From the NCBI GenBank assembly GCA_903842345.1, contig CAIMLR010000004.1:124001-188000 (forward strand): a stretch of 64,000 nucleotides of DNA. Direction: 5' to 3'. Every line of letters starts with the position of its first letter. Position 1 is the first letter of the stretch. Below the pieces are notes generated by a model. It was given only the letters and a program-made list of their open reading frames with translations, was not told the origin of the DNA and ran no database searches. The position numbers were made by a program, and so were the translations under genes. Below, in pieces: positions 1-64,000 of the stretch. Source of the stretch: an uncultured Myxococcales bacterium (GTDB lineage Bacteria; Myxococcota_A; UBA9042).

Positions 1-1589
1 TCATCGCAGACGATCGGCACGATCCGCTTACCCAACTCCTTGTCGCGCATCAGGTTCTGCAGCACACCGACCGAGGCCACCGTCGTCGATACTTCCGCCG
101 TTCCGCTGCCTTCGTAGAACCGCGACCACGCGCTATCCCCCGGCACCTGGACTTGCACTTTCGCTTCAGCGCGCTGCGGAATCGGCCCGCCCAGCGCCGC
201 GCGCCGCTCGCGCACGTACGCGACCTCCGGACTCTCCGCGCCCGGGTGATAGAACGGCGCATCGTCCAGCTGCGCGTCGTCGATCGGCAGTTGCAGCGCC
301 GTCCGGAAGGCCTTCAGCTCCTCCAGCGCGAACTTCTTGTGCTGGTGCGTGGCGTTGCGCGCCTCGATGCCTTCGCCCAGACTGTAGCCCTTCACCGTCT
401 TGGCCAGAATCACCGTCGGCTTGCCCGTCATCGCCGTCGCCGCATGGAACGCCGAGTAGACCTTCAGCGGATCGTGGCCGCCGCGGTGGAATCGCTTGAA
501 TTCACGGTCATTCAAGTTGGCCGCCAGCTCGCGCAGGCCCGGATACTTGCCAAAGAAGTCTTCGCGCACCCAAGCCGGGTCGCTCGTCACGTACTTCTGG
601 TACTGACCGTCAACGATCTCATTCATCCGCTGCCGGAGGATGCCGTGCGTGTCCCGCGCCAGCATTTCATCCCAACCGCTGCCCCAAATGACCTTGATGA
701 CGTTCCAGCCCGCGCCGTGGAACGTCGTCTCCAGTTCCTGGATAATCTTGCCGTTGCCCCGCACCGGACCGTCCAGCCGTTGCAGGTTGCAGTTGACCAC
801 GAAAGTCAGGTTGTCCAAGCCTTCCCGCGCCGCGAGCGACAGCGCGCCCAGCGTCTCCGGCTCATCGGACTCGCCATCGCCGGTAAAGCACCAAACGCGT
901 GACTGGGACGTGTCCTTGATGCCGCGGGCGTGCAGGTAGCGGTTGAAGCGCGCCTGGTAGATGGCCGCCATCGGCCCCAGGCCCATCGAAACCGTTGAAA
1001 ACTGCCAGAAATCCGGCATCAAGTGCGGGTGCGGATAGGACGAGAGGCCGCGCGCGCCCGACGGCAGGGGCAGCGCCTCGCGACGGAAATGCTCGAGCTG
1101 CTCGGCGGTCAGCCGCCCTTCCAGGAACGCGCGGGAGTAGATGCCCGGCGCGGAGTGCCCCTGGATGTAGACCTGATCGCCGCCTTCTGGCCGCGTGGGC
1201 GAGCGGAAAAACCAGTTGAAGCCGACTTCATAGAGCATGGCCGCGGACGCGTAGCTCGACAGGTGACCGCCAATGCCCGGGAACTGCTGATTGGCGCGGT
1301 GCACCATCACCGCCGCGTTCCAGCGCACAATGCGGCGAATCCGCTGTTCCATCGCCAGATCACCGGGATAGGCCGGCTGCTTGTCGACCGGAATCGTGTT
1401 GACGTACGGCGATTGCACGAGGAACGGCAGCGCGATGCCCTCCACCTGCAGCGATTCGTGCAATTGCCGCAGCAGAAAGTGCGCGCGCTCCGGACCCGCG
1501 GCTTCCACCACGGCTTGCAGGGAATCGATCCACTCGCGCGTCTCGAGGGCGTCGGTGTCGTGGGCAAAAGGCGAGCGAAGGTCGGTCAT
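1..1589 (-). CDS. aceE: Pyruvate dehydrogenase E1 component, homodimeric type (3' end cut by window)
   Basis: Decarboxylates pyruvate with thiamine diphosphate and acetylates E2 in the cytoplasmic pyruvate dehydrogenase complex. I translated the minus strand directly: about 529 of the roughly 890 residues usual for the family are present, and the C-terminal part lies beyond base 1. The N-terminus has the family pattern TREW and YINTIPV-like (here PYVNTIPVDKQPAYPG). Further in are RRIVRWNAAVMV, GLSSYPHPHLMPDFWQFSTV and the ThDP site GDGESDEPE followed by NCNLQRLDGPV (near residues 230-265). The start is the ATG at 1589; no strong ribosome site is visible before it. dapB ends 90 bases upstream, so it may be co-transcribed with the dapB operon or have its own promoter. 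The fold and co-linearity with E. coli AceE are clear. Confidence 0.95.
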   Translation of the reverse strand, partial: MTDLRSPFAHDTDALETREWIDSLQAVVEAAGPERAHFLLRQLHESLQVEGIALPFLVQSPYVNTIPVDKQPAYPGDLAMEQRIRRIVRWNAAVMVHRANQQFPGIGGHLSSYASAAMLYEVGFNWFFRSPTRPEGGDQVYIQGHSAPGIYSRAFLEGRLTAEQLEHFRREALPLPSGARGLSSYPHPHLMPDFWQFSTVSMGLGPMAAIYQARFNRYLHARGIKDTSQSRVWCFTGDGESDEPETLGALSLAAREGLDNLTFVVNCNLQRLDGPVRGNGKIIQELETTFHGAGWNVIKVIWGSGWDEMLARDTHGILRQRMNEIVDGQYQKYVTSDPAWVREDFFGKYPGLRELAANLNDREFKRFHRGGHDPLKVYSAFHAATAMTGKPTVILAKTVKGYSLGEGIEARNATHQHKKFALEELKAFRTALQLPIDDAQLDDAPFYHPGAESPEVAYVRERRAALGGPIPQRAEAKVQVQVPGDSAWSRFYEGSGTAEVSTTVASVGVLQNLMRDKELGKRIVPIVCD

Positions 1590-1679
1590 GAAGACGTCCA
1601 GAAACGGCGCAAAAAGCCGCAGCGGCAAAGTGTAGGGGTAGACCGGCGAGTCGGCCAAGAATGGCCACGCAAGTGTAGA

Positions 1680-2432
1680 TTAGCGCAGGAGATCTGCCAT
1701 GCCGTAGCGACCGGCTGGCTGGCTGGCGAGCCAATGTGCCGCCCGCAGCGCGCCCTGGGCAAAGACGCGGCGATCGCGGGCGTCGTGCTTCAGCGTCAGG
1801 CGCTCAGAGCCCCAGCCAAAATGCACTTCATGCTCGCCGACGATGTCCGCGAGGCGCACGGCGTGAAAGCCGATTTCCCCCTGCGGCCGTTCGCCGACCT
1901 GCCCGACGCGACCGTCCCGCCGCACGTTGGACAGATCCTGGCCACGCGCAGCGGCCACGGCATACCCGAGCGACAGCGCCGTGCCCGACGGCGCATCGCG
2001 CTTGCCGTTGTGGTGCGTTTCAACGATCTCCACGTCCGCATCCACGCCCAGCACGCGGGCCGCGCGCGCGCACAGGTCCGCGAGCAACGCGACGCCGATC
2101 GAGAAGTTGCTGGCGAGAAAGACCGGCGCTTGGGTGACCGCGTGTTCCAGCGCCTGCTCGTCATAGGCCGAGAGTCCCGTCGTCCCGAGCACCCACGGCT
2201 TGCGATGCCGCGCAATCCATTCGGCCACTTCCGCAACCGCGGCGCGATTGGAGAAGTCCACGCACACGTCCACGCTTTCAGGATCCAACGCGGAGAGCTG
2301 GATACCGCCGTCTTCATCGGGCGCGACCACGCGCGCGGCGAGCTCAAGTCCCGCTGACGCTTCAGCGACTTCGCACAGATGCCGCCCCATGCGGCCGTTG
2401 GCGCCGATAACACCCACGCGAATTGCGGTCAT
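1680..2432 (-). CDS. dapB: 4-hydroxy-tetrahydrodipicolinate reductase
   Basis: Reduces 4-hydroxy-tetrahydrodipicolinate with NAD(P)H in the diaminopimelate/lysine pathway, which feeds peptidoglycan synthesis. At 250 aa it is near normal family length. Visible motifs are the Rossmann nucleotide site GANGRMG at residues 9-15, GTTG at 83-86, and the DapB signature VETHHNGKRDAPSGTA at 138-152. That signature contains the catalytic His140/His141 and Lys144 and the substrate-binding Gly-Thr pair at 150-151. The ATG at 2432 is preceded on its strand by GAGGAG. The gene begins one base after the stop of the RlmM-like methyltransferase, so the two are almost certainly co-transcribed. Confidence 0.96.
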   Translation of the reverse strand: MTAIRVGVIGANGRMGRHLCEVAEASAGLELAARVVAPDEDGGIQLSALDPESVDVCVDFSNRAAVAEVAEWIARHRKPWVLGTTGLSAYDEQALEHAVTQAPVFLASNFSIGVALLADLCARAARVLGVDADVEIVETHHNGKRDAPSGTALSLGYAVAAARGQDLSNVRRDGRVGQVGERPQGEIGFHAVRLADIVGEHEVHFGWGSERLTLKHDARDRRVFAQGALRAAHWLASQPAGRYGMADLLR

Positions 2433-2433
2433 G

Positions 2434-3507
2434 TCAGTCTCCTCGTTTGCCCATCAGGGTCAGCTCGTTCTTGTCGTTGAAGAAGTGCCTCGCGAGGACA
2501 TGGTAGCCCGCCGCAACCGCAGTCGCCTGCGCTGCGTCAACCGCTGGCCAATCTGGATCACCTTTGAACTTGATCTGCACCACGAAACGCTCGCACAGCC
2601 GATCCGGCAGCCACGCCGCCAGAAGTTCGCGCACCCGCTCCGGGAAAGCAATAATATCGCTGACGAGCCACGCCACCGGCTCCGGTGGCCGCCAGGCAAA
2701 GGCGTCGACGCTGAGAAACGTTACCAGCGGGTCCGTCATCAGGTGCGGCGCGAGCGGCGCGCGGTCAACGGCCGTGACTTGCGCGCCATGTTGCAGCAGC
2801 ACGCGCGTCCAACCGCCCGGACAGGCGCCGAGATCCACGCACACGTCGCCCGCGCGCGGCGCCGCGTCCAGACACGCGAACGCCTCCACGAGCTTGCGGT
2901 ACGACGAAGCCGGCGCCACATCGTCATCGGGAACGTCCGCGAGGCCCGCGGGCAGGGTCGCTGGCCACGTTGCGCCATCCTGCAAAGCGTGAACCGGCGT
3001 GACGGAGAACCACACCTGCCCTTCGTCCAGCAGCACGAACTGCGCCAACACCGCCAGTTGCCGCCCGCCCGCCACGCGCCGCTTCAGCGCCCAGCGCGCG
3101 GTCGTCTTCAACCGCTCCAGCACCGCTTCCTGAATCAAGTCGGCGCGGCGGCGCATCGGCGGCTTGGGATTGCCCTTGAACTGCCCCGGCACCAGCGCGT
3201 GCAGGTCCCACGCGCCCGGATGGGCGTCGAGCACGGTCCGCAGCTTGTCGGCGATCGGCTCGGCCAGCGCGCGAATGGACGGCGCGAACACCTCCACCGC
3301 ATGGGGCAGCACCTGCAGCGCATACGCCGGATTGCACGCCGCGAGCAGCACATCCGTCGGCAGATCCGCGCGCACCAGCCCCGGCGCCAGCTCACCCGCG
3401 CGCAGGAACGGAATCCGCCGATGGCGCATCTCCGCCACCAGCGTGGGCTCATACGTGTGACGGCAAGTGAACAGCCAAGGCGCTGCCGGCGGAACGGACC
3501 CGGTCAT
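2434..3507 (-). CDS. RlmM-like FtsJ-family 2'-O-ribose RNA methyltransferase
   Basis: SAM-dependent methyltransferase of the RrmJ/FtsJ fold, most like RlmM (YgdE), which methylates a 23S rRNA cytidine. An N-terminal THUMP-like half is followed by the catalytic half with the SAM loop DLGACPGGWT. The K-D-K-E tetrad is recognisable: Lys in SSYRKLVEA, Asp in LVSDII, Lys in QIKFKGD and Glu in NDKNELTLMG. I place the start at the ATG at 3507, which has AAAGGA five bases upstream. A TTG at 3528, directly abutting the upstream aminotransferase stop, would add seven residues. Assignment to the family is firm; the exact rRNA target is inferred. Confidence 0.82.
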   Translation of the reverse strand: MTGSVPPAAPWLFTCRHTYEPTLVAEMRHRRIPFLRAGELAPGLVRADLPTDVLLAACNPAYALQVLPHAVEVFAPSIRALAEPIADKLRTVLDAHPGAWDLHALVPGQFKGNPKPPMRRRADLIQEAVLERLKTTARWALKRRVAGGRQLAVLAQFVLLDEGQVWFSVTPVHALQDGATWPATLPAGLADVPDDDVAPASSYRKLVEAFACLDAAPRAGDVCVDLGACPGGWTRVLLQHGAQVTAVDRAPLAPHLMTDPLVTFLSVDAFAWRPPEPVAWLVSDIIAFPERVRELLAAWLPDRLCERFVVQIKFKGDPDWPAVDAAQATAVAAGYHVLARHFFNDKNELTLMGKRGD

Positions 3508-3528
3508 GACATCCTTTGGCTCCGGCAA

Positions 3529-4812
3529 TTACGCCGGCGGCTTGAGTCGCGGCAGCGTCTTGGCGAGGCGCCCGAGCAGCGCTTCAATCTCCGGAACGCT
3601 GATGGCGCCGACGGAAAGGCGGTACCAGTCCTGCGCGTCGTGCGTGCCAAACGCGTCAAACGGCACGATGGCGAAGCCCACTTCATCGAGCAGCCACTTG
3701 CGCACGTCATCGGACGTGTTGAGCACCATGTCGCCGTCGCGCCAACCGCGCAGGGCGAACTCCGCGGACAGGTAGATGGCGCCCTGCGGCTGCAGCGCGC
3801 GCACCGGCAGGCCCAGCTTGGCCAGCTCGCCAATGCCCTTGTACAGCATCGTCAGGCGCGTCTCCGCGGCGTTGCGGATGAACGCGAGGTACTCGTCGAC
3901 CGCCTTGGCGTCGCGCAGCAGGTGCGCCGTGGCAACCTGCTCCGGCTTGGGCGCCCACGCGCCAACGTGGCCGATGACCTTGTTCATCGCTTCAATCACG
4001 CGCGCCGGCCCGATCGACCAACCCACGCGCAGGCCAGTTGCCGCGAACGCCTTGGAGATGCCGTCGATGTACACGACGTAGTCGGCCATGCCCGGATGCA
4101 CGCGCAGCGGGTCCACGTGCTGCGTGTCGCCAAACGTCAGCATCCAGTAGATCTGGTCGTAGATCATCATCAGCGGCCGCTGGCCGGTGGTCTTGCGGCG
4201 GTCGTTTTCGGCGACAATCGCGTCGCACACCTGCTTCAGCGTCGCCTCGTCAATGCACGTGCCCGACGGATTCTGCGGGCTGTTCAGCACGATGAGCGCG
4301 GCGTCCTTGAGGTGCGGCGCAATGGCCTCCAGGCGCGGGAAGAAGTTGTCCTCGGGACCGACTTCAATCTCCACGGGCACGCCGCCAACCTGGTGAACGT
4401 AGTGGTTGTTATTCCACGAAGGCACTGAATACAGAACTTTTTCACCCGGATTGACGATCGCCCGATAGGCGCCGTACAGCAGCGGGCGCGCGCCGCCCGC
4501 GATCAGGATGCGATCGAGCGCGATGTCCAAACCGCAGCGATCCTTGTACATCGCCTGCACCGCCGTGCGCAGCTCCAAAATACCGTTGGCTGGCGGGTAG
4601 TTGCTGTGACCGGCGTGCAGCGCGTCAATGGTGCCGTCGACGAGCTTCTTGGGCAGCGGGTATTCCTTCGGCTCAAAATCGCCAATGGTCAGGTTGGAAA
4701 CCTGCTTGCCCGAGGCCACAAGTGCACGAACCTGCCCGGCAATCGCGAGGATGGACGATCCCCGCAACGTGCCTGCCATCTGGGAAACTCCGGAATCCAG
4801 CCAATCACTCAT
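3529..4812 (-). CDS. Class I/II (aspartate-type) pyridoxal-phosphate aminotransferase
   Basis: Fold type I aminotransferase of 427 aa. Visible features are the substrate/PLP segment NSPQNPSGT at 177-185, Asp219 in MIYDQIY (pairs with the PLP nitrogen), the Schiff-base Lys254 in DGISKAFAATG and the distal Arg in GLRVGW. The start is the ATG at 4812, with GAGGA just upstream; a more distal frame start at 4851 would only add a basic leader. It is the first gene of the run aminotransferase, RlmM-like, dapB. The link to dapB suggests a role in aspartate-family amino acid metabolism, but the substrate cannot be read from the sequence. Confidence 0.85.
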   Translation of the reverse strand: MSDWLDSGVSQMAGTLRGSSILAIAGQVRALVASGKQVSNLTIGDFEPKEYPLPKKLVDGTIDALHAGHSNYPPANGILELRTAVQAMYKDRCGLDIALDRILIAGGARPLLYGAYRAIVNPGEKVLYSVPSWNNNHYVHQVGGVPVEIEVGPEDNFFPRLEAIAPHLKDAALIVLNSPQNPSGTCIDEATLKQVCDAIVAENDRRKTTGQRPLMMIYDQIYWMLTFGDTQHVDPLRVHPGMADYVVYIDGISKAFAATGLRVGWSIGPARVIEAMNKVIGHVGAWAPKPEQVATAHLLRDAKAVDEYLAFIRNAAETRLTMLYKGIGELAKLGLPVRALQPQGAIYLSAEFALRGWRDGDMVLNTSDDVRKWLLDEVGFAIVPFDAFGTHDAQDWYRLSVGAISVPEIEALLGRLAKTLPRLKPPA

Positions 4813-4962
4813 CAGATCCTCGCGTTGCGTTCGCAGCCGGCGTTGATGCACGGCGGGGCCGAGATTCTACCCGCGCTGCCCCTTGCCGTCGAGACCAGGA
4901 CTTTGCACACTAGCCGCGCACACCGCGGTGGGCACGCAGTTTTCACTATTTGGAGGCATCTG

Positions 4963-5469
4963 ATGCGCACGAAGACCCGACTTCTCATGATCGTCACAGC
5001 GCTCGCGCTCGCGAGCTTCACGACTGGCTGCTTTGGCAAGTTCGCGCTGACCCGGAAGATGTATGGCTGGAACGACTCGTTTGACAACAAGTTCGTCAAA
5101 ACCGTGGTGTTCTGGGCGTTCACGATTATCCCGGTGTACGAAGTCCTGGGCTTCGCGGATTTCATCGTGCTGAACACGATCGAGTTCTGGACCGGCTCCA
5201 ATCCAGTCGCGCAGATGCACATGCAGCAGATGCCGGACGGCTCCGTGCAGATGGAACGCGACGGCGTCGTGATGCGCTTGGTGCCGACCGGTGAAAACCG
5301 CTTTGACATCTTCCGCGACGGCACGCTGGCTGGCACCGCGACGATGACGGGCGACCGCGGCCTCGTGTTCACGATGGCGGGCAATGGCCAGGTTGTGCGG
5401 TTGACGCCGGAAGACGTGCAGCGCACGGAAGCCGTGACGGCCAAGCTGCAAATCGCGCCCGCGCAGTAA
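4963..5469 (+). CDS. DUF3332-type lipoprotein
   Basis: A 168-residue protein with a lipoprotein signal (basic start, hydrophobic core, TTGC) cleaved before Cys. The mature N-terminus CFGKFALTRKMYGWND and the hydrophobic WAFTIIPVYEVLGFADFIVLN segment (two stretches that may insert in a membrane) match the DUF3332 lipoprotein family as I recall it; function is unknown. The C-terminal half is soluble and beta-rich. The ATG at 4963 follows TGGAGG. It is transcribed divergently from the aminotransferase at 4812, and the 150-base gap between the two must hold both promoters. It stands alone ahead of the methionine-salvage operon, 94 bases away. Confidence 0.8.
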   Translation: MRTKTRLLMIVTALALASFTTGCFGKFALTRKMYGWNDSFDNKFVKTVVFWAFTIIPVYEVLGFADFIVLNTIEFWTGSNPVAQMHMQQMPDGSVQMERDGVVMRLVPTGENRFDIFRDGTLAGTATMTGDRGLVFTMAGNGQVVRLTPEDVQRTEAVTAKLQIAPAQ

Positions 5470-5563
5470 CAAAATCGCCACTTGCGGCAAACACGCTTGA
5501 CCAGAAGCGGCTTCAGTGTTGCGATCCGCGCCCTTTGAGCGCGCGGCCGCGCGTGAGGTCCGG

Positions 5564-6250
5564 ATGACAGATTCGTTCACCAACAGCCAAGCCCGCGAAC
5601 GTATTTGCGAATTGTGCCGGCTTTTTTGGCAGCTTGGCTGGGCGTCTGGCACGGGCGGCGGCATCAGCTTGCGCGTCGGCGAGACGATCTTCATGGCCCC
5701 GTCCGGCGTGGAGAAAGAGCGTCTGCAACCGATTGACATCTTTGAGCTCAATCGCGCGGGCGAAGTGCAGAAAGCCGCCGCGGGTCACAGGCTGACGGCT
5801 TGCGCGCCGCTCTTTCAGGCTGCCTACGATCACCGGGACGCGGGTGCCGTGCTGCATTCGCACAGCTTGGACGTCGTGTTGGCGTCCATGTTGGTGCGGC
5901 CGGGCGAGCCGCTGCGCCTGACGCGCCTGGAAATGATGAAAGGCCTTGAAGGCGTTGGCTATTTTGACGTTCACGAGATTCCGGTCATCGACAACACCGC
6001 GCTGGAGCACGAACTGAAGGACCGCGTCGAGCGGGCCATTCTCGCGTTTCCCAAGGCCAACGCCGTCATCGTTCGCAACCACGGCGTCTACGTCTGGGGC
6101 AGGGACAGCGTGCACGCCAAGACCCAAGCCGAGTGTCTGGACTACCTCTGCCGGGCCGTCGTGCGCATGCACGGAGCCGGCATCGACCATTTACAGCACG
6201 ACCGCAGCGCACCCGATGCGCCGGATTTGTCCCCCGCCTGCGCGGCGTAA
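5564..6250 (+). CDS. mtnB: Methylthioribulose-1-phosphate dehydratase
   Basis: Zinc enzyme of the class II aldolase fold that dehydrates methylthioribulose-1-phosphate in the methionine salvage pathway. The 228 aa product shows the family hallmarks GWASGTGGGISLR (25-37), APSGVEKERLQ (45-55), the zinc ligands His98 and His100 in VLHSHSLD, and His173 in RNHGVYVWG. I chose the ATG at 5564, preceded by GTGAGG; a GTG at 5516 would add 16 residues of unlikely sequence. It is first in a tight run of five plus-strand genes, and mtnD starts 13 bases after its stop. Confidence 0.93.
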   Translation: MTDSFTNSQARERICELCRLFWQLGWASGTGGGISLRVGETIFMAPSGVEKERLQPIDIFELNRAGEVQKAAAGHRLTACAPLFQAAYDHRDAGAVLHSHSLDVVLASMLVRPGEPLRLTRLEMMKGLEGVGYFDVHEIPVIDNTALEHELKDRVERAILAFPKANAVIVRNHGVYVWGRDSVHAKTQAECLDYLCRAVVRMHGAGIDHLQHDRSAPDAPDLSPACAA

Positions 6251-6263
6251 CGGAGAATTGTCC

Positions 6264-6713
6264 ATGCAAGCGTATTTCCTCGATAGTCCGCAGCAGCCCA
6301 TCGGCACAGAGAAGCTATACGGTGAAGGCATTTTCTATGCGCAGATGCCGGTGGATGAGGAGCAGTACCGCGCGCCGCTCGCCGCGATCTGTCGCGAGCG
6401 CGGCTACGTCGCGCAGGATCAGGTCCACCTGAGCGCGTCGACCCCGAACCTGGAGCCGTTGCTGGAGAAGTTCTTTCAGGAACACCTGCACACGGACGAG
6501 GAAATCCGCTTTGTGCTCAAGGGTGAAGGCATCTTTGACCTGCGCGATTGCGACGACCGCTGGATGCGCGTACACGTGGTGCCGGGCGATCTGATCATCG
6601 TGCCGCCCAACAAGTACCACCGGTTTGCGCTGACGGACGCGATGAACATCACCTGCAAGCGGCTGTTCCAGAATCAGGACGGCTGGGCGGCAGTCAACCG
6701 CAAGGCTGTCTGA
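6264..6713 (+). CDS. mtnD: Acireductone dioxygenase (cupin)
   Basis: Metal-dependent dioxygenase that opens the acireductone of methionine salvage to 2-keto-4-methylthiobutyrate and formate when loaded with iron. The 149 aa cupin has the full ligand set: His74 and His76 with Glu80 in HLHTDEEIRF, and His119 in PPNKYHRF. Its N-terminal part resembles the eukaryotic-type ARD (QPIGTEKLYG). CGGAG lies upstream of the ATG. It follows mtnB by 13 bases and is followed six bases later by an aminotransferase, consistent with consecutive steps. Confidence 0.94.
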   Translation: MQAYFLDSPQQPIGTEKLYGEGIFYAQMPVDEEQYRAPLAAICRERGYVAQDQVHLSASTPNLEPLLEKFFQEHLHTDEEIRFVLKGEGIFDLRDCDDRWMRVHVVPGDLIIVPPNKYHRFALTDAMNITCKRLFQNQDGWAAVNRKAV

Positions 6714-6719
6714 GGCAAG

Positions 6720-7988
6720 ATGACCGAGTCACCCGTCCAGCACGACATCTTCCGCCCAGTTCCGCGCACCGGCGTCATCTACGTGATGGCCGAGGCAGCG
6801 GAGCGTGGGTTTTCCTACGGCAAACCCGGATGGGCCAATCTGGGCCAAGGCGCGCCGGAGACCGGCGAATTGCCAGGGTGCGTGCCGCGGATGCACCACA
6901 TCGACGTGGATCCGGCGAGCCACGAGTACGGGCCGGTCGGCGGTCTGCTGGAGATGCGCGAAGCAGTGGCGGCGCTGTACAATTCCCGGTATCGCAAGGG
7001 CATGCCAAGTCAGTACACCGCTGAAAACGTTGCGATTTCAGCGGGCGGCCGAACTGCGCTGACACGCGTGCTCGCGACGCTGGGCAACGGCCATCTGGGC
7101 CACCTGCTGCCGGACTACACGGCGTACGAGGAACTGCTCGGCATCTTTCGCGCGTTCGTGCCGATTCCGATTGTGCTGGATCCCGCCGAAGGCTTCGCGC
7201 TCTCGCCGGCGCGGCTGCGGGCAGAAATCGTCGGCAAGGGGCTGGGCGCGGTGCTGCTCTCCAATCCGTGCAATCCGACCGGCCAGGTCGTGCGCGGGCG
7301 GGACATGCGCGCGTGGGTCGAGACCTCGCGCAAGCTGGGCTGCGCGCTCATTCTGGACGAGTTCTACAGCCACTATCTCTACGACGCCGCGGCGGCCAGT
7401 GAGGGCGCTTCGACGAGCGCGGCGCGGTTTGTGGAAGACGTCAACGCGGATCCGGTCATCCTCGTCGATGGCCTGACCAAGAACTGGCGCTACCCGGGCT
7501 TCCGTCTGGCTTGGACGGTCGGCCCGCGCGACGTGATTGAGCGCCTGACGTCCGCTGGCAGCTTTCTGGACGGCGGCCCGCCGCACCCGATGCAACGCGC
7601 CGCGCTGCCGCTGCTGGAGCGCGACAATGCCGACCGCGAAGCGCTGGCGATCCAGAAGGCGTTCGCCGAGAAGCGGTGGATGATGCTGGAGCGCATTCGC
7701 GAGCTGGGCCTCGGTCTGGACCATGTGCCGCTGGGCGCGTTCTACTGCTTCGTCAGTCTGGACAACCTGCCGCCCGCGCTGCAGGACGGCCACGCGTTCT
7801 TCCGCGCCGCGCTGGAGAAGCAGGTCATCGTCGTGCCCGGCGAGTTCTTTGACGTCAATCCCGGCAAGCGGCGCAGCCACATTCCGTCGCGGCTGAAATC
7901 CTACGTGCGGCTGTCTTTTGGCCCTGAGGCGCAGGTGGTGCGCGAGGGCATGGACCGGCTCGCGGCGATGATCGCCGAGCATTCCTGA
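6720..7988 (+). CDS. Class I/II aminotransferase, probable methionine-salvage KMTB transaminase
   Basis: A 422 aa fold type I PLP enzyme. Motifs are SNPCNPTG (181-188), Asp213 in ILDEFYSHYL and the Schiff-base Lys254 in VDGLTKNWRYPGFR, where Arg of GFRLAW is a carboxylate ligand. It sits six bases after mtnD, whose product 2-keto-4-methylthiobutyrate needs transamination to methionine. I therefore infer the MtnE role, but the sequence alone does not fix substrate. GAGG precedes the ATG. The next gene starts three bases after the stop, so the operon continues. Confidence 0.8.
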   Translation: MTESPVQHDIFRPVPRTGVIYVMAEAAERGFSYGKPGWANLGQGAPETGELPGCVPRMHHIDVDPASHEYGPVGGLLEMREAVAALYNSRYRKGMPSQYTAENVAISAGGRTALTRVLATLGNGHLGHLLPDYTAYEELLGIFRAFVPIPIVLDPAEGFALSPARLRAEIVGKGLGAVLLSNPCNPTGQVVRGRDMRAWVETSRKLGCALILDEFYSHYLYDAAAASEGASTSAARFVEDVNADPVILVDGLTKNWRYPGFRLAWTVGPRDVIERLTSAGSFLDGGPPHPMQRAALPLLERDNADREALAIQKAFAEKRWMMLERIRELGLGLDHVPLGAFYCFVSLDNLPPALQDGHAFFRAALEKQVIVVPGEFFDVNPGKRRSHIPSRLKSYVRLSFGPEAQVVREGMDRLAAMIAEHS

Positions 7989-7991
7989 TTC

Positions 7992-8948
7992 ATGACGCGC
8001 GCGAACCCACGCTTTCACACCCTGACGCTGGCGCTGCTGGTGCTGATCGCGAGCGGGTGCCGCCGCGAAGTGCCGCGCGTCGTGCCGGCGGAGGAATTGC
8101 CGCGCATCGTCGCGCCGCCGCATACGCAGATTGCGCCGGGCGAGCGGCGGCCGGATGACGCGGTGGCGGAAGCGTTGCTGACGGGTGCGTATTGCTACCC
8201 GCTGCCCGGAGCGGCGCGCCAGAGCCTGTGGTGGCACGCCGAGAGCGCGGGCCTCGAGTTCACGGAGCAGGCGGAAGATGGCCACTGGCGGCGCGTGGCC
8301 GTGGCCCTGCCGACGGGCGTGAGCGAAGTGCTGGCGGAGCCGGTGAACGGCGAAACGGGGTTGCCGCTCGATGTGTCCCCGGGGGACGAGCCAAGCTTGC
8401 CCCAAGCGACGGACAGCTTGCGGCTGATCCACACGCCGCAGGGCCAGAACTGGCTGGTGCGGACGGATGCGCGCGGTGAGACGCTGCTGGAGCCGACGCG
8501 CGGCGGGCCGGTGCCGGTCGTGACCGTGGCGCAAGTGGCTTTCCAGGCCGCGGCGATGGTGCCGGGCGGCGTGCTGGCGGCGCTGCTGCGGCAGGACACC
8601 GATGGCGATGGCCAGCCAAGCGCGGAAGACGAATCCGACGTGTGCCTCATCGCGCGCGCCGTGACGCCGGTGCAGGTGACGGCGCGCTCGGTGCCGCTGG
8701 CGCGCCTGAAAGTCGCCGATGCCGTGCGCAAGATGGCCGCGGAGACGCTGACGGCGGCAGTGACGGACCGCTGGCTCAAGCAGGAACACCGGCTGCAACT
8801 CCGCTACGCCGGCCCGTGCGGTCTGGATCAGCCCGCGGTGACGGACCGCCTCGTGGAACTGCACGACGCCGTGACGCGCGTGGTTGGCGAGATGGATTTG
8901 TCGCTGGAAGTGCAATGTGCCAAGGTCCCGGAAGGCTTGGTCGAGTAG
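7992..8948 (+). CDS. Lipoprotein of unknown function
   Basis: A 318 aa predicted lipoprotein: hydrophobic LTLALLVLIASG followed by Cys23-Arg-Arg. I recognise no enzymatic domain. Near residue 200 the acidic stretch DTDGDGQPSAEDESD resembles a calcium-binding thrombospondin-3/EF-hand loop. The rest is mixed and weakly hydrophobic. The start codon is three bases after the aminotransferase stop with no evident ribosome site, which suggests translational coupling. Its place inside the methionine-salvage run is odd for an exported protein, and it may simply share the transcript. Confidence 0.7.
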   Translation: MTRANPRFHTLTLALLVLIASGCRREVPRVVPAEELPRIVAPPHTQIAPGERRPDDAVAEALLTGAYCYPLPGAARQSLWWHAESAGLEFTEQAEDGHWRRVAVALPTGVSEVLAEPVNGETGLPLDVSPGDEPSLPQATDSLRLIHTPQGQNWLVRTDARGETLLEPTRGGPVPVVTVAQVAFQAAAMVPGGVLAALLRQDTDGDGQPSAEDESDVCLIARAVTPVQVTARSVPLARLKVADAVRKMAAETLTAAVTDRWLKQEHRLQLRYAGPCGLDQPAVTDRLVELHDAVTRVVGEMDLSLEVQCAKVPEGLVE

Positions 8949-8975
8949 GCTGAACGGCGCGCAAGGAGCACCAGA

Positions 8976-10193
8976 ATGGACGTCCTCTTTCTCTCCCCCG
9001 GCTTTCCCAGCGAAATTCCCGAATTTGTCCGCGGCCTGAGCACCGTGGGCGCGCGCGTCTGGGGCGTGGGCGCGGAACCCGTCGGCACGCTGCCGCAGAC
9101 CGCGCGGCGCCATCTGCACGCGTATTTGCAAGTGCCGAGCCTTTTGGACGAGCTGGACACGGTCACGCGCATTCGCGGCTGGCTGGGCGGTCGGCAGATG
9201 GATCGCGTGGAGGCGCTGACGGAGTATCAGGTCGTGTTGGCGGCGCGGCTGCGCGAGGCGCTGGGCGTCCCGGGGATGAGCGTGGGCCAAGCCGAGACGT
9301 TCCGCGACAAAGAGAAGATGAAGCAAGTGCTGGACCGCGCGGGCATTCGCACGCCGCGCCACATGCGGGCGACGACGGTCGGTGAAGTGCGTGAAGCGGC
9401 CGAGCGCATCGGCTATCCGCTCATCGTCAAGCCGATCGACGGCGCCGGGTCAGCGCACACGTTCCGCTGCAACGACGCAAACGAGCTGGAAGTGGCGATC
9501 GCCGGCACCCGGCAAGTGCCGCACGTGAGCGTGGAGGAATTCGTCGACGGCGAGGAATTCACCTTCGATACGCTGACGAGCAAGGGCCAAATCCAGTACC
9601 ACAACATCGCCTGGTATCGGCCACGACCGCTGATTGCCCGCACCAACGAGTGGATTTCCCCGCAGGTCATCGCGCTCCGCGACGTGACCCAGCCGCACCT
9701 CGCGGGCGGCGTGGCGATGGGCCAGAAGGTGATCGACGCGCTCGGATTCCAGGATGGCTTCACGCACATGGAGTGGTACCGCAAAGCCAACGGCGAAGTC
9801 GTGTTTGGCGAGATCGGCGCGCGGCCGCCCGGGGCGCGGCAGGTCGACCAGATGAACTACGCGTGCGATTTCGACAGTTTTGTCGGCTGGGCGGAGATTG
9901 TCTGCGCGGGACGGATGACCCAGCCGTGGCAGCGCACCTACAACGTCGCGACCGTGTTCAAGCGCGCCCACGGCCAGGGCCGCATCGTGGCGATCGCCGG
10001 GCTCGCGGGCCTGCGCCGCGATTTTGGCCAGCACATCGTGTGGGAAAACCTGCTGCCGGTTGGGGCGCAGCGGCGCAACTGGCTGCAAACGCTGCTGTCC
10101 GATGGTTTCCTGGTGGTGCGCCATCCGGAACTGGCCAAGACCGTGGAGATGGCGGATCGGATTGGCCGGGAGTTGAAGTTGTACGCGCGGTAG
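8976..10193 (+). CDS. ATP-grasp domain protein (carboxylate ligase family)
   Basis: A 405 aa protein of the biotin-carboxylase/ATP-grasp type. An N-terminal Rossmann-like preATP domain (LFLSPGFPSEIPEFVRG) is followed by the ATP-grasp fold. Visible are RDKEKMKQVLDRAGIRTPRH (entry helix), the ATP lysine in YPLIVKPIDGAGS, the hinge VEEFVDGEEFTFD and the Mg-binding strand VFGEIGARPPGARQ. Such enzymes join a carboxylate, via acyl phosphate, to an amine or thiol; the substrates here are unknown. AAGGAG precedes the ATG. It is the last gene of the mtnB-mtnD run, 27 bases after the lipoprotein, and its stop faces the convergent gene nine bases away. Confidence 0.82.
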   Translation: MDVLFLSPGFPSEIPEFVRGLSTVGARVWGVGAEPVGTLPQTARRHLHAYLQVPSLLDELDTVTRIRGWLGGRQMDRVEALTEYQVVLAARLREALGVPGMSVGQAETFRDKEKMKQVLDRAGIRTPRHMRATTVGEVREAAERIGYPLIVKPIDGAGSAHTFRCNDANELEVAIAGTRQVPHVSVEEFVDGEEFTFDTLTSKGQIQYHNIAWYRPRPLIARTNEWISPQVIALRDVTQPHLAGGVAMGQKVIDALGFQDGFTHMEWYRKANGEVVFGEIGARPPGARQVDQMNYACDFDSFVGWAEIVCAGRMTQPWQRTYNVATVFKRAHGQGRIVAIAGLAGLRRDFGQHIVWENLLPVGAQRRNWLQTLLSDGFLVVRHPELAKTVEMADRIGRELKLYAR

Positions 10194-10202
10194 TTGCTGC
10201 CG

Positions 10203-10727
10203 CTACCACTTCTTCAGGTACACCCGCGGCGTTCCCGCGCCCGTCGCCAGCGAGAAGCTCTCCGCCGGCGCCGGCAGCAGCGTCAAATCGGTCTTTTTGC
10301 CCTTGTCCGTCACGGTCTCCGACCAGATCACTTCCGTGTGCAACAGCGGCCCCATCGCCAGCGTCGCGCGGCCGCGTTCCGTGACCGTCGCTTTGGTGCC
10401 CTTGGGATAGCGGTACAGCCAATAGACCGGCGAGACGTTGAGCATATCGGCATCGTACGGGTCGAACTGCGCGATTTCAAACACGCGGATCGTCTCGCCG
10501 TCGTCGTTTTCCCAATGGCCGTAGAGCTGGTTGATGTTGTCGGGCAGCCAGAATCCGTCGGGCCAAACGTCAGCGGCGGGGACGTCGGCGGCAGGCGCGA
10601 CATCGTCGGCGACTTCAAGGGCAGCGGAAGCGTCAGCCGTGGCGTCGTCATCGGTCGCGCCATGGCCGGGATCGCAGGCGGCGGCGAAGGCGAGGAACAG
10701 CAGCGCTGGCAGGAGATGCGTCTTCAC
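10203..10727 (-). CDS. Small lipoprotein with Asp/Ala-rich linker
   Basis: A 174 aa lipoprotein: signal MKTHLLPALLFLAFAAAC, then about 35 residues made mostly of Ala, Asp and Val (a flexible tether), then a compact domain rich in Trp, Tyr and beta strands (LYGHWENDDGETIRVFEI to RVYLKKW). The LxGxW opening and short beta-rich length recall lipocalin-like folds, but this is only a guess. The start is a GTG at 10727 with AAGG upstream. It converges on the ATP-grasp gene and is divergent from the oxidoreductase at 10814. Confidence 0.7.
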   Translation of the reverse strand: MKTHLLPALLFLAFAAACDPGHGATDDDATADASAALEVADDVAPAADVPAADVWPDGFWLPDNINQLYGHWENDDGETIRVFEIAQFDPYDADMLNVSPVYWLYRYPKGTKATVTERGRATLAMGPLLHTEVIWSETVTDKGKKTDLTLLPAPAESFSLATGAGTPRVYLKKW

Positions 10728-10813
10728 CCGGCGACCTTACCCGCATTGCGCCGCGGCTTCAACGCTTGCGCGCACCGCGCCCGCTGCAGATACTCCCTCG
10801 CTTGGAGGTTCCC

Positions 10814-11818
10814 ATGCGCGCCATCGAATTGCAGAGGTTTGGCCCCGGCGGCCTTGTCCAGGTTGAACGCCCGCTGCCGGAGCCCGGCCCGGGTGAGGTC
10901 CGCGTGCGCATGCGCGCGTGTTCGCTCAACTTCCGCGATTGGATGACCGTCTCCGGCACGTACAATCCGCGCCAGCCGCTGCCGCTGGTGCCGCTGTCGG
11001 ATGGCGTGGGCGTCATCGACGCGATTGGGCCGGGCGAAACGGCGCGGCAGGTCGGCGAGCGCGTCGTCGGCCTGTTCAATCAGGCGTGGCAGGACGGCGA
11101 CGCGACCCCGGACATCCTGCGGCAGTCGCTGGGCGGGCCGCTGGACGGCATGTTGCGCGAGTACGCGGTGTTGCGCGCGGATGCCGTGATGCCGGTGCCC
11201 GCGCACCTGACGGACGTGCAGGCGGCGACCCTGCCCTGCGCGGCGCTGACCGCGTGGAGCGCGCTTGTGACGCAGGGCCACTTGAAGGCGGGCGATACGG
11301 TGCTGATTCAGGGGACGGGCGGCGTGTCGATCTTCGCGCTGCAGTTTGCCGTTCTGATGGGCGCGCGCGCCGTAGTAATCTCGTCCAGCGACGCCAAGCT
11401 GGAGCGCGCCAAGGCGCTGGGCGCATGGCAGACGCTGAATTACCGGCAGGAGCCGCAGTGGGGCAAGAAGGTGCTGGCGCTGACAGGCGGCGTGGATCAC
11501 GTTGTGGAGGTGGGCGGCGGGCAGACCTTTGGCCAATCGCTGCTGGCGACGCGGCCGCATGGCCACGTGGCGGTGATTGGCGTGCTTTCAGGCGCGCAGC
11601 CGGACGCGACGCTCCTGCCGATCCTGATGAAGAACCTGCGCGTGCTGGGCGTGATGGTCGGTCACGCGGCGTCGATGCGGGCGATGCTCAAGGCGATCGA
11701 CGCGGCGCAGCTCCAGCCGGTCGCCGAGCGCGTGCTGCCGTGGACCGACGCAGAAGCGGCGCTGACGGAGCTGGCGACGGGCGGGCATTTTGGCAAGATC
11801 GCGCTGACGTTCGAGTAG
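10814..11818 (+). CDS. Zinc-independent MDR alcohol dehydrogenase/quinone reductase family protein
   Basis: A 334 aa medium-chain dehydrogenase/reductase that would use NAD(P)H on an unknown carbonyl or quinone. The N-terminal GroES-like part has SLNFRDWMTVSGTY and PLSDGVGVI. In the second half, QGTGGVSIFALQFA is the nucleotide-binding glycine loop. The usual catalytic-zinc Cys and His ligands near residue 40 are replaced by Asn-Phe-Arg, so it belongs with the zinc-free members. The ATG at 10814 has GGAGG upstream, and the gene appears to be monocistronic. Confidence 0.88.
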   Translation: MRAIELQRFGPGGLVQVERPLPEPGPGEVRVRMRACSLNFRDWMTVSGTYNPRQPLPLVPLSDGVGVIDAIGPGETARQVGERVVGLFNQAWQDGDATPDILRQSLGGPLDGMLREYAVLRADAVMPVPAHLTDVQAATLPCAALTAWSALVTQGHLKAGDTVLIQGTGGVSIFALQFAVLMGARAVVISSSDAKLERAKALGAWQTLNYRQEPQWGKKVLALTGGVDHVVEVGGGQTFGQSLLATRPHGHVAVIGVLSGAQPDATLLPILMKNLRVLGVMVGHAASMRAMLKAIDAAQLQPVAERVLPWTDAEAALTELATGGHFGKIALTFE

Positions 11819-11863
11819 GGACTGGCAACTCTGCTGAACAATCGGCATTTTGTCTTGGGCGAA

Positions 11864-11922
11864 TCGGGGCTTGCGCCCCGACCGGGCTCTAGTCGCTGCG
11901 CGACCGGAGACTCGCCAGCGAG
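11864..11922. repeat. Cluster of short GC-rich palindromes
   Basis: Three perfect inverted repeats follow each other in the 235-base gap downstream of the MDR gene: TCGGGGC/GCCCCGA around TTGC (11864-11881), GTCGC/GCGAC around TGC (11892-11904) and CTCGC/GCGAG around CA (11911-11922). Read on the minus strand, the first is a hairpin with a GCAA tetraloop. They could end transcription of the converging genes here, but no T-run follows. The rest of the gap (11923-12053) shows no gene. Confidence 0.6.
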
Positions 11923-12053
11923 CCTCCGCCCATTCGGGTGACGATCCCTTTCGCGCCTCCGGCAGACGCCCCGCACAGGCGGCAACCTCGCCTGCGAACC
12001 GCCCAGATCACCGCGTACTGGCGAAGAGTCCAACCACGCGAACAGCACCGCGG

Positions 12054-12410
12054 CTAGCGGCTCTCGGCGTCCGCGGCACTACGCGCGCCACGCGTCGGCG
12101 CATGGCCCCACAGCTTGCCGTTCAGCATCATCCAGTACATCCGGTAATCGCCCATCAGCGACCACAGCGGGTACTTGAACGTCGCCGGGCGGTTCTTCTC
12201 GATGATGAAGTGGCCAAACCACGCGAAACCGTAGCCGCCGATCGGCAGCAGCCACAGCAGCGCCGGCTTGCCCGTGACGATGGCCGCGAGCAGCAGCGCG
12301 TTCACCAGCGTCGTGCCGGCAAAATGCAGGCGCCGGTTGGTCGGATTGCTGTGCTCTTTCAGGTAGAACGGAAAAAACGCGCGGAAACTCGGATAACGCT
12401 CTTCAGCCAT
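12054..12410 (-). CDS. Mpo1-like (DUF962) membrane protein
   Basis: A 118 aa protein with the DUF962/Mpo1 pattern: FPFYLKEHSNPTNRRLHFAGTT, two hydrophobic segments (LVNALLLAAIVTG and PALLWLLPIGGYGFAW), then FGHFIIEKNRPATFKYPLWSL. The conserved His residues in EHSN, LHFAGT and GHF match those that bind iron in yeast Mpo1, a 2-hydroxy fatty acid dioxygenase. Bacterial members are uncharacterised or presumed lipid-modifying. A G-rich stretch precedes the ATG. The gene lies between a palindrome-rich gap and the end of the giant Cys-rich gene, 24 bases away. Confidence 0.85.
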   Translation of the reverse strand: MAEERYPSFRAFFPFYLKEHSNPTNRRLHFAGTTLVNALLLAAIVTGKPALLWLLPIGGYGFAWFGHFIIEKNRPATFKYPLWSLMGDYRMYWMMLNGKLWGHAPTRGARSAADAESR

Positions 12411-12434
12411 GTGCCCCCCATTTGCTGGGCGGTT

Positions 12435-15400
12435 CTATGGCACGCAACCCGCGTTGGGGTCAAGCAATTTGCGGATGCGATTGTTCTGCGTGTCCGCAAC
12501 GAACCAGAAGCCCTTGCTGACCCACAGGATGCCGCCGGGCTGCTTGAACAGCGCGGCGCTGAACGTGCCATTGGCAAAGCCGCTGACGCTGCCGGTGAGC
12601 GTGCTCGTCGCGGTCGCGCTGACGCTGCGGATGCGGTGGTTGCTCTTGTCGGCGATCCAGAGCGTGCTGCCGTCTCCGGTGATGCCAGTGGGCGCGTTGA
12701 AGCTGGCGAGCGTCATGTTGGCGCCATCGACGGCACCCGCGCTGCCGCTGCCGGCAAGGGTCGTGACGGTGTTGGCGAGGAGGTCGATGACGCGGATCGT
12801 GTCGCTGCCGATGTCCGTGACGTAGAGCTGCTTGCCATCGCCGCTCAGCCACAGGCCAGTGGGCTGGTTGAAGGTCGCGCTGCCGATGGCGCCGTCGGTC
12901 TGGCCAGCCGTGCCGTTGCCGGCGAGCGTGCTGACCGTGCCGGCGGCGATGTGGATGGCACGAATGCGGTTGTTGCCCTGATCGGCGACGTAGAGCGTGT
13001 CGCCCGTGGCGTCCCAGGCAAGACCGACGGGCGTGCTGAAGAGCGCGGTGGCAGCGGCGCCGTCCTGGAAGCCGCCGGCGTTGGCTTGGGCGGGGAACGC
13101 GGGGTCGATGGCCATGCCGGCGACGAGGCTCGTCGACTGGTCGGCGGCAACCTTGCGGATGTTCTGGATGGCGGAGTCCGCGACGAACAGGCTGTTGCCC
13201 GCGACGACGACGGATTGGATCGTGCGGAAGCGCGAGCCGGTGCCCGTGCCCTCCTGATAGCCGGCGATGCCCTCGCCTGCCCACGTGGTGACGGCGCCGT
13301 CGACGGCGATCTTGCGAATCTTGAAGTTGCCGGTGTCCGCGACAAACAGCGCGCCGCTGGCGTCCAACGCGATGCCGCGCGGGCCGTTGAACGTGGCGAC
13401 CTGGCCGTTGGCATTGTCTGACCCACCCGCGGCGCCCTGGCCAGCGTAGGTGGTCACGGACGTGCCGGGCTGGCTGCCGACGCAGACGCCGCTCTGGCAG
13501 GTGTCGGGCGTCGTGCAGTTGTTGGCGTCGTCGCAGAGCGTGCCGTTGCTGACGGGCGTGAAAATACAGGTGCCTGAAGCGGCGTCGCAGGAGTCGGTCG
13601 TGCAGGAGAGGCCGTCATTGCAGACCTTGGCGGTGCCGGCGGTGCAGACGCCCGCGCTGCAGGTGTCCGGCGTGCACTTGCTCGCGTCCAGGTCGCAGAC
13701 GCCCGTGCTGTTGGGCGCGTGCTTGCAGCCGGTGAGCGTGTCGCAGCTGTCGGTCGTGCACGGGTCGTTGTCGCTACAATCCGTGGCTGTGACGCCCGCG
13801 CAGGTGCTGCCGTTGCAGACGTCGCCGCTGGTGCACGGTTTGCCGTCATCGCACGCGCCGACGTGGTTGACGTGCTTACAGCCGCCGCCCGCAGTGCACG
13901 TGTCGTCGGTGCACGGATTGGCGTCATCGCAGCTCTGCGCGACGCCGGTGCATGCGCCCGTGGCGCAGCTGTCGTTCTGGGTGCACGCGTTGCCGTCGTC
14001 ACACGCGCCGGTGAGCGCGACGTGGCCGCAACCGCTGACGACGCTGCAGCTGTCCGCAGTGCACACGTTGCCGTCCGAGCAATTGGCCGTGCTGCCGGCG
14101 CAGTCGCCGCTGGTGCAGACGTCGTTGCTGGTGCAGGCATCGCCATCGTTGCAGATCGTGCCGTCGCTCCGGAGCGTGTAGGCGCAACCGCCGGCAACGG
14201 CGCTGCACGCGGCGAGGAGGCATTGGCCCGCCGCCGGGCAATCCTTGACGGTCCCGACGCAGCCGCCGCCAGAGCACGCGTCGCCCGTGGTACAGGGGTT
14301 GCCGTCGTCGCAGGTCCCGGGCGCGTCGGCGTGACTGCAGCCGGTGGTCGGCGCGCAGCTGTCCGTCGAGCAGGGGTTGCCGTCGTCGCAGTTGACGGTG
14401 CTGCCCTTGCAGGTGCCTTCCGAGCACGCATCCGCCAGCGTGCACGCGTCGTTGTCCGTGCACACCCCGCCCGTCACTGGCGTGAACACGCAGCCGCCGC
14501 CCGCGCACGTGTCCGCCGTGCACGCGATGCCGTCGTCGCAGACCGTCGCCGCGCCGGGAAGGCAAGCGCCGCCGCCGCAGACATCGCCAAACGTGCAGAG
14601 GTCGCCGTCCTCACACGGCGCGACGTTGAGCACGTGGCTGCACCCAGTCGTCTTGCTGCAGCTGTCGGTCGTGCACGTGTTGCCGTCGTCGCACGCGTCG
14701 CTGGCGCCCACGCACTTGCCGCCCGCGCATGCGTCGCCGGCCGTACAGCCGTCGCCGTCGCTGCACGCCGCGGTGTTGTTGGGGTTGCTGCAGCCGGCCG
14801 CGCCGCCGCAGGTGTCGTTCGTGCACGGGTTGCCGTCGCTGCAGGTGCCTTCGTCGGTCGCGCCATTGCAGTCGTTGTCGACGCCGTCGCACGTTTCTGC
14901 GCTGGGCGTGAGCGCGTCGCAGAGGCTCAGGCCCGCGTCACCGCAGGTCCGCGTGCCGCCGCAGGTGTGCTTGCCAGCCGTGACGCCGCACAGCGTCGAT
15001 TTCTTGGCGTCGATCGCCCGCTGGCTGCAACTGCACTCGGCCAAAGCGCCGCCACCGTCCACGCGCACGCACTGCTGGGCTTGGCCGCCTTCCACGCGCT
15101 CCACGCTCCGGCAAGCAAAGCCAGTGCCGCAATCGCCGTCGCCGAGACACGCCGTACCGCAGAATGCGCCCAAGTTGCCGTATTTCACGCACGCCGCGCC
15201 GGGCAAGCCGGGGATTGCGCACTCACTGTCGTCTTTCAGGCACGGCTCGCACAGGTTCACCCGGCGCGGAATACACAGCGCCTTGCCCTCAAAGCTGCCG
15301 CAGCCAAAACCAGCGGGGCAAAGCGTGTTGGCGCACGAACGGGCGCAGGTCTGGACGCCTTTCTCGTCGGCGACGCAGTGCTTGGTGCCACATTCCGTGT

Positions 15401-15626
15401 CAGTCAAACAGGCGCAACCCTCGCCGCCAGGGCAGACTGCGGTGGCGCTGACGTCACTGGCGATGTCGACCGTAGAGGTGACGTCGCCAGAGAGGCCGTC
15501 GGCAACGTCATCGGTGGTGGAAGGCGTTGTCGCAGGCGAACTGCACGCCACGCACAGGAGAGCGCCGAGAAGCCCCAGAAGTCCGCGCGCGTTTTTCACC
15601 ATGGCCCCAATCCACATGCCGAACAT
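12435..15626 (-). CDS. Giant Cys-rich repeat lipoprotein with C-terminal NHL beta-propeller
   Basis: About 1063 aa, exported: signal KNARGLLGLLGALLCVAC (lipobox Cys near residue 27), then a Ser/Thr/Asp linker. Residues about 60-245 form a Cys-rich head ending in the MopE-like motif TCDGVDNDCNGATDEG. Residues about 250-715 are tandem modules of the type CDDGNxCTxDxC...GCxH alternating with GDxCxxGxC, matching the Dictyostelium CTDC repeat. From about 720 to the end are six or so NHL repeats (GIALDASGALFVADTGNFKIRK and similar), a propeller for binding protein, RNA or sugar. The start may be the ATG at 15626 (AAGG upstream) or 15602. The function is unknown; a surface or matrix binding role is inferred from architecture. 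Confidence 0.88.
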   Translation of the reverse strand: MFGMWIGAMVKNARGLLGLLGALLCVACSSPATTPSTTDDVADGLSGDVTSTVDIASDVSATAVCPGGEGCACLTDTECGTKHCVADEKGVQTCARSCANTLCPAGFGCGSFEGKALCIPRRVNLCEPCLKDDSECAIPGLPGAACVKYGNLGAFCGTACLGDGDCGTGFACRSVERVEGGQAQQCVRVDGGGALAECSCSQRAIDAKKSTLCGVTAGKHTCGGTRTCGDAGLSLCDALTPSAETCDGVDNDCNGATDEGTCSDGNPCTNDTCGGAAGCSNPNNTAACSDGDGCTAGDACAGGKCVGASDACDDGNTCTTDSCSKTTGCSHVLNVAPCEDGDLCTFGDVCGGGACLPGAATVCDDGIACTADTCAGGGCVFTPVTGGVCTDNDACTLADACSEGTCKGSTVNCDDGNPCSTDSCAPTTGCSHADAPGTCDDGNPCTTGDACSGGGCVGTVKDCPAAGQCLLAACSAVAGGCAYTLRSDGTICNDGDACTSNDVCTSGDCAGSTANCSDGNVCTADSCSVVSGCGHVALTGACDDGNACTQNDSCATGACTGVAQSCDDANPCTDDTCTAGGGCKHVNHVGACDDGKPCTSGDVCNGSTCAGVTATDCSDNDPCTTDSCDTLTGCKHAPNSTGVCDLDASKCTPDTCSAGVCTAGTAKVCNDGLSCTTDSCDAASGTCIFTPVSNGTLCDDANNCTTPDTCQSGVCVGSQPGTSVTTYAGQGAAGGSDNANGQVATFNGPRGIALDASGALFVADTGNFKIRKIAVDGAVTTWAGEGIAGYQEGTGTGSRFRTIQSVVVAGNSLFVADSAIQNIRKVAADQSTSLVAGMAIDPAFPAQANAGGFQDGAAATALFSTPVGLAWDATGDTLYVADQGNNRIRAIHIAAGTVSTLAGNGTAGQTDGAIGSATFNQPTGLWLSGDGKQLYVTDIGSDTIRVIDLLANTVTTLAGSGSAGAVDGANMTLASFNAPTGITGDGSTLWIADKSNHRIRSVSATATSTLTGSVSGFANGTFSAALFKQPGGILWVSKGFWFVADTQNNRIRKLLDPNAGCVP

Positions 15627-15683
15627 CAGCCTTGCTCCATGGTAGCGGGCAGCGGGGATGGCGACAAGCTCATGGCGACGACA

Positions 15684-15920
15684 GCGAGCGCGAAGCGCAA
15701 GCCCACCATGCTCCACGACGCACCAGCGAGCGCGAAGCGCAAGCCCACCATTTCCCCAAGCCACGCCTGCGAGCGCGAAGCGCAAGCCCGCGATGCTCGC
15801 CGACGCACCAGCGAGCGCGAAGCGCAAGCCCGCGATGCTCGCCGACGCACCAGCGAGCGCGAAGCGCAAGCCCACCATGCCCGCCGCCGCACCAGCGAGC
15901 GCGAAGCGCAAGCCCACCAT
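15684..15920. repeat. 42-base tandem repeat, six copies
   Basis: The invariant core GCGAGCGCGAAGCGCAAGCC begins at 15684, 15726, 15769, 15811, 15853 and 15895, so the period is 42 except for one 43-base step between copies two and three. The spacer between cores is mostly RCSATGCTCGCCGACGCACCA-like and diverges most in copy two. The core contains GCGC-GAA-GCGC, a potential small hairpin. Copies three to six would read in plus frame as a 14-residue unit ASAKRKPxMxxxAP, but the one-base step breaks the frame, which argues against coding. It lies upstream of the giant Cys-rich gene and could sit in its promoter or leader region. Confidence 0.85.
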
Positions 15921-16132
15921 CCCCCGATTCGGGCGAAGCCAGCCGCATTCCCAAGCAAAGGACTTCCCAAGCGAGCACCCCGCGCGTGAGCGCGTCGGGT
16001 AAGCGCAGCTACCCACGCCCAGTCGTGCCCCCCACCCGGCGCCATGCGGGGCCGAGCACTGCGCGCAGCGCAAGCGCAGGCCACCCGCAGCACAGCCAAT
16101 CTCCCTAACATCCGCCCGGCCAGGAAGAGAGC

Positions 16133-16159
16133 GCGAGAGAAACCTGCGGTTTCTCTCGC
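16133..16159. terminator. Perfect 12-bp hairpin downstream of acnB
   Basis: The arms GCGAGAGAAACC (16133-16144) and GGTTTCTCTCGC (16148-16159) flank a TGC loop. This is 32 to 58 bases past the acnB stop. A second, 7-bp stem, CCGGCGC/GCGCCGG (16162-16182), lies between it and the stop. There is no T-run, so intrinsic termination is only possible; it may instead protect the transcript end or belong to the palindrome family seen at 11864. Confidence 0.5.
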
Positions 16160-16190
16160 ATCCGGCGCGCCTGCGGCGCCGGCCCCGCAG

Positions 16191-18779
16191 CTAAGCAAAC
16201 CCTCCCTGCCGGGGATCAATCTTAAACGCCGCAATCTTATCAAAATTAAGATACTGATAAACCTTATCCGCGACCGCCGCCAGCCCGCCGGTCTCCGCCA
16301 TATACTCCGCCTTGGTCGGAATCCGCCCAAGCCGCGCGCAAATCGCCGCCAACTCCGCCGAACCCAAATACACATTGGTATTCTTGCCCAGACGATTGGG
16401 GAAGTTGCGCGTCGACGTCGACATCACCGTCGCGCCCTCGCGGACCTGCGCCTGATTGCCCATGCACAGCGAGCAGCCGGGCATCTCCGTCCGCGCGCCC
16501 GCGGAACCGAACACGCCGTAGATGCCTTCCTCGGTCAGCTGCTGGGCGTCCATCTTGGTCGGCGGCGCGATCCACAGCTTGGCCGGCAGGTCGCGCTTGC
16601 CTTCCAGGATCTTGGACGCCGCGCGGAAGTGGCCGATGTTGGTCATGCAGGAGCCGATGAACACTTCATCAATCGCCGCGCCGGCGACGTCGGACAGCGT
16701 CTTCACGTCGTCCGGGTCGTTGGGGCACGCGACGATCGGCTCGTGGATCTCCGCAAGGTCAATGTCGATGACCGCCGCGTACTCCGCGTCCTTGTCCGGC
16801 TGCAGCAACGCCTGCTTGGCCAGCCACGCTTCCTGCGCCGCGATCCGCCGCTGCAAGGTGCGCGCGTCCTGATACCCCTTGGCGATCATCCACTTCATCA
16901 GCGAAATGTTGCTGGTGATGTACTCGGCAATCGGCGCCGCGTTCAGGTGCACGGTGCACGCCGCCGCTGAACGCTCCGCCGACGCGTCGCTGAGCTCAAA
17001 CGCCTGCTCCACCTTCAGATCCGGCAGACCTTCAATCTCCAGGATGCGACCGGAGAAGATGTTCTTCTTGCCTTTCTTCTCCACCGTCAGCAGGCCGGCC
17101 TTGATGGCGTAAAGCGGAATGGCGTTGACCAGATCGCGCAGCGTCACGCCGGGCTGCATCTTGCCCTTGAAGCGCACGAGCACGCTCTCCGGCATGTCCA
17201 GCGGCATCACGCCCGTGGCAGCGGCAAAAGCGACGAGGCCTGAGCCCGCCGGAAAGCTGATGCCGATGGGAAAACGCGTGTGGCTGTCGCCGCCCGTGCC
17301 GACCGTGTCCGGCGTCAGCAGGCGGTTCAGCCAGCTGTGGATGACGCCATCGCCCGGACGGAGCGAAACGCCGCCGCGGGTGCTGATGAAGTCCGGCAGC
17401 TCGTGGTGCATCTTCACGTCGACCGGCTTCGGGTACGCCGCGGTGTGGCAGAACGACTGCATGACCAAATCGGCGCTGAAGCCAAGGCACGCGAGGTCCT
17501 TGAGCTCGTCCCGCGTCATCGGGCCGGTCGTGTCCTGACTGCCCACGGACGTCATCTTCGGCTCGCAGTACGTGCCCGGGCGCACGCCCTGACCTTCGGG
17601 CAGACCGCATGCCCGACCGACCATCTTCTGCGCCAGCGTGAAGCCCTTGTGCGTGTCCACCGGGTTGGTCGGCAGGCGGAACAGCGTCGACGTCGGCAGG
17701 CCCAGCGCTTCCCGCGCCTTGGCAGTCAAACCGCGGCCGACAATCAGCGGAATCCGACCGCCCGCGCGCACTTCATCAAACAGCACGTCGCTCTTCACGG
17801 TGAATTCCGCGATGACCTTGCCATCCTTGAGCGCCTTGCCCTCGTACGGTCGCAGCTCAATCGTGTCGCCCATGTTCATCTGGCTGGCGTCGAGTTCGAT
17901 CGGCAGCGCGCCCGCGTCTTCCATCGTGTTGTAGAAGATCGGCGCGATTTTCGAGCCCAGGCAAACGCCGCCAAAGCGCTTGTTCGGCACGTACGGAATG
18001 TCCTCGCCGGTGAACCAAAGCACACTGTTGGTGGCGGACTTGCGGCTGGAGCCGGTGCCGACCACGTCGCCCACGTACGCGACGAGGTTGCCCTTGGCGC
18101 GCAGCGCTTCGATGAACGCGACCGGGCCACGCTTGCCGTCGTCTTCCGGCGTGATGCCCTCGCGCTTGTTCTTCAGCATCGCCAGCGCATGCAGCGGAAT
18201 GTCCGGGCGGCTCCACGCGTCCGGCGCGGGCGACAGATCGTCGGTATTCGTCTCGCCCGTCACCTTCAGGACGGTCAGCTGAATCGACTTGGCGACTTCC
18301 GGACGGCTCGTAAACCACTCCGCATCCGCCCAGCTCTGCAGCACGCCCTTGGCGTTGGCATTGCCCTTGTCGGCCTTTTCCTTCACGTCGTGGAACTGGT
18401 CAAACATCAGCAGCGTCTTTTTCAGGCCCTCCGCCGCCACTTTGCCAACGACGGCGTCGTCCAGCAGGTCGATCATCGGGCTGATGTTGTAGCCGCCGAG
18501 CATCGTGCCCAGCAGGTGCGTCGCCGACTCGCGGGAAATGAGCGCGCACTTCTCCGTGCCGTGCGCGACCGCCGCGAGGTAGCTCGCCTTGACCTTGGCG
18601 GCGTCGTCCACGCCCGCCGGCACGCGGTGGGTAATCAGCTCGACAAGCGTCGCTTCCTCGCCCTTGGGCGGGTTCTTGAGCAGCTCGATCACTTCGCCCG
18701 TCTGCTGCGCGGTCAGCGGCAGCGGCGGGATGCCTTGGGCAGCGCGTTCGGCAACGTGTTCACGGTAGGCTTGCAGCAT
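16191..18779 (-). CDS. acnB: Aconitate hydratase B
   Basis: TCA-cycle enzyme interconverting citrate and isocitrate, and probably 2-methyl-cis-aconitate hydration. The 862 aa length matches E. coli AcnB (865). It has the AcnB-specific N-terminal HEAT-like domain ([20 protein letters not shown]) and swivel domain before the catalytic core. The [4Fe-4S] ligands are visible as Cys in [11 protein letters not shown] and the pair in [12 protein letters not shown]. Catalytic motifs include [11 protein letters not shown] and [12 protein letters not shown]. The ATG at 18779 is preceded by GGAG. It stands alone; the 239 bases upstream contain no gene. Confidence 0.97.
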
Positions 18780-19018
18780 GGCGACTCCGGTCAGTGGGCG
18801 AAAAAGGCAGAATGGCAGCGGCGCCGGGGCTCTGCGATGGGCCCGCCGACGCGGTTGGCCCGGGTGTCCGGGCGGCGCAAGAGTTTGGACTTCGGCCGTA
18901 AGCGAGTCAAGGGACGGCACCGCCCACGGCCGCTCTGGCTGGCGAATACGCCTGCGATTTGGCGTCTGATCGAGGGCCGCATCAGGCGCCAACGGGAGCC
19001 CGCGCGGAGCGGCGCGGT

Positions 19019-19462
19019 TCAGAAGCCGGGGCAGTCCGACTTGCACTTGCCCGTGATGCAGTCCAGCACGTTCTTGGCGTTGCTCGACGTGTTGCTGAAC
19101 GTGGTCATGCACGCCTGCACCTTGCTCGCGTCGTCACACGCGGTCGCCATGCACGTGCCCACGTTCTCCAGCGGCTTGGCGCAGCCGTCCGCGTCCGTCC
19201 CGCAGGCCATGAACTCCGTGAGGCAGCTGCTCTGCATGCACGACGAGCACTTGCTGTTGGTCACGCTGCCGCTGGTGACGTCGGCGTTGGCGCACGTCAC
19301 GTCCAGCGTGGACGTCGTGTCGGTGCCGCTGCCCGTGTCCGCGCCGACCCCGTCCCCCGTGCTGCCGGTGTCCGTTGTGGTGCCGCTGCTGCTCGTCGTG
19401 CTTCCGCATGCAGCCATCGTCCAGATCGCCGCCGCCGCGGTCATTGCTTGCCAGTGTTTCAT
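19019..19462 (-). CDS. Small Cys-rich lipoprotein
   Basis: A 147 aa lipoprotein: signal [19 protein letters not shown], a Ser/Thr/Gly/Asp linker of about 40 residues, then a compact C-terminal domain with twelve Cys in addition to the lipidated one. The pattern includes KCSSC, SSC, ACG, GTC, DC and KCKSDC. An even number of Cys in an exported domain suggests six disulfides or a metal site. The ATG at 19462 has GGGAG upstream. I do not recognise the family. It sits alone between acnB and the histidine kinase. Confidence 0.72.
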
Positions 19463-19645
19463 CGCCAACTCCCTTGAGCGCCAGCACGCCTGCGGCCGTC
19501 CGAGAGGCTGCGGCGTGCCCGAACCAACGCGCGTCGGCAATTCCGACGCAATCACGCGGCAATGTAGGACGGGATGCGCGGCGATCCGGCGGTGCGGCGA
19601 ACATTTCTGCGTGCAACGCGCGCGGGGCAGCTTGGGACGGCGCGC

Positions 19646-22228
19646 TCAGACGTTGTCGATGGCGTCCAGACTCGCCAGCGCCAGGTCGAAATCAAAATCG
19701 GCGATGGCTCGCACGACCGGCGCGAGCCCACCCAGGTGCGGAGAATCGGGGAGCGCTGCCACCAGCCGGGCAACGTACGGCCCCGCAGCGGTGTCCCCGG
19801 CCTCCAGCAGACTGCGCAGCCCGTCGAGCGACGTGTCGGTGTCGGTGGCCGACAAGGCCGTCGTCGCGACGGGCGCCACTTCCGCCGTGGGCGCCAACGC
19901 CGCTGCATGGGTCGCCAAGCTGCCCAGGACCACGTCCAGCTCCGCAGTTGCGCGCGCGACAAGCGGCCCGAGCGTCGCTGCGTCCGCGCCCGCGCGGCAC
20001 GCCGTTTCCAGATCCATGGCGACAGCGTGCACGGTCTTGGCACCGATCGATCCCGCGTTCCCGGCGAGCGTGTGCGCCATGCGCCGCGCGGCAGTCGGAT
20101 CCGCGTCGATTTGCGCCGCCGCGAACTGGGCCGGAAAGGCGGTCCAACTCTCACGGAACCGCACGACGAGGCGACGGTACAGCGCGTCGTTCGCCGCCAT
20201 CGTCGCCAGGCCAGCCGCCGTGTCGATGCCCGCCAGCACCGGCAAGGGCTCCTGACCGTCGAACTGCGGCGTCGCCGGGTCCACCGCGGCCACCTGCACT
20301 TCCGCCTGCCGCCGTGCCAGCGCCGGTCCAATCCAGCGCGCGATCGTCGCGAACATCACGTCCACGTTCAGCGGCTTGGCAATATGATCGGACATGCCCG
20401 CAGTCAGCGCCTTTTCGCGGTCCTGCGCCATTGCGTTCGCGGTCATCGCGAGGATCGGCAGATCGCGAAACGCCGGGTCCTGCCGCAGCAGCCGCGTCGC
20501 CGTATAGCCGTCCATGACCGGCATCTGGCAATCCATCAGCACGCCGTCAAACTGCGGATCCCGCGCCAGCGTGTCGAGCGCCTCCTGACCATTGTGCGCA
20601 ACGACGGCGTCGATCCCTTCCTGACGCAGCAGCTCCAGCGCGAGCTCCAGATTCATCTCGTTGTCCTCGACGAGCAGGATCCGCGCGCCGCACAGCTGCC
20701 GTCGCCACTGCCCGGCATTGCCGTGTTTCGGCTCCGCCCACGGTTGCGCACTTCCCGCCCGCACCAGCTCACTCTCGATGGCGTCAAGGAGCGACATCGC
20801 AGGCATCGGCTTGCTCACTGAGTCCCGCTTCGGCACGCCAAATCGCGCGTGAAAATGGAACGTGGATCCCGCGCCCGGCGCGCTTTCGCCCCAAATGCGC
20901 CCGTGCATCCGCTCCACCAGGCTCTTGGAGATCGCAAGGCCAAGCCCCGTGCCGCCGTATTTTCGGGTCGTCGACGTGTCCGTTTGGCTGAACGATTCGA
21001 AGAGTCGGCCGTTCTCCTCCTCGGTCATGCCGATGCCGGAATCGCGGACGCTGAAATGCAGCTCAACGGAGTCGCGCTCCCGCTGAACCGTGCGAATCGC
21101 CACGACGATTTCACCCTGCTCCGTGAACTTGACGGCATTGCTGCCAAGGTTCAGCAGCACCTGGGTCAGCCGCAGCGGATCGCCCATCAGGGTGCGCGGC
21201 ACGTCGCGCTCGACGTCAAAGCGCAACTTCAGCCCCTTCTCTTCGGCCTTCAAGCCGAGCAGATTGGCGAGTTGGGCGAGGACGTCGTCGAGACGAAAAT
21301 CCGTCACTTCCATCGTCAATTTGCCGGCCTCGATCTTGGAGAGGTCCAAAATGTCATCGATGATGCCCAGCAGATTCTTGCCCGCGCGGTTCACCTTCTC
21401 GACGTAGTTGCGCTGCTTGACGTCCAGCGGCGTTTGCAGCGCCAGATAGGACATGCCGATGATCGCGTTCATCGGCGTGCGGATCTCATGGCTCATGTTG
21501 GCCAGAAACGCGCCCTTTGCGCGCGAGGCACCCTCGGCGAGTTGCTTGGCGCGCTCACTTTCCTCGAACAGCTTTTCCATCTTGCCCGTCGCGCGGTCGG
21601 CGCGCCGTTGCAGCTCCTCCTGCGCGGCCAGCACGGTGTACAGAACCGCGCCACCGACGCCCAGCAGAAACGCGACAAGCGCAGCGCTGACGAACTCGCC
21701 CGTCGCGGTTGGCAGCGGTTGAAAGAAACGCGATTGGACCGTGGGCGCGAGCAGGACGCTGGCGATGAAAGTCGGCACGGAGATGCCGCCGATCCACGCG
21801 ATCCGCCGCGCGCCGAGCAGGAGTCCGCCGAACAGCATGAGGAGCACCACGCCGACCGCCATCGCCGGCATGGCCTCCGGGACGAGAATCGGGACGGATG
21901 TCACGAGGACGAAGCTTCCCGAGAGAAAGACGGTGGCGCCGAGAAAGAGGCGGCCGCGCTCAAACAGGGGCCTGCTCGCCCACGTGAGCGCGGCGGCGAC
22001 GACCAGCACGGCGACGTACCAGAGGAATTGCGTGTAGACGGGAGCGAGCAACCAGATGACGGCGACAAGAGGCGTGCCAAGGAGCATCAGTCCCGGCACG
22101 GGGCGGGAGGCACGCAGCGCGAGTTGGCTCCGGCGGGTGCGTTCAGCGGCGTCAAACTGAAAGTGCGGGCGGCCACTCGCCTCGGCAGGTTGGTCTTCTA
22201 CGACTGTCAACGGGATTTCCCTGTCCAT
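19646..22228 (-). CDS. Hybrid sensor histidine kinase with receiver and HPt domains
   Basis: An 860 aa membrane signalling protein. Six or so hydrophobic segments between residues 40 and 205 form an integral sensor without a large periplasmic domain. A short coiled linker leads to HisKA (phospho-His near 243 in [11 protein letters not shown]). The HATPase domain follows, with N box [17 protein letters not shown] and [12 protein letters not shown]. Next is a receiver (phospho-Asp near 566 in [12 protein letters not shown]) and a C-terminal HPt domain (phospho-His near 716 in [14 protein letters not shown]). This gives a complete internal phosphorelay; the final response regulator is not in the window. 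The start is the ATG at 22228 with GGAG upstream. Confidence 0.93.
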
Positions 22229-22335
22229 GACGGGTCTCCACTGCCGGCCGAAGCCTGATGCGTACTTTAGCAGCAAGATGCCGGGGAGGAAACCAGGAAC
22301 GGGTGATTCTCGGCGACGAATTTGGCCAGACTGCG

Positions 22336-25248
22336 CTACTGCGACTTGCCCGACTGCACGTTGAAATTCGGCTTGAAAGGCTTCTCCGCCTCATATTCTT
22401 CTGGCGAGATGAAGTCCTCATCCAACAGCCGGTCCATGTACTTTGTCACTTTCATGTCATACCAGTCGCCCCAGCCGTTCGCGCGCGCCGTTCCGTACCC
22501 GGATCGCGGACTGGGCTTGATGATCCCCAGGTACACGCCTTCCTTGGGGATCAGCTCGCCCGGCGTCTTGCCAAAGAACGCCCAAGCCGCGCGGGTGATG
22601 CCATAAATCTTGGGGCCAAATTCGACGCCGTTGATGTAGATCTCCAAAATTCGCTGCTTGCCGACCACTTTCTCCATCTGCCACGCGATCAGCATTTCCT
22701 CAAACTTGCGCGAAAGTGCCTTCTGCCGCAGCAGGTACAGGTTCTTGACGAGCTGTTGCGTGATCGTCGAGCCGCCGTAAATGAACCGGCCATAGGAGAG
22801 GTCAATCGCCAGCGCTTTGGACACGAGGCTCTCCGAGATGCCGCGGTGGCGGAAGAACGAATCCTCGGTCGCCCAGATCGAATACACCGCGTGCGCCGGG
22901 ATTTCCGTCAGCGGCGTCCAGGAGCCCGACGCGGGGCCGATGTGGACGTCGTCGAGGATCGTGCCGTTCTCGTTGACCGGGCGGTCAAAATCTTCATTCA
23001 GCTCTTCCAGCAGAATATTGCCAAAATTGTCCATCACGCAGTTCGTGTCGCCCAGCGCCAATTCGACTTGCGCCGCGCCGGTCATCGCCAACGGAACCGT
23101 GACCGCCACACGCCAACCGAGCGGTCCATGCGCGTCGATGCGGCCAATCGTCGGCAGCATGGACGGCGGAATCGCGTGCAGCATGTCCGCGGACTCCTGC
23201 ACCGGCGCCTCCAGGGCAAAATGCACGCGCGGCTTGGTGTCCGCCGCGGCAATGTCGAGGTCAACCGCCATGTGCGCCATCGCGTCGTCGCCCGCGCCGC
23301 CAAAAAACACGTCTGGCGACCGGAATTGGATGCTTGCCGGATGCCGGCGCACGTGCAGCTCAAATGGCATGTTCAGGCGCAAATCGGCAATCGGCCGCTC
23401 CGCAAGCCGCCACCAATGCACGCCCATGTGGGTCACGGACAGGCGGCCGCTCACGTCCACGCGGTCGTCGTCCGGCAGCGCCAGCGTCGCCAGCAGCTCA
23501 ATGTCCGCCTGCGATTGCACCGCCAGCCCCTTGGCCTTGATCGCCAGCAACTGGGCAATCCCCGCGCCGGACATCCGGATGTCCAGCCGATGCCCGGTCG
23601 CGTCGTGCTGCCACGTCGCGCCCATGTGCCCCCAGGATCCCGCGGAATCAAACGGCTCGGCGCCAAAGCTCAGCTTTCGCATCCCCTGCTCGGGCGGCAG
23701 CAGCTCCACGCGCCCGTCGCGCAGCCCCAGCAGCGCCTTGCCCGCCTTGTCGGTCAGCTCCAGCCGGCCGCCGCGCACCTGGATCGTCAGCGACGCCGGC
23801 AGCGGCGTGTTCGGCCACAGTTCATCGAGCTTGTCGTGCAGGCCCAGCAGCCGCGCGTGGAGGTTGTTCACGCCCCGCGTCCACCGCACGCCCGGCTTCT
23901 CCTTGGACCGCTGCGCCGCGGTCGGCGGCTTGGTCGGGTCGTCCTCCGGCGGCGTCTCGGGCAGCGCGTCCGGGTCGACGTTCTCGTCCGTCGCGTCCTC
24001 CTCCTCCGGCTCGTCCGCCGGCTTGCGCAGGGACGCCAGACGGCCGATCTCCGCCGCGAGGTTTTCATCCTTCTGCAGCAGCTGCCCGTCAATTGGCAGG
24101 GACAAGGTCGGGGCATCCAGCTCAATCGTCCGCCAGCTCGCCGGATCGCGGAGCGCGTGGCGATCCGCCAGCGCCAACTGCAGCCGCTGCAAACGCGCTT
24201 CCAGCCCGGCGATGCCCAGCGCCAGGTTGCCCGCGTCCACCGCCAGGGCATTGTCCGCGCCCGGCTGAACCGTCAGCGTCGCGGCCGTCGCCGTCCACTC
24301 GCCGCTCAGCCCCACGTCCGCCAGCTGCTGCCGCACCTTCTCCGGCAACAGTTGCGCCTGGATGGCCGGCTTGACCGACAGCTGCACGTCGCGAATCGCC
24401 AGCGACTTGTCCGCATGCACCCGCACTTCCGCGATCGTCAGCGCCATGTCCTCGACCGGCCCGACGCCGACGTCGGCCAGCACGACCTGCCAATTCGGTC
24501 CGGCTTTCTCCAACGCCAGCGCGCGCACCGCGATTTGCCAGTTGGGCGGCGCCTTGGGATACAGCGCCTGCAACGCCACCCGCACGGGCGGCTGACTCGC
24601 GGCGCGCACCGCCGTCACTTCGCCCTCGGCATGCTCCAGCGCCAGCACGACCTTGCCGCCGCCCAGCGTCGCGTCCAGTTGCGCCGTCAGTTCACTCGCC
24701 GGATCGGCAAGCCGCGCGTGGCCCTGGAGCGTCGCCGCCGTCTTCAGCAGCAGCTCCCCGTGGCGAGAAATCTGCACTGCAACCGTCAGCGCTTCCACAT
24801 CCACCGCGCCCAGCCGCGCCAGCAGTGGCGTTCGCTCGCCGGTCTCCACGTCGTCCTTGCGTTTCTTCAGCGCCTTGCGCAGCCGCTCCAGCGCGTCCGC
24901 CTGCCCGTCCGCCACGTCCACGCGCAGGTGCACGTCCGCGAGCCGCAGGCTGTCGAGGCGCTTCTGGCCGACCAAGGATGGCCACACCGCGACGTTGGCA
25001 TCGATTTCCCCGGCGGTCAGCACGTCGGTCTGACTGACGGCGTCGTGGAGCACGAGCTGCCGCAGCGACAGTTGCCCCGTCGGCCCGAGCGCGAGCGACT
25101 GCCAGCGGAGGTCAAAGTCCGTGCCGGCGAGGCGGGCGTGCAGTTTGTCCGCAACCGCCTGCTCGAGCCAACGGCGCGTGCCAAACCAGCCGCCGATGAG
25201 CAGCAGCAGGAAGATCCCAACGGCAATGGCAAGTTTTCGAAAACGCAC
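22336..25248 (-). CDS. AsmA-like protein fused to a GT51 peptidoglycan glycosyltransferase domain
   Basis: A 970 aa protein anchored by one N-terminal membrane helix ([19 protein letters not shown]). Residues about 30-740 are a long beta-rich periplasmic region resembling AsmA/DUF748-type repeats, with an acidic Pro/Glu-rich insert near 410-440. The C-terminal 200 residues are a GT51 transglycosylase with all its signatures: EDSFFRHRG (catalytic Glu near 793), [12 protein letters not shown], and [14 protein letters not shown] followed by [12 protein letters not shown]. It should polymerise lipid II into glycan strands outside the cytoplasmic membrane. No transpeptidase domain is present. The start is a GTG with no clear ribosome site. 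The fusion order is unusual. Confidence 0.88.
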
Positions 25249-25358
25249 AGCTATTACGCTTGTTGACCGCCGAATCGGCGACGCCTGATCCGCAATGGTC
25301 GCATAGCGCCGAGCGATCGGCCAAAAAAGAAGCGCGCCGCGTCAGACCAGCGGGTGGT

Positions 25359-26270
25359 TCAGGCGACGCCACCGGATTGCGTGAGGAACGTCCCGCCGCC
25401 CGTGCCGACGTAGTCCAACGCCGGATTGCCGTTCTTCCACGCGGCGTCCGACCAGCCGTGGAGCTTGCGCGCCAAAGTGGGCGCATAGCCAAGGCGCATC
25501 AGGATCATCAGGTAGTTGTAGGACATGAGCCGAGGCGCGGCCCAGCACTCATCCACAGTGCCCAGCGCCAGAAGCAGCGGAATCCGCGCGGCGCGACCGA
25601 GGCGCTGCAGAAGCCCGAGGCCAGGCGCCATGATGTAGGCGTGGATGGACATCCAGCGCTGCGGGTCGGACGCGCGCGGCGGGAGCGCGCTCTCAGGCGC
25701 GTGCGAGGCGGCGATGAGGAACGCGCTGGCGACGATGCCGCTCCACACCGGCACGCCCAGCGCCGTCATCTGCGCTTGAACGGGGCCACTCAGCAGGTAC
25801 AGCGCGCCGACGACCGGGACCATCACCGCCCACCACAGCAGCAAGCGCTCCTGCCAGGCCACGACGCCGTACCACACAAGCAGGAGCAGCCCATAGGCGA
25901 GGCCGCCGTCGAGCGCGCCCAACGGCGTCTGGAGCACGACGAACTGGCGCAGGAGCGCGACGATGAACAGATTCTCCGTGGTCATGAACACGCCGTGGCC
26001 CACGAGCGCCGGCCATTTGCGGTGAAAGACCAGAAACAGGAACGACTGGAGGTTGAAGCTGACAAACGTCAGCTGGGTCATCGGCGCGACGAGCGCCATG
26101 AGCACCAAGCCGGCCAACCGACCGGGCTTGCCCTCCGGCGGGGACACCAGGCGCGGCAGATGGCGGAGCAGGAAACGCGCCTCACGCGAGGGCGGCGCGT
26201 ACAGCTCAGGCTTGGGCGACGTCACCGGGTTCAATGGCGGCGTGGAAGGTGCATCGTTGAGATTCGCCAT
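25359..26270 (-). CDS. Multi-pass membrane protein of unknown function
   Basis: A 303 aa protein with about six hydrophobic helices (such as LAGLVLMALVAPMTQLTFV, GLLLLVWYGVVAW, LLLWWAVMVPVVGALYLL and SGIVASAFLIAASHA), flanked by a Pro-rich N-terminus and a soluble C-terminus. I recognise no family. Histidines at LVGHGVF, ASHAPES and SIHAYIMAPG lie near membrane edges and might bind metal. The start at 26270 (ATG, AAGGG close upstream) was chosen over in-frame positions further out. No operon partner is evident: 110 bases separate it from the GT51 gene downstream and 194 bases from the VWA gene upstream. Confidence 0.7.
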   Translation of the reverse strand: MANLNDAPSTPPLNPVTSPKPELYAPPSREARFLLRHLPRLVSPPEGKPGRLAGLVLMALVAPMTQLTFVSFNLQSFLFLVFHRKWPALVGHGVFMTTENLFIVALLRQFVVLQTPLGALDGGLAYGLLLLVWYGVVAWQERLLLWWAVMVPVVGALYLLSGPVQAQMTALGVPVWSGIVASAFLIAASHAPESALPPRASDPQRWMSIHAYIMAPGLGLLQRLGRAARIPLLLALGTVDECWAAPRLMSYNYLMILMRLGYAPTLARKLHGWSDAAWKNGNPALDYVGTGGGTFLTQSGGVA

Positions 26271-26464
26271 CGCCCTTTTCAATCCGTGTAGATTCGCGGC
26301 CAAGCGCGTGTGAGGACGGCCCTTTGCGGTCGCCCCGGACCGCGGATGCGGACTGGCCAGCTTGAGGTTCAGCGGGTTTGGCTTCGCAGCACTCGCGCCC
26401 GCTGAGTGTGCCCGGTATTGGCGCGGGTTCAAGCAAAAAGGCCGTGCCCGCCTGACGGTCGCGG

Positions 26465-27478
26465 CTACTGCGCCACGTACCGCACGGTCACCGTCGACCC
26501 CGGCAGCGGCGGGTGCGCAAACGTCAGCGTGCGGTCCTTCAGCGTCCAGGTCAGCGTCAGATCCTGCGGCTCCACTTGTACGTCCACCGTACCATCGCGC
26601 GGCGTCGCGCTCAGCACCGCAACCTTGATGCCCTCGCGCACGCGCCTCCCGATTTCCGCCAGTGTCGCCCCGTAGTCAGCTTCGCAAATGCTGCCCACTT
26701 CGCCGCCGGTCAGCTGCGCGAACGCTTGGAGAACGTGGCCATAGTGACCGCCGAACAGCGTCTCCGTCGCCATGCACGCGGTGTCGCCCGGCACGACGAT
26801 GATACCGAAACCCGTCAGCGCTTTCCCATCGCCAAACGCCGCTTGAACCGCCGCGACCACATCCGCGCCGGACGTCGCGCCCGGACCGCCTTCGCTCTTC
26901 TCGTCCTCGTCACTCAAGACCACCACGACGAGGTCCGCGTCCGCGCGAAAGAAGCCCGCGTTGCCCGCGTCGCGCTTGCCGATCGCCTCGATTGTCGCCT
27001 GCAGCGGCTGTTCGTCCGTCGATGGACAGTCCGTCTGGCAGTTGTAGGTCTCCGCCCGCGCGATGTGGCTGGCGAATAGCTGCGGCGCGTTGGGCATCGC
27101 GCGCGTCAGGAAGTTCTGGGACACGCCTTCAAACGGGATGAGCTGGCCCTTCAAACCGTACGTGCCATCGGACACGTCGGTCGTCGTGATGGCAATCTGC
27201 CAATCGATCTTCGCGAGGCTGTTGAGCAAATGCGGAAAACGCGCGCCGAGCTTGAGCTGCTCGTCGCGCATCGAGTCGGAATTGTCGTCGACGAACAGGA
27301 TGTCGACGCGCGCCTGCGTCTCAAACGCGTCAAAGACGAACAGGTCCTGCGTGCGCCCGTCCGTCAAGTGAGCGGTCGTCTTCGCGGTCGATACCGCTTC
27401 GTCGACCGGATCGTGGGTCATCACGTCCGAACAGGCGGCCAGAAACGCCAGCACGCAAATCCACAGCACTCGCGTCAT
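26465..27478 (-). CDS. VWA-domain lipoprotein
   Basis: A 337 aa exported lipoprotein: signal TRVLWICVLAFLAAC, then a von Willebrand A-like domain. The MIDAS strand reads VDILFVDDNSDSM, close to the DxSxS metal site, and a later strand is DLVVVVLSDEDEKSE. Two short Cys pairs are present (CQTDCPS, and Cys in DTACM and SICEAD). The C-terminal 70 residues form a separate beta domain (DGTVDVQVEPQDLTLTW to VTVRYVAQ). Lipoproteins of this type are common in myxobacteria; a role in surface adhesion is inferred. The ATG at 27478 follows GGGAGG. Confidence 0.82.
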   Translation of the reverse strand: MTRVLWICVLAFLAACSDVMTHDPVDEAVSTAKTTAHLTDGRTQDLFVFDAFETQARVDILFVDDNSDSMRDEQLKLGARFPHLLNSLAKIDWQIAITTTDVSDGTYGLKGQLIPFEGVSQNFLTRAMPNAPQLFASHIARAETYNCQTDCPSTDEQPLQATIEAIGKRDAGNAGFFRADADLVVVVLSDEDEKSEGGPGATSGADVVAAVQAAFGDGKALTGFGIIVVPGDTACMATETLFGGHYGHVLQAFAQLTGGEVGSICEADYGATLAEIGRRVREGIKVAVLSATPRDGTVDVQVEPQDLTLTWTLKDRTLTFAHPPLPGSTVTVRYVAQ

Positions 27479-27558
27479 CGGCGCCTCCCCGTCCACTTGA
27501 GGAATATCAGTTGCCACGCGTGCAAGATAAGTTCTTTGGCGGCGGAAGGAAGGTTGCG

Positions 27559-27588
27559 GGCACGAACGCGGGTTCGCGACTGCGTGCC
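27559..27588 (-). terminator. Hairpin after the giant beta-helix gene
   Basis: The outer arms GGCACG and CGTGCC enclose an inner CGCG-GGTT-CGCG stem. It lies 9 to 38 bases downstream of the stop at 27597, ahead of the VWA gene. No T-run follows, so termination is a guess from position and symmetry. Confidence 0.4.
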
Positions 27589-27596
27589 ACGGTCGG

Positions 27597-30500
27597 TCAC
27601 GGCGCGTAGTGGTAGCCCATGTCCAGCGTCGCGGCGTCCTTCACGCCATCGGTGCGCGTCGTCAGCATGCTGAAGCCGCCTGAAGCCGACGCCAAATCCG
27701 GCACGAGTGCGCCGAGGTTGGCCGGTCCGGGATCGGTGCACGGCGACGGGTAGCCCTGCCCCGCAGCGATTTGCGAGAGGTAGTACGGCCCGCGCGGTCC
27801 AGCGACAAACTGCGGATCGGCGTCGATGTTGCCGTTGCCGCCGATGAAGAAGCCCTTGCCGCCGTTCAAATGGCCGCCCGGGTCGTCGATGCCGATGGCG
27901 CTGTTCGTCACGTCGCAGAATTGGATGGTGCCGTTGCCCGCGCCGCCCGCGCTGAGCTGGTTGCCGTAGGTCGCGCTGTTGGCACCCAAGATGGCGTACG
28001 CGAGGGTGCCGGGTTGCGAGAAGTACGCCGCGCCGCCGCGCACCGCGGAATTGCCAATGAACGTCGCGCCCTTGATCAGGGGATAGACCGGATAGGACCA
28101 GCCCTGCTGCGGGTCCGCCGTGTAAATCGCGCCGCCGTTGATTGTCGCTTTGTTGTTCAGGAAGAGCGCGTCGGTGACCTGGAGCTTGTAGTTGGTCCCA
28201 AAGTTCTGCCAGCAGCCGTCAAAGTAGATCGCCCCGCCGTAGTTGGACGTGTTGCCGTCAAACACGTTGCGCTCGATGAACACGTCGCCGAGATCGGTGT
28301 AGCGCACCTCGATCGCGCCGCCGCTCGTGCCCTTGTTGCCGGTGAACGTGCAATCGTCAATCGACGTGCTGCTGCCCGCGCGGATCGCCGTGTTCTTGTT
28401 GTTGGTGAACGTGCACGACGCGATGAGCGTGTGGTAGCCGCCATCCGCGGTCGAGATTCCGATGCCGTTGTTGCTGACAAAGTTGCAACCCATGATGAGC
28501 GCGGACCCGGAGACGCTCACCGCGTCGGGGTTCAGGGCAAAGCGCGCGCTGGCGATGAACCCTGCCGCGCTCATGTACCACGCCGTGCTGATGACCGCCG
28601 TGCCGGAGAAATGGTGCAAAGTGCCGCCGCTGATGCTGAAGCCAGTCTCGAAGTCGTCCCCGAACGCGTGCGGCACCTTGCCGCTGCCGTTCCATTCGCA
28701 GTAATTGCTGCTGATTGACGCCATGTTCTGCACCGCCGCGTAGTTGTACTTGACGGCAACGTTCGGCGAGTTCGCCACGCAGTAGCTCAGCGTGACGGTG
28801 CCGTGGTTGTCAGCAAACGCCGCCGCGCCGGCGTTGGACGCGTTGTTGTCGGTGAACGTGCAGAGGCCAAAGCTCGCGCTTGCTTTCGCGCCCGTCGCCG
28901 TGGTGCCGCCGCCGCTCGTCGCGGAGCAGTTGCGGATCGTCGACTCGTAGACGATGGCCTTGGTCGTGACGGTCGCCGCGTTGACGTAAATCGCCGACGC
29001 CGACGCTTTCTGGATCGTCAGCCGGCCAATCACGGTCGCCGTCTCGCCCGTCTCGCTGAAGTTGAAGCCACGGCCGTTGTTCTGCACGTCGATGACGACC
29101 GCGCCTTGCGCCTCGCCGAGGATGACAATCTGCCGCCCCATCGTGACCAAGTTGACGTTGCCGGCGCCGACGTACAACCCGGCGTGGATGAAGACCACGT
29201 CGCCGTTCACCGACGCGTTGATCGCCGCCTGGATCGTCTGGAACTGCTGGTCGCCGCCGACGTGCACGAACTTGCCGGTGTACACGTAGACGACCACAAA
29301 ACTGCTCGCGCTGTGGCCGAGCGCGTCCGTGACCGAGACCCGGACGACGTGCCCGCCGAGGGACCAAATCGCCGTCGAGAAGGTCGCCGTGCACGCGCCG
29401 CCGCTGCAGAGCATCGGCTTGTCCGGCGTCCCGTTGTTGTCGCTGTCAAACTTCACCCCGGTCGCGGGGTCAACGTCGCCGTTGGGGTCGCTGTACACCA
29501 CAGTCAACGTCACGCTTGAGCCCAGAAGGACCGGCGTAGGTCCGCTCGAGGTCCTCTCGATCTTCGGATCGCTGTCGATGAAGCACTTGCCGCCCTTGCA
29601 CGCGCCCGCCGCGCCGCAGACGGTGCCGTCCGCGCTCTTGACCGTCGGCGTGCAAACCGGCGCGCCGTTCAAGCAGGTCGTGGCGCCGGCGAAGCAGTCG
29701 TCCGTGCAAGCGGTGCCGGGCACGAGCGCGTCGTTGATGACGTGGACGCAGCCGGCATTGGCCGAGTTGCAGCTGTCCACCGTGCACGGGTTGCCGTCGT
29801 CGCATGCGAGCGCCGCCGCGCTGCCGTTGTGCACGCACGCTTGGCTGACGCAGGTGTCCACGGTGCACGCGTTGCCGTCGCCGCAATCCGCCGCGCTGGC
29901 GCAAACGCACTGGTTGTCCGTGCCCAGGCACTTGCCGCCGCTGCACGTGTCCTGGATGGTGCACGGGTTGCCGTCGTCGCACCCAGCGGTGGTGTTGCCG
30001 TACTGGCAGCCCAACGTCGCGCTGCAGCTGTCCGCGGTGCACGGGTTGTTGTCATCGCAGTTCAGCAGCGTCACGATGCAGTCGCTCACCGGCGAGCAGT
30101 ACTCGCTCGTGCACACGCTGCCGTCATTGCACGTGCCGACCGTGTGGCTGCAACCGCTCACCGCGTCGCACGCGTCGATCGTGCAGTTGATGGTGTCCGC
30201 GCAGTTCACAGCCGCGCCCACGCACGCGCCGCCCGCGCACTTGTCGCCCGTTGTGCAGACGCTGTTGTCCGTGCACGCCAGTGTGTTGGCGGCATGCGCG
30301 CAGCCGGTCGCGGCGACGCAGCTGTCGGTGGTGCAGACGTTGGCGTCGTCGCAAGAAATGGCGGTGTGCGTGCAGCCCAACGTCGCGTCGCACGCGTCAA
30401 CGGTGCACACGCTGGCGTCCGCGCAGTTGCCGGACGGCGCGTGCACACAGCCCAGGATGGGGTCGCACGAGTCCGCGGTGCAGGCAACGCTGTCATTGCA

Positions 30501-32669
30501 CGTGTTGGCCGTGCCCGCGCACTTATTGGCGGTGCACTTGTCACCGGTCGTGCAGGGGTTGCCGTCGTCGCACGTCCCGGTGTACGCGGCGTGGGCGCAG
30601 CCGGTGACCGCCGCGCAGGTGTCCGTTGTGCACGGGTTGCCATCGCCGCAATCCACGGCGGGATAGACGCAGCCCTTGACGCTGTCGCACCCGTCACTCG
30701 TGCAGACGCTGGCGTCGGTGCAGACAAGCGCGGTGTGCACACAGCCAACTTTGGCGTCGCAGCTGTCCAGCGTGCACGCTGTGCCGTCGTTGCAGTCCAC
30801 GGCGGTACCGGCGCACGCGCCGTATTGGCACTTGTCGCTGCTCGTGCACGCGGTGCCGTCGTCGCAGCTCGCGGTGTTGAACAGGTGCTGGCAGCCGCCC
30901 ACGCAGCCGTCGTCGGTGCACGTGTTGCCGTCGTCGCAGTTGACTGGAGTGCCAACGCAGGCGCCGCCCGTACAGGTGTCGTTCACCGTGCAGCCCTCGG
31001 CGTCGTTGCAGGCGGTCGTCAGGTTGACATGCTGGCAGCCGGCAAACGGATCGCAACTGTCGCTCGTGCAGCCGTTGCCGTCGTCGCAGGCGGCGCCGCC
31101 GACGTCGACATGCGCACAGCCCAACGGAAACGCGCAGCTGTCGGTCGTGCACGCGTTGCCGTCGCTGCAGTTGGCGGGCGTGTGCGCGCAGCCGGAAACG
31201 CCGTTGCACGCGTCGACTGTGCACGGGTCGCCGTCCTCGCACGCGCTGGTCACGTGCAAGCAGCCCGTCGCGGCTTGGCAGGAATCCACGGTGCAATCGA
31301 CGCCGTCGCTGCAGTTCACCCCTTTGCCCGCGCAGACGCCGGTGTTGCACGCGTCGCCGGTCGTGCAGGCGTCGTTGTCCGAACACGCCGCGCTGTTCCA
31401 CGCGTGGATGCACCCGTTCAGGCAGCCGTCGTCGGTGCAGACGTTGCCGTCGTCGCAATTGAGCGCCGGAGCCGAGCATGCGCCCTTGCTGCACCAATCC
31501 GGACCCGTGCACGCCTCGCCGTCGTCGCACGCCGCGTCAAGCGCGGTATGCACGCAGCCGCTCGCGCTCTCGCAGCCGTCGCTTGTGCAGGATTCGCCGT
31601 CGTCACAGGAAATCGACGTCCCTTTGCACAAGCCGCCGCTGCAGGTGTCATTGCCCGTGCACGCGTTGCCGTCCGCACACGGCGCGGTGTTGGCAACGTG
31701 GACGCAACCCTTGGCGGGCTCGCAGCTGTCATCGCTGCATGGCTGGCCGTCGTCGCAGTTTTTGGCGGTTCCGATGCACGTGGTTGCCACGCAAACGTCG
31801 CCGGTCGTGCATTTGCTGCCATCGTCACACGCGGCAAATGAGGGCGAGAAGACACAGCCAGAATCCGGCGCGCACGTTTCCGCGGTGCACGGATTGGTGT
31901 CCGTGCAGTCAAGCGCCGCGCCGCCGACGCATGTGCCGGCAACGCACTTGTCGGCGGTCGTGCAGGCATTGGCGTCGTCGCACGCGCCGGCGACGGGCGC
32001 CGTCACGCAGCCAAGGGAGGCGAGGCAGCCGTCGACCGTGCAGGCGTTGCCGTCATTGCAGATCGCCGCCGCGTGTGTGCAGCCGAGCGCGGTATCGCAG
32101 CCGTCCACGGTGCACAGGTCGCCGTCATCGCAGTTGAGCGTGTCGCACGCATACGTCACCGCCGCGTCGTCAGCGTCCGCGTCACCGGCAGTCGCCGTGT
32201 CGGGGGCGTCCAGGGCATCGATGACCGCCACGGCATCGGGCGCAGCGGCGTCAGCACCTGCGGCATCGGGGGCATCCGGAGCGACCGCATCGCCAACGTC
32301 CGCCACGTCCGGATTGCCGGCGTCATCGCCATCCGGTGCCGCATCGGGCTGCTGCGCCACGTCGGTCGGGGCCTCCGCGGCGTCGGCGTCAAGCACCGCG
32401 TCGTTCGATGCGTCCGCATCGCTGCCAACCAACTCGTCGACCGCAACGTCCGCGGCGGGCACGTCACCGGTGGCATCGGCGTCCACCGCGGCGACTCCAT
32501 CGGCTTGGCCATCGGCGGCGAGGATGTCAGTCGCGGCCACGTCGGCCGTCCAGGCGTCGACATCCGGTTGCGCGACGTCGTCTGGAGCCGCGGGTGCGGG
32601 CGCTGTGCACGCCGTGGCGATGAGCGAGAAGGCAGCAGCGAGCGGCAACAGGACACGCGGAAAAGTCAT
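27597..32669 (-). CDS. Giant Cys-rich repeat lipoprotein with C-terminal parallel beta-helix
   Basis: About 1690 aa. The signal VLLPLAAAFSLIATAC is followed by a 150-residue linker made almost wholly of Asp, Ala and Val. Residues about 173-1030 are tandem CTDC-type modules (CDDGNxCTxDxC and GDxCxxGxC). An Ig/PKD-like segment follows (SVTLTVVYSDPNGDVDP, about 1030-1130). The rest is a right-handed beta-helix (QTIQAAINASVNGDVVFIHAG, then many short strands ending in Asn and Gly), as in pectate-lyase-like and Pmp-like surface proteins. It has no MYXO-CTERM tail. The start is the ATG at 32669 with GGGGG upstream. The beta-helix suggests polysaccharide binding or cleavage, but I see no catalytic signature. 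Confidence 0.88.
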   Translation of the reverse strand: MTFPRVLLPLAAAFSLIATACTAPAPAAPDDVAQPDVDAWTADVAATDILAADGQADGVAAVDADATGDVPAADVAVDELVGSDADASNDAVLDADAAEAPTDVAQQPDAAPDGDDAGNPDVADVGDAVAPDAPDAAGADAAAPDAVAVIDALDAPDTATAGDADADDAAVTYACDTLNCDDGDLCTVDGCDTALGCTHAAAICNDGNACTVDGCLASLGCVTAPVAGACDDANACTTADKCVAGTCVGGAALDCTDTNPCTAETCAPDSGCVFSPSFAACDDGSKCTTGDVCVATTCIGTAKNCDDGQPCSDDSCEPAKGCVHVANTAPCADGNACTGNDTCSGGLCKGTSISCDDGESCTSDGCESASGCVHTALDAACDDGEACTGPDWCSKGACSAPALNCDDGNVCTDDGCLNGCIHAWNSAACSDNDACTTGDACNTGVCAGKGVNCSDGVDCTVDSCQAATGCLHVTSACEDGDPCTVDACNGVSGCAHTPANCSDGNACTTDSCAFPLGCAHVDVGGAACDDGNGCTSDSCDPFAGCQHVNLTTACNDAEGCTVNDTCTGGACVGTPVNCDDGNTCTDDGCVGGCQHLFNTASCDDGTACTSSDKCQYGACAGTAVDCNDGTACTLDSCDAKVGCVHTALVCTDASVCTSDGCDSVKGCVYPAVDCGDGNPCTTDTCAAVTGCAHAAYTGTCDDGNPCTTGDKCTANKCAGTANTCNDSVACTADSCDPILGCVHAPSGNCADASVCTVDACDATLGCTHTAISCDDANVCTTDSCVAATGCAHAANTLACTDNSVCTTGDKCAGGACVGAAVNCADTINCTIDACDAVSGCSHTVGTCNDGSVCTSEYCSPVSDCIVTLLNCDDNNPCTADSCSATLGCQYGNTTAGCDDGNPCTIQDTCSGGKCLGTDNQCVCASAADCGDGNACTVDTCVSQACVHNGSAAALACDDGNPCTVDSCNSANAGCVHVINDALVPGTACTDDCFAGATTCLNGAPVCTPTVKSADGTVCGAAGACKGGKCFIDSDPKIERTSSGPTPVLLGSSVTLTVVYSDPNGDVDPATGVKFDSDNNGTPDKPMLCSGGACTATFSTAIWSLGGHVVRVSVTDALGHSASSFVVVYVYTGKFVHVGGDQQFQTIQAAINASVNGDVVFIHAGLYVGAGNVNLVTMGRQIVILGEAQGAVVIDVQNNGRGFNFSETGETATVIGRLTIQKASASAIYVNAATVTTKAIVYESTIRNCSATSGGGTTATGAKASASFGLCTFTDNNASNAGAAAFADNHGTVTLSYCVANSPNVAVKYNYAAVQNMASISSNYCEWNGSGKVPHAFGDDFETGFSISGGTLHHFSGTAVISTAWYMSAAGFIASARFALNPDAVSVSGSALIMGCNFVSNNGIGISTADGGYHTLIASCTFTNNKNTAIRAGSSTSIDDCTFTGNKGTSGGAIEVRYTDLGDVFIERNVFDGNTSNYGGAIYFDGCWQNFGTNYKLQVTDALFLNNKATINGGAIYTADPQQGWSYPVYPLIKGATFIGNSAVRGGAAYFSQPGTLAYAILGANSATYGNQLSAGGAGNGTIQFCDVTNSAIGIDDPGGHLNGGKGFFIGGNGNIDADPQFVAGPRGPYYLSQIAAGQGYPSPCTDPGPANLGALVPDLASASGGFSMLTTRTDGVKDAATLDMGYHYAP

Positions 32670-32780
32670 CAAAGCCCCCGCGAGTCGCCGGATGAGTCCG
32701 CACGAAGCGTGGCGGCCATTGTCGCACGCGGGAACATTCGGTCAAGCCTGAGGAAAGCGCGTGCGGGCGCCCGTCGGTCG

Positions 32781-33344
32781 TCAGGTGAGCCAGGCCAGGA
32801 CCCGCGGATCCTCACGCGGCGGCGCGGGCGGGATCGCCTTGGGATAACCGACGATGATCGGCGCAATGGCGGCGCCGCTGGCTGGGATGCGCAGTTCCTC
32901 CCGGACTTCCGGCATGTTGAGAACGCCGAGCGCAAAGCCGATGCAGCAGGTGCCCAGTCCGGCATCGCATGCCGTGAGCATCAGGTTCTCGGCGGCGAGC
33001 CACGCGTCGGCGTCGCTGAATGGGCCGCGTTCTTCGACGCAGACCGCGACGAGCGTGCTCGCGTTGTAGAAAATGTTGAACTCCTTGGCGCTCAACAAAT
33101 CCCGGTAGACGCGGGTCTTCTGGTCGAGCTTGGGGTCCGCCAGCAGCAGTTCCTTGGCGCGATCGGAGTAGCGCTTGAGCCGCGCCGCATCCTGGATGAC
33201 CGCAAAGCGCCATGGCTGACGGTTCATCGCGCTCGGCGCTTGGACGGCGGCCTGCAGCAACGAATTGACCGTGCTGGCCCCCACGGGCCGATCGAGATAG
33301 TCGCGCACCGCGCGGCGGGTCTGTATCGCTTCAAGAACATCCAT
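32781..33344 (-). CDS. Nitroreductase family protein
   Basis: A 187 aa FMN-dependent oxidoreductase of the NfsB/FRase I fold. The N-terminus DVLEAIQTRRAVRDYLDRPV carries the FMN-phosphate arginines. SAMNRQPWRFAVI is the second FMN motif, and the C-terminal GFALGVLNMPEVREELRIP plus VGYPKAIPP complete the family pattern. Typical substrates are nitroaromatics, quinones or flavins, but the natural one is not readable. The start is the ATG at 33344 with GGGAGG upstream. Confidence 0.9.
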   Translation of the reverse strand: MDVLEAIQTRRAVRDYLDRPVGASTVNSLLQAAVQAPSAMNRQPWRFAVIQDAARLKRYSDRAKELLLADPKLDQKTRVYRDLLSAKEFNIFYNASTLVAVCVEERGPFSDADAWLAAENLMLTACDAGLGTCCIGFALGVLNMPEVREELRIPASGAAIAPIIVGYPKAIPPAPPREDPRVLAWLT

Positions 33345-33381
33345 TGCAGAAACCTCCCCCACGCATCCAATTGACTGCCAA

Positions 33382-33963
33382 CTAGCGGCGGCGAGGCCCA
33401 CCGCCACCACCGAAACCGCCACCAAACGGACGGCCGCGGAACGGCGGCTGGCCCCAACCCGGACCGCGAAACGGGCGGTACGGGACGCCAATGCGGAACC
33501 ATGGCCGCGCGTACCACGCGAAGCGCGCCGGCCCAGGCACGCCCCAGCGCGGCGCCATGCCAAAGCCGAGCACCCACGGCGCGACGACCCAGCGCCAGCC
33601 GAAAGTGGGGTAGTAGACGTACATGTACGCGAGCGCCGCCTCAGGAACGACGTGCGTGTAGGCCGGCGCGTAGGGCATCCAGAGCCAGCCGTATTGCGCC
33701 GTATGCACCCACTGACCCGCTGGCGCGGCAGAAGCCGGTGCTGGCGGCACAGGCGTGGCGGCGGGCGGCGGCGGCTCGAGCGGTTGCCCGGGTGGCGGCG
33801 CCGGGTTCTGCGTCGATGGCGGCGGCGGCGGTTCCATCGGCGCCGGACCAGACGGCGGTTGATTGGCAGTTGGCGCCGGCGGGGGAGGCAGCGGCTGGGA
33901 CTGCGCGCGATCGGGAACCATAGCAACAGCGACGAGCGCCAGAACAGCGAGTGGCTTGAACAT
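33382..33963 (-). CDS. Secreted Pro-rich, Trp/Tyr/Gly-rich protein
   Basis: A 193 aa protein with a cleavable signal (MFKPLAVLALVAVAM to RAQSQ), about 65 residues of Pro-rich low complexity, then a Trp/Tyr-rich domain (GQWVHTAQYGWLWMPY, TFGWRWVVAPWVLGFG) and a Gly/Arg/Pro-rich tail ending GGGGGPRRR. The GQWVxTxQYGWLW motif recurs in short exported proteins of related bacteria with no known function. No catalytic residues are apparent; a cell-wall or envelope structural role is a guess. The start at 33963 has GGGG upstream. Confidence 0.72.
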   Translation of the reverse strand: MFKPLAVLALVAVAMVPDRAQSQPLPPPPAPTANQPPSGPAPMEPPPPPSTQNPAPPPGQPLEPPPPAATPVPPAPASAAPAGQWVHTAQYGWLWMPYAPAYTHVVPEAALAYMYVYYPTFGWRWVVAPWVLGFGMAPRWGVPGPARFAWYARPWFRIGVPYRPFRGPGWGQPPFRGRPFGGGFGGGGGPRRR

Positions 33964-34311
33964 CGGAGACCCCAAATGTGCAGGACTGCTCGGCAGAACG
34001 CCGCAGACAAGTGCGGCCGGATCGGAAAGCAAATAGCGTGCCAATTCGCGAGAATTCACCGAACAGCAGCGGGAGGCGCAATCACCGGGCGCGGGCGCTT
34101 GGACCACGGGCGCCGTGGGCGATTTTCCCCAATCGGTGCGCGCATTGCCCCAGCGCTCGCGCCAGGCCGGAGCGCGGCGTCGGGTTCCTCAACGCGGCGC
34201 TGCCGGTCGCGAAGGATGTCGGTCCACGAACGTGGGCTTGGCTGCGCGCGAAGGCAGGGTCACGTGCGGCGGGAGCCAAGCATTCGCTCCCGTCACACGT
34301 CCCCGCGAGGA
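33964..34311. other. 348-base gap without a gene
   Basis: It lies upstream of the Pro-rich secreted protein and downstream of the FG-GAP gene. The only structure I see is an inverted repeat GGGAGC/GCTCCC with a nine-base loop at 34271-34291. That is about 20 bases past the FG-GAP stop and could be a weak terminator. The rest carries no convincing frame or repeat. Confidence 0.6.
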
Positions 34312-36657
34312 TTATCCCAATCGCACACGGCGGCGCAGGATCAGCGCGCTCAAGCCCGCAATCAGCAAGCCGAGCGTCGTCGCCGTCGTGCTGCTCCGCG
34401 GAGCGGCGGTGCAACCACCCTTGGCGCCGTCTTTGCCGGCGCTGCCGTTGCACAGGTAGCTCGTGGCGGTGATTTCCGCGCCGCTCAGCGTGCCGTCGCC
34501 GTTGCTGTCGATGCCGGACTCCAGCTTCTTGCCGCCGCCCTCGCAGTTCGCGCCCGCGGCCTCCTCGCTGATTTTGACCAAGCCCGATTTGCCGTCGCCG
34601 CCCGCTTTACCGTCCGCACCGGCTTTGCCGTCCGCACCGGATTTGCCATCGCTGCCGTTGGCGCCCGTGCAGATGTATGCCGTGTTCTGGACTTCGCTGG
34701 CTTCGAGCGTGCCGTTGCCGTCCTTGTCCAAGCCGCTTTCGACCTTCTTGCCGCCGCCGGTGCACTTCGTTCCTGCCGGTTCATCGCTGATCTTGAGCAG
34801 GCTGTTCGAACCCGCCGCGCTGGCCGTGCCGTCCTGGCCATTGCAGACGTACGCCGTGCTGACGATTTCCTCGCCCGTCAACGTCGCGTCGCCGTTCAGG
34901 TCGACGCCGGACACGACCTTCTTGCCGCCAGTGCCGCAATTGCTGCCGGTCGGCTCGTCGCTCAGTGCCACGATCGTGGCGCTTCCCTTGCCGCCAGTTG
35001 CGCCCGGTGCGCCGTTGCAGATGTAGGACGTGCTGCTGATCTCGTCGCCCGTCAGGGTGCCGTCGCCGTTGCCGTCCACGCCGGAAATGAGCTTCTGGCC
35101 GCCGAATTCGCAGTTCTCACCGGCGGCTTCCGCGCTGACGAGCGCGAGGCTCTTCTTGCCATCGCTGCCATTGGCGCCAGCGCTTCCGGAGGTGCCGTTG
35201 CAGATGTAGCTCGTGCCAGCGATTTCCGCGCCGGTGAGCTGGCTGTCGCCGTTCTTGTCCTTGCCGACGAGCACTTTCTGGCCGCCCGCCGCGCAGTTGG
35301 CGCCCGGTGCCTCGGGGACGACCTGAATCGAGCTGCCGAAAGTCGGCGGCGCGGTGCAGGAGCCGCCGTTCCCACAGCCGTTGGTATTGAGCGCGCTGCC
35401 GAGATAGACGATCGGGTGGCCGTAGCCGCCGTCCAACGTCACGAGGTCGATCTTGCCATCGCCGTCAAAGTCGCCGCGGCCGATCTGGTTGGAACCGGTA
35501 CCGACGTCGCCGATGTCTGCCCGTGTGTAGCCCAAGCCGGGGCCGTTGGAGAGGAACAGGATCACCGGGTACTTGCCGGTGTCCTCCGCGCCGCAGCACC
35601 AGGCGCCACGGGTGGTGGCCACGTCGACGAAGCCGTCGTTGTTGATGTCGACGCTGACGGCACTCCACGCGCCTTCAGCCTGGCCCCATGGACTGCCGGC
35701 TGGGGGGCCATAGGAGACGGCAGTGCCGAACGGGAAGCCGGCCGCCTGCGACAGCGTCGCTCCGCCGCCGAGCCACGCGTCCACGCCGCCGTCCGTGTTG
35801 GGCGTAATGGCGTCCGTGGAGCTCTGGAGCGTGGCCGAGGCCAACAGGTCCAGCTTGCCGTCCAGGTTCAGGTCGGAAATGCTGAAGTTGCTGGCGTGCC
35901 CGCCATTGCCCACCTTGAAGTTGGCGATGTCCGCGCCAAACGTGCCGTCGCCGGCGCCTTTGAGCACATGGACGGTCTTCGCACCGGATTTGATGTTGTC
36001 ATTCCAGTCCAAGGTGGCCAGATCCAGCAACTTGTCGCCGTCAAAGTCCGCCAGAATGAGGTGGCCCGCGGGGCCGCCGAACGCCGGTAGCGCCGTGAAC
36101 GTGCCGTCGCCATTGCCCTTGTACGGGTGCAGATCGATGGGCTGACCATTGTTTGGATTGTAGAAAATGGCGACCATGTCTGGCATGCCGTCGTTGTCAA
36201 AATCGCCCAGCGCCACGTCCTGCGCTCCATAAGTGGGATAGCCGATTTGCGCAGTCGAAGCAGGCGTCCAGCCGCCTTTTCCGTCGCCCAGCAACACGCG
36301 CACGGCATCGTAGCCGGTCGTCACCACGTCGATGTTGCCATCGCCGTTCAGGTCGGCAATGTCCATGCCAAACAGATTGTTCGTCGCGGTCGTGGTCATC
36401 GTGAAGTCGCCATCGCCCTTGGCGATGAACGTGTGCAGGTTGCCCGCTGCGTAGCCCGCGACCAGCAAGTCGGTCTTGCCGTCCTTGTTGATGTCGTACG
36501 TGATGATTTTCTGTGGCGAGTCGTTCGTTTGCACGGTCGCCGCCACCTGCGCAAACGCCGGAACGACGGGACCGGGCTGCACAGCGTTGGCAACTGCGCC
36601 AGCGCTCAATACGCCGCCAATTGCGGACAAAAATCCAAAACGCTTCGTAATGCTCAT
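34312..36657 (-). CDS. FG-GAP propeller protein with Cys/EF-hand-like repeats and MYXO-CTERM-like tail
   Basis: A 781 aa exported protein. After a signal-like N-terminus (SITKRFGFLSAIGGVLSAGA) come seven FG-GAP/VCBS units, each starting with a calcium loop such as DINKDGKTDLLVAGY, DLNGDGNIDVV, DFDNDGMPDMV and DFDGDGKIDLV: a seven-bladed integrin-like propeller. From about residue 440 there are five repeats of about 60 residues of the form CxxGGxKxxSGxDxNGDGTLxxxEIxxTxYxCNG, separated by collagen-like Gly-Xaa-Asp runs. The last 34 residues are GGCTAAPRSS, a hydrophobic stretch and RRRVRLG, the three-part sorting signal of MYXO-CTERM proteins. The start is the ATG at 36657 (AGGAG upstream). Confidence 0.86.
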   Translation of the reverse strand: MSITKRFGFLSAIGGVLSAGAVANAVQPGPVVPAFAQVAATVQTNDSPQKIITYDINKDGKTDLLVAGYAAGNLHTFIAKGDGDFTMTTTATNNLFGMDIADLNGDGNIDVVTTGYDAVRVLLGDGKGGWTPASTAQIGYPTYGAQDVALGDFDNDGMPDMVAIFYNPNNGQPIDLHPYKGNGDGTFTALPAFGGPAGHLILADFDGDKLLDLATLDWNDNIKSGAKTVHVLKGAGDGTFGADIANFKVGNGGHASNFSISDLNLDGKLDLLASATLQSSTDAITPNTDGGVDAWLGGGATLSQAAGFPFGTAVSYGPPAGSPWGQAEGAWSAVSVDINNDGFVDVATTRGAWCCGAEDTGKYPVILFLSNGPGLGYTRADIGDVGTGSNQIGRGDFDGDGKIDLVTLDGGYGHPIVYLGSALNTNGCGNGGSCTAPPTFGSSIQVVPEAPGANCAAGGQKVLVGKDKNGDSQLTGAEIAGTSYICNGTSGSAGANGSDGKKSLALVSAEAAGENCEFGGQKLISGVDGNGDGTLTGDEISSTSYICNGAPGATGGKGSATIVALSDEPTGSNCGTGGKKVVSGVDLNGDATLTGEEIVSTAYVCNGQDGTASAAGSNSLLKISDEPAGTKCTGGGKKVESGLDKDGNGTLEASEVQNTAYICTGANGSDGKSGADGKAGADGKAGGDGKSGLVKISEEAAGANCEGGGKKLESGIDSNGDGTLSGAEITATSYLCNGSAGKDGAKGGCTAAPRSSTTATTLGLLIAGLSALILRRRVRLG

Positions 36658-37015
36658 GACTCGGGCACTCCTGGGCAGCGCCGACACGGATGAATGTGGC
36701 GGATGCTGACTATGTCAGGGAAGCAGCGACAGCCGTCGCAGCTAAATAAATGCGAAGGGACAGACACCGCATCTGCCCAGCTCACGCGGCGGAGCTTTAC
36801 CCAATCCTGCGGATCGATGTCAAGACGCCGCGACCTCGCACTCGCGCTTTTCGCTAGGTGCAATGGCCGTTATTTCGTTGCTGACGAATAATTACGCGAA
36901 ATTGTAATTCATTTCGCCTACCACAACCCAAGCGGAGCAACGCTGCGGGTGGCACCCCTGGCTCCGCCCGCTACGGTGTCTGAATCCGCCCAATCACCGC
37001 GCCCTTGTCCCCGTC
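36658..37015. other. 358-base gap with AT-rich patch
   Basis: It separates the FG-GAP gene (start side) from the 3' end of the largest Cys-rich gene. An AT-rich patch around 36870-36915 stands out from the GC-rich surroundings and is a candidate promoter or untranslated region. At 36931-36972 partial inverted repeats (AGCGGAGC/GCTCC-GCCCGCT and GGGTG-G-CACCC) lie about 45 bases past the stop of the upstream Cys-rich gene and may end its transcript. No convincing open frame is present. Confidence 0.5.
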
Positions 37016-40000
37016 CTACAGATTGCTCCGCCACACCGTCACCACGCTCCCGTCCGCGCGCGCCGCAATCGCCGGCTGGCTCTGGTCGTTGACAAACGTG
37101 GTGTTGAACAGCCAGTCCAAGCCAATTTGGGCAATCGCGCCCGTCGCGCTGAACACGCCGCCCTTCAGCGCCCAGCCGGTGCTCAGGCCGCTCTCGTCCT
37201 CGCCGACCGACTGCCACGCGGAGACAAATTTGCCGCTGGGCAGCATCGCGATCGCGCTGTGCGACTGTTCATACGCTGTGACCGTGTTGAGCCGCGTCTC
37301 CGCGCCGACCTTTGTCGCCGTGTTGTCGTACGCCTGCGCGTAGATGCCATAGTTGTCGCCGTCCTGGGACAGCGAACTCCACGTGATGACGAACTTGCCG
37401 GTCGGATCGACCGCGACCTTGGGCCACGTCTGGTCCGCCGCGATCGTCGTGTTGACCTTCCACGGCGCGCCAACCGCTTTGCAGTCGTACGTCATCAGCT
37501 GCGCATAGATGCCCCAACCGTCGCTGTCCTCGCCGTAACTCTGCCACACGACGATGTATTTCTGCGAACCGTCGGCAAACGGCGCGATGGCGGCGAATTG
37601 CTGCTTGTCCGCGGTCGTGGTGTTGACGATGAGTTCGTTGGCGAGCGCCGCGCCGTTGGCGTCGTAGCAGCGCATGACCACGTCGTACGCCGCGCCGCCC
37701 GTCTGGCCGTTGGATTCCCACACGGCGGCGAATTTGCCGCTCGGCAATTCCGCGACGCTGGGCCGGCGCTGGTCGTTGGTGCTGAACTGGTTCATCTGAA
37801 ATTCCGTGCCAGCCTTGGCGCCCGCGGCGGTGAAGCGCTGGCCAAAGATGCCGTTCATGTTGCCGTCCTGGCCGTACGAGTCCCAGGCAAGGACAAAGTT
37901 GCCGACGCTGTCCGCGCCGATCGCTGGCGTGATTTGCGCGAGGTTCGTCGTCGTGTTGGCCAACGTCTCCGCGCCCGTGACGACGCCAGAGGCGCTGTAC
38001 CGCTGGAAGTAGACGCCCTGCTGGCTGCCGTCGTTCAGGTTGGAGTCCCACGCGACGATGAAGCTGCCGTCGCCCGCGACCGCGACCGCGGGGTCCTGCT
38101 GTTCGTCCGTCTTTGTGGCGTTGGCGATGAACTCCGTCGCGCCGTTCTGCGCCAAGCCGGTGCTGCTGAACTTGCGGGCATACAGCGTGCCGTCGGCCAT
38201 GTTGGTCCAGGAAAGGACGACGTCGCCGGTGCCCAGGCCCAGCGCGGACACGTACTTCTGGTCGCCCGCAGTCGTGACGTCGATGACTTTCTCCGTGCCG
38301 ACCTTGTTGCCGCCGGAGTCAAACCACTGGCCGAGGATGCCGTAGCCCGCGCCGTCCTTGCCGCTGGAGTCCTCATACGCGATGACGAAGTTGCCGTCGG
38401 CGTGGCTGGCGAGGCGCGCGTTGCCCTGGAAGCCGGTCGTCGTGGTGTTGACGGTGAACTCGCTGCCGGCCTTGGTGCCGTCCGAGAAGAAGACCTGCGC
38501 CTGCAAATCGCCCGCGTTGACGTCCGTGTTCCACGCGACGATGAAGATGCCGGTCGCCGGTTCGTACACCACGCGCGGCCAGCTCTGCACGCCAGTGGAA
38601 TTGGTGTTGAGCTGGAATTTGCTGCCGTTGGTGGTGCCATTGCTGTAGAACAGTTGGCCCCAGATTTCCGCGCCGTCGTCCCAGACGAGGATCGAGCTGT
38701 TGTCCCCCTGATAGACCGCCATGGCGAAGTTCTTGACCGTCGCGTCCGCGCCGAGGTCTTTGTACAACGTGCCGTTGGCGTTGATGATCTTGCGGTAAAG
38801 CGAGCCGCCCTGCATCCAGGCGATGAAGCGCTTGCCGTCGGAGAACGGCGCAACGTCAAACGCGGTGATCGGGACCTGCTGCGTCAGCGTGCAGGCGGGA
38901 TTCACAACCGCAAAGACGTCGACAACGCCGCCGGACGGTGCGTCAAGCGAGTCAAAATGCTGGTAGGACACGTGCCGGCCGCCGTACGCGCGCGTCGCGG
39001 AGATGCATTGCGAGCCGGCGTAGGGCGAGCATGCGGCGTAGGACGAATAAACGACGTTGCCGTTGGTCGAGCTGTAGACGCTGCCCGTGCAGGCGTTGAT
39101 GTTGCCGCCGCTGTAGTACCAAACGGTCTGGTTGGAGCTGTAGTCGCTGGCCCAGTAGACGTCGTGTCCGCCGCCCGCGCTTGGCACCGCGATGGGACCG
39201 CCGACAAGCGATTCGGATCCGGACAAGCTGGACGTCGTGGCGAGCGCGGCTTCCGTCCATTCCCGCGACCAGTCGCTGCGGTAGGAACGTCCGGCGATCG
39301 CCGTCGCGCTGTTGGCGAACGCCGTGCGCATCCGGCCGCTGCCCATGTCCACCAAGCTGGCCTGCGGGTTGGCCGCCGTGTACGCGGACTTGAACGTCGT
39401 GAGCTTGAAGTCACCGCACGCGTTGTTGCTGCCGAGGCACACGCCGGTCTTGCACGTGTCCGTCGCGGTGCACGAGTCGCCGTCGTTGCATGCGGTGCCA
39501 TCGGTCTTGTTGCCGGACTTGCACACGTCGTTCGTCTCATCGCACGTGCCGACCGTGCACTGCGTCGTGAGCGCCGAACAGTCGCGCGCCGCGCCGTTCT
39601 TGCACGTGCCCAAGCCGTCGCAGTTCTCGTTGATCGTGCAATACAGGCCGTCGTCGCACGTGGTGCCGAGGGTCTTGGCCGTCGGCTTGCACTGGTAGCT
39701 CAGCGCGCCGGTGGACGAACAGCTCCACGTGTTGCAGGGGTCGCCGGACGGCTGCGCGCACTGGTAGGCGCTGCCCGCGACGCACGCGCCGGATTTGCAG
39801 ACGTCGTTCACTGTGCAGCCATTGTTGTCGGCGTCGCACGGCGTGTTGTCGACCTTGGGCGAGCCAATGCACTTCTTCTGCGTCTCGTCGCACGTGCCTT
39901 GTGTGCAGCCCGCGGAGGCGCAATCGAGCGCCACGCCGCCCTGGCAGCTGCCGGTCTTGCAGGTCTCGCCGGTCGTGCAGTACAGGCCGTCGTCGCAGCT

Positions 40001-43000
40001 GGTGCCGTCGGTCTTGGCGGTCTTGGCGCAAATGTAGGTGTTGATCGCGGTCGATTTGCACGTCCCCGCGTTGCACGTGTCGCTCAAGCCGGTGCAGTCG
40101 GGTGCAGCGCCGGCGGTGCACTTGCCGGCCTGGCACATGTCGTTCTGCGTGCAGCCGCTGCCGTCCGCGTCGCACGCCAAGCCGTTGGCCGCCGTCGCGC
40201 TGTGGCTGCATTTGCCGCCGACCGCGTCGCACACGTCAATGGTGCACGGATTGCCGTCGTCGCACTGCGCGGTGCTCACGCAGCAGCCGACAATCGCCGT
40301 GCCCGCGCACTTGCCGCCGCCGCAGATGTCGTTCTGCGTGCACGCGTCGCCGTCGTCACACGTCAGCGCGTTGTTCACGTGTTTGCAGCCGACCGCGGGA
40401 TCGCAGGAGTCCGTCGTGCACGCGATGCCGTCGTCGCAGTTGGGCGCGGAGCCCGGGATGCACGCGCCAGTGGTGCACGTGTCGCCGACGGTGCACGCGC
40501 TGCCGTCGCTGCACGGACCGCCGGCGTTGATGGCATTGGCCTTGCACGCGCCGCTGGCGGTGTCGCACGTCGTGACGCTGCAGAGCGTGTCCTTGGACGT
40601 GTCGCAGATGACCTTGGTCGCGGCGTTGGGCACGCACTTGTATGGCAAGGCGGACGTGTCGCAGATGAGCTTGCCCACGCACGGCGTCGGGTTGGGCTGC
40701 GCGTCGCAATCGGCCTGGTTCTGGCAGCTGCACTGGTTGCCGCCGCCCACGCACTTGGACGTGGTCGGGTCGCACGCGTCCCCGACCGTGCACGGGTTGC
40801 CGTCGCTGCACGTCAGGTTGTTGCCCGTGTGGGTGCAGCCGGTCTTGCTGTCGCACGCGTCGGTGGTGCAGGGGTTGGCGTCATCGCAAGGCGCGGCCAT
40901 GCCGCCCTGGCACGTTCCCGCGGCGCAGCTTTCCCCGACCGTGCACGGGTTGCCGTCGCTGCACGCGCCGCTCAAGTTGCTGTGCAAGCAGCCTTTGCCG
41001 GTGTCGCAGCTGTCCGCCGTGCAGTCCTTGCCGTCGTCGCAGCTGATCAGCGTGCCCGCGCACGTGCCGCCCGCGCAGAAGTCCTTGCTTGTGCATGCGT
41101 TGCCGTCGTCGCACGCGGAGCTGATGTTGGTGTTCTTGCACGCGCCGCTCGCCAGATCGCAGACGTCGGCTGTGCACGGATTGCCATCGTCGCAGCTGAC
41201 GAGTGCGCCGGCCTGGCAGCTGGCGCTGGCGTCGCACTTGTCGCCGGTCGTGCACGGATTGCCGTCGTCGCAGCTGGACCCGACCACCGCGATGAACAGG
41301 CAGCCCTTGGTGTTGTCGCATTGGTCAATCGTGCACGGGTTGCCGTCGGAGCACTTCTTGGCCGTGCCGCTGCACGCGCCGCCGGTGCAGTTGTCGCTGA
41401 CGGTGCACGCGATGCCGTCGTCGCACGCGCCGGTGAGGCTCGTGTACTTGCACACGCCCGTGACGCCGTCGCACGCGTCCGACGTGCACGGATTGCCGTC
41501 ATCGCAGACGACCGGCGCGCCGGCTTGGCACATGCCTTGCGCGTCACATTTTTCGCCGACCGAGCACGGGTTGCCGTCGTCGCAGCCCGCGCCCGCGACG
41601 AGCACGTGCGCGCAGCCGGTGGCAAGCTCGCAGCTGTCATTGGTGCAGCTGTTGCCGTCGTTGCAGCTCTTGCCCTTGCCCGCGCACAGTCCAGCGGTGC
41701 AGAGGTCGCCCGCGGTGCACGCGTTGCCGTCGTCGCACGGTCCGCCGGTCGGCGTGTTGTGACAGCCGGTTGCGTCGCAGCTGTCGTCCGTGCAGACGTT
41801 GCTGTCATCGCAGTTCTTGGCCGCACCCTGGCACACGCCGGTGCTGCAGTTGTCGCTCGTGGTGCACGGATCGCCGTCGTTGCAAGCCGCCGCCGTCGAC
41901 TTGTGGATACAGCCGCTCGTCGGGTCACACGCGTCGATGGTGCACGGATTCGCGTCGTCGCAGTTCTTGGACTTCGCGCCGGTGCACGCCCCGTCCGCGC
42001 ACTGGCCAGGCACTGTGCAGATGTCCGTCGCGCCGCAAGGACCGGTCGCGGGCGTGGCGACGCAGCCGCTCTTGGGATCGCAGGAATCGTCGGTGCAGTC
42101 GTTGCCGTCGTCGCAGTTCTTCAGCTTGCCCGTGCAGCTGCCCGCCGCGCACGCGTCGCCGGTCGTGCACTTGCTGCCGTCATCGCACGGCGCGGTCGCG
42201 GGCGTGTGCTTGCACGCTTTGGCGGCCGCGTCGCACGCGTCGTCGGTGCACGGATTGCCGTCGTCGCAGCTGATGTTGTCGGTCTTGCCGTCGCAGTCAT
42301 TGTCGGTGCCGTCGCAGACTTCCGTGCTGGCGGGCAACGCGCTGCACGCGGAGAGGCCGCTGGCGGAGCAGGTCCGCTTGCCCCCGCAGACGCCGTCGCT
42401 GTTCGCCGTGCTGCACGCGGTTGAAAGCCCCATCGTCTGCGCGCGGTTGTCGCAGCCGCACTGCTTGTCGTCGCGGATGCATTGCGCCAGCGGAAAGCCA
42501 TCGACGCTGACAACCGTCGTGCACGAATAGCCGCCAGGGCAAAGTGTGTTGGCGTCGCACTTGCCGCCGCCGCAGAAGTTGCCGATCAGCGACGCACCGC
42601 TCTTGTAGGCAACGCAGGCGCCGGTGCCGCCGGGGCCGTCCGCGCAATCCGCGTCCTGGTTGCACGGCTCGCACAGGCGGCCGAATGCCGGCTTGCAGAT
42701 CTTGCCCGCGCCGCCCGCGCTGCAGGTGTAGCCAGCGGGACAGACGTCGGTGCAGGTCGTCGCGCAGACTTTGCCGCCCGTGTCGTCCTGGCAGAAGCCG
42801 CTGTCGCACTGGCCGTCGGTCTTGCAGGGACAGCCCGCGCCGGTGCACGCGCTGACGTCGACCGGCACATCCGCTGGAACGTCGGCTTCGGCGTCAACGC
42901 CGGCATCGCCGACTGCGTCTGAGCCCAAGTTGGCGTCACTGGCACCGTCCGTGCTGACCGTGTCGAGAGGCGGCTGGTCCGTGCCATCCGGCAGGACTTG

Positions 43001-43129
43001 CGTATCCACGCCAGTGTCCGCGGTGACGACGACAACGCCGTTGGAGCCCGCCGTCGTGCCGCAAGAAGCGAGCGCGAGGACGGCGACGAGGACAAACACG
43101 CAACGAGCAGAACAGCGAACAGTGAACAC
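37016..43129 (-). CDS. Giant Cys-rich repeat lipoprotein with C-terminal AWxS propeller-like repeats
   Basis: About 2037 aa, the largest gene here. The signal CVFVLVAVLALASC is followed by an Asp/Thr/Val linker. A Cys-rich head (about residues 95-270) parallels that of the 12435 gene down to LCEPC and the MopE-like VCDGTDNDCDGKTDN. Residues about 275-1240 hold more than two dozen CTDC-type modules. The last 800 residues carry repeats of the form FVIAWxSxxQDGxxxGIxAQxFxxxGxxxGxExxxNT, a beta-propeller-like family of large secreted proteins. I choose the GTG at 43129 because AGGAGG lies five bases upstream and the signal peptide starts there; no nearer start fits. Function unknown; surface-exposed. 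Confidence 0.88.
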   Translation of the reverse strand: MFTVRCSARCVFVLVAVLALASCGTTAGSNGVVVVTADTGVDTQVLPDGTDQPPLDTVSTDGASDANLGSDAVGDAGVDAEADVPADVPVDVSACTGAGCPCKTDGQCDSGFCQDDTGGKVCATTCTDVCPAGYTCSAGGAGKICKPAFGRLCEPCNQDADCADGPGGTGACVAYKSGASLIGNFCGGGKCDANTLCPGGYSCTTVVSVDGFPLAQCIRDDKQCGCDNRAQTMGLSTACSTANSDGVCGGKRTCSASGLSACSALPASTEVCDGTDNDCDGKTDNISCDDGNPCTDDACDAAAKACKHTPATAPCDDGSKCTTGDACAAGSCTGKLKNCDDGNDCTDDSCDPKSGCVATPATGPCGATDICTVPGQCADGACTGAKSKNCDDANPCTIDACDPTSGCIHKSTAAACNDGDPCTTSDNCSTGVCQGAAKNCDDSNVCTDDSCDATGCHNTPTGGPCDDGNACTAGDLCTAGLCAGKGKSCNDGNSCTNDSCELATGCAHVLVAGAGCDDGNPCSVGEKCDAQGMCQAGAPVVCDDGNPCTSDACDGVTGVCKYTSLTGACDDGIACTVSDNCTGGACSGTAKKCSDGNPCTIDQCDNTKGCLFIAVVGSSCDDGNPCTTGDKCDASASCQAGALVSCDDGNPCTADVCDLASGACKNTNISSACDDGNACTSKDFCAGGTCAGTLISCDDGKDCTADSCDTGKGCLHSNLSGACSDGNPCTVGESCAAGTCQGGMAAPCDDANPCTTDACDSKTGCTHTGNNLTCSDGNPCTVGDACDPTTSKCVGGGNQCSCQNQADCDAQPNPTPCVGKLICDTSALPYKCVPNAATKVICDTSKDTLCSVTTCDTASGACKANAINAGGPCSDGSACTVGDTCTTGACIPGSAPNCDDGIACTTDSCDPAVGCKHVNNALTCDDGDACTQNDICGGGKCAGTAIVGCCVSTAQCDDGNPCTIDVCDAVGGKCSHSATAANGLACDADGSGCTQNDMCQAGKCTAGAAPDCTGLSDTCNAGTCKSTAINTYICAKTAKTDGTSCDDGLYCTTGETCKTGSCQGGVALDCASAGCTQGTCDETQKKCIGSPKVDNTPCDADNNGCTVNDVCKSGACVAGSAYQCAQPSGDPCNTWSCSSTGALSYQCKPTAKTLGTTCDDGLYCTINENCDGLGTCKNGAARDCSALTTQCTVGTCDETNDVCKSGNKTDGTACNDGDSCTATDTCKTGVCLGSNNACGDFKLTTFKSAYTAANPQASLVDMGSGRMRTAFANSATAIAGRSYRSDWSREWTEAALATTSSLSGSESLVGGPIAVPSAGGGHDVYWASDYSSNQTVWYYSGGNINACTGSVYSSTNGNVVYSSYAACSPYAGSQCISATRAYGGRHVSYQHFDSLDAPSGGVVDVFAVVNPACTLTQQVPITAFDVAPFSDGKRFIAWMQGGSLYRKIINANGTLYKDLGADATVKNFAMAVYQGDNSSILVWDDGAEIWGQLFYSNGTTNGSKFQLNTNSTGVQSWPRVVYEPATGIFIVAWNTDVNAGDLQAQVFFSDGTKAGSEFTVNTTTTGFQGNARLASHADGNFVIAYEDSSGKDGAGYGILGQWFDSGGNKVGTEKVIDVTTAGDQKYVSALGLGTGDVVLSWTNMADGTLYARKFSSTGLAQNGATEFIANATKTDEQQDPAVAVAGDGSFIVAWDSNLNDGSQQGVYFQRYSASGVVTGAETLANTTTNLAQITPAIGADSVGNFVLAWDSYGQDGNMNGIFGQRFTAAGAKAGTEFQMNQFSTNDQRRPSVAELPSGKFAAVWESNGQTGGAAYDVVMRCYDANGAALANELIVNTTTADKQQFAAIAPFADGSQKYIVVWQSYGEDSDGWGIYAQLMTYDCKAVGAPWKVNTTIAADQTWPKVAVDPTGKFVITWSSLSQDGDNYGIYAQAYDNTATKVGAETRLNTVTAYEQSHSAIAMLPSGKFVSAWQSVGEDESGLSTGWALKGGVFSATGAIAQIGLDWLFNTTFVNDQSQPAIAARADGSVVTVWRSNL

Positions 43130-43164
43130 GGGACCTCCTGGAACCAAAGCTGCGCGGGAGGATA

Positions 43165-43184
43165 GCGAAACTACGGAGTTTCGC
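43165..43184. promoter_or_regulatory. Perfect palindrome between the Cys-rich gene and the carotenoid operon
   Basis: GCGAAACT (43165-43172) and AGTTTCGC (43177-43184) flank a four-base ACGG centre. It lies in the 226-base divergent gap, 36 bases upstream of the Cys-rich gene start and about 170 bases before crtY. It could be an operator for a dimeric regulator or an RNA hairpin in the leader of the Cys-rich gene. No known consensus is matched. Confidence 0.45.
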
Positions 43185-43355
43185 ACAACCGGAAAGGTGC
43201 GCTGCCGACGCGCGGACGGACTGTTTCTTGCCCGCAGTGCAGCGATCCGAGGCCTGAACCGCGACATCCATGCGGTTGGTCGGGCGCGCCGCCCGCGCAT
43301 CCAACGCCCGCGCACGGCATCAAAACGCATGGCGCCCGATCGCGCTTGGGTCCGA

Positions 43356-44510
43356 ATGCCGCTTTCCTTCGACTACGCGCTCATCGGCGGCGGCCTGCAA
43401 AACGGCCTCATCGCGCTCGCGCTTCGCCATCGCCAACCGCAGGCCAGCATCCTGCTCGTCGAGCGTGACAGCGCGATCGGCGGCAATCACACCTGGTGCC
43501 TCCACGACGGCGACGTCGCGCCTGCCGCCATGGCTTGGCTGGCGCCCCTGCTCGTCCACCGCTGGCCGAGCTATGACGTGCATTTCACCGACTTGGACCG
43601 CCACGTCGCGCTTGGCTACGCCGCCATCACGTCGGAGCGCTTTGCTGCGATCGTCCACGCGGCGATGGCTGCTGGTCCGGGCGCGGTCTGGCTCAACGCG
43701 ACGGCGCGCGACATCGGGGCGCAGCACGTGACGTTGACCGACGGTCGCCACGTGCGCGCGAAGGTGGTGATTGCGGCGCTCGGTCCCGACGAGGCGGCGA
43801 CGCCCGCGAACACCGGTTGGCAGAAGTTCCTCGGTCTGGAGATCGCTACGCGGGCGCCGCACGGCTTGCAGACGCCGATCCTGATGGACGCGCGCGTGCC
43901 GCAGGTTGACGGCTTTCGCTTTCTCTACGTCCTGCCGCTGGATCCGCACCGTTTGCTTGTGGAGGACACTGTATTCTCCGACCGTCCGCACCTCGCCGCC
44001 AGCGCGATGCGCGCGAACGCCTTGGCCTACGCGGCGCAGCGCGGCTGGGAAGTCGCGGCGATTCTCCGGGAAGAGCGCGGCGTGCTGCCGATGCCGTGGA
44101 CCGCGCCGCCCCTGACCGACGATCCCCGTGGCCCGGTCCTGGCCGGAATGCAGGGCGGCTGGTTTCATCCCGCGACCGGCTATTCACTGGCCGTGGCCGC
44201 GCGTCTCGCCGATTGGCTGGCTTGCGTGCCGCCCGACGAAGCGCGCGGTCCGGGGCTGCAAACGCTGCGCGCGCGGCACGCCGATCAGGCATCTTTTGCC
44301 CGCAAGCTGAACTGGGCGCTGTTCCGCATGGCCGCCCCGGCGCATCGCAACACCATGATGTCGCGCTTCTATCGGCGGCCGGACGAGGTCATTCGACGGT
44401 TCTTCGCGCTGGACATGCATCTCTCAGACCGACTGCGCATCGTACTGGGTGCGCCGCCCCGCAAGATGAACTTGTGGCCGCGCAGCAGCCAGGAGGAGGT
44501 CAACGCATGA
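43356..44510 (+). CDS. crtY: Lycopene beta-cyclase, CrtY type
   Basis: Membrane-associated flavoprotein that closes beta-ionone rings on lycopene-type ends. The 384 aa product aligns along its whole length with Pantoea CrtY: FAD site DYALIGGGLQNGLIALAL, GGNHTWCLHD, WLAPLLVHRWPSYDVHF, HGLQTPILMDA, GFRFLYVLPLDPHRLLVEDT and GWFHPATGYSLAVA. I take the ATG at 43356, which gives the usual short N-terminus; one at 43329 would add nine residues. It opens the carotenoid operon, and its stop overlaps the crtE start by four bases (ATGA). Confidence 0.93.
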   Translation: MPLSFDYALIGGGLQNGLIALALRHRQPQASILLVERDSAIGGNHTWCLHDGDVAPAAMAWLAPLLVHRWPSYDVHFTDLDRHVALGYAAITSERFAAIVHAAMAAGPGAVWLNATARDIGAQHVTLTDGRHVRAKVVIAALGPDEAATPANTGWQKFLGLEIATRAPHGLQTPILMDARVPQVDGFRFLYVLPLDPHRLLVEDTVFSDRPHLAASAMRANALAYAAQRGWEVAAILREERGVLPMPWTAPPLTDDPRGPVLAGMQGGWFHPATGYSLAVAARLADWLACVPPDEARGPGLQTLRARHADQASFARKLNWALFRMAAPAHRNTMMSRFYRRPDEVIRRFFALDMHLSDRLRIVLGAPPRKMNLWPRSSQEEVNA

Positions 44511-45568
44511 GTCCGCCGCAAGTCAGCACAGCCGTCCTCCGGGAGACCGGGGAGCCGCAGCCGAATCAGCCGCTCGCGCACCTGAATGCGCTGGCTGACC
44601 CGTCGGCGTTGGTGGCGATGCTCGGTCCGGAAACGGCTGATGTGCCGATGCGACTGTGGAACGCGGCCCTCTACGACCCGGCGCGGGCATTCCTGGCTGA
44701 GCCGGGCAAAGGCTTTCGCGCCAATCTTGTGCACATGGGCTGGGACCTCGCCGGTGGCGAGCCGGACGCGTGTCCACCGGTGCTTGCGGTCATCCTGGAG
44801 TGGCTGCACGGCGGCTCGCTGATCGTCGACGACATTGAGGATGGCTCGCTGACCCGCCGCGGCCAGCCGGCGCTGCACGTGAGCCACGGTCTGCCGCTGG
44901 CGCTCAATACCGGGAATTTCCTGTATTTTGCCGCGCAGATGCAGATCGACCTGCTGCCCGTCCCCGCGGCGACGCGCGCGCAGTTGCAGGAGGACGTTGT
45001 CCACGCGCTTGTGCGTTGCCACCACGGCCAGGCGCTGGATTTGGCGGCGCACGTTGAAGCGCTGACGCAAGGTGAAGTGGCGGCGGTAGTCCGCGCGACG
45101 ACGGCACTGAAGACCGGCGCGCTCACGGCGCTGGCGGCGGTGCTCGGTGCGCGGGCGACGGGCGCTGACGCAGCGACGGTGGACGCGATTGCCCAGTTTG
45201 GCACGGATCTGGGCAACGGCCTGCAAATGCTGGACGACCTCGGTTCGATCCTCTCTGCCAAGCGCCACGACAAGGGACTTGAAGACCTGCGCGGCGGCCG
45301 TCCCACTTGGGCGTGGGCGTGGCTGGCGGAGGACGTGGACCCGTTCACGTTTGCGCGCCTCCAGACCGCGCTGCGGCACGTGATGGCGGGCGAACCGGCG
45401 AATGCGCTGCTGACTGAATTGCATGACCGGCTCAGCCACGTCGGTCGCGCGCGCGTGGGTGTGCATCTGGATGGCGCGGTGGCGCGGCTGCGCGAGCGCC
45501 TGGGGCCGACGGCAAATCTGGCCAAAGTAGTGGCGGAATTGGAACGATTGAGGAGCAGCTATGTCTGA
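44507..45568 (+). CDS. crtE: Geranylgeranyl diphosphate synthase-type polyprenyl synthase
   Basis: Makes the C20 precursor for phytoene. The 353 aa product has the trans-prenyltransferase helices with the first Asp-rich motif intact (VDDIEDGSLTRRG near residue 105) and GKGFRANL near the start. The second motif reads MLDDLGSIL near 241: the usual third Asp of DDxxD is Ser. Other conserved parts (HGQALDL, KTGAL) are present, so I expect activity, perhaps with altered metal or chain-length handling. AGGAGGAGG precedes the ATG, and the gene overlaps crtI by eight bases. Confidence 0.88.
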   Translation: MSPPQVSTAVLRETGEPQPNQPLAHLNALADPSALVAMLGPETADVPMRLWNAALYDPARAFLAEPGKGFRANLVHMGWDLAGGEPDACPPVLAVILEWLHGGSLIVDDIEDGSLTRRGQPALHVSHGLPLALNTGNFLYFAAQMQIDLLPVPAATRAQLQEDVVHALVRCHHGQALDLAAHVEALTQGEVAAVVRATTALKTGALTALAAVLGARATGADAATVDAIAQFGTDLGNGLQMLDDLGSILSAKRHDKGLEDLRGGRPTWAWAWLAEDVDPFTFARLQTALRHVMAGEPANALLTELHDRLSHVGRARVGVHLDGAVARLRERLGPTANLAKVVAELERLRSSYV

Positions 45569-47141
45569 GCAAATTCGCGGTGCAGTCATTGGTTCAGGTT
45601 TTGGCGGCATCGCCGCAGCGATTCGCCTGCAGGCCGCTGGGGTCCAGACGACGATTTTTGAAGCGCAGGATCAGCCCGGCGGCCGCGCGCGCGTGTTCCA
45701 CGCCAAGGGCTACACGTTTGACGCCGGCCCGACCGTCATCACCGCGCCGGAAAGCCTGGAAGAACTGTTCGCGCTGGTTGGCCGCACGCTGTCTGAAGAG
45801 GTCGAACTGCTGCCCGTGACGCCGTTCTACCGGCTTGTCTGGGACGACGGCGACAAGTTTGACTACGACGGCAACAGCGAGTCGATGATTGCCCAGATCC
45901 GCGCCCGCAATCCGGACGACGTGGCCGGCTACGAGCGCTTCGTCGACTATTCCAAGGCCGTGTTTGAGGCCGGCTACGAGAAGCTCGCGGGCAAGCCGTT
46001 CCTGCGGTTCATGGACATGGTCAAGGTCGCGCCGCAGTTGGCCAAGCTGCGCGCGGATCGCTCCGTGTACGCGACGGTCGCGGGTTTCGTGGAGAACGAC
46101 CACGTGCGGCAGGCGCTGTCGTTCCACTCCCTGCTCGTTGGCGGCAATCCGTATGAGACGAGCTCGATCTACACGCTCATCCACTACCTGGAACGCCACT
46201 GGGGCGTGTTCTTCCCGCGCGGCGGTACGGGCGAGCTCGTGCAAGGGCTGCTGCGGCTGTTCCAGTCGCTGGGCGGGGAGCTGCGCTTGTCGTCGCCGGT
46301 GACGCAGATTGACGTCCAGCAGCTGGGCGAAAAAACGGTGCACTGCATCGATTCGGCGACGGGGGAGCAGGAAATCTTTGATTTTGTCGTCTCCAACGCG
46401 GACGTCCATCACACCTACAAGAAGCTGTACCGGAATCACGCCAAGGCGCAGAAGCGCGCCAGGAAGCTCGAGAAGATGGACTGGTCGATGGGCCTTTTTG
46501 TGCTCTATTTCGGCACGGATCGGCCGTACAAGGACGACGTCGCGCACCATACCGTGGTCTTTGGCCCGCGCTACAAGGAGTTGCTGGAGGAGATCTTCCA
46601 CGGCCACGCCCTGCCCGACGACTTCAGCCTGTACCTGCACGCGCCCACGCACACCGATCCGACGATGGCGCCGGAGGGCTGCGGCGCGTTCTACGTGCTG
46701 TCGCCGGTTCCTCATTTGGGCAATGCCGCGATTGACTGGAAGACCGTAGCGCCGCAGTACGCCGAGAAGCTGCTCGCGCACCTGGAGACGCACCTCCCGG
46801 ATCTGCGGCAGCACGTCGTCACCAAGAGCTGGCTGACGCCCGAGGATTTCCGCGACGACCTGAACGCGTATCAAGGCGCGGCGTTTTCCGTGGCGCCGAC
46901 GCTGACGCAGAGCGCGTGGTTCCGGCCACACAACCGCGATCAGGACATTCCGGGGTTGTACATCGTCGGTGCGGGCACCCATCCGGGCGCCGGCGTGCCG
47001 GGCGTGATCAGCTCCGCCAAAGCGACAGTGGAAGTCATCGCCGCGGATTTCTGCCTCCCCAGCGCGGATCCCGTCACGGTCGCGGTCATGCGCCAGCGGC
47101 TGGCCAAACTGGCCGGCGAGCGGCATCGCAAGGTGGCCTGA
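45561..47141 (+). CDS. crtI: Phytoene desaturase
   Basis: FAD-dependent desaturase that converts phytoene toward lycopene. The 526 aa product has the dinucleotide fold GSGFGGIAAAIRLQAAG (residues 11-27) followed by PGGRARVF and the substrate-channel region FDAGPTVITAPESL. The C-terminal CrtI signature GLYIVGAGTHPGAGVPGVIS is intact. The flow SFHSLLVGGNPYETSSIYTLIHYLERHWGVFFPRGGT matches bacterial CrtI. It lies between crtE and crtB, which is the standard order of use. The stop is two bases before crtB. Confidence 0.95.
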   Translation: MSEQIRGAVIGSGFGGIAAAIRLQAAGVQTTIFEAQDQPGGRARVFHAKGYTFDAGPTVITAPESLEELFALVGRTLSEEVELLPVTPFYRLVWDDGDKFDYDGNSESMIAQIRARNPDDVAGYERFVDYSKAVFEAGYEKLAGKPFLRFMDMVKVAPQLAKLRADRSVYATVAGFVENDHVRQALSFHSLLVGGNPYETSSIYTLIHYLERHWGVFFPRGGTGELVQGLLRLFQSLGGELRLSSPVTQIDVQQLGEKTVHCIDSATGEQEIFDFVVSNADVHHTYKKLYRNHAKAQKRARKLEKMDWSMGLFVLYFGTDRPYKDDVAHHTVVFGPRYKELLEEIFHGHALPDDFSLYLHAPTHTDPTMAPEGCGAFYVLSPVPHLGNAAIDWKTVAPQYAEKLLAHLETHLPDLRQHVVTKSWLTPEDFRDDLNAYQGAAFSVAPTLTQSAWFRPHNRDQDIPGLYIVGAGTHPGAGVPGVISSAKATVEVIAADFCLPSADPVTVAVMRQRLAKLAGERHRKVA

Positions 47142-47143
47142 AG

Positions 47144-48106
47144 ATGCCAAGTCACATCAACGCCCAAGCGCTCGCCGCCGCGTCCATCGCCAAGAATTCC
47201 AAGTCGTTTGCGCTGGCGAGCCGACTCCTGCCGCGACGCGTGCGGGACGACGCAGTCGTGCTCTATGCGTGGTGCCGCTATGCCGATGACGCGGTAGATG
47301 AAGCCGAGTCGCCCCTGGCGGCGCGCACGGCGCTGACGCGGCTGGACCAGGAGCTGGCGGCGATCTACGACGGACAGATGCAGGGGCAACCGCTGCTGGC
47401 GGCGCTGCAGGAAATGCTGCAGCGGCGGCAGATTCCCCAGCTCTATCCGCAGGAGCTGCTGGCCGGGATGCGCATGGACGTGGACGGCGTGCGCTACGGC
47501 GATTCCGCGACGCTGATGCTGTACTGCTGGCGCGTCGCCGGCGTCGTGGGCCTGATGATGTGCCACGTGATGGGTGTGACGTCCGACCGCGCGCTGCAGC
47601 AAGCGAGCGACCTTGGCATCGCGATGCAACTGACCAACATTTGCCGCGACGTGGCGGAAGACTGGCAGCGCGGGCGGCTGTACCTGCCGGCGGACGTGCT
47701 CGCGCGTCACGGGCTGCAGCACTGGCCGGCGATGCTGGGCGGGCCGCTGGCGGAGAAGCGGGAAGGTGAAGTGGCGCCGGTCGTCGCGGAGCTGCTCGGC
47801 GTGGCGGATCGCTACTATCAGTCCGGCGCGCGCGGTCTGACCGCCTTGCCGTGGCGGTGCGCGTTGGCGATCGCAGTGGCGAGCGCCGTCTATCGCGACA
47901 TCGGTCGCGTGCTGACGGCCCAGGGCCATGACCCGTTCGCAGGTCGGGCGCATACAACGTTGGCCCGCAAACTTTGGCTTGTGGCGCGAACGACGCTTGC
48001 GCAGCTCGGCCAGCTGCCCGCGCGGATGCGCACGCTCGCGGACGCGCAAGTCCCCCAGACGTTGCTGACCGGGCCCGCGGAGATGCGGCGCGCGCGGGAG
48101 ACGTGA
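47144..48106 (+). CDS. crtB: Phytoene synthase
   Basis: Condenses two geranylgeranyl diphosphates to phytoene. The 320 aa product has the squalene/phytoene synthase signatures YAWCRYADDAVDEA (first DxxxD motif), GMRMDVDGVRY, YCWRVAGVVGLMM and QLTNICRDVAEDWQRGRLYLP (second motif with the metal-binding Asp/Glu). AAGGTGG lies before the ATG. It starts two bases after crtI and its stop abuts the start of crtD, so all are one transcript. Confidence 0.95.
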   Translation: MPSHINAQALAAASIAKNSKSFALASRLLPRRVRDDAVVLYAWCRYADDAVDEAESPLAARTALTRLDQELAAIYDGQMQGQPLLAALQEMLQRRQIPQLYPQELLAGMRMDVDGVRYGDSATLMLYCWRVAGVVGLMMCHVMGVTSDRALQQASDLGIAMQLTNICRDVAEDWQRGRLYLPADVLARHGLQHWPAMLGGPLAEKREGEVAPVVAELLGVADRYYQSGARGLTALPWRCALAIAVASAVYRDIGRVLTAQGHDPFAGRAHTTLARKLWLVARTTLAQLGQLPARMRTLADAQVPQTLLTGPAEMRRARET

Positions 48107-49660
48107 ATGGCGGCGCTGGGCAACAAACCCACGGCGATCGTCGTGGGTGCCGGCATGGGCGGCCTCGTGGGCGCTGTGGAGCTGGCCAGCCAGGGCTGGC
48201 GCGTGCAGCTGTTTGATGGCGCACCGGCGCTGGGCGGCAAGATGCGGCAAGTTGCCGTTGGTCAGAAACAAATCGACGCAGGGCCGACCGTCCTGACGCT
48301 GCGCGACGTCTTTGACGACGTGTTCGCCCGCGCCGGAACGCGGCTGGAACACCACGTGACGCTGGAGCCGATGGCGATTCTCGCGCGCCACGCTTGGGTG
48401 GATGGCTCGACGCTTGACCTTCATGCCGACGTAGATCGCTCCGCTGGCGCAATTGCCGACTTTGCCGGCGCGCGGGAAGCCGAGGGCTTCCGCCGATTCC
48501 TCGCCCACGCCCGGAGCATTTGGCAGACCGTCGAAGGCCCCTTCGTCCGCGCCCAGCGCCCCACGCCGTTCGGCATCCTGCGCGACCACGGGATGCGCGC
48601 CCTGCCCATGCTGGCGAACATCGACAGCCACCGCACGCTGTGGCGCGCGCTCGAGACGTACTTCCGCGATCCGCGGCTTGTGCAGCTCTTTGGCCGCTAC
48701 GCGACGTACACCGGCTGTTCGCCGTTCCTCGCGCCCGCGACGTTGAGCCTCATCGCGTGGGTCGAGAGTGCGGGCGTCTGGCGCGTGCGGGGCGGGATTC
48801 ATCAGCTGGCGCAAGCGCTGGGCGATGTGCTGCTGGGTCTGGGCGGGGAAATCTTCCTGAACACGAACGTTGCGCAGATTACCGCGGACAAGGGCCGGGC
48901 GACCGGCGTGATGCTGGCCAACGGCGAGCGCATTGCCGCGGACTGCGTGCTGTTTGCCGGCGATGCGTCCGCGCTGGGCACGGGCTTGTTGGGCGGCGCG
49001 GTGAAACCGGCCGTGGCGCCGACGCCAGCGGCCAAGCGCAGTCTTTCAGCGCTGACGTGGTGTCTGGATGCGCAGACGGCAGGCTTTCCGCTTGTGCACC
49101 ACAACGTGTTCTTTGGCGCGGATTCCGCCAGTGAATTTCAGGCGATCTTCCAGGCGGGCGCGTTACCCCCGAGTCCAACCGTGTATGTGTGCGCTCAGGA
49201 TCGCGACGACCGCGCGACGGCGGAGGGCCCCGAGCGCCTGCTGGTGCTTGTGAATGCACCTGCACGCGCGGACGTGCAGCCGCTGTCGGATGCGGCGCTG
49301 GCCCGTTGCGAGAGCGCGACGTTTGACCATTTGCAGCAGCTCGGGCTCTGCATCGCGCCAACGACGTCGTGTGTGCGCACGTCGCCCGCCGAGTTTGCTG
49401 AGCGATTTCCGGCGTCGGGCGGAGCACTGTACGGCGCGGCCAATCACAGTTGGACCGCCACGCTCAACCGCCCCGGCGCACGTACCGCCATCGCCGGCCT
49501 TTACCTCGCTGGCGGCACTGGCCATCCCGGCGCCGGCGTTCCCATGGCCGCCTTGAGCGGACGCCTCGCCGCCGACGCCATCTGCGCCGATCACTCCGCC
49601 ACTACCCCAGCGCGCGCACGCGGTCCGGCACGCTGGGAAATCGCCCGCGAGGTCCCCTGA
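48107..49660 (+). CDS. crtD: CrtD-type hydroxycarotenoid 3,4-desaturase (second CrtI homologue)
   Basis: A second FAD-dependent carotenoid desaturase of 517 aa: VVGAGMGGLVGAVELASQGW, LGGKMRQVAVG, IDAGPTVLTLRDVFDDVF and C-terminal GLYLAGGTGHPGAGVPMAALSG. It differs from the neighbouring crtI in the substrate region (YFRDPRLVQLFGRYATYTG SPFLAPATLSLIAWVE), which matches the CrtD subfamily that acts on 1-hydroxy carotenoid ends. The presence of crtC in the same operon supports the CrtD role. The ATG directly abuts the crtB stop, and the TGA overlaps crtZ by one base. Confidence 0.85.
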   Translation: MAALGNKPTAIVVGAGMGGLVGAVELASQGWRVQLFDGAPALGGKMRQVAVGQKQIDAGPTVLTLRDVFDDVFARAGTRLEHHVTLEPMAILARHAWVDGSTLDLHADVDRSAGAIADFAGAREAEGFRRFLAHARSIWQTVEGPFVRAQRPTPFGILRDHGMRALPMLANIDSHRTLWRALETYFRDPRLVQLFGRYATYTGCSPFLAPATLSLIAWVESAGVWRVRGGIHQLAQALGDVLLGLGGEIFLNTNVAQITADKGRATGVMLANGERIAADCVLFAGDASALGTGLLGGAVKPAVAPTPAAKRSLSALTWCLDAQTAGFPLVHHNVFFGADSASEFQAIFQAGALPPSPTVYVCAQDRDDRATAEGPERLLVLVNAPARADVQPLSDAALARCESATFDHLQQLGLCIAPTTSCVRTSPAEFAERFPASGGALYGAANHSWTATLNRPGARTAIAGLYLAGGTGHPGAGVPMAALSGRLAADAICADHSATTPARARGPARWEIAREVP

Positions 49661-50148
49661 TGTTGCGAGAGCCGCAGTTCTGGCTGGTTTTTTTGGCGTT
49701 CGCCGTCGCTATGGAGTTCTGGGCGATGCTTCTGCACGGCCGCCTGTGGCACGGCCCGTGGTGGCCCGCGCACCGGTCCCATCACCGGCCACGCACCGGC
49801 TGGTTTGAGGCCAACGACGTCTTCGCGGCGCTGCACGCCAGCATCGCGATTTCCCTCATCATCGGCGGCTGTGAGCAAGTCTTTGGCGCGTTCTCCCACG
49901 CCTGCGTCGCGGCCGGCTGGGGGATGACGGCCTTTGGCGTCTCCTATTTTCTCGTTCACGACGGCCTGATCCACGGCCGCCTGCCGATCGGCTTCCTCGG
50001 CCGCGTCCGGTGGCTGCGGCGTATCCGCAATGCCCACAGCGTGCATCACAAATTGGACGCCGCGCCGTACGGTCTGTTTCTCGGCCCATGGGAACTCCGC
50101 CGCAGTCTCGCGCAAACTGGCAAGGCCCGGCGCGATCAGCGCGCCTGA
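49660..50148 (+). CDS. crtZ: Beta-carotene 3-hydroxylase, CrtZ type
   Basis: Membrane di-iron hydroxylase that adds the 3-OH to beta-ionone rings. The 162 aa product has the four histidine clusters of the fatty-acid-hydroxylase superfamily: LLHGRLWH, HRSHHRP, LVHDGLIHGR and NAHSVHHK, and hydrophobic helices between them. It follows Pantoea CrtZ closely (RTGWFEANDVFAALHAS, GMTAFGVSYFLVHDGL). The start overlaps the crtD stop (TGATG). A 75-base spacer then separates it from crtC. Confidence 0.93.
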   Translation: MLREPQFWLVFLAFAVAMEFWAMLLHGRLWHGPWWPAHRSHHRPRTGWFEANDVFAALHASIAISLIIGGCEQVFGAFSHACVAAGWGMTAFGVSYFLVHDGLIHGRLPIGFLGRVRWLRRIRNAHSVHHKLDAAPYGLFLGPWELRRSLAQTGKARRDQRA

Positions 50149-50223
50149 CGCGCATCCTTCATCGGCGAGGCGCATCTCACGATACGGCGCTCCAGAGAAA
50201 CGCCCAAAGGCATCCCGCGCGCC

Positions 50224-51375
50224 ATGATTGAACTCGCCGATGCCACGCAACCACCGCAGCAGAGCCATTGGCAACAACCCGGCGGATTCTGCTGGTGGTA
50301 CGCGGAAGCGGGCGACGACGCGGGCAATGGCATCGTGCTGATCTGGGCATTTGGCCTGCCTTTTTTGCCCGGTCACGCCAACGCCGTACGCCGTGGCGTG
50401 GGTACGCTGCCGACCGAGCGCCCGTCCCTCAACGTCGTTGTCCACCGCGCCGGCCAGCCGGCCTTCTACGTGCTGCGCGAGGTGCGGGAGGCGACGTGGG
50501 ATGGCGAGGGCCGCTGGCGCTTTGACGACACGCACATCGAGAGTGTGCAGGAGAATGGCAAGCTGGCGCTCCGCGTGACGCTTGACGTGCCGGTGGTGGG
50601 TGAGGCGGAGCCGCTGACCGGATCGCTGGTGCTGGCGGGACGGGTCGCGCAGACGGCCGGGCACGCGCTGGGCTTTGGCGCGAGTCCGCACCAGTGGACG
50701 CCGCAGGTGGGTCCCTCTTTTGCCAGCGCAGCGGTGCAGTGCGGCGGCTTTCGCTGGCGGCTCGCGGGGCGCGGCTATCATGACCGCAACGCCAGCCCGT
50801 TGCCGCTCCACGCGCTGCAGATCCAGACCTGGCTGTGGGCGCGCGCGGCGCTGCCGGATCGCGACCGCATCGTCTACGCGCTGTGGCCCAAGGACGGCTC
50901 GCCCGTCCAAGTGCACGGTCTGGACGTCCTTGAGGACGGGCGCGTAGCGATTGCCGAGGCGCTGGACCTGACGACAGCTGGCGCGACAACAACGCGCTAC
51001 GGCATGCCGACCTGGCGGCAACTGACGGTGCGCCGCGCTGGGATGCCCTGGCTGGACCTCCGGCTCGATCGCCGCGTCGACGACGGGCCTTTCTACCTGC
51101 GCTTTTTGCCGGGTGCGACGACGCCCGACGGCCCTGTGGTCGCGGCGAGCGCGGAGATCATCGTCCCCGATCGCATTGATCTGGCCCGGCATCGGCCGTT
51201 CGTGCGGATGCGCGTGTCGGGTCCGGGGCCGCGGGCGAGCGCGTGGCTGCCGCTGTTTGAGGGCGCGGCGCAGACGCGGGCGCGGCGTCTGTGGCGGCGG
51301 TGGCTGCCGGCGGTGCTGCGCGGCGACGAGAGCATGCGCGCAGAACTGGACCCTCGGCCCCCCCGCGAGCGGTAG
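50224..51375 (+). CDS. crtC: Carotenoid 1,2-hydratase (CrtC family)
   Basis: Adds water across the 1,2 double bond of an acyclic carotenoid end. The 383 aa product has the CrtC signatures GGFCWWYAEAGDDAGNGIVLIWAFGL and, further in, GFRWRLAGRGYHDRNASPLPL, where the GYHDxN histidine and aspartate are the conserved catalytic positions. It is longer than Rhodobacter CrtC. It is last in the run and its start has no strong ribosome site. With crtD it implies modification of one open end of the carotenoid, while crtY and crtZ act on the other. Confidence 0.87.
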   Translation: MIELADATQPPQQSHWQQPGGFCWWYAEAGDDAGNGIVLIWAFGLPFLPGHANAVRRGVGTLPTERPSLNVVVHRAGQPAFYVLREVREATWDGEGRWRFDDTHIESVQENGKLALRVTLDVPVVGEAEPLTGSLVLAGRVAQTAGHALGFGASPHQWTPQVGPSFASAAVQCGGFRWRLAGRGYHDRNASPLPLHALQIQTWLWARAALPDRDRIVYALWPKDGSPVQVHGLDVLEDGRVAIAEALDLTTAGATTTRYGMPTWRQLTVRRAGMPWLDLRLDRRVDDGPFYLRFLPGATTPDGPVVAASAEIIVPDRIDLARHRPFVRMRVSGPGPRASAWLPLFEGAAQTRARRLWRRWLPAVLRGDESMRAELDPRPPRER

Positions 51376-51432
51376 CGCGAACGTACGAGGCGTCCACGGG
51401 CGGCGGTCGGTCAGCCTCCCTCGCTCCGCGAG

Positions 51433-52284
51433 TCATCCGCCTTGGGCCGGCGTTCGCGCTTCCAGCATCCGCGCCAGCACCAACAGCCGCACGGCCTGCA
51501 TCACGCCCGATTCCGTGTCCCAGGACCGCGTCCGCGTCGCCACCGAGGTCTTGCTGCCCAAGCGATCCGAGGAGGACTGCGGCGGCAGGGTCGTCGACGC
51601 CAGCTTGCCACCGGCCCGCTCCAGCCGCGGATCCCACGCTGCCGGCACGCGGGTGCGCAGCGCTTCCTGCAGCGCCAGAAAATTGGCCATCGCGCCGTGG
51701 CGCATCACCGGGCCAAGCCCGCTCCAATCCGTGCCTTCCGCGTCGATCCGGACGAGCTCGCCGCGCCCGGCCAGCCACAGCACACAGTAAAAACGGCTGT
51801 CGGTTTCGATGGTGCGCTCGGTCGTCGTCTTCTTGGAGGAGAGCGGCAGCCCCATCGCCATCGCCGCCATGTTCGTGGTCGTGCGCGTCGTCGCCGTCGT
51901 TGTTTCCTGCGCTGAATCCGCGCGGCACGGCAACGCAAGCGCAATCTCCGGCCAGCCGATGTGCTCCCACGTCATCTCCGCCGCGCCGTCGCGAAAACCG
52001 CAACGCAACTGGCCTTCGTTCCAGGAAGCGGCACGGGTCCGCCGAACCTCGGGCGTGCGATCCAGCGCCGCCTGCGCCATGGCCCACGCCGGCAGCCCGA
52101 CCGCACGCAGCTCCGCCGCCCGCATGGACACGAGCTGCGCGTCCTCGTGCCAGCCCGCCAAATACGGCAGACCGCGCAAGAGCGGCGCCTTGTGGTCATA
52201 CGCCGTGCCGCCGAGCTGCCGCGCGAGGGTCTGCGCCGCCAGCTCGGGGTTCTGCGCGGGCGGATGCAGCAGGAGGGCAAACAT
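51433..52284 (-). CDS. Hypothetical protein
   Basis: A 283 aa cytoplasmic-looking protein with no signal peptide. I do not recognise the family. The first 90 residues (ALLLHPPAQNPELAAQTLAR to LPAWAM) look like a small alpha/beta domain. The middle has a low-complexity Thr run (TTTATTRTTTNMAAM), and the C-terminal part contains helix-rich LLVLARMLEARTPAQGG. An AAGGAA ribosome site precedes the ATG at 52284. It converges on crtC and lies 78 bases downstream of the glycyl-radical activase gene, so it could be part of that operon's distal end. Confidence 0.6.
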   Translation of the reverse strand: MFALLLHPPAQNPELAAQTLARQLGGTAYDHKAPLLRGLPYLAGWHEDAQLVSMRAAELRAVGLPAWAMAQAALDRTPEVRRTRAASWNEGQLRCGFRDGAAEMTWEHIGWPEIALALPCRADSAQETTTATTRTTTNMAAMAMGLPLSSKKTTTERTIETDSRFYCVLWLAGRGELVRIDAEGTDWSGLGPVMRHGAMANFLALQEALRTRVPAAWDPRLERAGGKLASTTLPPQSSSDRLGSKTSVATRTRSWDTESGVMQAVRLLVLARMLEARTPAQGG

Positions 52285-52362
52285 GGCGCGCGTTCCTTCC
52301 GCCAGACGTTGCGGATGCGGCTGAGGATAGGCGATTGCCAGACCTTTGGCACGCGGCTCGCG

Positions 52363-53112
52363 CTAGCCCTCGACCGTCACCGCGACGCCGCGCTGCTCAA
52401 GCTGCTGCCTGACCTGTGCAAGCCTCGCGTCGGACGGTGGCTCGAGGCCTTGCACGCCCGGCTCAAGCCCCATCGCCCGGTACTTGTCCACATACAGCCG
52501 ATGGTAAGGGACGAGGCAGAGCGCCAACGCGCCGTGGGTGATGAGGAACTGCGCCATTGCGTCGATGTTCTCCGCGTCGTCGTTCAGACCCGGGATCAGC
52601 GGCATGCGAAACTGCACGTTGGCGCCCTGCTGCAAAAGCCAAGCCGCGTTGGCGTGAATGCGCTCCGTCGCCACTCCCGTCAACTGCCGGTGCCGCGGCG
52701 AATCCATGTGCTTCAGGTCGAACTGGAACAGGTCGACAAGGTCCAGCACGCCGGCGAAATGCGCTTGCGGCACGGCGCCGGACGTCTGCACGCACGTGTG
52801 CAGCCCGCGGCCCTTGGCGCCCTCCAGCAGCGCGCGGACCGGCGCGAGGTGCAGGAGCGGCTCGCCACCCGAGACCGTCAGGCCGCCCCCGCTCAGCGCG
52901 TAGTAGCTTTCATCCTTGAGCACTTCCGCGAGGATCGCGGCAATCAGCATCGGCTTGGCGTGACCGTGGCCAAACGCCTCCGGATTTTGGCACCACCCGC
53001 ACCGCAGCGGGCAGCCCTCCAAGAAGACGGTGGTGCGAATGCCTGGACCGTCGTGGATCGAGAAGCGCTGGACGTCAAAGACGCGGCAGGTTTCTGGATC
53101 GTTCAGCCGCAC
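52363..53112 (-). CDS. Glycyl radical enzyme activating protein (radical SAM)
   Basis: A 249 aa radical SAM enzyme that installs the glycyl radical on its partner using a [4Fe-4S] cluster and SAM. The N-terminus FDVQRFSIHDGPGIRTTVFLEGC is typical. The cluster is held by CPLRCGWC (CxxxCxxC, Cys34, 38 and 41). SGGGLTVSGGEPLL binds SAM, and PYHRLYVDKY is the usual C-terminal part. It lacks the ferredoxin-like insert with extra clusters found in many dehydratase activases, so it is the short PflA-like form. The start is a GTG overlapping the enzyme gene by ten bases. Confidence 0.94.
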   Translation of the reverse strand: MRLNDPETCRVFDVQRFSIHDGPGIRTTVFLEGCPLRCGWCQNPEAFGHGHAKPMLIAAILAEVLKDESYYALSGGGLTVSGGEPLLHLAPVRALLEGAKGRGLHTCVQTSGAVPQAHFAGVLDLVDLFQFDLKHMDSPRHRQLTGVATERIHANAAWLLQQGANVQFRMPLIPGLNDDAENIDAMAQFLITHGALALCLVPYHRLYVDKYRAMGLEPGVQGLEPPSDARLAQVRQQLEQRGVAVTVEG

Positions 53113-55607
53113 GTGGCGAACTCCGTGCGGCCGATGATGTCCTCCTGAATGGCGTGACCGAGGCGCGTGAAGTACGCGGAGTAACCGGAGACGCGCACGA
53201 TGAGGTCAGCGTAATCCTCAGGACGCGCCTGAGCGGCGCGCATCGTCGCCGTGTCGACCGCGTTGAACTGCAGGTGAAAGCCGCCTTTGTCAAAATAGCC
53301 GCGGATGAGGTGCGCCACGCTCTCCACGCCCTTGTCCGAGCGCAGGATGCCGACGGGCAGGCGCAGGTTCAGCGAATTGCCGTAACCGATGTGCGTGTGG
53401 TCGATCCGCGTCAACGAGTTCAACGTCGCCGTAGGACCGCACCGCTCCGCGCCGTTGCTCGGCGACATGCTGTTGGAGAGCGGCCTGCCCGCGCCGCGAC
53501 CGTCTGGCGTCGCAGGTTCCAATGCGCCTTCGTAGACGTTCAAGCCGTAGGAGATGAGACTGGCCTTGAAATGGCCGCCGCAGATCGTGGCGCGCGACGA
53601 GACCATGGCGCAGAAGCGGGCGACCACGTCCCGCGCGAGTCCGTCGACGGCGGGGATGTCGTTGCCAAACCGCGGTCCGGCCAATACCCGCTGGCGCAGC
53701 GCCTCGTGACCGCGGAAGTTGCTGGCGAGCGCATCGCGCAACTCGCCCATCGTCATCGCGCGCTCGTCAAAGACCATCGCGCGGATCGCCGCGAGCGAGT
53801 CGACCGCCGTGCCCAAGCCGCCGCCGCCAACTGCGCCGAAGTTGTAGCGTGCCCCGCCAGCGGTCATGTCCTTGGCATTGGCGATGCAGCCGTCGATCGT
53901 ACTGGAGATGAGGGGATTGTGGAAACGTTCCGCCCAGATGGCATCGCGGAGATTGGTCGCATCCGTGACCCAGCCGACCATGGCGTCGAGCTGCGTGTAG
54001 AAGGCGGTGAGGAAGTCGTCGAACGTCGCCATGGCCGCGGGATCGCCGGTGTCCGCGCCATCCTGGTTACCGAAGAACGTGGTCTTGCCGCGGTTGAAGA
54101 CGAGGTCGAGCGCCGTTGGAAAGTAGATCTTGGAGCCGCCGGTCGCGCCGTACGTGTCGCCGTTGCCGCTGGGTTCGACGCAGCCAACGAGGCAATACTC
54201 CCGTGCATCTTCAACGGCGTACCCGTCGCGCACCATCGCGGCAATTGCGGTCTCGTCGTTCAGAAAAGCCGGCGAATTGGTCTCGCGGTGGATCGCGACG
54301 ACCTCGCGGACAAAGCTCTTGGGACTCTTATTGGAGACGCGGAAGGACGCGGTCGTCGCCAAATTCGTGTTGGCAATCGCTTGGATGAACAAGTACGTCA
54401 GTGCGTTTGTGGCGTCCTCACCTTGGGCATCCACGCCGCCCAGCGTGATGTTTTCTACGTCCGAGCCGAGGTGGTTCAGTTCCACACCGCCGATATTGGG
54501 CCAGATGATGACGTTGTTGTTGAGCTTGATGATGAACTCTTCCAGCAGGCGCAATGCGTGCGGACGGGTCAGCGCGCCGCTCGCAAGGTCGGCGGCAAAG
54601 TACGGGTACAGCAGCTGATCGACGCGCCCAGGCGTGATGCCGCTGCCCGCGCCGTAGCTGATGATGGCGGCATTTTGCGTGAACCACAGCGCCTGGAGCG
54701 CCTCGGCGAATGTCTGCGGCGGCAGCCAAGGCACGCGGTTGCAGGCGTCGGCGATGGCGTCCAACTCGGCGCGCCGTTCTGGATCCACGGTGTCGGCAGC
54801 CTGGGCGCTGGCAGCCGCTGCGAAGCGGTCGGAGAAATCGCGCATCGCTTGGCAGCTGAGTTCCACGCTCTCCAGGAACGCGCGCTCCTCGGCGGTCTGG
54901 GCGCTTTCTTGCCGCGCGCGCGCCGCCGCAGCAATCCCTGAAAAGCCCAAGCGCAGGACGTTCTTGTGGCCCAGCACGATGTGCGCTTGCGTGTCCGTGC
55001 ACCGACCGCGCCCCTTGATGTTGTCACCCGCGCCGCCACGCAGCGCCCGCAGGAGCCGCGGCAAGCGCGTCATGCTGGCCAGCACGGTCCGCTTCTGCTG
55101 GCCGTTCACCACGAGTCGCCAGAGTGAACGCGCGCCGAAACTGCGTAACTTGCGGCGGATTTCACCGGGTCTCACGCTCAATTGGCTCACGAGACCGTGC
55201 GCGCGGAACGCCGCAATCTTGGCGTCGCGGACCGTCTTGCCGGACCAGTAGGGGATCAGTTCGTCGTAGAGGAAGCGCTCATCGGATTCGGAGATGCGGT
55301 AGCCAAAGGCCTTCAACTCCTCCATCAGGTGGTCAAAAATGAAGATAAAGTCGCCGCGCTCCGGCGCAATCGGCGGCGCAATCAGGTGCGACGAGCGATT
55401 GCCCACCAGCAGCTCGTCCGGCTCAATCCGCACGGTCATGTTGGCAAACACGCACTGGAGCGCCCGCGCGGCGCGCAGGGAGGGGTGCTGCCCTTCCGTT
55501 TCGCGGTGCGCCTGCGTGTAGAACCGCGCACGCTCCATGCACAGCCAGTGTTCGGCGTTCAGCAGCCGGGCCTTTTGCGCCGCATTTTTCGCGTGCAGCT
55601 TGCTCAT
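53103..55607 (-). CDS. Glycyl radical enzyme, dehydratase/lyase branch, substrate unknown
   Basis: An 834 aa enzyme of the pyruvate formate-lyase superfamily. The thiyl-radical Cys is near residue 474 in YCLVGCVEPSG; the single Cys followed by Glu two residues on marks the lyase, dehydratase and decarboxylase branch rather than PFL, which has Cys-Cys. The glycyl radical loop near 809 is RVSGYSAYF, followed by QEDIIGRTEFATCG. Conserved barrel motifs include GSDVENITLGGVDAQGEDATN and NLRLP. It contains an extra basic helical stretch (TRLPRLLRALRGG) near 175-190. I cannot assign substrate. It overlaps tetR by four bases and the activase by ten. Confidence 0.93.
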   Translation of the reverse strand: MSKLHAKNAAQKARLLNAEHWLCMERARFYTQAHRETEGQHPSLRAARALQCVFANMTVRIEPDELLVGNRSSHLIAPPIAPERGDFIFIFDHLMEELKAFGYRISESDERFLYDELIPYWSGKTVRDAKIAAFRAHGLVSQLSVRPGEIRRKLRSFGARSLWRLVVNGQQKRTVLASMTRLPRLLRALRGGAGDNIKGRGRCTDTQAHIVLGHKNVLRLGFSGIAAAARARQESAQTAEERAFLESVELSCQAMRDFSDRFAAAASAQAADTVDPERRAELDAIADACNRVPWLPPQTFAEALQALWFTQNAAIISYGAGSGITPGRVDQLLYPYFAADLASGALTRPHALRLLEEFIIKLNNNVIIWPNIGGVELNHLGSDVENITLGGVDAQGEDATNALTYLFIQAIANTNLATTASFRVSNKSPKSFVREVVAIHRETNSPAFLNDETAIAAMVRDGYAVEDAREYCLVGCVEPSGNGDTYGATGGSKIYFPTALDLVFNRGKTTFFGNQDGADTGDPAAMATFDDFLTAFYTQLDAMVGWVTDATNLRDAIWAERFHNPLISSTIDGCIANAKDMTAGGARYNFGAVGGGGLGTAVDSLAAIRAMVFDERAMTMGELRDALASNFRGHEALRQRVLAGPRFGNDIPAVDGLARDVVARFCAMVSSRATICGGHFKASLISYGLNVYEGALEPATPDGRGAGRPLSNSMSPSNGAERCGPTATLNSLTRIDHTHIGYGNSLNLRLPVGILRSDKGVESVAHLIRGYFDKGGFHLQFNAVDTATMRAAQARPEDYADLIVRVSGYSAYFTRLGHAIQEDIIGRTEFATCG

Positions 55608-56233
55608 GCAGTCAACCTCTCGGTGTCCTGACCGTGGCGCCTGAAATCTTCAAACAGGAGCGCAACCACGCGCCGCACGTGCCGCTTGCGCGCCTCAAGC
55701 GCGTCGGGCGAGAACGGATCCACCGGGCTGAGCTGGGACAGGACCCGCCCGTGGGTGAAATACGTGACGACCATGCCGTAGACGCTCGTCAGCACGTGGA
55801 CCAACTCCGCCATATCACCGGTATTCACAGCCACTTGACCAAGCCACGCCGTGCCGAGCTGCAGCACCGGCAGCGTCCGCGCCACAATGTCGCCAACGTG
55901 CCGACCGCTCGCCACTTCACGGTGAACGACACTGCAGAACGTCCGATTCTGGGCGAGGAAATCGGCGTACGCGTCGACGACGTCCTGCACCTGTTCCTCC
56001 GGCTGCGGGCGGAGGGCCATTGCCGCCACGAGGTTCTGCGTCAGGCGGTCGTAGTAGCCGTTCAACAGCACCGCGAGGAGCTCTTCCTTGGTCCTGAAGT
56101 GGTAGTGAATGAGCGCCTTGTTGACACCTGAGCGCTCGGCGATGTCGCGGGTGGACATGCCGTCAAAGCCCACTTCGCCCAGCAGTTGCTCTGTGGCGGT
56201 CAGGATCCTGAGCTTGGTTGTGTCCGGGTTCAT
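55604..56233 (-). CDS. TetR/AcrR family transcriptional regulator
   Basis: A 209 aa one-component repressor. The N-terminal helix-turn-helix is MSTRDIAERSGVNKALIHYHF with the flanking TATEQLLGEVGFDG, and the C-terminal ligand-binding half is all-helical. It is the first gene of tetR, glycyl radical enzyme, activase, each overlapping the next. An inverted repeat lies directly upstream over a recognisable promoter, so autoregulation with ligand-induced release is the likely mode. The ligand is probably the enzyme's substrate or a related compound, but nothing in the sequence names it. Confidence 0.92.
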   Translation of the reverse strand: MNPDTTKLRILTATEQLLGEVGFDGMSTRDIAERSGVNKALIHYHFRTKEELLAVLLNGYYDRLTQNLVAAMALRPQPEEQVQDVVDAYADFLAQNRTFCSVVHREVASGRHVGDIVARTLPVLQLGTAWLGQVAVNTGDMAELVHVLTSVYGMVVTYFTHGRVLSQLSPVDPFSPDALEARKRHVRRVVALLFEDFRRHGQDTERLTA

Positions 56234-56247
56234 CGCGCGGCGACCTC

Positions 56248-56286
56248 TTGGGCGACCGGTTTAGGCGATCGCCCAAAACATGTCAA
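56248..56286 (-). promoter_or_regulatory. Promoter with TetR-type operator for the glycyl radical enzyme operon
   Basis: On the minus strand a perfect -35 TTGACA (56286-56281) is followed by a 17-base spacer and a -10-like TAAACC (56263-56258). Laid over the spacer and -10 is an inverted repeat of eight bases, TTGGGCGA and TCGCCCAA (56276-56248), with a 13-base centre. It is 15 bases upstream of the tetR ATG. A dimeric TetR bound there would block RNA polymerase. This is the best promoter I see in the window. Confidence 0.7.
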
Positions 56287-56324
56287 TGGCGAAGGCGCGC
56301 GGAGGCGTTTTGCAGCGTCGATGG

Positions 56325-57587
56325 CTACTTCCGCCAGAGCGGCACGCTGAGCACGACCGCCAGCGCGCCCATTGCCGCCAGTGCGTTCCAGGCGCCCGCC
56401 CAGCCCGCGCGGTCGACGATGGCCGCGACGCCCACACCGGCAAGGCTCGCGCCCAGGTAGCCGACGCCGTCCAGGAGTCCCGCAGCGGTTGCAGCCGCGT
56501 GTCGGCCGCCAAAATCCAGGGCGATGACGCCGCCGCCGACCATCGAGTACGGCCCGAGGAGGCAGAATCCCGCGAGCCCCGTAAACGGCACCGCCAGGGT
56601 CGCCGCGGCCACGCCGAGGTGCGACGCGAGGACGGGCAGGTTCGCCAGAGCGAGAAGGCTCAGCACGAGACAGGTCAGCAGCACCGCGATGACCGGGCCG
56701 CGCCTGCCGTTGGAGAAGCGGTCAGAGAACCAGCCTGCCAGCAGGGTCCCAGCGAGGCCAAGCAGCGGGAACGCGGTCGATTTGAAAACAGCGGCCGCGT
56801 CGCCCGCGCCGAGATCCGAGAAGTAGCGCGGCATCCAGAGGTTGAACGTCTCCCGAACAATCGTGAGCGCAAAGGACAGACCGAGCACGTTCCAGAACGC
56901 CCGACGGGACAGCAGCGCCCGCATCGGCGCGTGCCAAGGTGGCTTGATCTCGGCCACGACGAGCTCCGGCTCCTCTGCGGGCAACTCGTCCAACCCGACG
57001 TCAGCCGGCGTCTGCACCACCAGGCCGCGCACCATCTCGCCGACGGCGATGAGCAACGCCGCCGGGGCCCAGAACAACGCTTGCCAGCCCGACGTGATGC
57101 TGAGCACCCCGGCCAGCAGCATGGGCGTAAAAACGCCGCCGAATTGATAGCTTGTGGATATCGCGCCCATCGCCGTACCGTAGCGGGACGCCTGAAACCA
57201 ACGCGGCATGATCTGCACCAGACCGGCCCAGCCGAGGGACTGGAAGGCGCGACTCAGGCCCCAAAGCGTGATGAAAAGCCAAAGTGGGCCGCCGATCCCG
57301 ATGAACAGGTTGGCGATGGCGGACGCGTAGAGGCCAAAGAAGAAAACGCGGCGACCGCCGATGCGATCGGCGATGGGCCCGGCCACGACTTTGCCGATGG
57401 CGTAGCAGAGCGTGCCGATGGAGGCGATCTGGCCGAACGTGGCTTTGTCGATGCCGTGGCCGGTTTCGAGGATCTTGGCCGCGGCGGAAAGGTTGTTGCG
57501 GCACAAGTAGAACGCGGCGTAGCCGATCAGCAAGCCCCAGAACGTTCGCGTTCGGACGCGGTTGAAGGCGCGCGATTCGGAGATCAC
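56325..57587 (-). CDS. MFS transporter, organophosphate:phosphate antiporter (OPA) type
   Basis: A 420 aa, twelve-helix transporter. The N-terminal GLLIGYAAFYLCRNNLS and IGKVVAGPIADRIGGRR are GlpT/UhpT-like, and the paired halves with DRFSNGRRG in the second half complete the fold. OPA transporters carry phosphorylated or phosphonate solutes in exchange for phosphate. The GTG start overlaps the phnX stop by four bases, so import of aminoethylphosphonate or a related compound is the natural inference. No ligand-specific residues were assigned. Confidence 0.88.
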   Translation of the reverse strand: MISESRAFNRVRTRTFWGLLIGYAAFYLCRNNLSAAAKILETGHGIDKATFGQIASIGTLCYAIGKVVAGPIADRIGGRRVFFFGLYASAIANLFIGIGGPLWLFITLWGLSRAFQSLGWAGLVQIMPRWFQASRYGTAMGAISTSYQFGGVFTPMLLAGVLSITSGWQALFWAPAALLIAVGEMVRGLVVQTPADVGLDELPAEEPELVVAEIKPPWHAPMRALLSRRAFWNVLGLSFALTIVRETFNLWMPRYFSDLGAGDAAAVFKSTAFPLLGLAGTLLAGWFSDRFSNGRRGPVIAVLLTCLVLSLLALANLPVLASHLGVAAATLAVPFTGLAGFCLLGPYSMVGGGVIALDFGGRHAAATAAGLLDGVGYLGASLAGVGVAAIVDRAGWAGAWNALAAMGALAVVLSVPLWRK

Positions 57588-58414
57588 GGACGTTCTCCGG
57601 CGGCCAGGCGGGCGTTGATGTCATTGATGATGCCGGGGATTTCTGCCCACGAATCAGCCAAATAATGGGCGCCAGCGCGGCCAAGTGCGTCGTGGGCCAA
57701 CGCGAGGAGCGAAGCGCGTGCACTGGCGTCGAGTTGGGCGAATTCGGCTTCACTCAGGCCGACCTCGTTGCCGCATGTCGTCAGCGCCACCGTCCAGCAG
57801 CCGGCATTGCGGCCTTCCTCAATGTCCGCGGGTGTGTCGCCGATCTTGACGACCGCGGCCGGCGGCCACACGCCAAGCGTCTGCAGGTTCTGCCAAATCA
57901 TCCACGGCGCAGGCCGGCCAGCCGGCGTCTGATCGCCCGCAACCATGGCGTCTGGGTGATAGCCTTGACCCTCAGCGGCGCGCGCAACGATGTCGAGCAT
58001 CGCCCGCGTATAGCCCGTCGTCGAGCCGATGCGGATACCGGCGGCGCGCCACTGCGCCACGACGTCGAGCATCCCCGGGATCGGCGTGGCGAACTGGCTG
58101 AGCACAGCCAACTGCGTGGGCACGAAACGGCCGTAGACGGCGTCGATTTCAGCCTCTGTTGGCGCATGGCCAAAGCGGTGCTCCCACTGCGCGGCGATGT
58201 GCGGCAGGGCAAAAATGGCGCCCAGATGGTCCCGCTTGGCCCGGCCCATCGGTCCTCGCGCGTCGGCGGTGCTGAGGTGGATGTCGAGGCCCGCGAATAC
58301 ACTGAGGAACGCTTCAACCGGCGCGCGCGATCCAAAATCGACGGCCGTGCCAGCCCAGTCGAGGATGGCCGCGCGGACCTGCAACGGCTGCGGCAAGAAC
58401 TGTGAATTGCGCAT
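57584..58414 (-). CDS. phnX: Phosphonoacetaldehyde hydrolase
   Basis: HAD-superfamily enzyme that cleaves the carbon-phosphorus bond of phosphonoacetaldehyde to acetaldehyde and phosphate. The 276 aa product has the nucleophile Asp19 in LDWAGTAVD, the Schiff-base Lys60 in GPMGRAKRDH that defines the PhnX cap, and the HAD motif III/IV region VKIGDTPADIEEG. I place the start at the ATG at 58414, which has GAGGAG five bases upstream, rather than further out. It follows phnW by 14 bases. Both substrates of the two enzymes run in series. Confidence 0.94.
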   Translation of the reverse strand: MRNSQFLPQPLQVRAAILDWAGTAVDFGSRAPVEAFLSVFAGLDIHLSTADARGPMGRAKRDHLGAIFALPHIAAQWEHRFGHAPTEAEIDAVYGRFVPTQLAVLSQFATPIPGMLDVVAQWRAAGIRIGSTTGYTRAMLDIVARAAEGQGYHPDAMVAGDQTPAGRPAPWMIWQNLQTLGVWPPAAVVKIGDTPADIEEGRNAGCWTVALTTCGNEVGLSEAEFAQLDASARASLLALAHDALGRAGAHYLADSWAEIPGIINDINARLAAGERP

Positions 58415-58428
58415 GGAACTCCTCGACA

Positions 58429-59538
58429 TCAAAGCAGGGTGACGGATTGCGCGCTGAGTACGTCGCCCATGGCGGCGCAAAGGGCGGAAAAGTCGGCGGG
58501 GAAGAGACGGCCGATGGTGCCGACGCGGAAGCAGTTGGCGCTGCTGACTTTGCCCGGGTAGAGGGTGAAGCCCCGGTCGGCAAGCGATTGATAGAAGGAA
58601 GGAAAATCAAAACGCGGGTCGTCCGGATAGCGGACCGACGTGATGATTGGCCCCTGCAACTCAGTCGGCAGCCACGCGCGCAGGCCCTCCCGTGCGAGAC
58701 CGTCGAGCAATTCTGCGCGGTTGGCTTGATACCGGGCGTGACGCGCGGCGATACCGCCCTCATCGGCGAGTTCCTGCAGCGCCTGATGAAACGCCGCGAG
58801 CACGTGCGTCGGCGGGGTGAAGCGGAACTGCCCCGAGCGGTCGAGTTCCGCGGCCTGCGCGTACAAATCCAGGCTCACGCTGCGGGCATGACCGGCGCAC
58901 TGGGCGAGCACATCGCGGCGTACGAGCGCGAACGAGAAACCCGGCACGCCTTCAATGCACTTGTTGGACGACGAGACCAGCGCGTCAATGCCCGCGGCGT
59001 CGAGGTGCAGCGGAATACCGCCAAAGCTCGACATGGCATCGACGAGAAACAGCTTGCCATGGCGCTGGACCACCGCACCCACATCTTCGATTGGATTGAT
59101 GATTCCGGAAGTCGTTTCCGAATGCACGCACGCGACCAGGTCGATTTCCGGCCTGGCGGTCAGAACCGCGTCGATCTCCGCCGGGGCGACCTGCGCGTGC
59201 TCCGGCGCATCCACGACCACCGTCTCGATGCCAAGCCGGCGGGCGATCTCCGCGATTCGCTTGCCGTACGCGCCGTTCTGCGCCACCAGAAGCGTGCCGC
59301 CGCGCGGGACCAGCGTACCGAGCGCCGCTTCCACCCCAAACGTGCCGCTGCCCTGCATGGGCACGCACGTCCAGCGCGTGGGGAGCGCCGTGCCGAGCGC
59401 CACCAACTGCTGGCGGATCTCCGCGATCATCTGGATGAAGCGCGCGTCGCGCGAGCCGAAATCGCGCAACATGGCGGCCTTGACGGTCGCGCTTGTCGTG
59501 AGTGGTCCGGGCGTAAAAAGCAGCTGGCGTTCGGTCAT
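58429..59538 (-). CDS. phnW: 2-aminoethylphosphonate:pyruvate transaminase
   Basis: PLP enzyme that converts 2-aminoethylphosphonate and pyruvate to phosphonoacetaldehyde and alanine. The 369 aa product has the class V aminotransferase pattern: LLFTPGPLTTSATVKAAML, SGTFGVEAALG, HSETTSGIINPI, Asp in LFLVDAMSSFGG and the Schiff-base Lys193 in SSSNKCIEGVPGFSF. The start is the ATG at 59538 with GGAGG upstream. It heads the run phnW, phnX, OPA transporter, and the 177-base gap to the divergent 5'-nucleotidase-like gene must hold its promoter. I saw no clear Pho box. Confidence 0.94.
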   Translation of the reverse strand: MTERQLLFTPGPLTTSATVKAAMLRDFGSRDARFIQMIAEIRQQLVALGTALPTRWTCVPMQGSGTFGVEAALGTLVPRGGTLLVAQNGAYGKRIAEIARRLGIETVVVDAPEHAQVAPAEIDAVLTARPEIDLVACVHSETTSGIINPIEDVGAVVQRHGKLFLVDAMSSFGGIPLHLDAAGIDALVSSSNKCIEGVPGFSFALVRRDVLAQCAGHARSVSLDLYAQAAELDRSGQFRFTPPTHVLAAFHQALQELADEGGIAARHARYQANRAELLDGLAREGLRAWLPTELQGPIITSVRYPDDPRFDFPSFYQSLADRGFTLYPGKVSSANCFRVGTIGRLFPADFSALCAAMGDVLSAQSVTLL

Positions 59539-59715
59539 CGCGGCCTCCGTGCGAGACAGAGACTCGGCCAAGCGCGCAACAATGCAATGACGTGGGAGCG
59601 ACGAATTGGACTGCGCGTCATGGGCGCGAAGCCGTTGCCGAACCGTCATCGTGGCTGCGCGCTTTGCGTGGACCCTCACGCTCGCCGGGACCCATTCCCA
59701 GCTCGGAGACCACCC

Positions 59716-61257
59716 ATGAGCCCTACCCGTCACTACCTCGCGTTCCTTGTGCTCGCCACCGCATGCGCGACGTCCGCGCCCGCAGCGCCAGACGCCGGAG
59801 TCGGCGTTGCGGCGGATGCAGCCCAGGACGCAGGGGTTGAGGCAGCGCCCGCGCGACACGCCTTTCCCGCCTGCGACCCAACAGCGACAAGCCAGCGCGT
59901 CAGCTTCGTCCACGTCAACGACTTGCACGCGTCGTACACGCCGCTCAGCGACGGCATCAGCCCGGTCGCGCGCATCGTCGGGTTTCTGCAGCAATCGCGA
60001 GCGGAAAACCCCTACACGGTGTTCACGGACGGCGGCGATGACTATGAGAAAGGCTCGGTCGCGGAACTTCTGTCGCAAGGCCAAGCCACGCGCGAGATCG
60101 TGCGCGCCATGCAGTTCGACGTCCGCGTCATCGGCAACCACGACTACGCTTGGAGCGAGGAGGAAGTGCTCGCCAATTCTCAGGATCCCGTCGCGCACGT
60201 GCTGAGCAGCAACATCCACTACGTCGGCAACGATCTCGACCGCTTTGGCGCCGTCGAGTTCACCGTGATGCAGATCGGCTGCGTGAAGGTCGGCTTTTTT
60301 GGCCTGACCTCGCAGCCTTGGGATTCCAACGACAATCTCGCGCCGGGCGACTTCTACCCCAATTTCCCCGCAAACTACGACTACGTCGCGGTCGCCACCG
60401 ACATCGTGGCCAAACACCGCAAGGAGGTGGATTTGCTCATCGCAGTGGACCACATTGGTCTGGAGGCGGACCAGATTCTGGTTCAGGCGGTGCCCGGCAT
60501 TGACGCGATCCTGAGCGGCCACTCGCATTCGTTCACGCTCATGCCGCTGGCCGATCCCGCTTTGCCGCCAGTTGTGCAATCAGGCGCGTTCTGCCAACAC
60601 GTGATCCGCCTCGACGTCGACATCGACCTGAAAACCAGAAAGATCAAGCACTTTGACTATGAGACCGCAGGCCTGGGCATGGACAGCGGAACTCCTGCCG
60701 ATAGCGCGATGAACGCGACCGTGCAGGCGGTCGTGCGCAAGTTTGCGCCGGAATGGGACAAGCCACTCGCGACGCTGGCGGGCGCGGTGGGACAAGCGGA
60801 TGCAGCGCAAGTGGCGGCACGGGCGGAACGCGCGGTGCTGGCCGTGGATGCGGCGCTCATCGACGTCTACACGACGTGGTCGCTGTGGCTGCCGGGCGAC
60901 CTCACGCAGCAGAAGCTGGCCGAGATGTTCAAGGTGGAGCGTGAGCCGCCGGGCTCGCCGGGCTTCAACGCGGCGTACACAGCGAAAATCACGGGCGCGG
61001 AACTGCAGAAATTGCAGCATCTCAACCCGGCGAACTGGGCGTTCGTCGGCCCGGCAAACATCGACCCGCAGCACGTCTACACGTTGGGACTGCAGAAGCG
61101 CGCGGCCCTGAACCCAGCCTCGATGCCGGACGGCGTGACCGTGACCGAGCCCAAGGCCGCGATGGAGATGTGGGAGGTGCTGGACAAGTTCGCCCGCGCG
61201 CGTTCGCAGGCGTGTCAGTATTTGGACGTGGAGGACAAGCTGCCGACGTGCCCGTGA
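59716..61257 (+). CDS. 5'-nucleotidase/metallophosphatase-like lipoprotein
   Basis: A 513 aa exported lipoprotein (signal YLAFLVLATAC, then an Ala/Asp-rich linker) of the calcineurin-like metallophosphatase plus 5'-nucleotidase C-terminal type. The di-metal motifs are VHVNDLHAS near 64, GGDDYEKGS, GNHDYAW near 140 and GHSHS near 268. The C-terminal half (LPGDLTQQKLAEMF onward, about residue 330) looks like the nucleotide-binding domain. It may release phosphate from nucleotides outside the cell. The ATG at 59716 follows GGAG. It is divergent from phnW, so a shared phosphorus theme is possible. Confidence 0.87.
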   Translation: MSPTRHYLAFLVLATACATSAPAAPDAGVGVAADAAQDAGVEAAPARHAFPACDPTATSQRVSFVHVNDLHASYTPLSDGISPVARIVGFLQQSRAENPYTVFTDGGDDYEKGSVAELLSQGQATREIVRAMQFDVRVIGNHDYAWSEEEVLANSQDPVAHVLSSNIHYVGNDLDRFGAVEFTVMQIGCVKVGFFGLTSQPWDSNDNLAPGDFYPNFPANYDYVAVATDIVAKHRKEVDLLIAVDHIGLEADQILVQAVPGIDAILSGHSHSFTLMPLADPALPPVVQSGAFCQHVIRLDVDIDLKTRKIKHFDYETAGLGMDSGTPADSAMNATVQAVVRKFAPEWDKPLATLAGAVGQADAAQVAARAERAVLAVDAALIDVYTTWSLWLPGDLTQQKLAEMFKVEREPPGSPGFNAAYTAKITGAELQKLQHLNPANWAFVGPANIDPQHVYTLGLQKRAALNPASMPDGVTVTEPKAAMEMWEVLDKFARARSQACQYLDVEDKLPTCP

Positions 61258-61275
61258 CGGTTGCGTCGACGCCGG

Positions 61276-61905
61276 TTAGCCCAACAGCATGGGACGGATC
61301 GTCCGCAAGAGGGGCTGCCAATCGCGCATCAAGTCCTGCGCGCGCGGATCCGGATCGTCGAACAGCGTCCGCCCCGTCGCTGCCAGCGCGCCGTAGGCTG
61401 CGGCATCGCGCAACATGGCAGCCGGCGGCATCTCCAGTTCAGTCAGGAACGTCGCCAACCGCCGGGTCGCGACGGTTCGCAGCCGCACACGGTTGCCCAC
61501 GGTGAAGATCGGCACACACCGCTTGCGGATGGGCTTGAACTTGGTCACGAGGTCGAGGAACCGCCGCGAGCCATCTTCGTCAAATGCTGACGGCAGCACG
61601 GGATGAATGAGCGCGTCCACCTGGTCGACGAGCGCCTCCAGATCCTTGCGTTTCATCGCCGCGGGAATGTCATAAACGATGACGTCAAATCCGACGAGAG
61701 GCTGCCACTCGCGGGAGAGGTCTCGGCCGTGCACGACCGGCAGATCGCGCGGACGGCGTTGGGTCCACGTGAAAGCGCTGCGCTGTCGGTCGAGGTCGGC
61801 GAGCGCGACCGATGCGCCACTGGCAGCGATCCAGGCGGCCAAATGCGTGGCGATCGTCGTCTTGCCGCTGCCGCCTTTGATATTCGCGACCGCCACAGCA
61901 ACCAT
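61276..61905 (-). CDS. ParA/MinD-family ATPase
   Basis: A 209 aa P-loop ATPase with the deviant Walker A KGGSGKTT (residues 10-17) carrying the signature first Lys. LADLDRQRSAFTW and FDVIVYDIPA follow as switch and Walker B regions. Such proteins position cargo (chromosome, plasmid, chemoreceptors, carboxysomes) on the nucleoid or membrane. There is no ParB, membrane-targeting helix or cargo gene beside it, so the cargo is unknown. The ATG at 61905 has GGAGG upstream; a GTG at 61917 overlaps that ribosome site and is less likely. The gene seems to stand alone. Confidence 0.85.
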   Translation of the reverse strand: MVAVAVANIKGGSGKTTIATHLAAWIAASGASVALADLDRQRSAFTWTQRRPRDLPVVHGRDLSREWQPLVGFDVIVYDIPAAMKRKDLEALVDQVDALIHPVLPSAFDEDGSRRFLDLVTKFKPIRKRCVPIFTVGNRVRLRTVATRRLATFLTELEMPPAAMLRDAAAYGALAATGRTLFDDPDPRAQDLMRDWQPLLRTIRPMLLG

Positions 61906-62118
61906 CGGAGCCTCCACGCGCAGTGCGCCGCACGTCTACCGTGCGCGCAGAGTCTGGAGGGCAGTCCTGGGTGCGTCAAGCAACTGCTTCTGTTGGCGCA
62001 TGAACCGTCGTTGCAGGATGTTATGCCGCGCTTCCTCGCCAGCGAACTGCGGCACGCGCCGCCGGGATGATGTCCTCCCCGCGACATCTCGGCGCTGAGG
62101 GACAATCTCCCCCTGCCC

Positions 62119-63618
62119 TCACGGTTTCGGCTGACTGTACGGCATCCCGAGGTAGATCGTCCCCGAGTACACCCAACTCCGCTCGGCCATGTACTTCTCC
62201 GGAGTCGCGCCGAGGAATTTCTTCAGGTGGTTGGGCACGATCCGCACATCGACGCGGTACACGCCGGCAGTCTTCACCGCGAAATCGTAGTCCTTGGTGT
62301 CCGACGCCACTTCTTCCCAGCCATCCGTCACCGCGCGCAGGATCTTGGCGGTAATGACTGGGGCAATGGTGCCTGACGCCAGCTTGCCGTAGACCCGCGG
62401 GACGCTCACATGCAGCGTCACGCCGGCGGCGCTCTGCAGCTCAGCACCCATCTCGTACGTCTTCCCACCGACGGTCGCGTGAAAGTCGAAGCCCACGGGA
62501 TAGCCATAGAACAGGAAGGCATTGTAGACCCGCCCCGCGGCCAGCGCGTCCTTGTACGTGCGGTCGTCAGGCGTCGCCGCCTGGTCCTTCGGCAGCAAGA
62601 AGAAGTTGCCAAACCAGTGGAAGAGGCGCCGATACGAGTCGCCGCGCTCGCCGTCCGCCATCTCCATCGGCAGCGAATTGCGGTGCGCGTTCGGCCCGAT
62701 GAAGTTGAAGACCCGCTGGCGCAACACGGTGTCCGACCAGAACTGCATGTTGGCGGCACCTTCTTCAAACACGGCGAGGATCGCCAATTCCGGCACCGGG
62801 CTGTTGTCCGGATCATTCACAAAGTCTGCGATCGAACTGAGCATTGTGCCCATGTGCATCTTCATTGTTGTCGCCGGATTGAACACTTCGTAGCCATCCC
62901 ACTTGTACTTGGCGAGCTCCGCGCGGTCCCAGTCGCTCACGTACGCGACGGCGACAAGCGCGTGGCCTGAGTCGCGAAATTCCTGAAACGCCGCATCTGA
63001 CTTCGTGCCGTAGAGCGTCTGCCGGTCCGCCGACGTCGCGCGCAGATGTTTTTCCAGGCCGAGCACGAGGTTATGGTTGTCAAAGCCCGGCGCGAGCAAC
63101 ATCGTGTGACCGTCCTTGCATTTGAGGCGGTTGGCCACGGGCGCGCCGTCGCGCAGCACCAGCGTGTCGCCCTGATCCGGCTCGTAGAGGAATTCTTCGG
63201 GGTACTCGTAGTCGCAAAACAGGCCCGCGTTGTGGTCAGTCAAGAACAGGACGTCGAGCCCGGTCTGGCAGATGCCGTCGCGGAAGTCCCAGAAACACTG
63301 TTCATTGCGGGCGCCCGTCTCGCCGTTGACGCGTGGCGAACCGTCGCAGGCATCGTGAGAGAACACCGAATGGCCGTGAATTTGGCCCTGCTTGACGACA
63401 AACTCCCGCACCGGCGCGATGGCGTCCGAGGTCCGCAGCAACTTGGGGTCAAACGTCGGCTCGTTCGCCGCCGGATCAACGGCCACATCGGCGACCTCGC
63501 TATCCGTCTGCGCCTGGGCGTCCAGACCCACAGTCGCCGCATCGCCTTGAGCCTTGGTGCAAGCCGCACCTGCCAGGCCCAATCCCACAAGAATCACCAG
63601 CCAACGCATACGCTTCAT
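62119..63618 (-). CDS. PHP-domain phosphoesterase-like lipoprotein
   Basis: A 499 aa exported lipoprotein: signal MKRMRWLVILVGLGLAGAAC, then a short Asp/Ala-rich linker. The PHP metal-binding motif GQIHGHSVFSHDAC begins near residue 78. LDVLFLTDHNAG near 127 supplies further ligands, and GYEVFNP and NFIGPNAHRNS follow. The C-terminal 130 residues form a beta-rich domain (VTLHVSVPRVYG to VYSGTIYLGMPYSQPKP). PHP proteins are usually cytoplasmic, so an exported one is noteworthy. The ATG at 63618 has GGAGG upstream. It is 23 bases downstream of the WD40-like gene and probably co-transcribed with it. Confidence 0.82.
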   Translation of the reverse strand: MKRMRWLVILVGLGLAGAACTKAQGDAATVGLDAQAQTDSEVADVAVDPAANEPTFDPKLLRTSDAIAPVREFVVKQGQIHGHSVFSHDACDGSPRVNGETGARNEQCFWDFRDGICQTGLDVLFLTDHNAGLFCDYEYPEEFLYEPDQGDTLVLRDGAPVANRLKCKDGHTMLLAPGFDNHNLVLGLEKHLRATSADRQTLYGTKSDAAFQEFRDSGHALVAVAYVSDWDRAELAKYKWDGYEVFNPATTMKMHMGTMLSSIADFVNDPDNSPVPELAILAVFEEGAANMQFWSDTVLRQRVFNFIGPNAHRNSLPMEMADGERGDSYRRLFHWFGNFFLLPKDQAATPDDRTYKDALAAGRVYNAFLFYGYPVGFDFHATVGGKTYEMGAELQSAAGVTLHVSVPRVYGKLASGTIAPVITAKILRAVTDGWEEVASDTKDYDFAVKTAGVYRVDVRIVPNHLKKFLGATPEKYMAERSWVYSGTIYLGMPYSQPKP

Positions 63619-63641
63619 CCGTTCCTCCGGGTCCTTCTGCT

Positions 63642-64000
63642 TCATTGCGCCGGCAATCGCCAGGCAAGTACAATCGATTTCAGGCCGTTGCCTACGTACA
63701 CGGTCTTGCCATCCGGCGAGAATGCCAGAGCCGCCACCTGCGGCACGGGCAGGATTGCCACCGGGTGCGCGATGTTGCTCTGAAGGCTTGCCACCTCGTA
63801 CAACTTGGCACCACCCGTCAGCGTGCCAACAACGAACCGCTTTCCGTCCGGCGCCCAAGCCACCGAGAGCGCCGTGTCGGATTCGACGCCCTGCGCCAGC
63901 GGCTTGCCGGTTTGAACGTCGTAGATGACGACCAAATTCCAACAGGCTGCCAGGAGTATTTGGCGATCTGGCGCGAAATCGACGCTCATGCTCGTGCACT
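63642..64000 (-). CDS. WD40-like repeat protein (5' end beyond window)
   Basis: The C-terminal 118 or so residues of a protein whose frame stays open to the window end, so the start lies outside. The visible part has WD40/beta-propeller repeats: SVDFAPDRQILLAA...VVIYDVQTG, SVAWAPDGKRFVVGT and ALAFSPDGKTVYVGNG. An ATG at 63987-63989 is in frame but falls within a repeat, so it is unlikely to be the true start. It probably forms an operon with the PHP lipoprotein downstream. Confidence 0.75.
   Translation of the reverse strand, partial: CTSMSVDFAPDRQILLAACWNLVVIYDVQTGKPLAQGVESDTALSVAWAPDGKRFVVGTLTGGAKLYEVASLQSNIAHPVAILPVPQVAALAFSPDGKTVYVGNGLKSIVLAWRLPAQ

Follow-up and report, generated by a model that had tools for sequence, protein, structure and literature searches.

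Layout and gene families of the carotenoid operon

A run of seven carotenoid genes, crtY-crtE-crtI-crtB-crtD-crtZ-crtC, occupies positions 43356-51375 of the 64-kb window (i.e., the whole stretch of DNA analyzed), all on the + strand and separated by intergenic gaps of -8 to +75 bases. The first gene, crtY (43356..44510), encodes a predicted lycopene beta-cyclase of 384 aa (TIGR01789, 325.3 bits, cut-off 215.2; PF05834, E 1.2e-74). It overlaps by 4 bases with a gene for a putative crtE-type geranylgeranyl diphosphate synthase (44507..45568; 353 aa), which exceeds the Pfam cut-off for PF00348 (E 1.6e-34), carries DDxxD at residue 108, and falls below every NCBIfam equivalog cut-off. The predicted phytoene desaturase CrtI (45561..47141; 526 aa) scores 660 bits on TIGR02734 (cut-off 238.1). 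The candidate phytoene synthase CrtB (47144..48106; 320 aa) exceeds the Pfam cut-off for PF00494 (E 1.2e-75) and reaches no NCBIfam CrtB equivalog cut-off (NF045921, 229.8 bits against 500). The crtD gene (48107..49660), for a predicted 1-hydroxycarotenoid 3,4-desaturase of 517 aa, passes NF045637 (648.7 bits; cut-off 580).

The sixth gene (49660..50148; 162 aa) probably encodes the beta-ring 3-hydroxylase CrtZ. Among the best 20 of 109 tblastn matches, its product aligns (37% over 95%) with the crtB-adjacent gene on Pantoea plasmids, annotated "sterol desaturase family," and also with a "beta-carotene hydroxylase" of Pseudomonas silvicola. It contains the histidine motifs HxxxxH, HxxHH, HDxxIH, and HxxHH, which we take to be the CrtZ motifs. 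No NCBIfam model matched at E 0.001, and the single Pfam match, to the unrelated DUF4223, lies under its cut-off (E 0.026); a sequence search of solved structures and a PADLOC scan returned nothing for this protein. The run closes with crtC (50224..51375; 383 aa), a predicted carotenoid 1,2-hydratase of a divergent clade, assigned by its catalytic tetrad, profile homology, and predicted fold.

All seven genes are intact, each having an ATG start and no internal stop, and a family match or homology was found for every one of them, in agreement with the gene set originally predicted for this locus. Another genome of the genus (L010/L015) keeps the same order, each gene being 68-86% identical to its counterpart, so the arrangement is not due to chance. 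Judging by gene order, the seven genes would be cotranscribed as one operon for a C40 carotenoid. A promoter scan of positions 42900-51600 found no sigma-70-like site, and terminator-like sites in this interval were at chance level (6 versus 5.4 expected).

A divergent putative carotenoid hydratase

The original prediction assigned the hydration step to a proteobacterial CrtC. We found instead a member of a divergent clade distributed over Myxococcota, Gemmatimonadota, and Mycobacteriaceae-type Actinomycetota. The protein shares with proteobacterial CrtC (NF045922; Rubrivivax gelatinosus) an HxW..YxD pattern, profile homology by way of ordinary CrtCs, and an AttH-like fold, but it scores only 24.8 bits on NF045922 against a cut-off of 400. 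Four ordinary CrtCs from the same bacterial family are also below this cut-off (144-221 bits), and 49 of 58 clade members match the model at E <= 1e-3. An hhalign comparison of the clade with four ordinary CrtCs gave a probability of 99.7 and an E value of 3.7e-27 over 298 columns, at 21% identity.

The candidate catalytic residues are H156, W158, Y185, and D187. This tetrad is invariant in 58/58 aligned clade members and present at 77 of 80 clade loci, the remaining 3 being truncated; in ordinary CrtCs, the His is replaced by Gln in one of four. In Rubrivivax CrtC, alanine mutants of H239, W241, Y266, and D268 are dead (PMC4717167); we equated the clade residues with these by their pattern rather than by alignment of any Rubrivivax sequence. 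The Trp-to-Tyr spacing is 27 in the hydratase, 26-33 in the clade, 25 in Rubrivivax, and 24-25 in ordinary CrtCs. By analogy with the proposal for Rubrivivax CrtC, H156 and Y185 would set up D187, close to W158, to protonate the end double bond, and water would quench the resulting cation.

The literature places CrtC in Pfam family PF07143 (PMC4717167), which is not reported for the hydratase even at E 10; its only Pfam matches are two unrelated models, both under their cut-offs. We considered the missing domain as an argument against a hydratase and dropped it, because three ordinary CrtCs likewise show no PF07143 match at E 10. The CruF domain (PF04240) was not reported for the protein, and sequence searches of solved structures with either the protein or its alignment found no match. 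Plasmid records contained a single weak, partial match to the hydratase, from Methylobacterium aquaticum (28% over 54%).

The hydratase was modeled with a pLDDT of 93.9 and adopts an AttH/kievitone-hydratase fold in the prediction, matching AttH (2ich) with Z 20.4 over 278 residues (Foldseek E 7.0e-12) and kievitone hydratase with Z 18.1. An AttH-like fold was also the nearest known structure in published CrtC modeling. The highest Z scores belong to the pericyclases (Z 22-24; Fsa2 and Phm7) and CghA, and a 25-phosphosteroid lyase is close as well; therefore, the fold alone is no proof of hydration. An ordinary CrtC from the same bacterial family, modeled poorly (pLDDT 69.4), had AttH as its top match and yielded largely the same list of folds. 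By its residues, profile, and predicted fold, the protein is a CrtC homolog, and it very probably acts as a carotenoid 1,2-hydratase. A published assay detected no hydration of lycopene by four of the six CrtCs that were expressed (PMC4717167).

Distribution and gene neighborhoods of the clade

By score split, the divergent hydratase occurs in 72 of 377 sampled Myxococcota genomes. A CrtD-type desaturase is encoded at 48 of the 50 clade loci with sufficient flank, a GT2 gene lies nearby at 33, and both a GT2 and an acyltransferase gene are present at 26. Within the bacterial family, a CrtD match of at least 288 bits occurs in seven genomes, all of which (7/7) carry one or the other kind of CrtC, compared with 2/15 of the others. 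In G003, from the same genus, an ordinary CrtC gene directly follows crtD, and in G001 and G017 the order is crtY-E-I-B-C-Z, again with an ordinary CrtC. The genome that carries the operon has a single match to the divergent hydratase; a genome scan gave no match to NF045922, and no CruF (PF04240) match was found.

In searches of an open-access library, we recognized no description of this clade, and excerpts of the Salinibacter model paper and of a Chlorobiales paper did not mention the hydratase. Tentatively, the clade may constitute a second, uncatalogued CrtC branch, broad in distribution and specialized for monocyclic carotenoids, and it might supply the 1',2'-hydratase still missing for glycoside-ester carotenoids such as the salinixanthin of Rhodothermus. 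For Rhodothermus marinus, the authors of the salinixanthin study found no homolog of CrtC or CruF (PMC5822342).

Predicted pathway and product

The operon brings together genes for a cyclase, a 3-hydroxylase, a 1,2-hydratase, and a 3,4-desaturase, the set of the saproxanthin pathway. The analysis shows gene order, homologies, conserved catalytic residues, a predicted fold, and co-location with CrtD; from these we infer what the enzymes do, that a single ring is formed, and what the product is. Lycopene would be built by CrtE, CrtB, and CrtI, after which CrtY would cyclize one end into a beta ring, giving gamma-carotene, and CrtZ would hydroxylate C-3 of this ring. At the open end, the divergent CrtC would hydrate C-1'/C-2', and CrtD would then desaturate C-3'/C-4'. 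The expected main product would be saproxanthin (3,1'-dihydroxy, 3',4'-didehydro), lacking a sugar as far as can be told from this genome; zeaxanthin and open-chain hydroxycarotenoids would probably accompany it as side products. We give a one-ring saproxanthin route with a divergent hydratase a probability of roughly 60% as the explanation of the whole operon; that a saproxanthin-type carotenoid is a main product is slightly favored. In line with the saproxanthin-type product first proposed, the operon functionally matches the flexixanthin gene set of Algoriphagus (crtE, B, I, cruF, D, Ycd, W, and Z), minus the ketolase gene crtW (PMC10784355, excerpt).

Three competing explanations were considered. 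CrtY could cyclize both ends, making zeaxanthin the main carotenoid and leaving CrtC and CrtD to a minor uncyclized pool. CrtY passes TIGR01789, whose members presumably include bicyclases, so zeaxanthin may dominate, and two genomes have crtY and crtZ in other company: G016, of the same bacterial family, lacks both kinds of CrtC as well as CruF, and G014 has a CruF match instead of CrtC. Against this, crtC of both kinds shares a run with crtY and crtZ in the genus and the family, which suggests a joint product, and we regard a mainly double-ringed product as unlikely. For the single ring, there is a precedent in Rhodothermus, in which CrtY was assigned to the gamma-carotene step (PMC5822342). 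It is more improbable still that the last gene encodes, instead of a hydratase, an enzyme with the AttH/pericyclase-like fold but a different action on the carotenoid end (e.g., an isomerase or a different lyase). The pericyclases at the top of the Z scores, the nearby phosphosteroid lyase, and the very low score on the CrtC model speak for such an enzyme; however, the CrtC catalytic pattern is invariant, the ordinary CrtC control yields largely the same fold list, a comparable slot in sister genomes is held by an ordinary CrtC, and the clade co-locates with CrtD, whose family name implies a 1-hydroxycarotenoid substrate.

The third explanation keeps the single ring and adds a sugar or an acyl group through genes elsewhere in the genome. 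It draws on the frequent GT2 and acyltransferase neighbors of the hydratase relatives and on the Myxococcus xanthus pathway, which ends in an ester (PMC8156234, excerpt). The original prediction had noted that no ketolase, 2'-hydroxylase, or glycosyltransferase is encoded in the run; NCBIfam and Pfam scans bear this out for the seven genes. The 64-kb window has no match for GT2 or acyltransferase queries (the acyltransferase query covered the window only), and the genome contains no near relative of the CruG-like GT2 of related clusters (best 40 bits), this being the type of glycosyltransferase queried. We regard a glycosylated or acylated product as unlikely.

Extending the search for a ketolase or 2-hydroxylase to the genome, as the original prediction had suggested, we found four FA_desaturase and five FA_hydroxylase matches (PF04116, in which we presume CrtG to fall). 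All nine were scanned against NCBIfam, and none matched a carotenoid model; their sole matches, far under the cut-offs, were to the ornithine-lipid hydroxylase OlsE (three) and a fatty-acid desaturase (one). These scans weakly suggest that CrtW and CrtG are absent from the genome. Because completeness of the genome is 95.71%, the assembly may lack decorating genes. We also considered whether the operon serves a phototroph, Myxococcota with photosynthesis clusters having been reported (PMC10576062, excerpt), and rejected this for the genomes examined: PF00124 reaction-centre subunits occur in 0/22 family genomes, including the one carrying the operon.

Comparison with known pathways

The carB cluster of M. 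xanthus, which produces a myxobacton ester, resembles the operon by description: it also belongs to Myxococcota, combines CrtE, CrtI, CrtB, CrtD, and CrtC with a cyclase, and has a proposed monocyclic product whose open end is hydrated and desaturated, CrtC acting on gamma-carotene (PMC8156234, excerpt). It differs in its CrtYc/CrtYd cyclase pair, in a keto ring rather than a 3-hydroxy ring, and in the presence of a putative glycosyltransferase and acyltransferase (orf6 and orf9) (same excerpt). The saproxanthin and flexixanthin pathways of Bacteroidota share the 3-hydroxy ring, the 1'-hydroxy-3',4'-didehydro end, and crtE, B, I, D, and Z, but they use a CruF hydratase, a CrtYcd cyclase, and, for flexixanthin, CrtW (PMC10784355, excerpt). 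The CrtC of Chlorobium tepidum, likened here from its description rather than its sequence, is reported to hydrate monocyclic and not acyclic carotenoids (PMC6013536, excerpt). With monocyclic substrates already described for CrtC in M. xanthus and Chlorobium, the use of CrtC in place of CruF, which the original prediction had set apart from the Bacteroidetes route, is not new (PMC8156234 and PMC6013536, excerpts). The pathway type, in which CrtC, CrtD, and a cyclase lead to a monocyclic carotenoid, is known from Myxococcus; the divergent form of the hydratase is new.

Implications

The standard model barely recognizes the hydratase, although its relatives are common and usually lie beside CrtD; as a result, annotation pipelines would tend to miss the hydration step in clusters of this kind and mispredict the products. 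The predicted saproxanthin-type product would extend such carotenoids to an uncultured myxobacterial lineage.

Operon organization and gene assignments

The genes crtY, crtE, crtI, crtB, crtD, crtZ, and crtC follow one another in that order on the plus strand (window positions 43356 to 51375, on contig C4 of a 5,847,306-base assembly that is 95.71% complete), with intergenic gaps of -8 to +75 bases. A genome of the same genus (G006) has the identical order, with 68 to 86% identity per gene. CrtY, CrtI, and CrtD exceeded curated NCBIfam cut-offs, and CrtE and CrtB exceeded Pfam cut-offs only. For CrtZ (49660 to 50148), no NCBIfam model was matched at an E value of 0.001 and no Pfam model above its cut-off; its gene aligns at 37% identity over 95% with one adjoining crtB on Pantoea plasmids, and four histidine motifs are present. 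That both libraries leave so clear a crtZ unreported is a gap in the libraries.

The gene divergent from crtY (37016 to 43330, minus strand) encodes a very long, cysteine-rich protein that contains 10 stretches of Dicty_CTDC repeats. Immediately downstream of the operon, a PFL-like glycyl radical enzyme is encoded together with a radical-SAM protein that probably activates it (52363 to 55607, minus strand). A same-genus locus (L010) also has a cysteine-rich Dicty_CTDC protein beside the operon (78% identity over the part present) and, likewise downstream, a 64% match to the radical-SAM protein.

A divergent branch of CrtC

The hydratase encoded by the last gene scored 24.8 bits against the sole CrtC model that it matched (cut-off, 400). 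Four more genomes of this bacterial family encode ordinary CrtCs, which scored 143.7 to 220.7 bits; these thus also fall under the cut-off, yet they are much closer to the model. Pfam returned just two unrelated models for the hydratase, both below their cut-offs; because three ordinary CrtCs likewise lacked a CrtC domain at an E value of 10, Pfam is uninformative either way. When the divergent clade was compared by hhalign with the four ordinary CrtCs (one a fragment), the probability was 99.7 (E value, 3.7e-27; 298 columns; 21% identity). The CrtC model was matched at an E value of 1e-3 or better by 49 of 58 aligned clade members, i.e., the window protein and 57 of 80 loci, with truncated, frame-broken, and many closely related sequences omitted by choice.

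In Rubrivivax CrtC, alanine mutants of H239, W241, Y266, and D268 are reported to be inactive, and the Trp-to-Tyr spacing is 25 (PMC4717167). Mapped by the pattern HxW..YxD rather than by alignment, these residues correspond to H156, W158, Y185, and D187 of the window protein, which are invariant in all 58 aligned members. The pattern occurs in 77 of the 80 loci, the other three being cut short, and Gln replaces its His in one of four ordinary CrtCs (G003). The window protein has a Trp-to-Tyr spacing of 27, compared with 26 to 33 across the divergent clade and 24 to 25 in ordinary CrtCs.

The AlphaFold model of the hydratase (mean pLDDT, 93.9) was matched by VIA-align to pericyclases and CghA (Z, 22 to 24), AttH (2ich; 20.4), 25-phosphosteroid lyase (18.6), and kievitone hydratase (18.1), after which Z falls to 7.4. 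For the ordinary CrtC of G001, a control modeled from only four sequences (pLDDT, 69.4), AttH ranked top, ahead of the pericyclases that the hydratase model had matched and of the phosphosteroid lyase, and the 50 matches listed did not include kievitone hydratase. AttH was also the nearest known structure in the CrtC modeling of Hiseni et al. (PMC4717167).

Distribution and gene neighborhoods

Among 22 genomes of the family, the divergent kind occurred in five (G000, G006, G007, G018, and G020), the ordinary kind in four (G001, G003, G017, and G019), and both together in none, weak cross-matches at the same place (G003, G018, and G020) being assigned by score. The ordinary CrtC directly follows crtD in the same-genus genome G003, lies in a crtD-C-Z order in G019, and lies in a crtY-E-I-B-C-Z order in G001 and G017, where crtD is on a separate contig. 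All seven genomes with a CrtD match of at least 288 bits carry one CrtC kind, as do 2 of the 15 others (G007 and G020, the latter on a 4.8-kb contig); these are raw genome counts that ignore kinship, and the 288-bit line was set by us, CrtI-type genes reaching 258.5 bits on the same model. In G007, the sole CrtD-model match at an E value of ≤1e-40 is its crtI.

In a phylum sample of 377 genomes, 107 had a match at an E value of 1e-30. Going by score, 72 of these have the divergent kind (≥250 bits in 71, with a fragment at 167.5 as the remaining one) and 35 have the ordinary kind (≤156 bits). These counts are lower bounds, because no more than five candidates were scored in each genome and the search underdetected the ordinary kind (missing G001, G003, and G017). 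By this score split, no genome in the sample had both kinds, which is only suggestive of kinds that do not overlap within genomes.

A scan of named genomes with two peptide patterns of the divergent clade, which gives no measure of the frequency of other CrtCs, found 81 relatives, of which 80 loci were kept. Fifty loci had a sufficiently long match and 4 kb or more of downstream sequence; among them, a CrtD-type gene was present in 48, a CruG-like glycosyltransferase (GT2) in 33, GT2 plus an acyltransferase in 26 (25 with CrtD), and crtZ in 2 (L015 and L062). The two loci with no CrtD nearby (L016, from G007, and L045) possibly yield simpler 1-hydroxycarotenoids. Nonactinobacterial loci usually have crtB-crtI-crtE-crtY divergent from hydratase-(GT2-acyltransferase)-crtD, and several are single-strand; the cyclase of the one such cluster scanned is of the broader TIGR01790 type, below the CrtY cut-off. 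Loci labeled Mycobacteriaceae (L049, L053, L055, and others) contain only a hydratase-GT2-acyltransferase-crtD cassette, with no crtY, crtE, crtI, or crtB match near the hydratase, an arrangement that would fit phleixanthophyll-ester-type pigments.

In a quick tree, the window protein grouped with L015 (support, 99) and L016 (98), and then within a group of eight (100), and a long branch parted the divergent clade from three ordinary CrtCs. L071, labeled Deltaproteobacteria, was nested in an Actinomycetota clade (support, 100), which reflects misbinning or gene transfer; some record labels (e.g., Bifidobacterium breve and Klebsiella pneumoniae) are hardly credible.

Predicted product and significance

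CrtE, CrtB, and CrtI would lead to lycopene, on which CrtY would form a ring, CrtZ would place a 3-OH, the divergent CrtC would add a 1'-OH, and CrtD would introduce a 3',4'-double bond. The product predicted from these enzyme families is saproxanthin, the least certain step being that CrtY closes one ring rather than two. Saproxanthin equals flexixanthin (PMC10784355) minus the keto group. CruF, the other hydratase type (PF04240), was found in three family genomes (G002, G010, and G014) and had no match in the window's own genome, which also yielded no second CrtC and no GT2 of the kind typical of the related clusters; an unglycosylated product is therefore expected. PF00124 reaction-center subunits were absent from all 22 family genomes, this one included, so that the pigment most likely serves as a protective membrane pigment.

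CrtC and CrtD act on gamma-carotene in a pathway proposed for Myxococcus xanthus (PMC8156234), and Chlorobium CrtC is reported to hydrate monocyclic but not acyclic substrates (PMC6013536). Saproxanthin-type carotenoids are reported in Planctomycetes as well, according to the title of one publication. As far as the literature was searched, the combination of CrtC/CrtD with CrtY and CrtZ is new in this lineage, and the main novelty is a large CrtC branch, recognized here as divergent. Since no CrtC or CruF homolog was found for salinixanthin in Rhodothermus marinus (PMC5822342), this branch is a candidate to be sought there.
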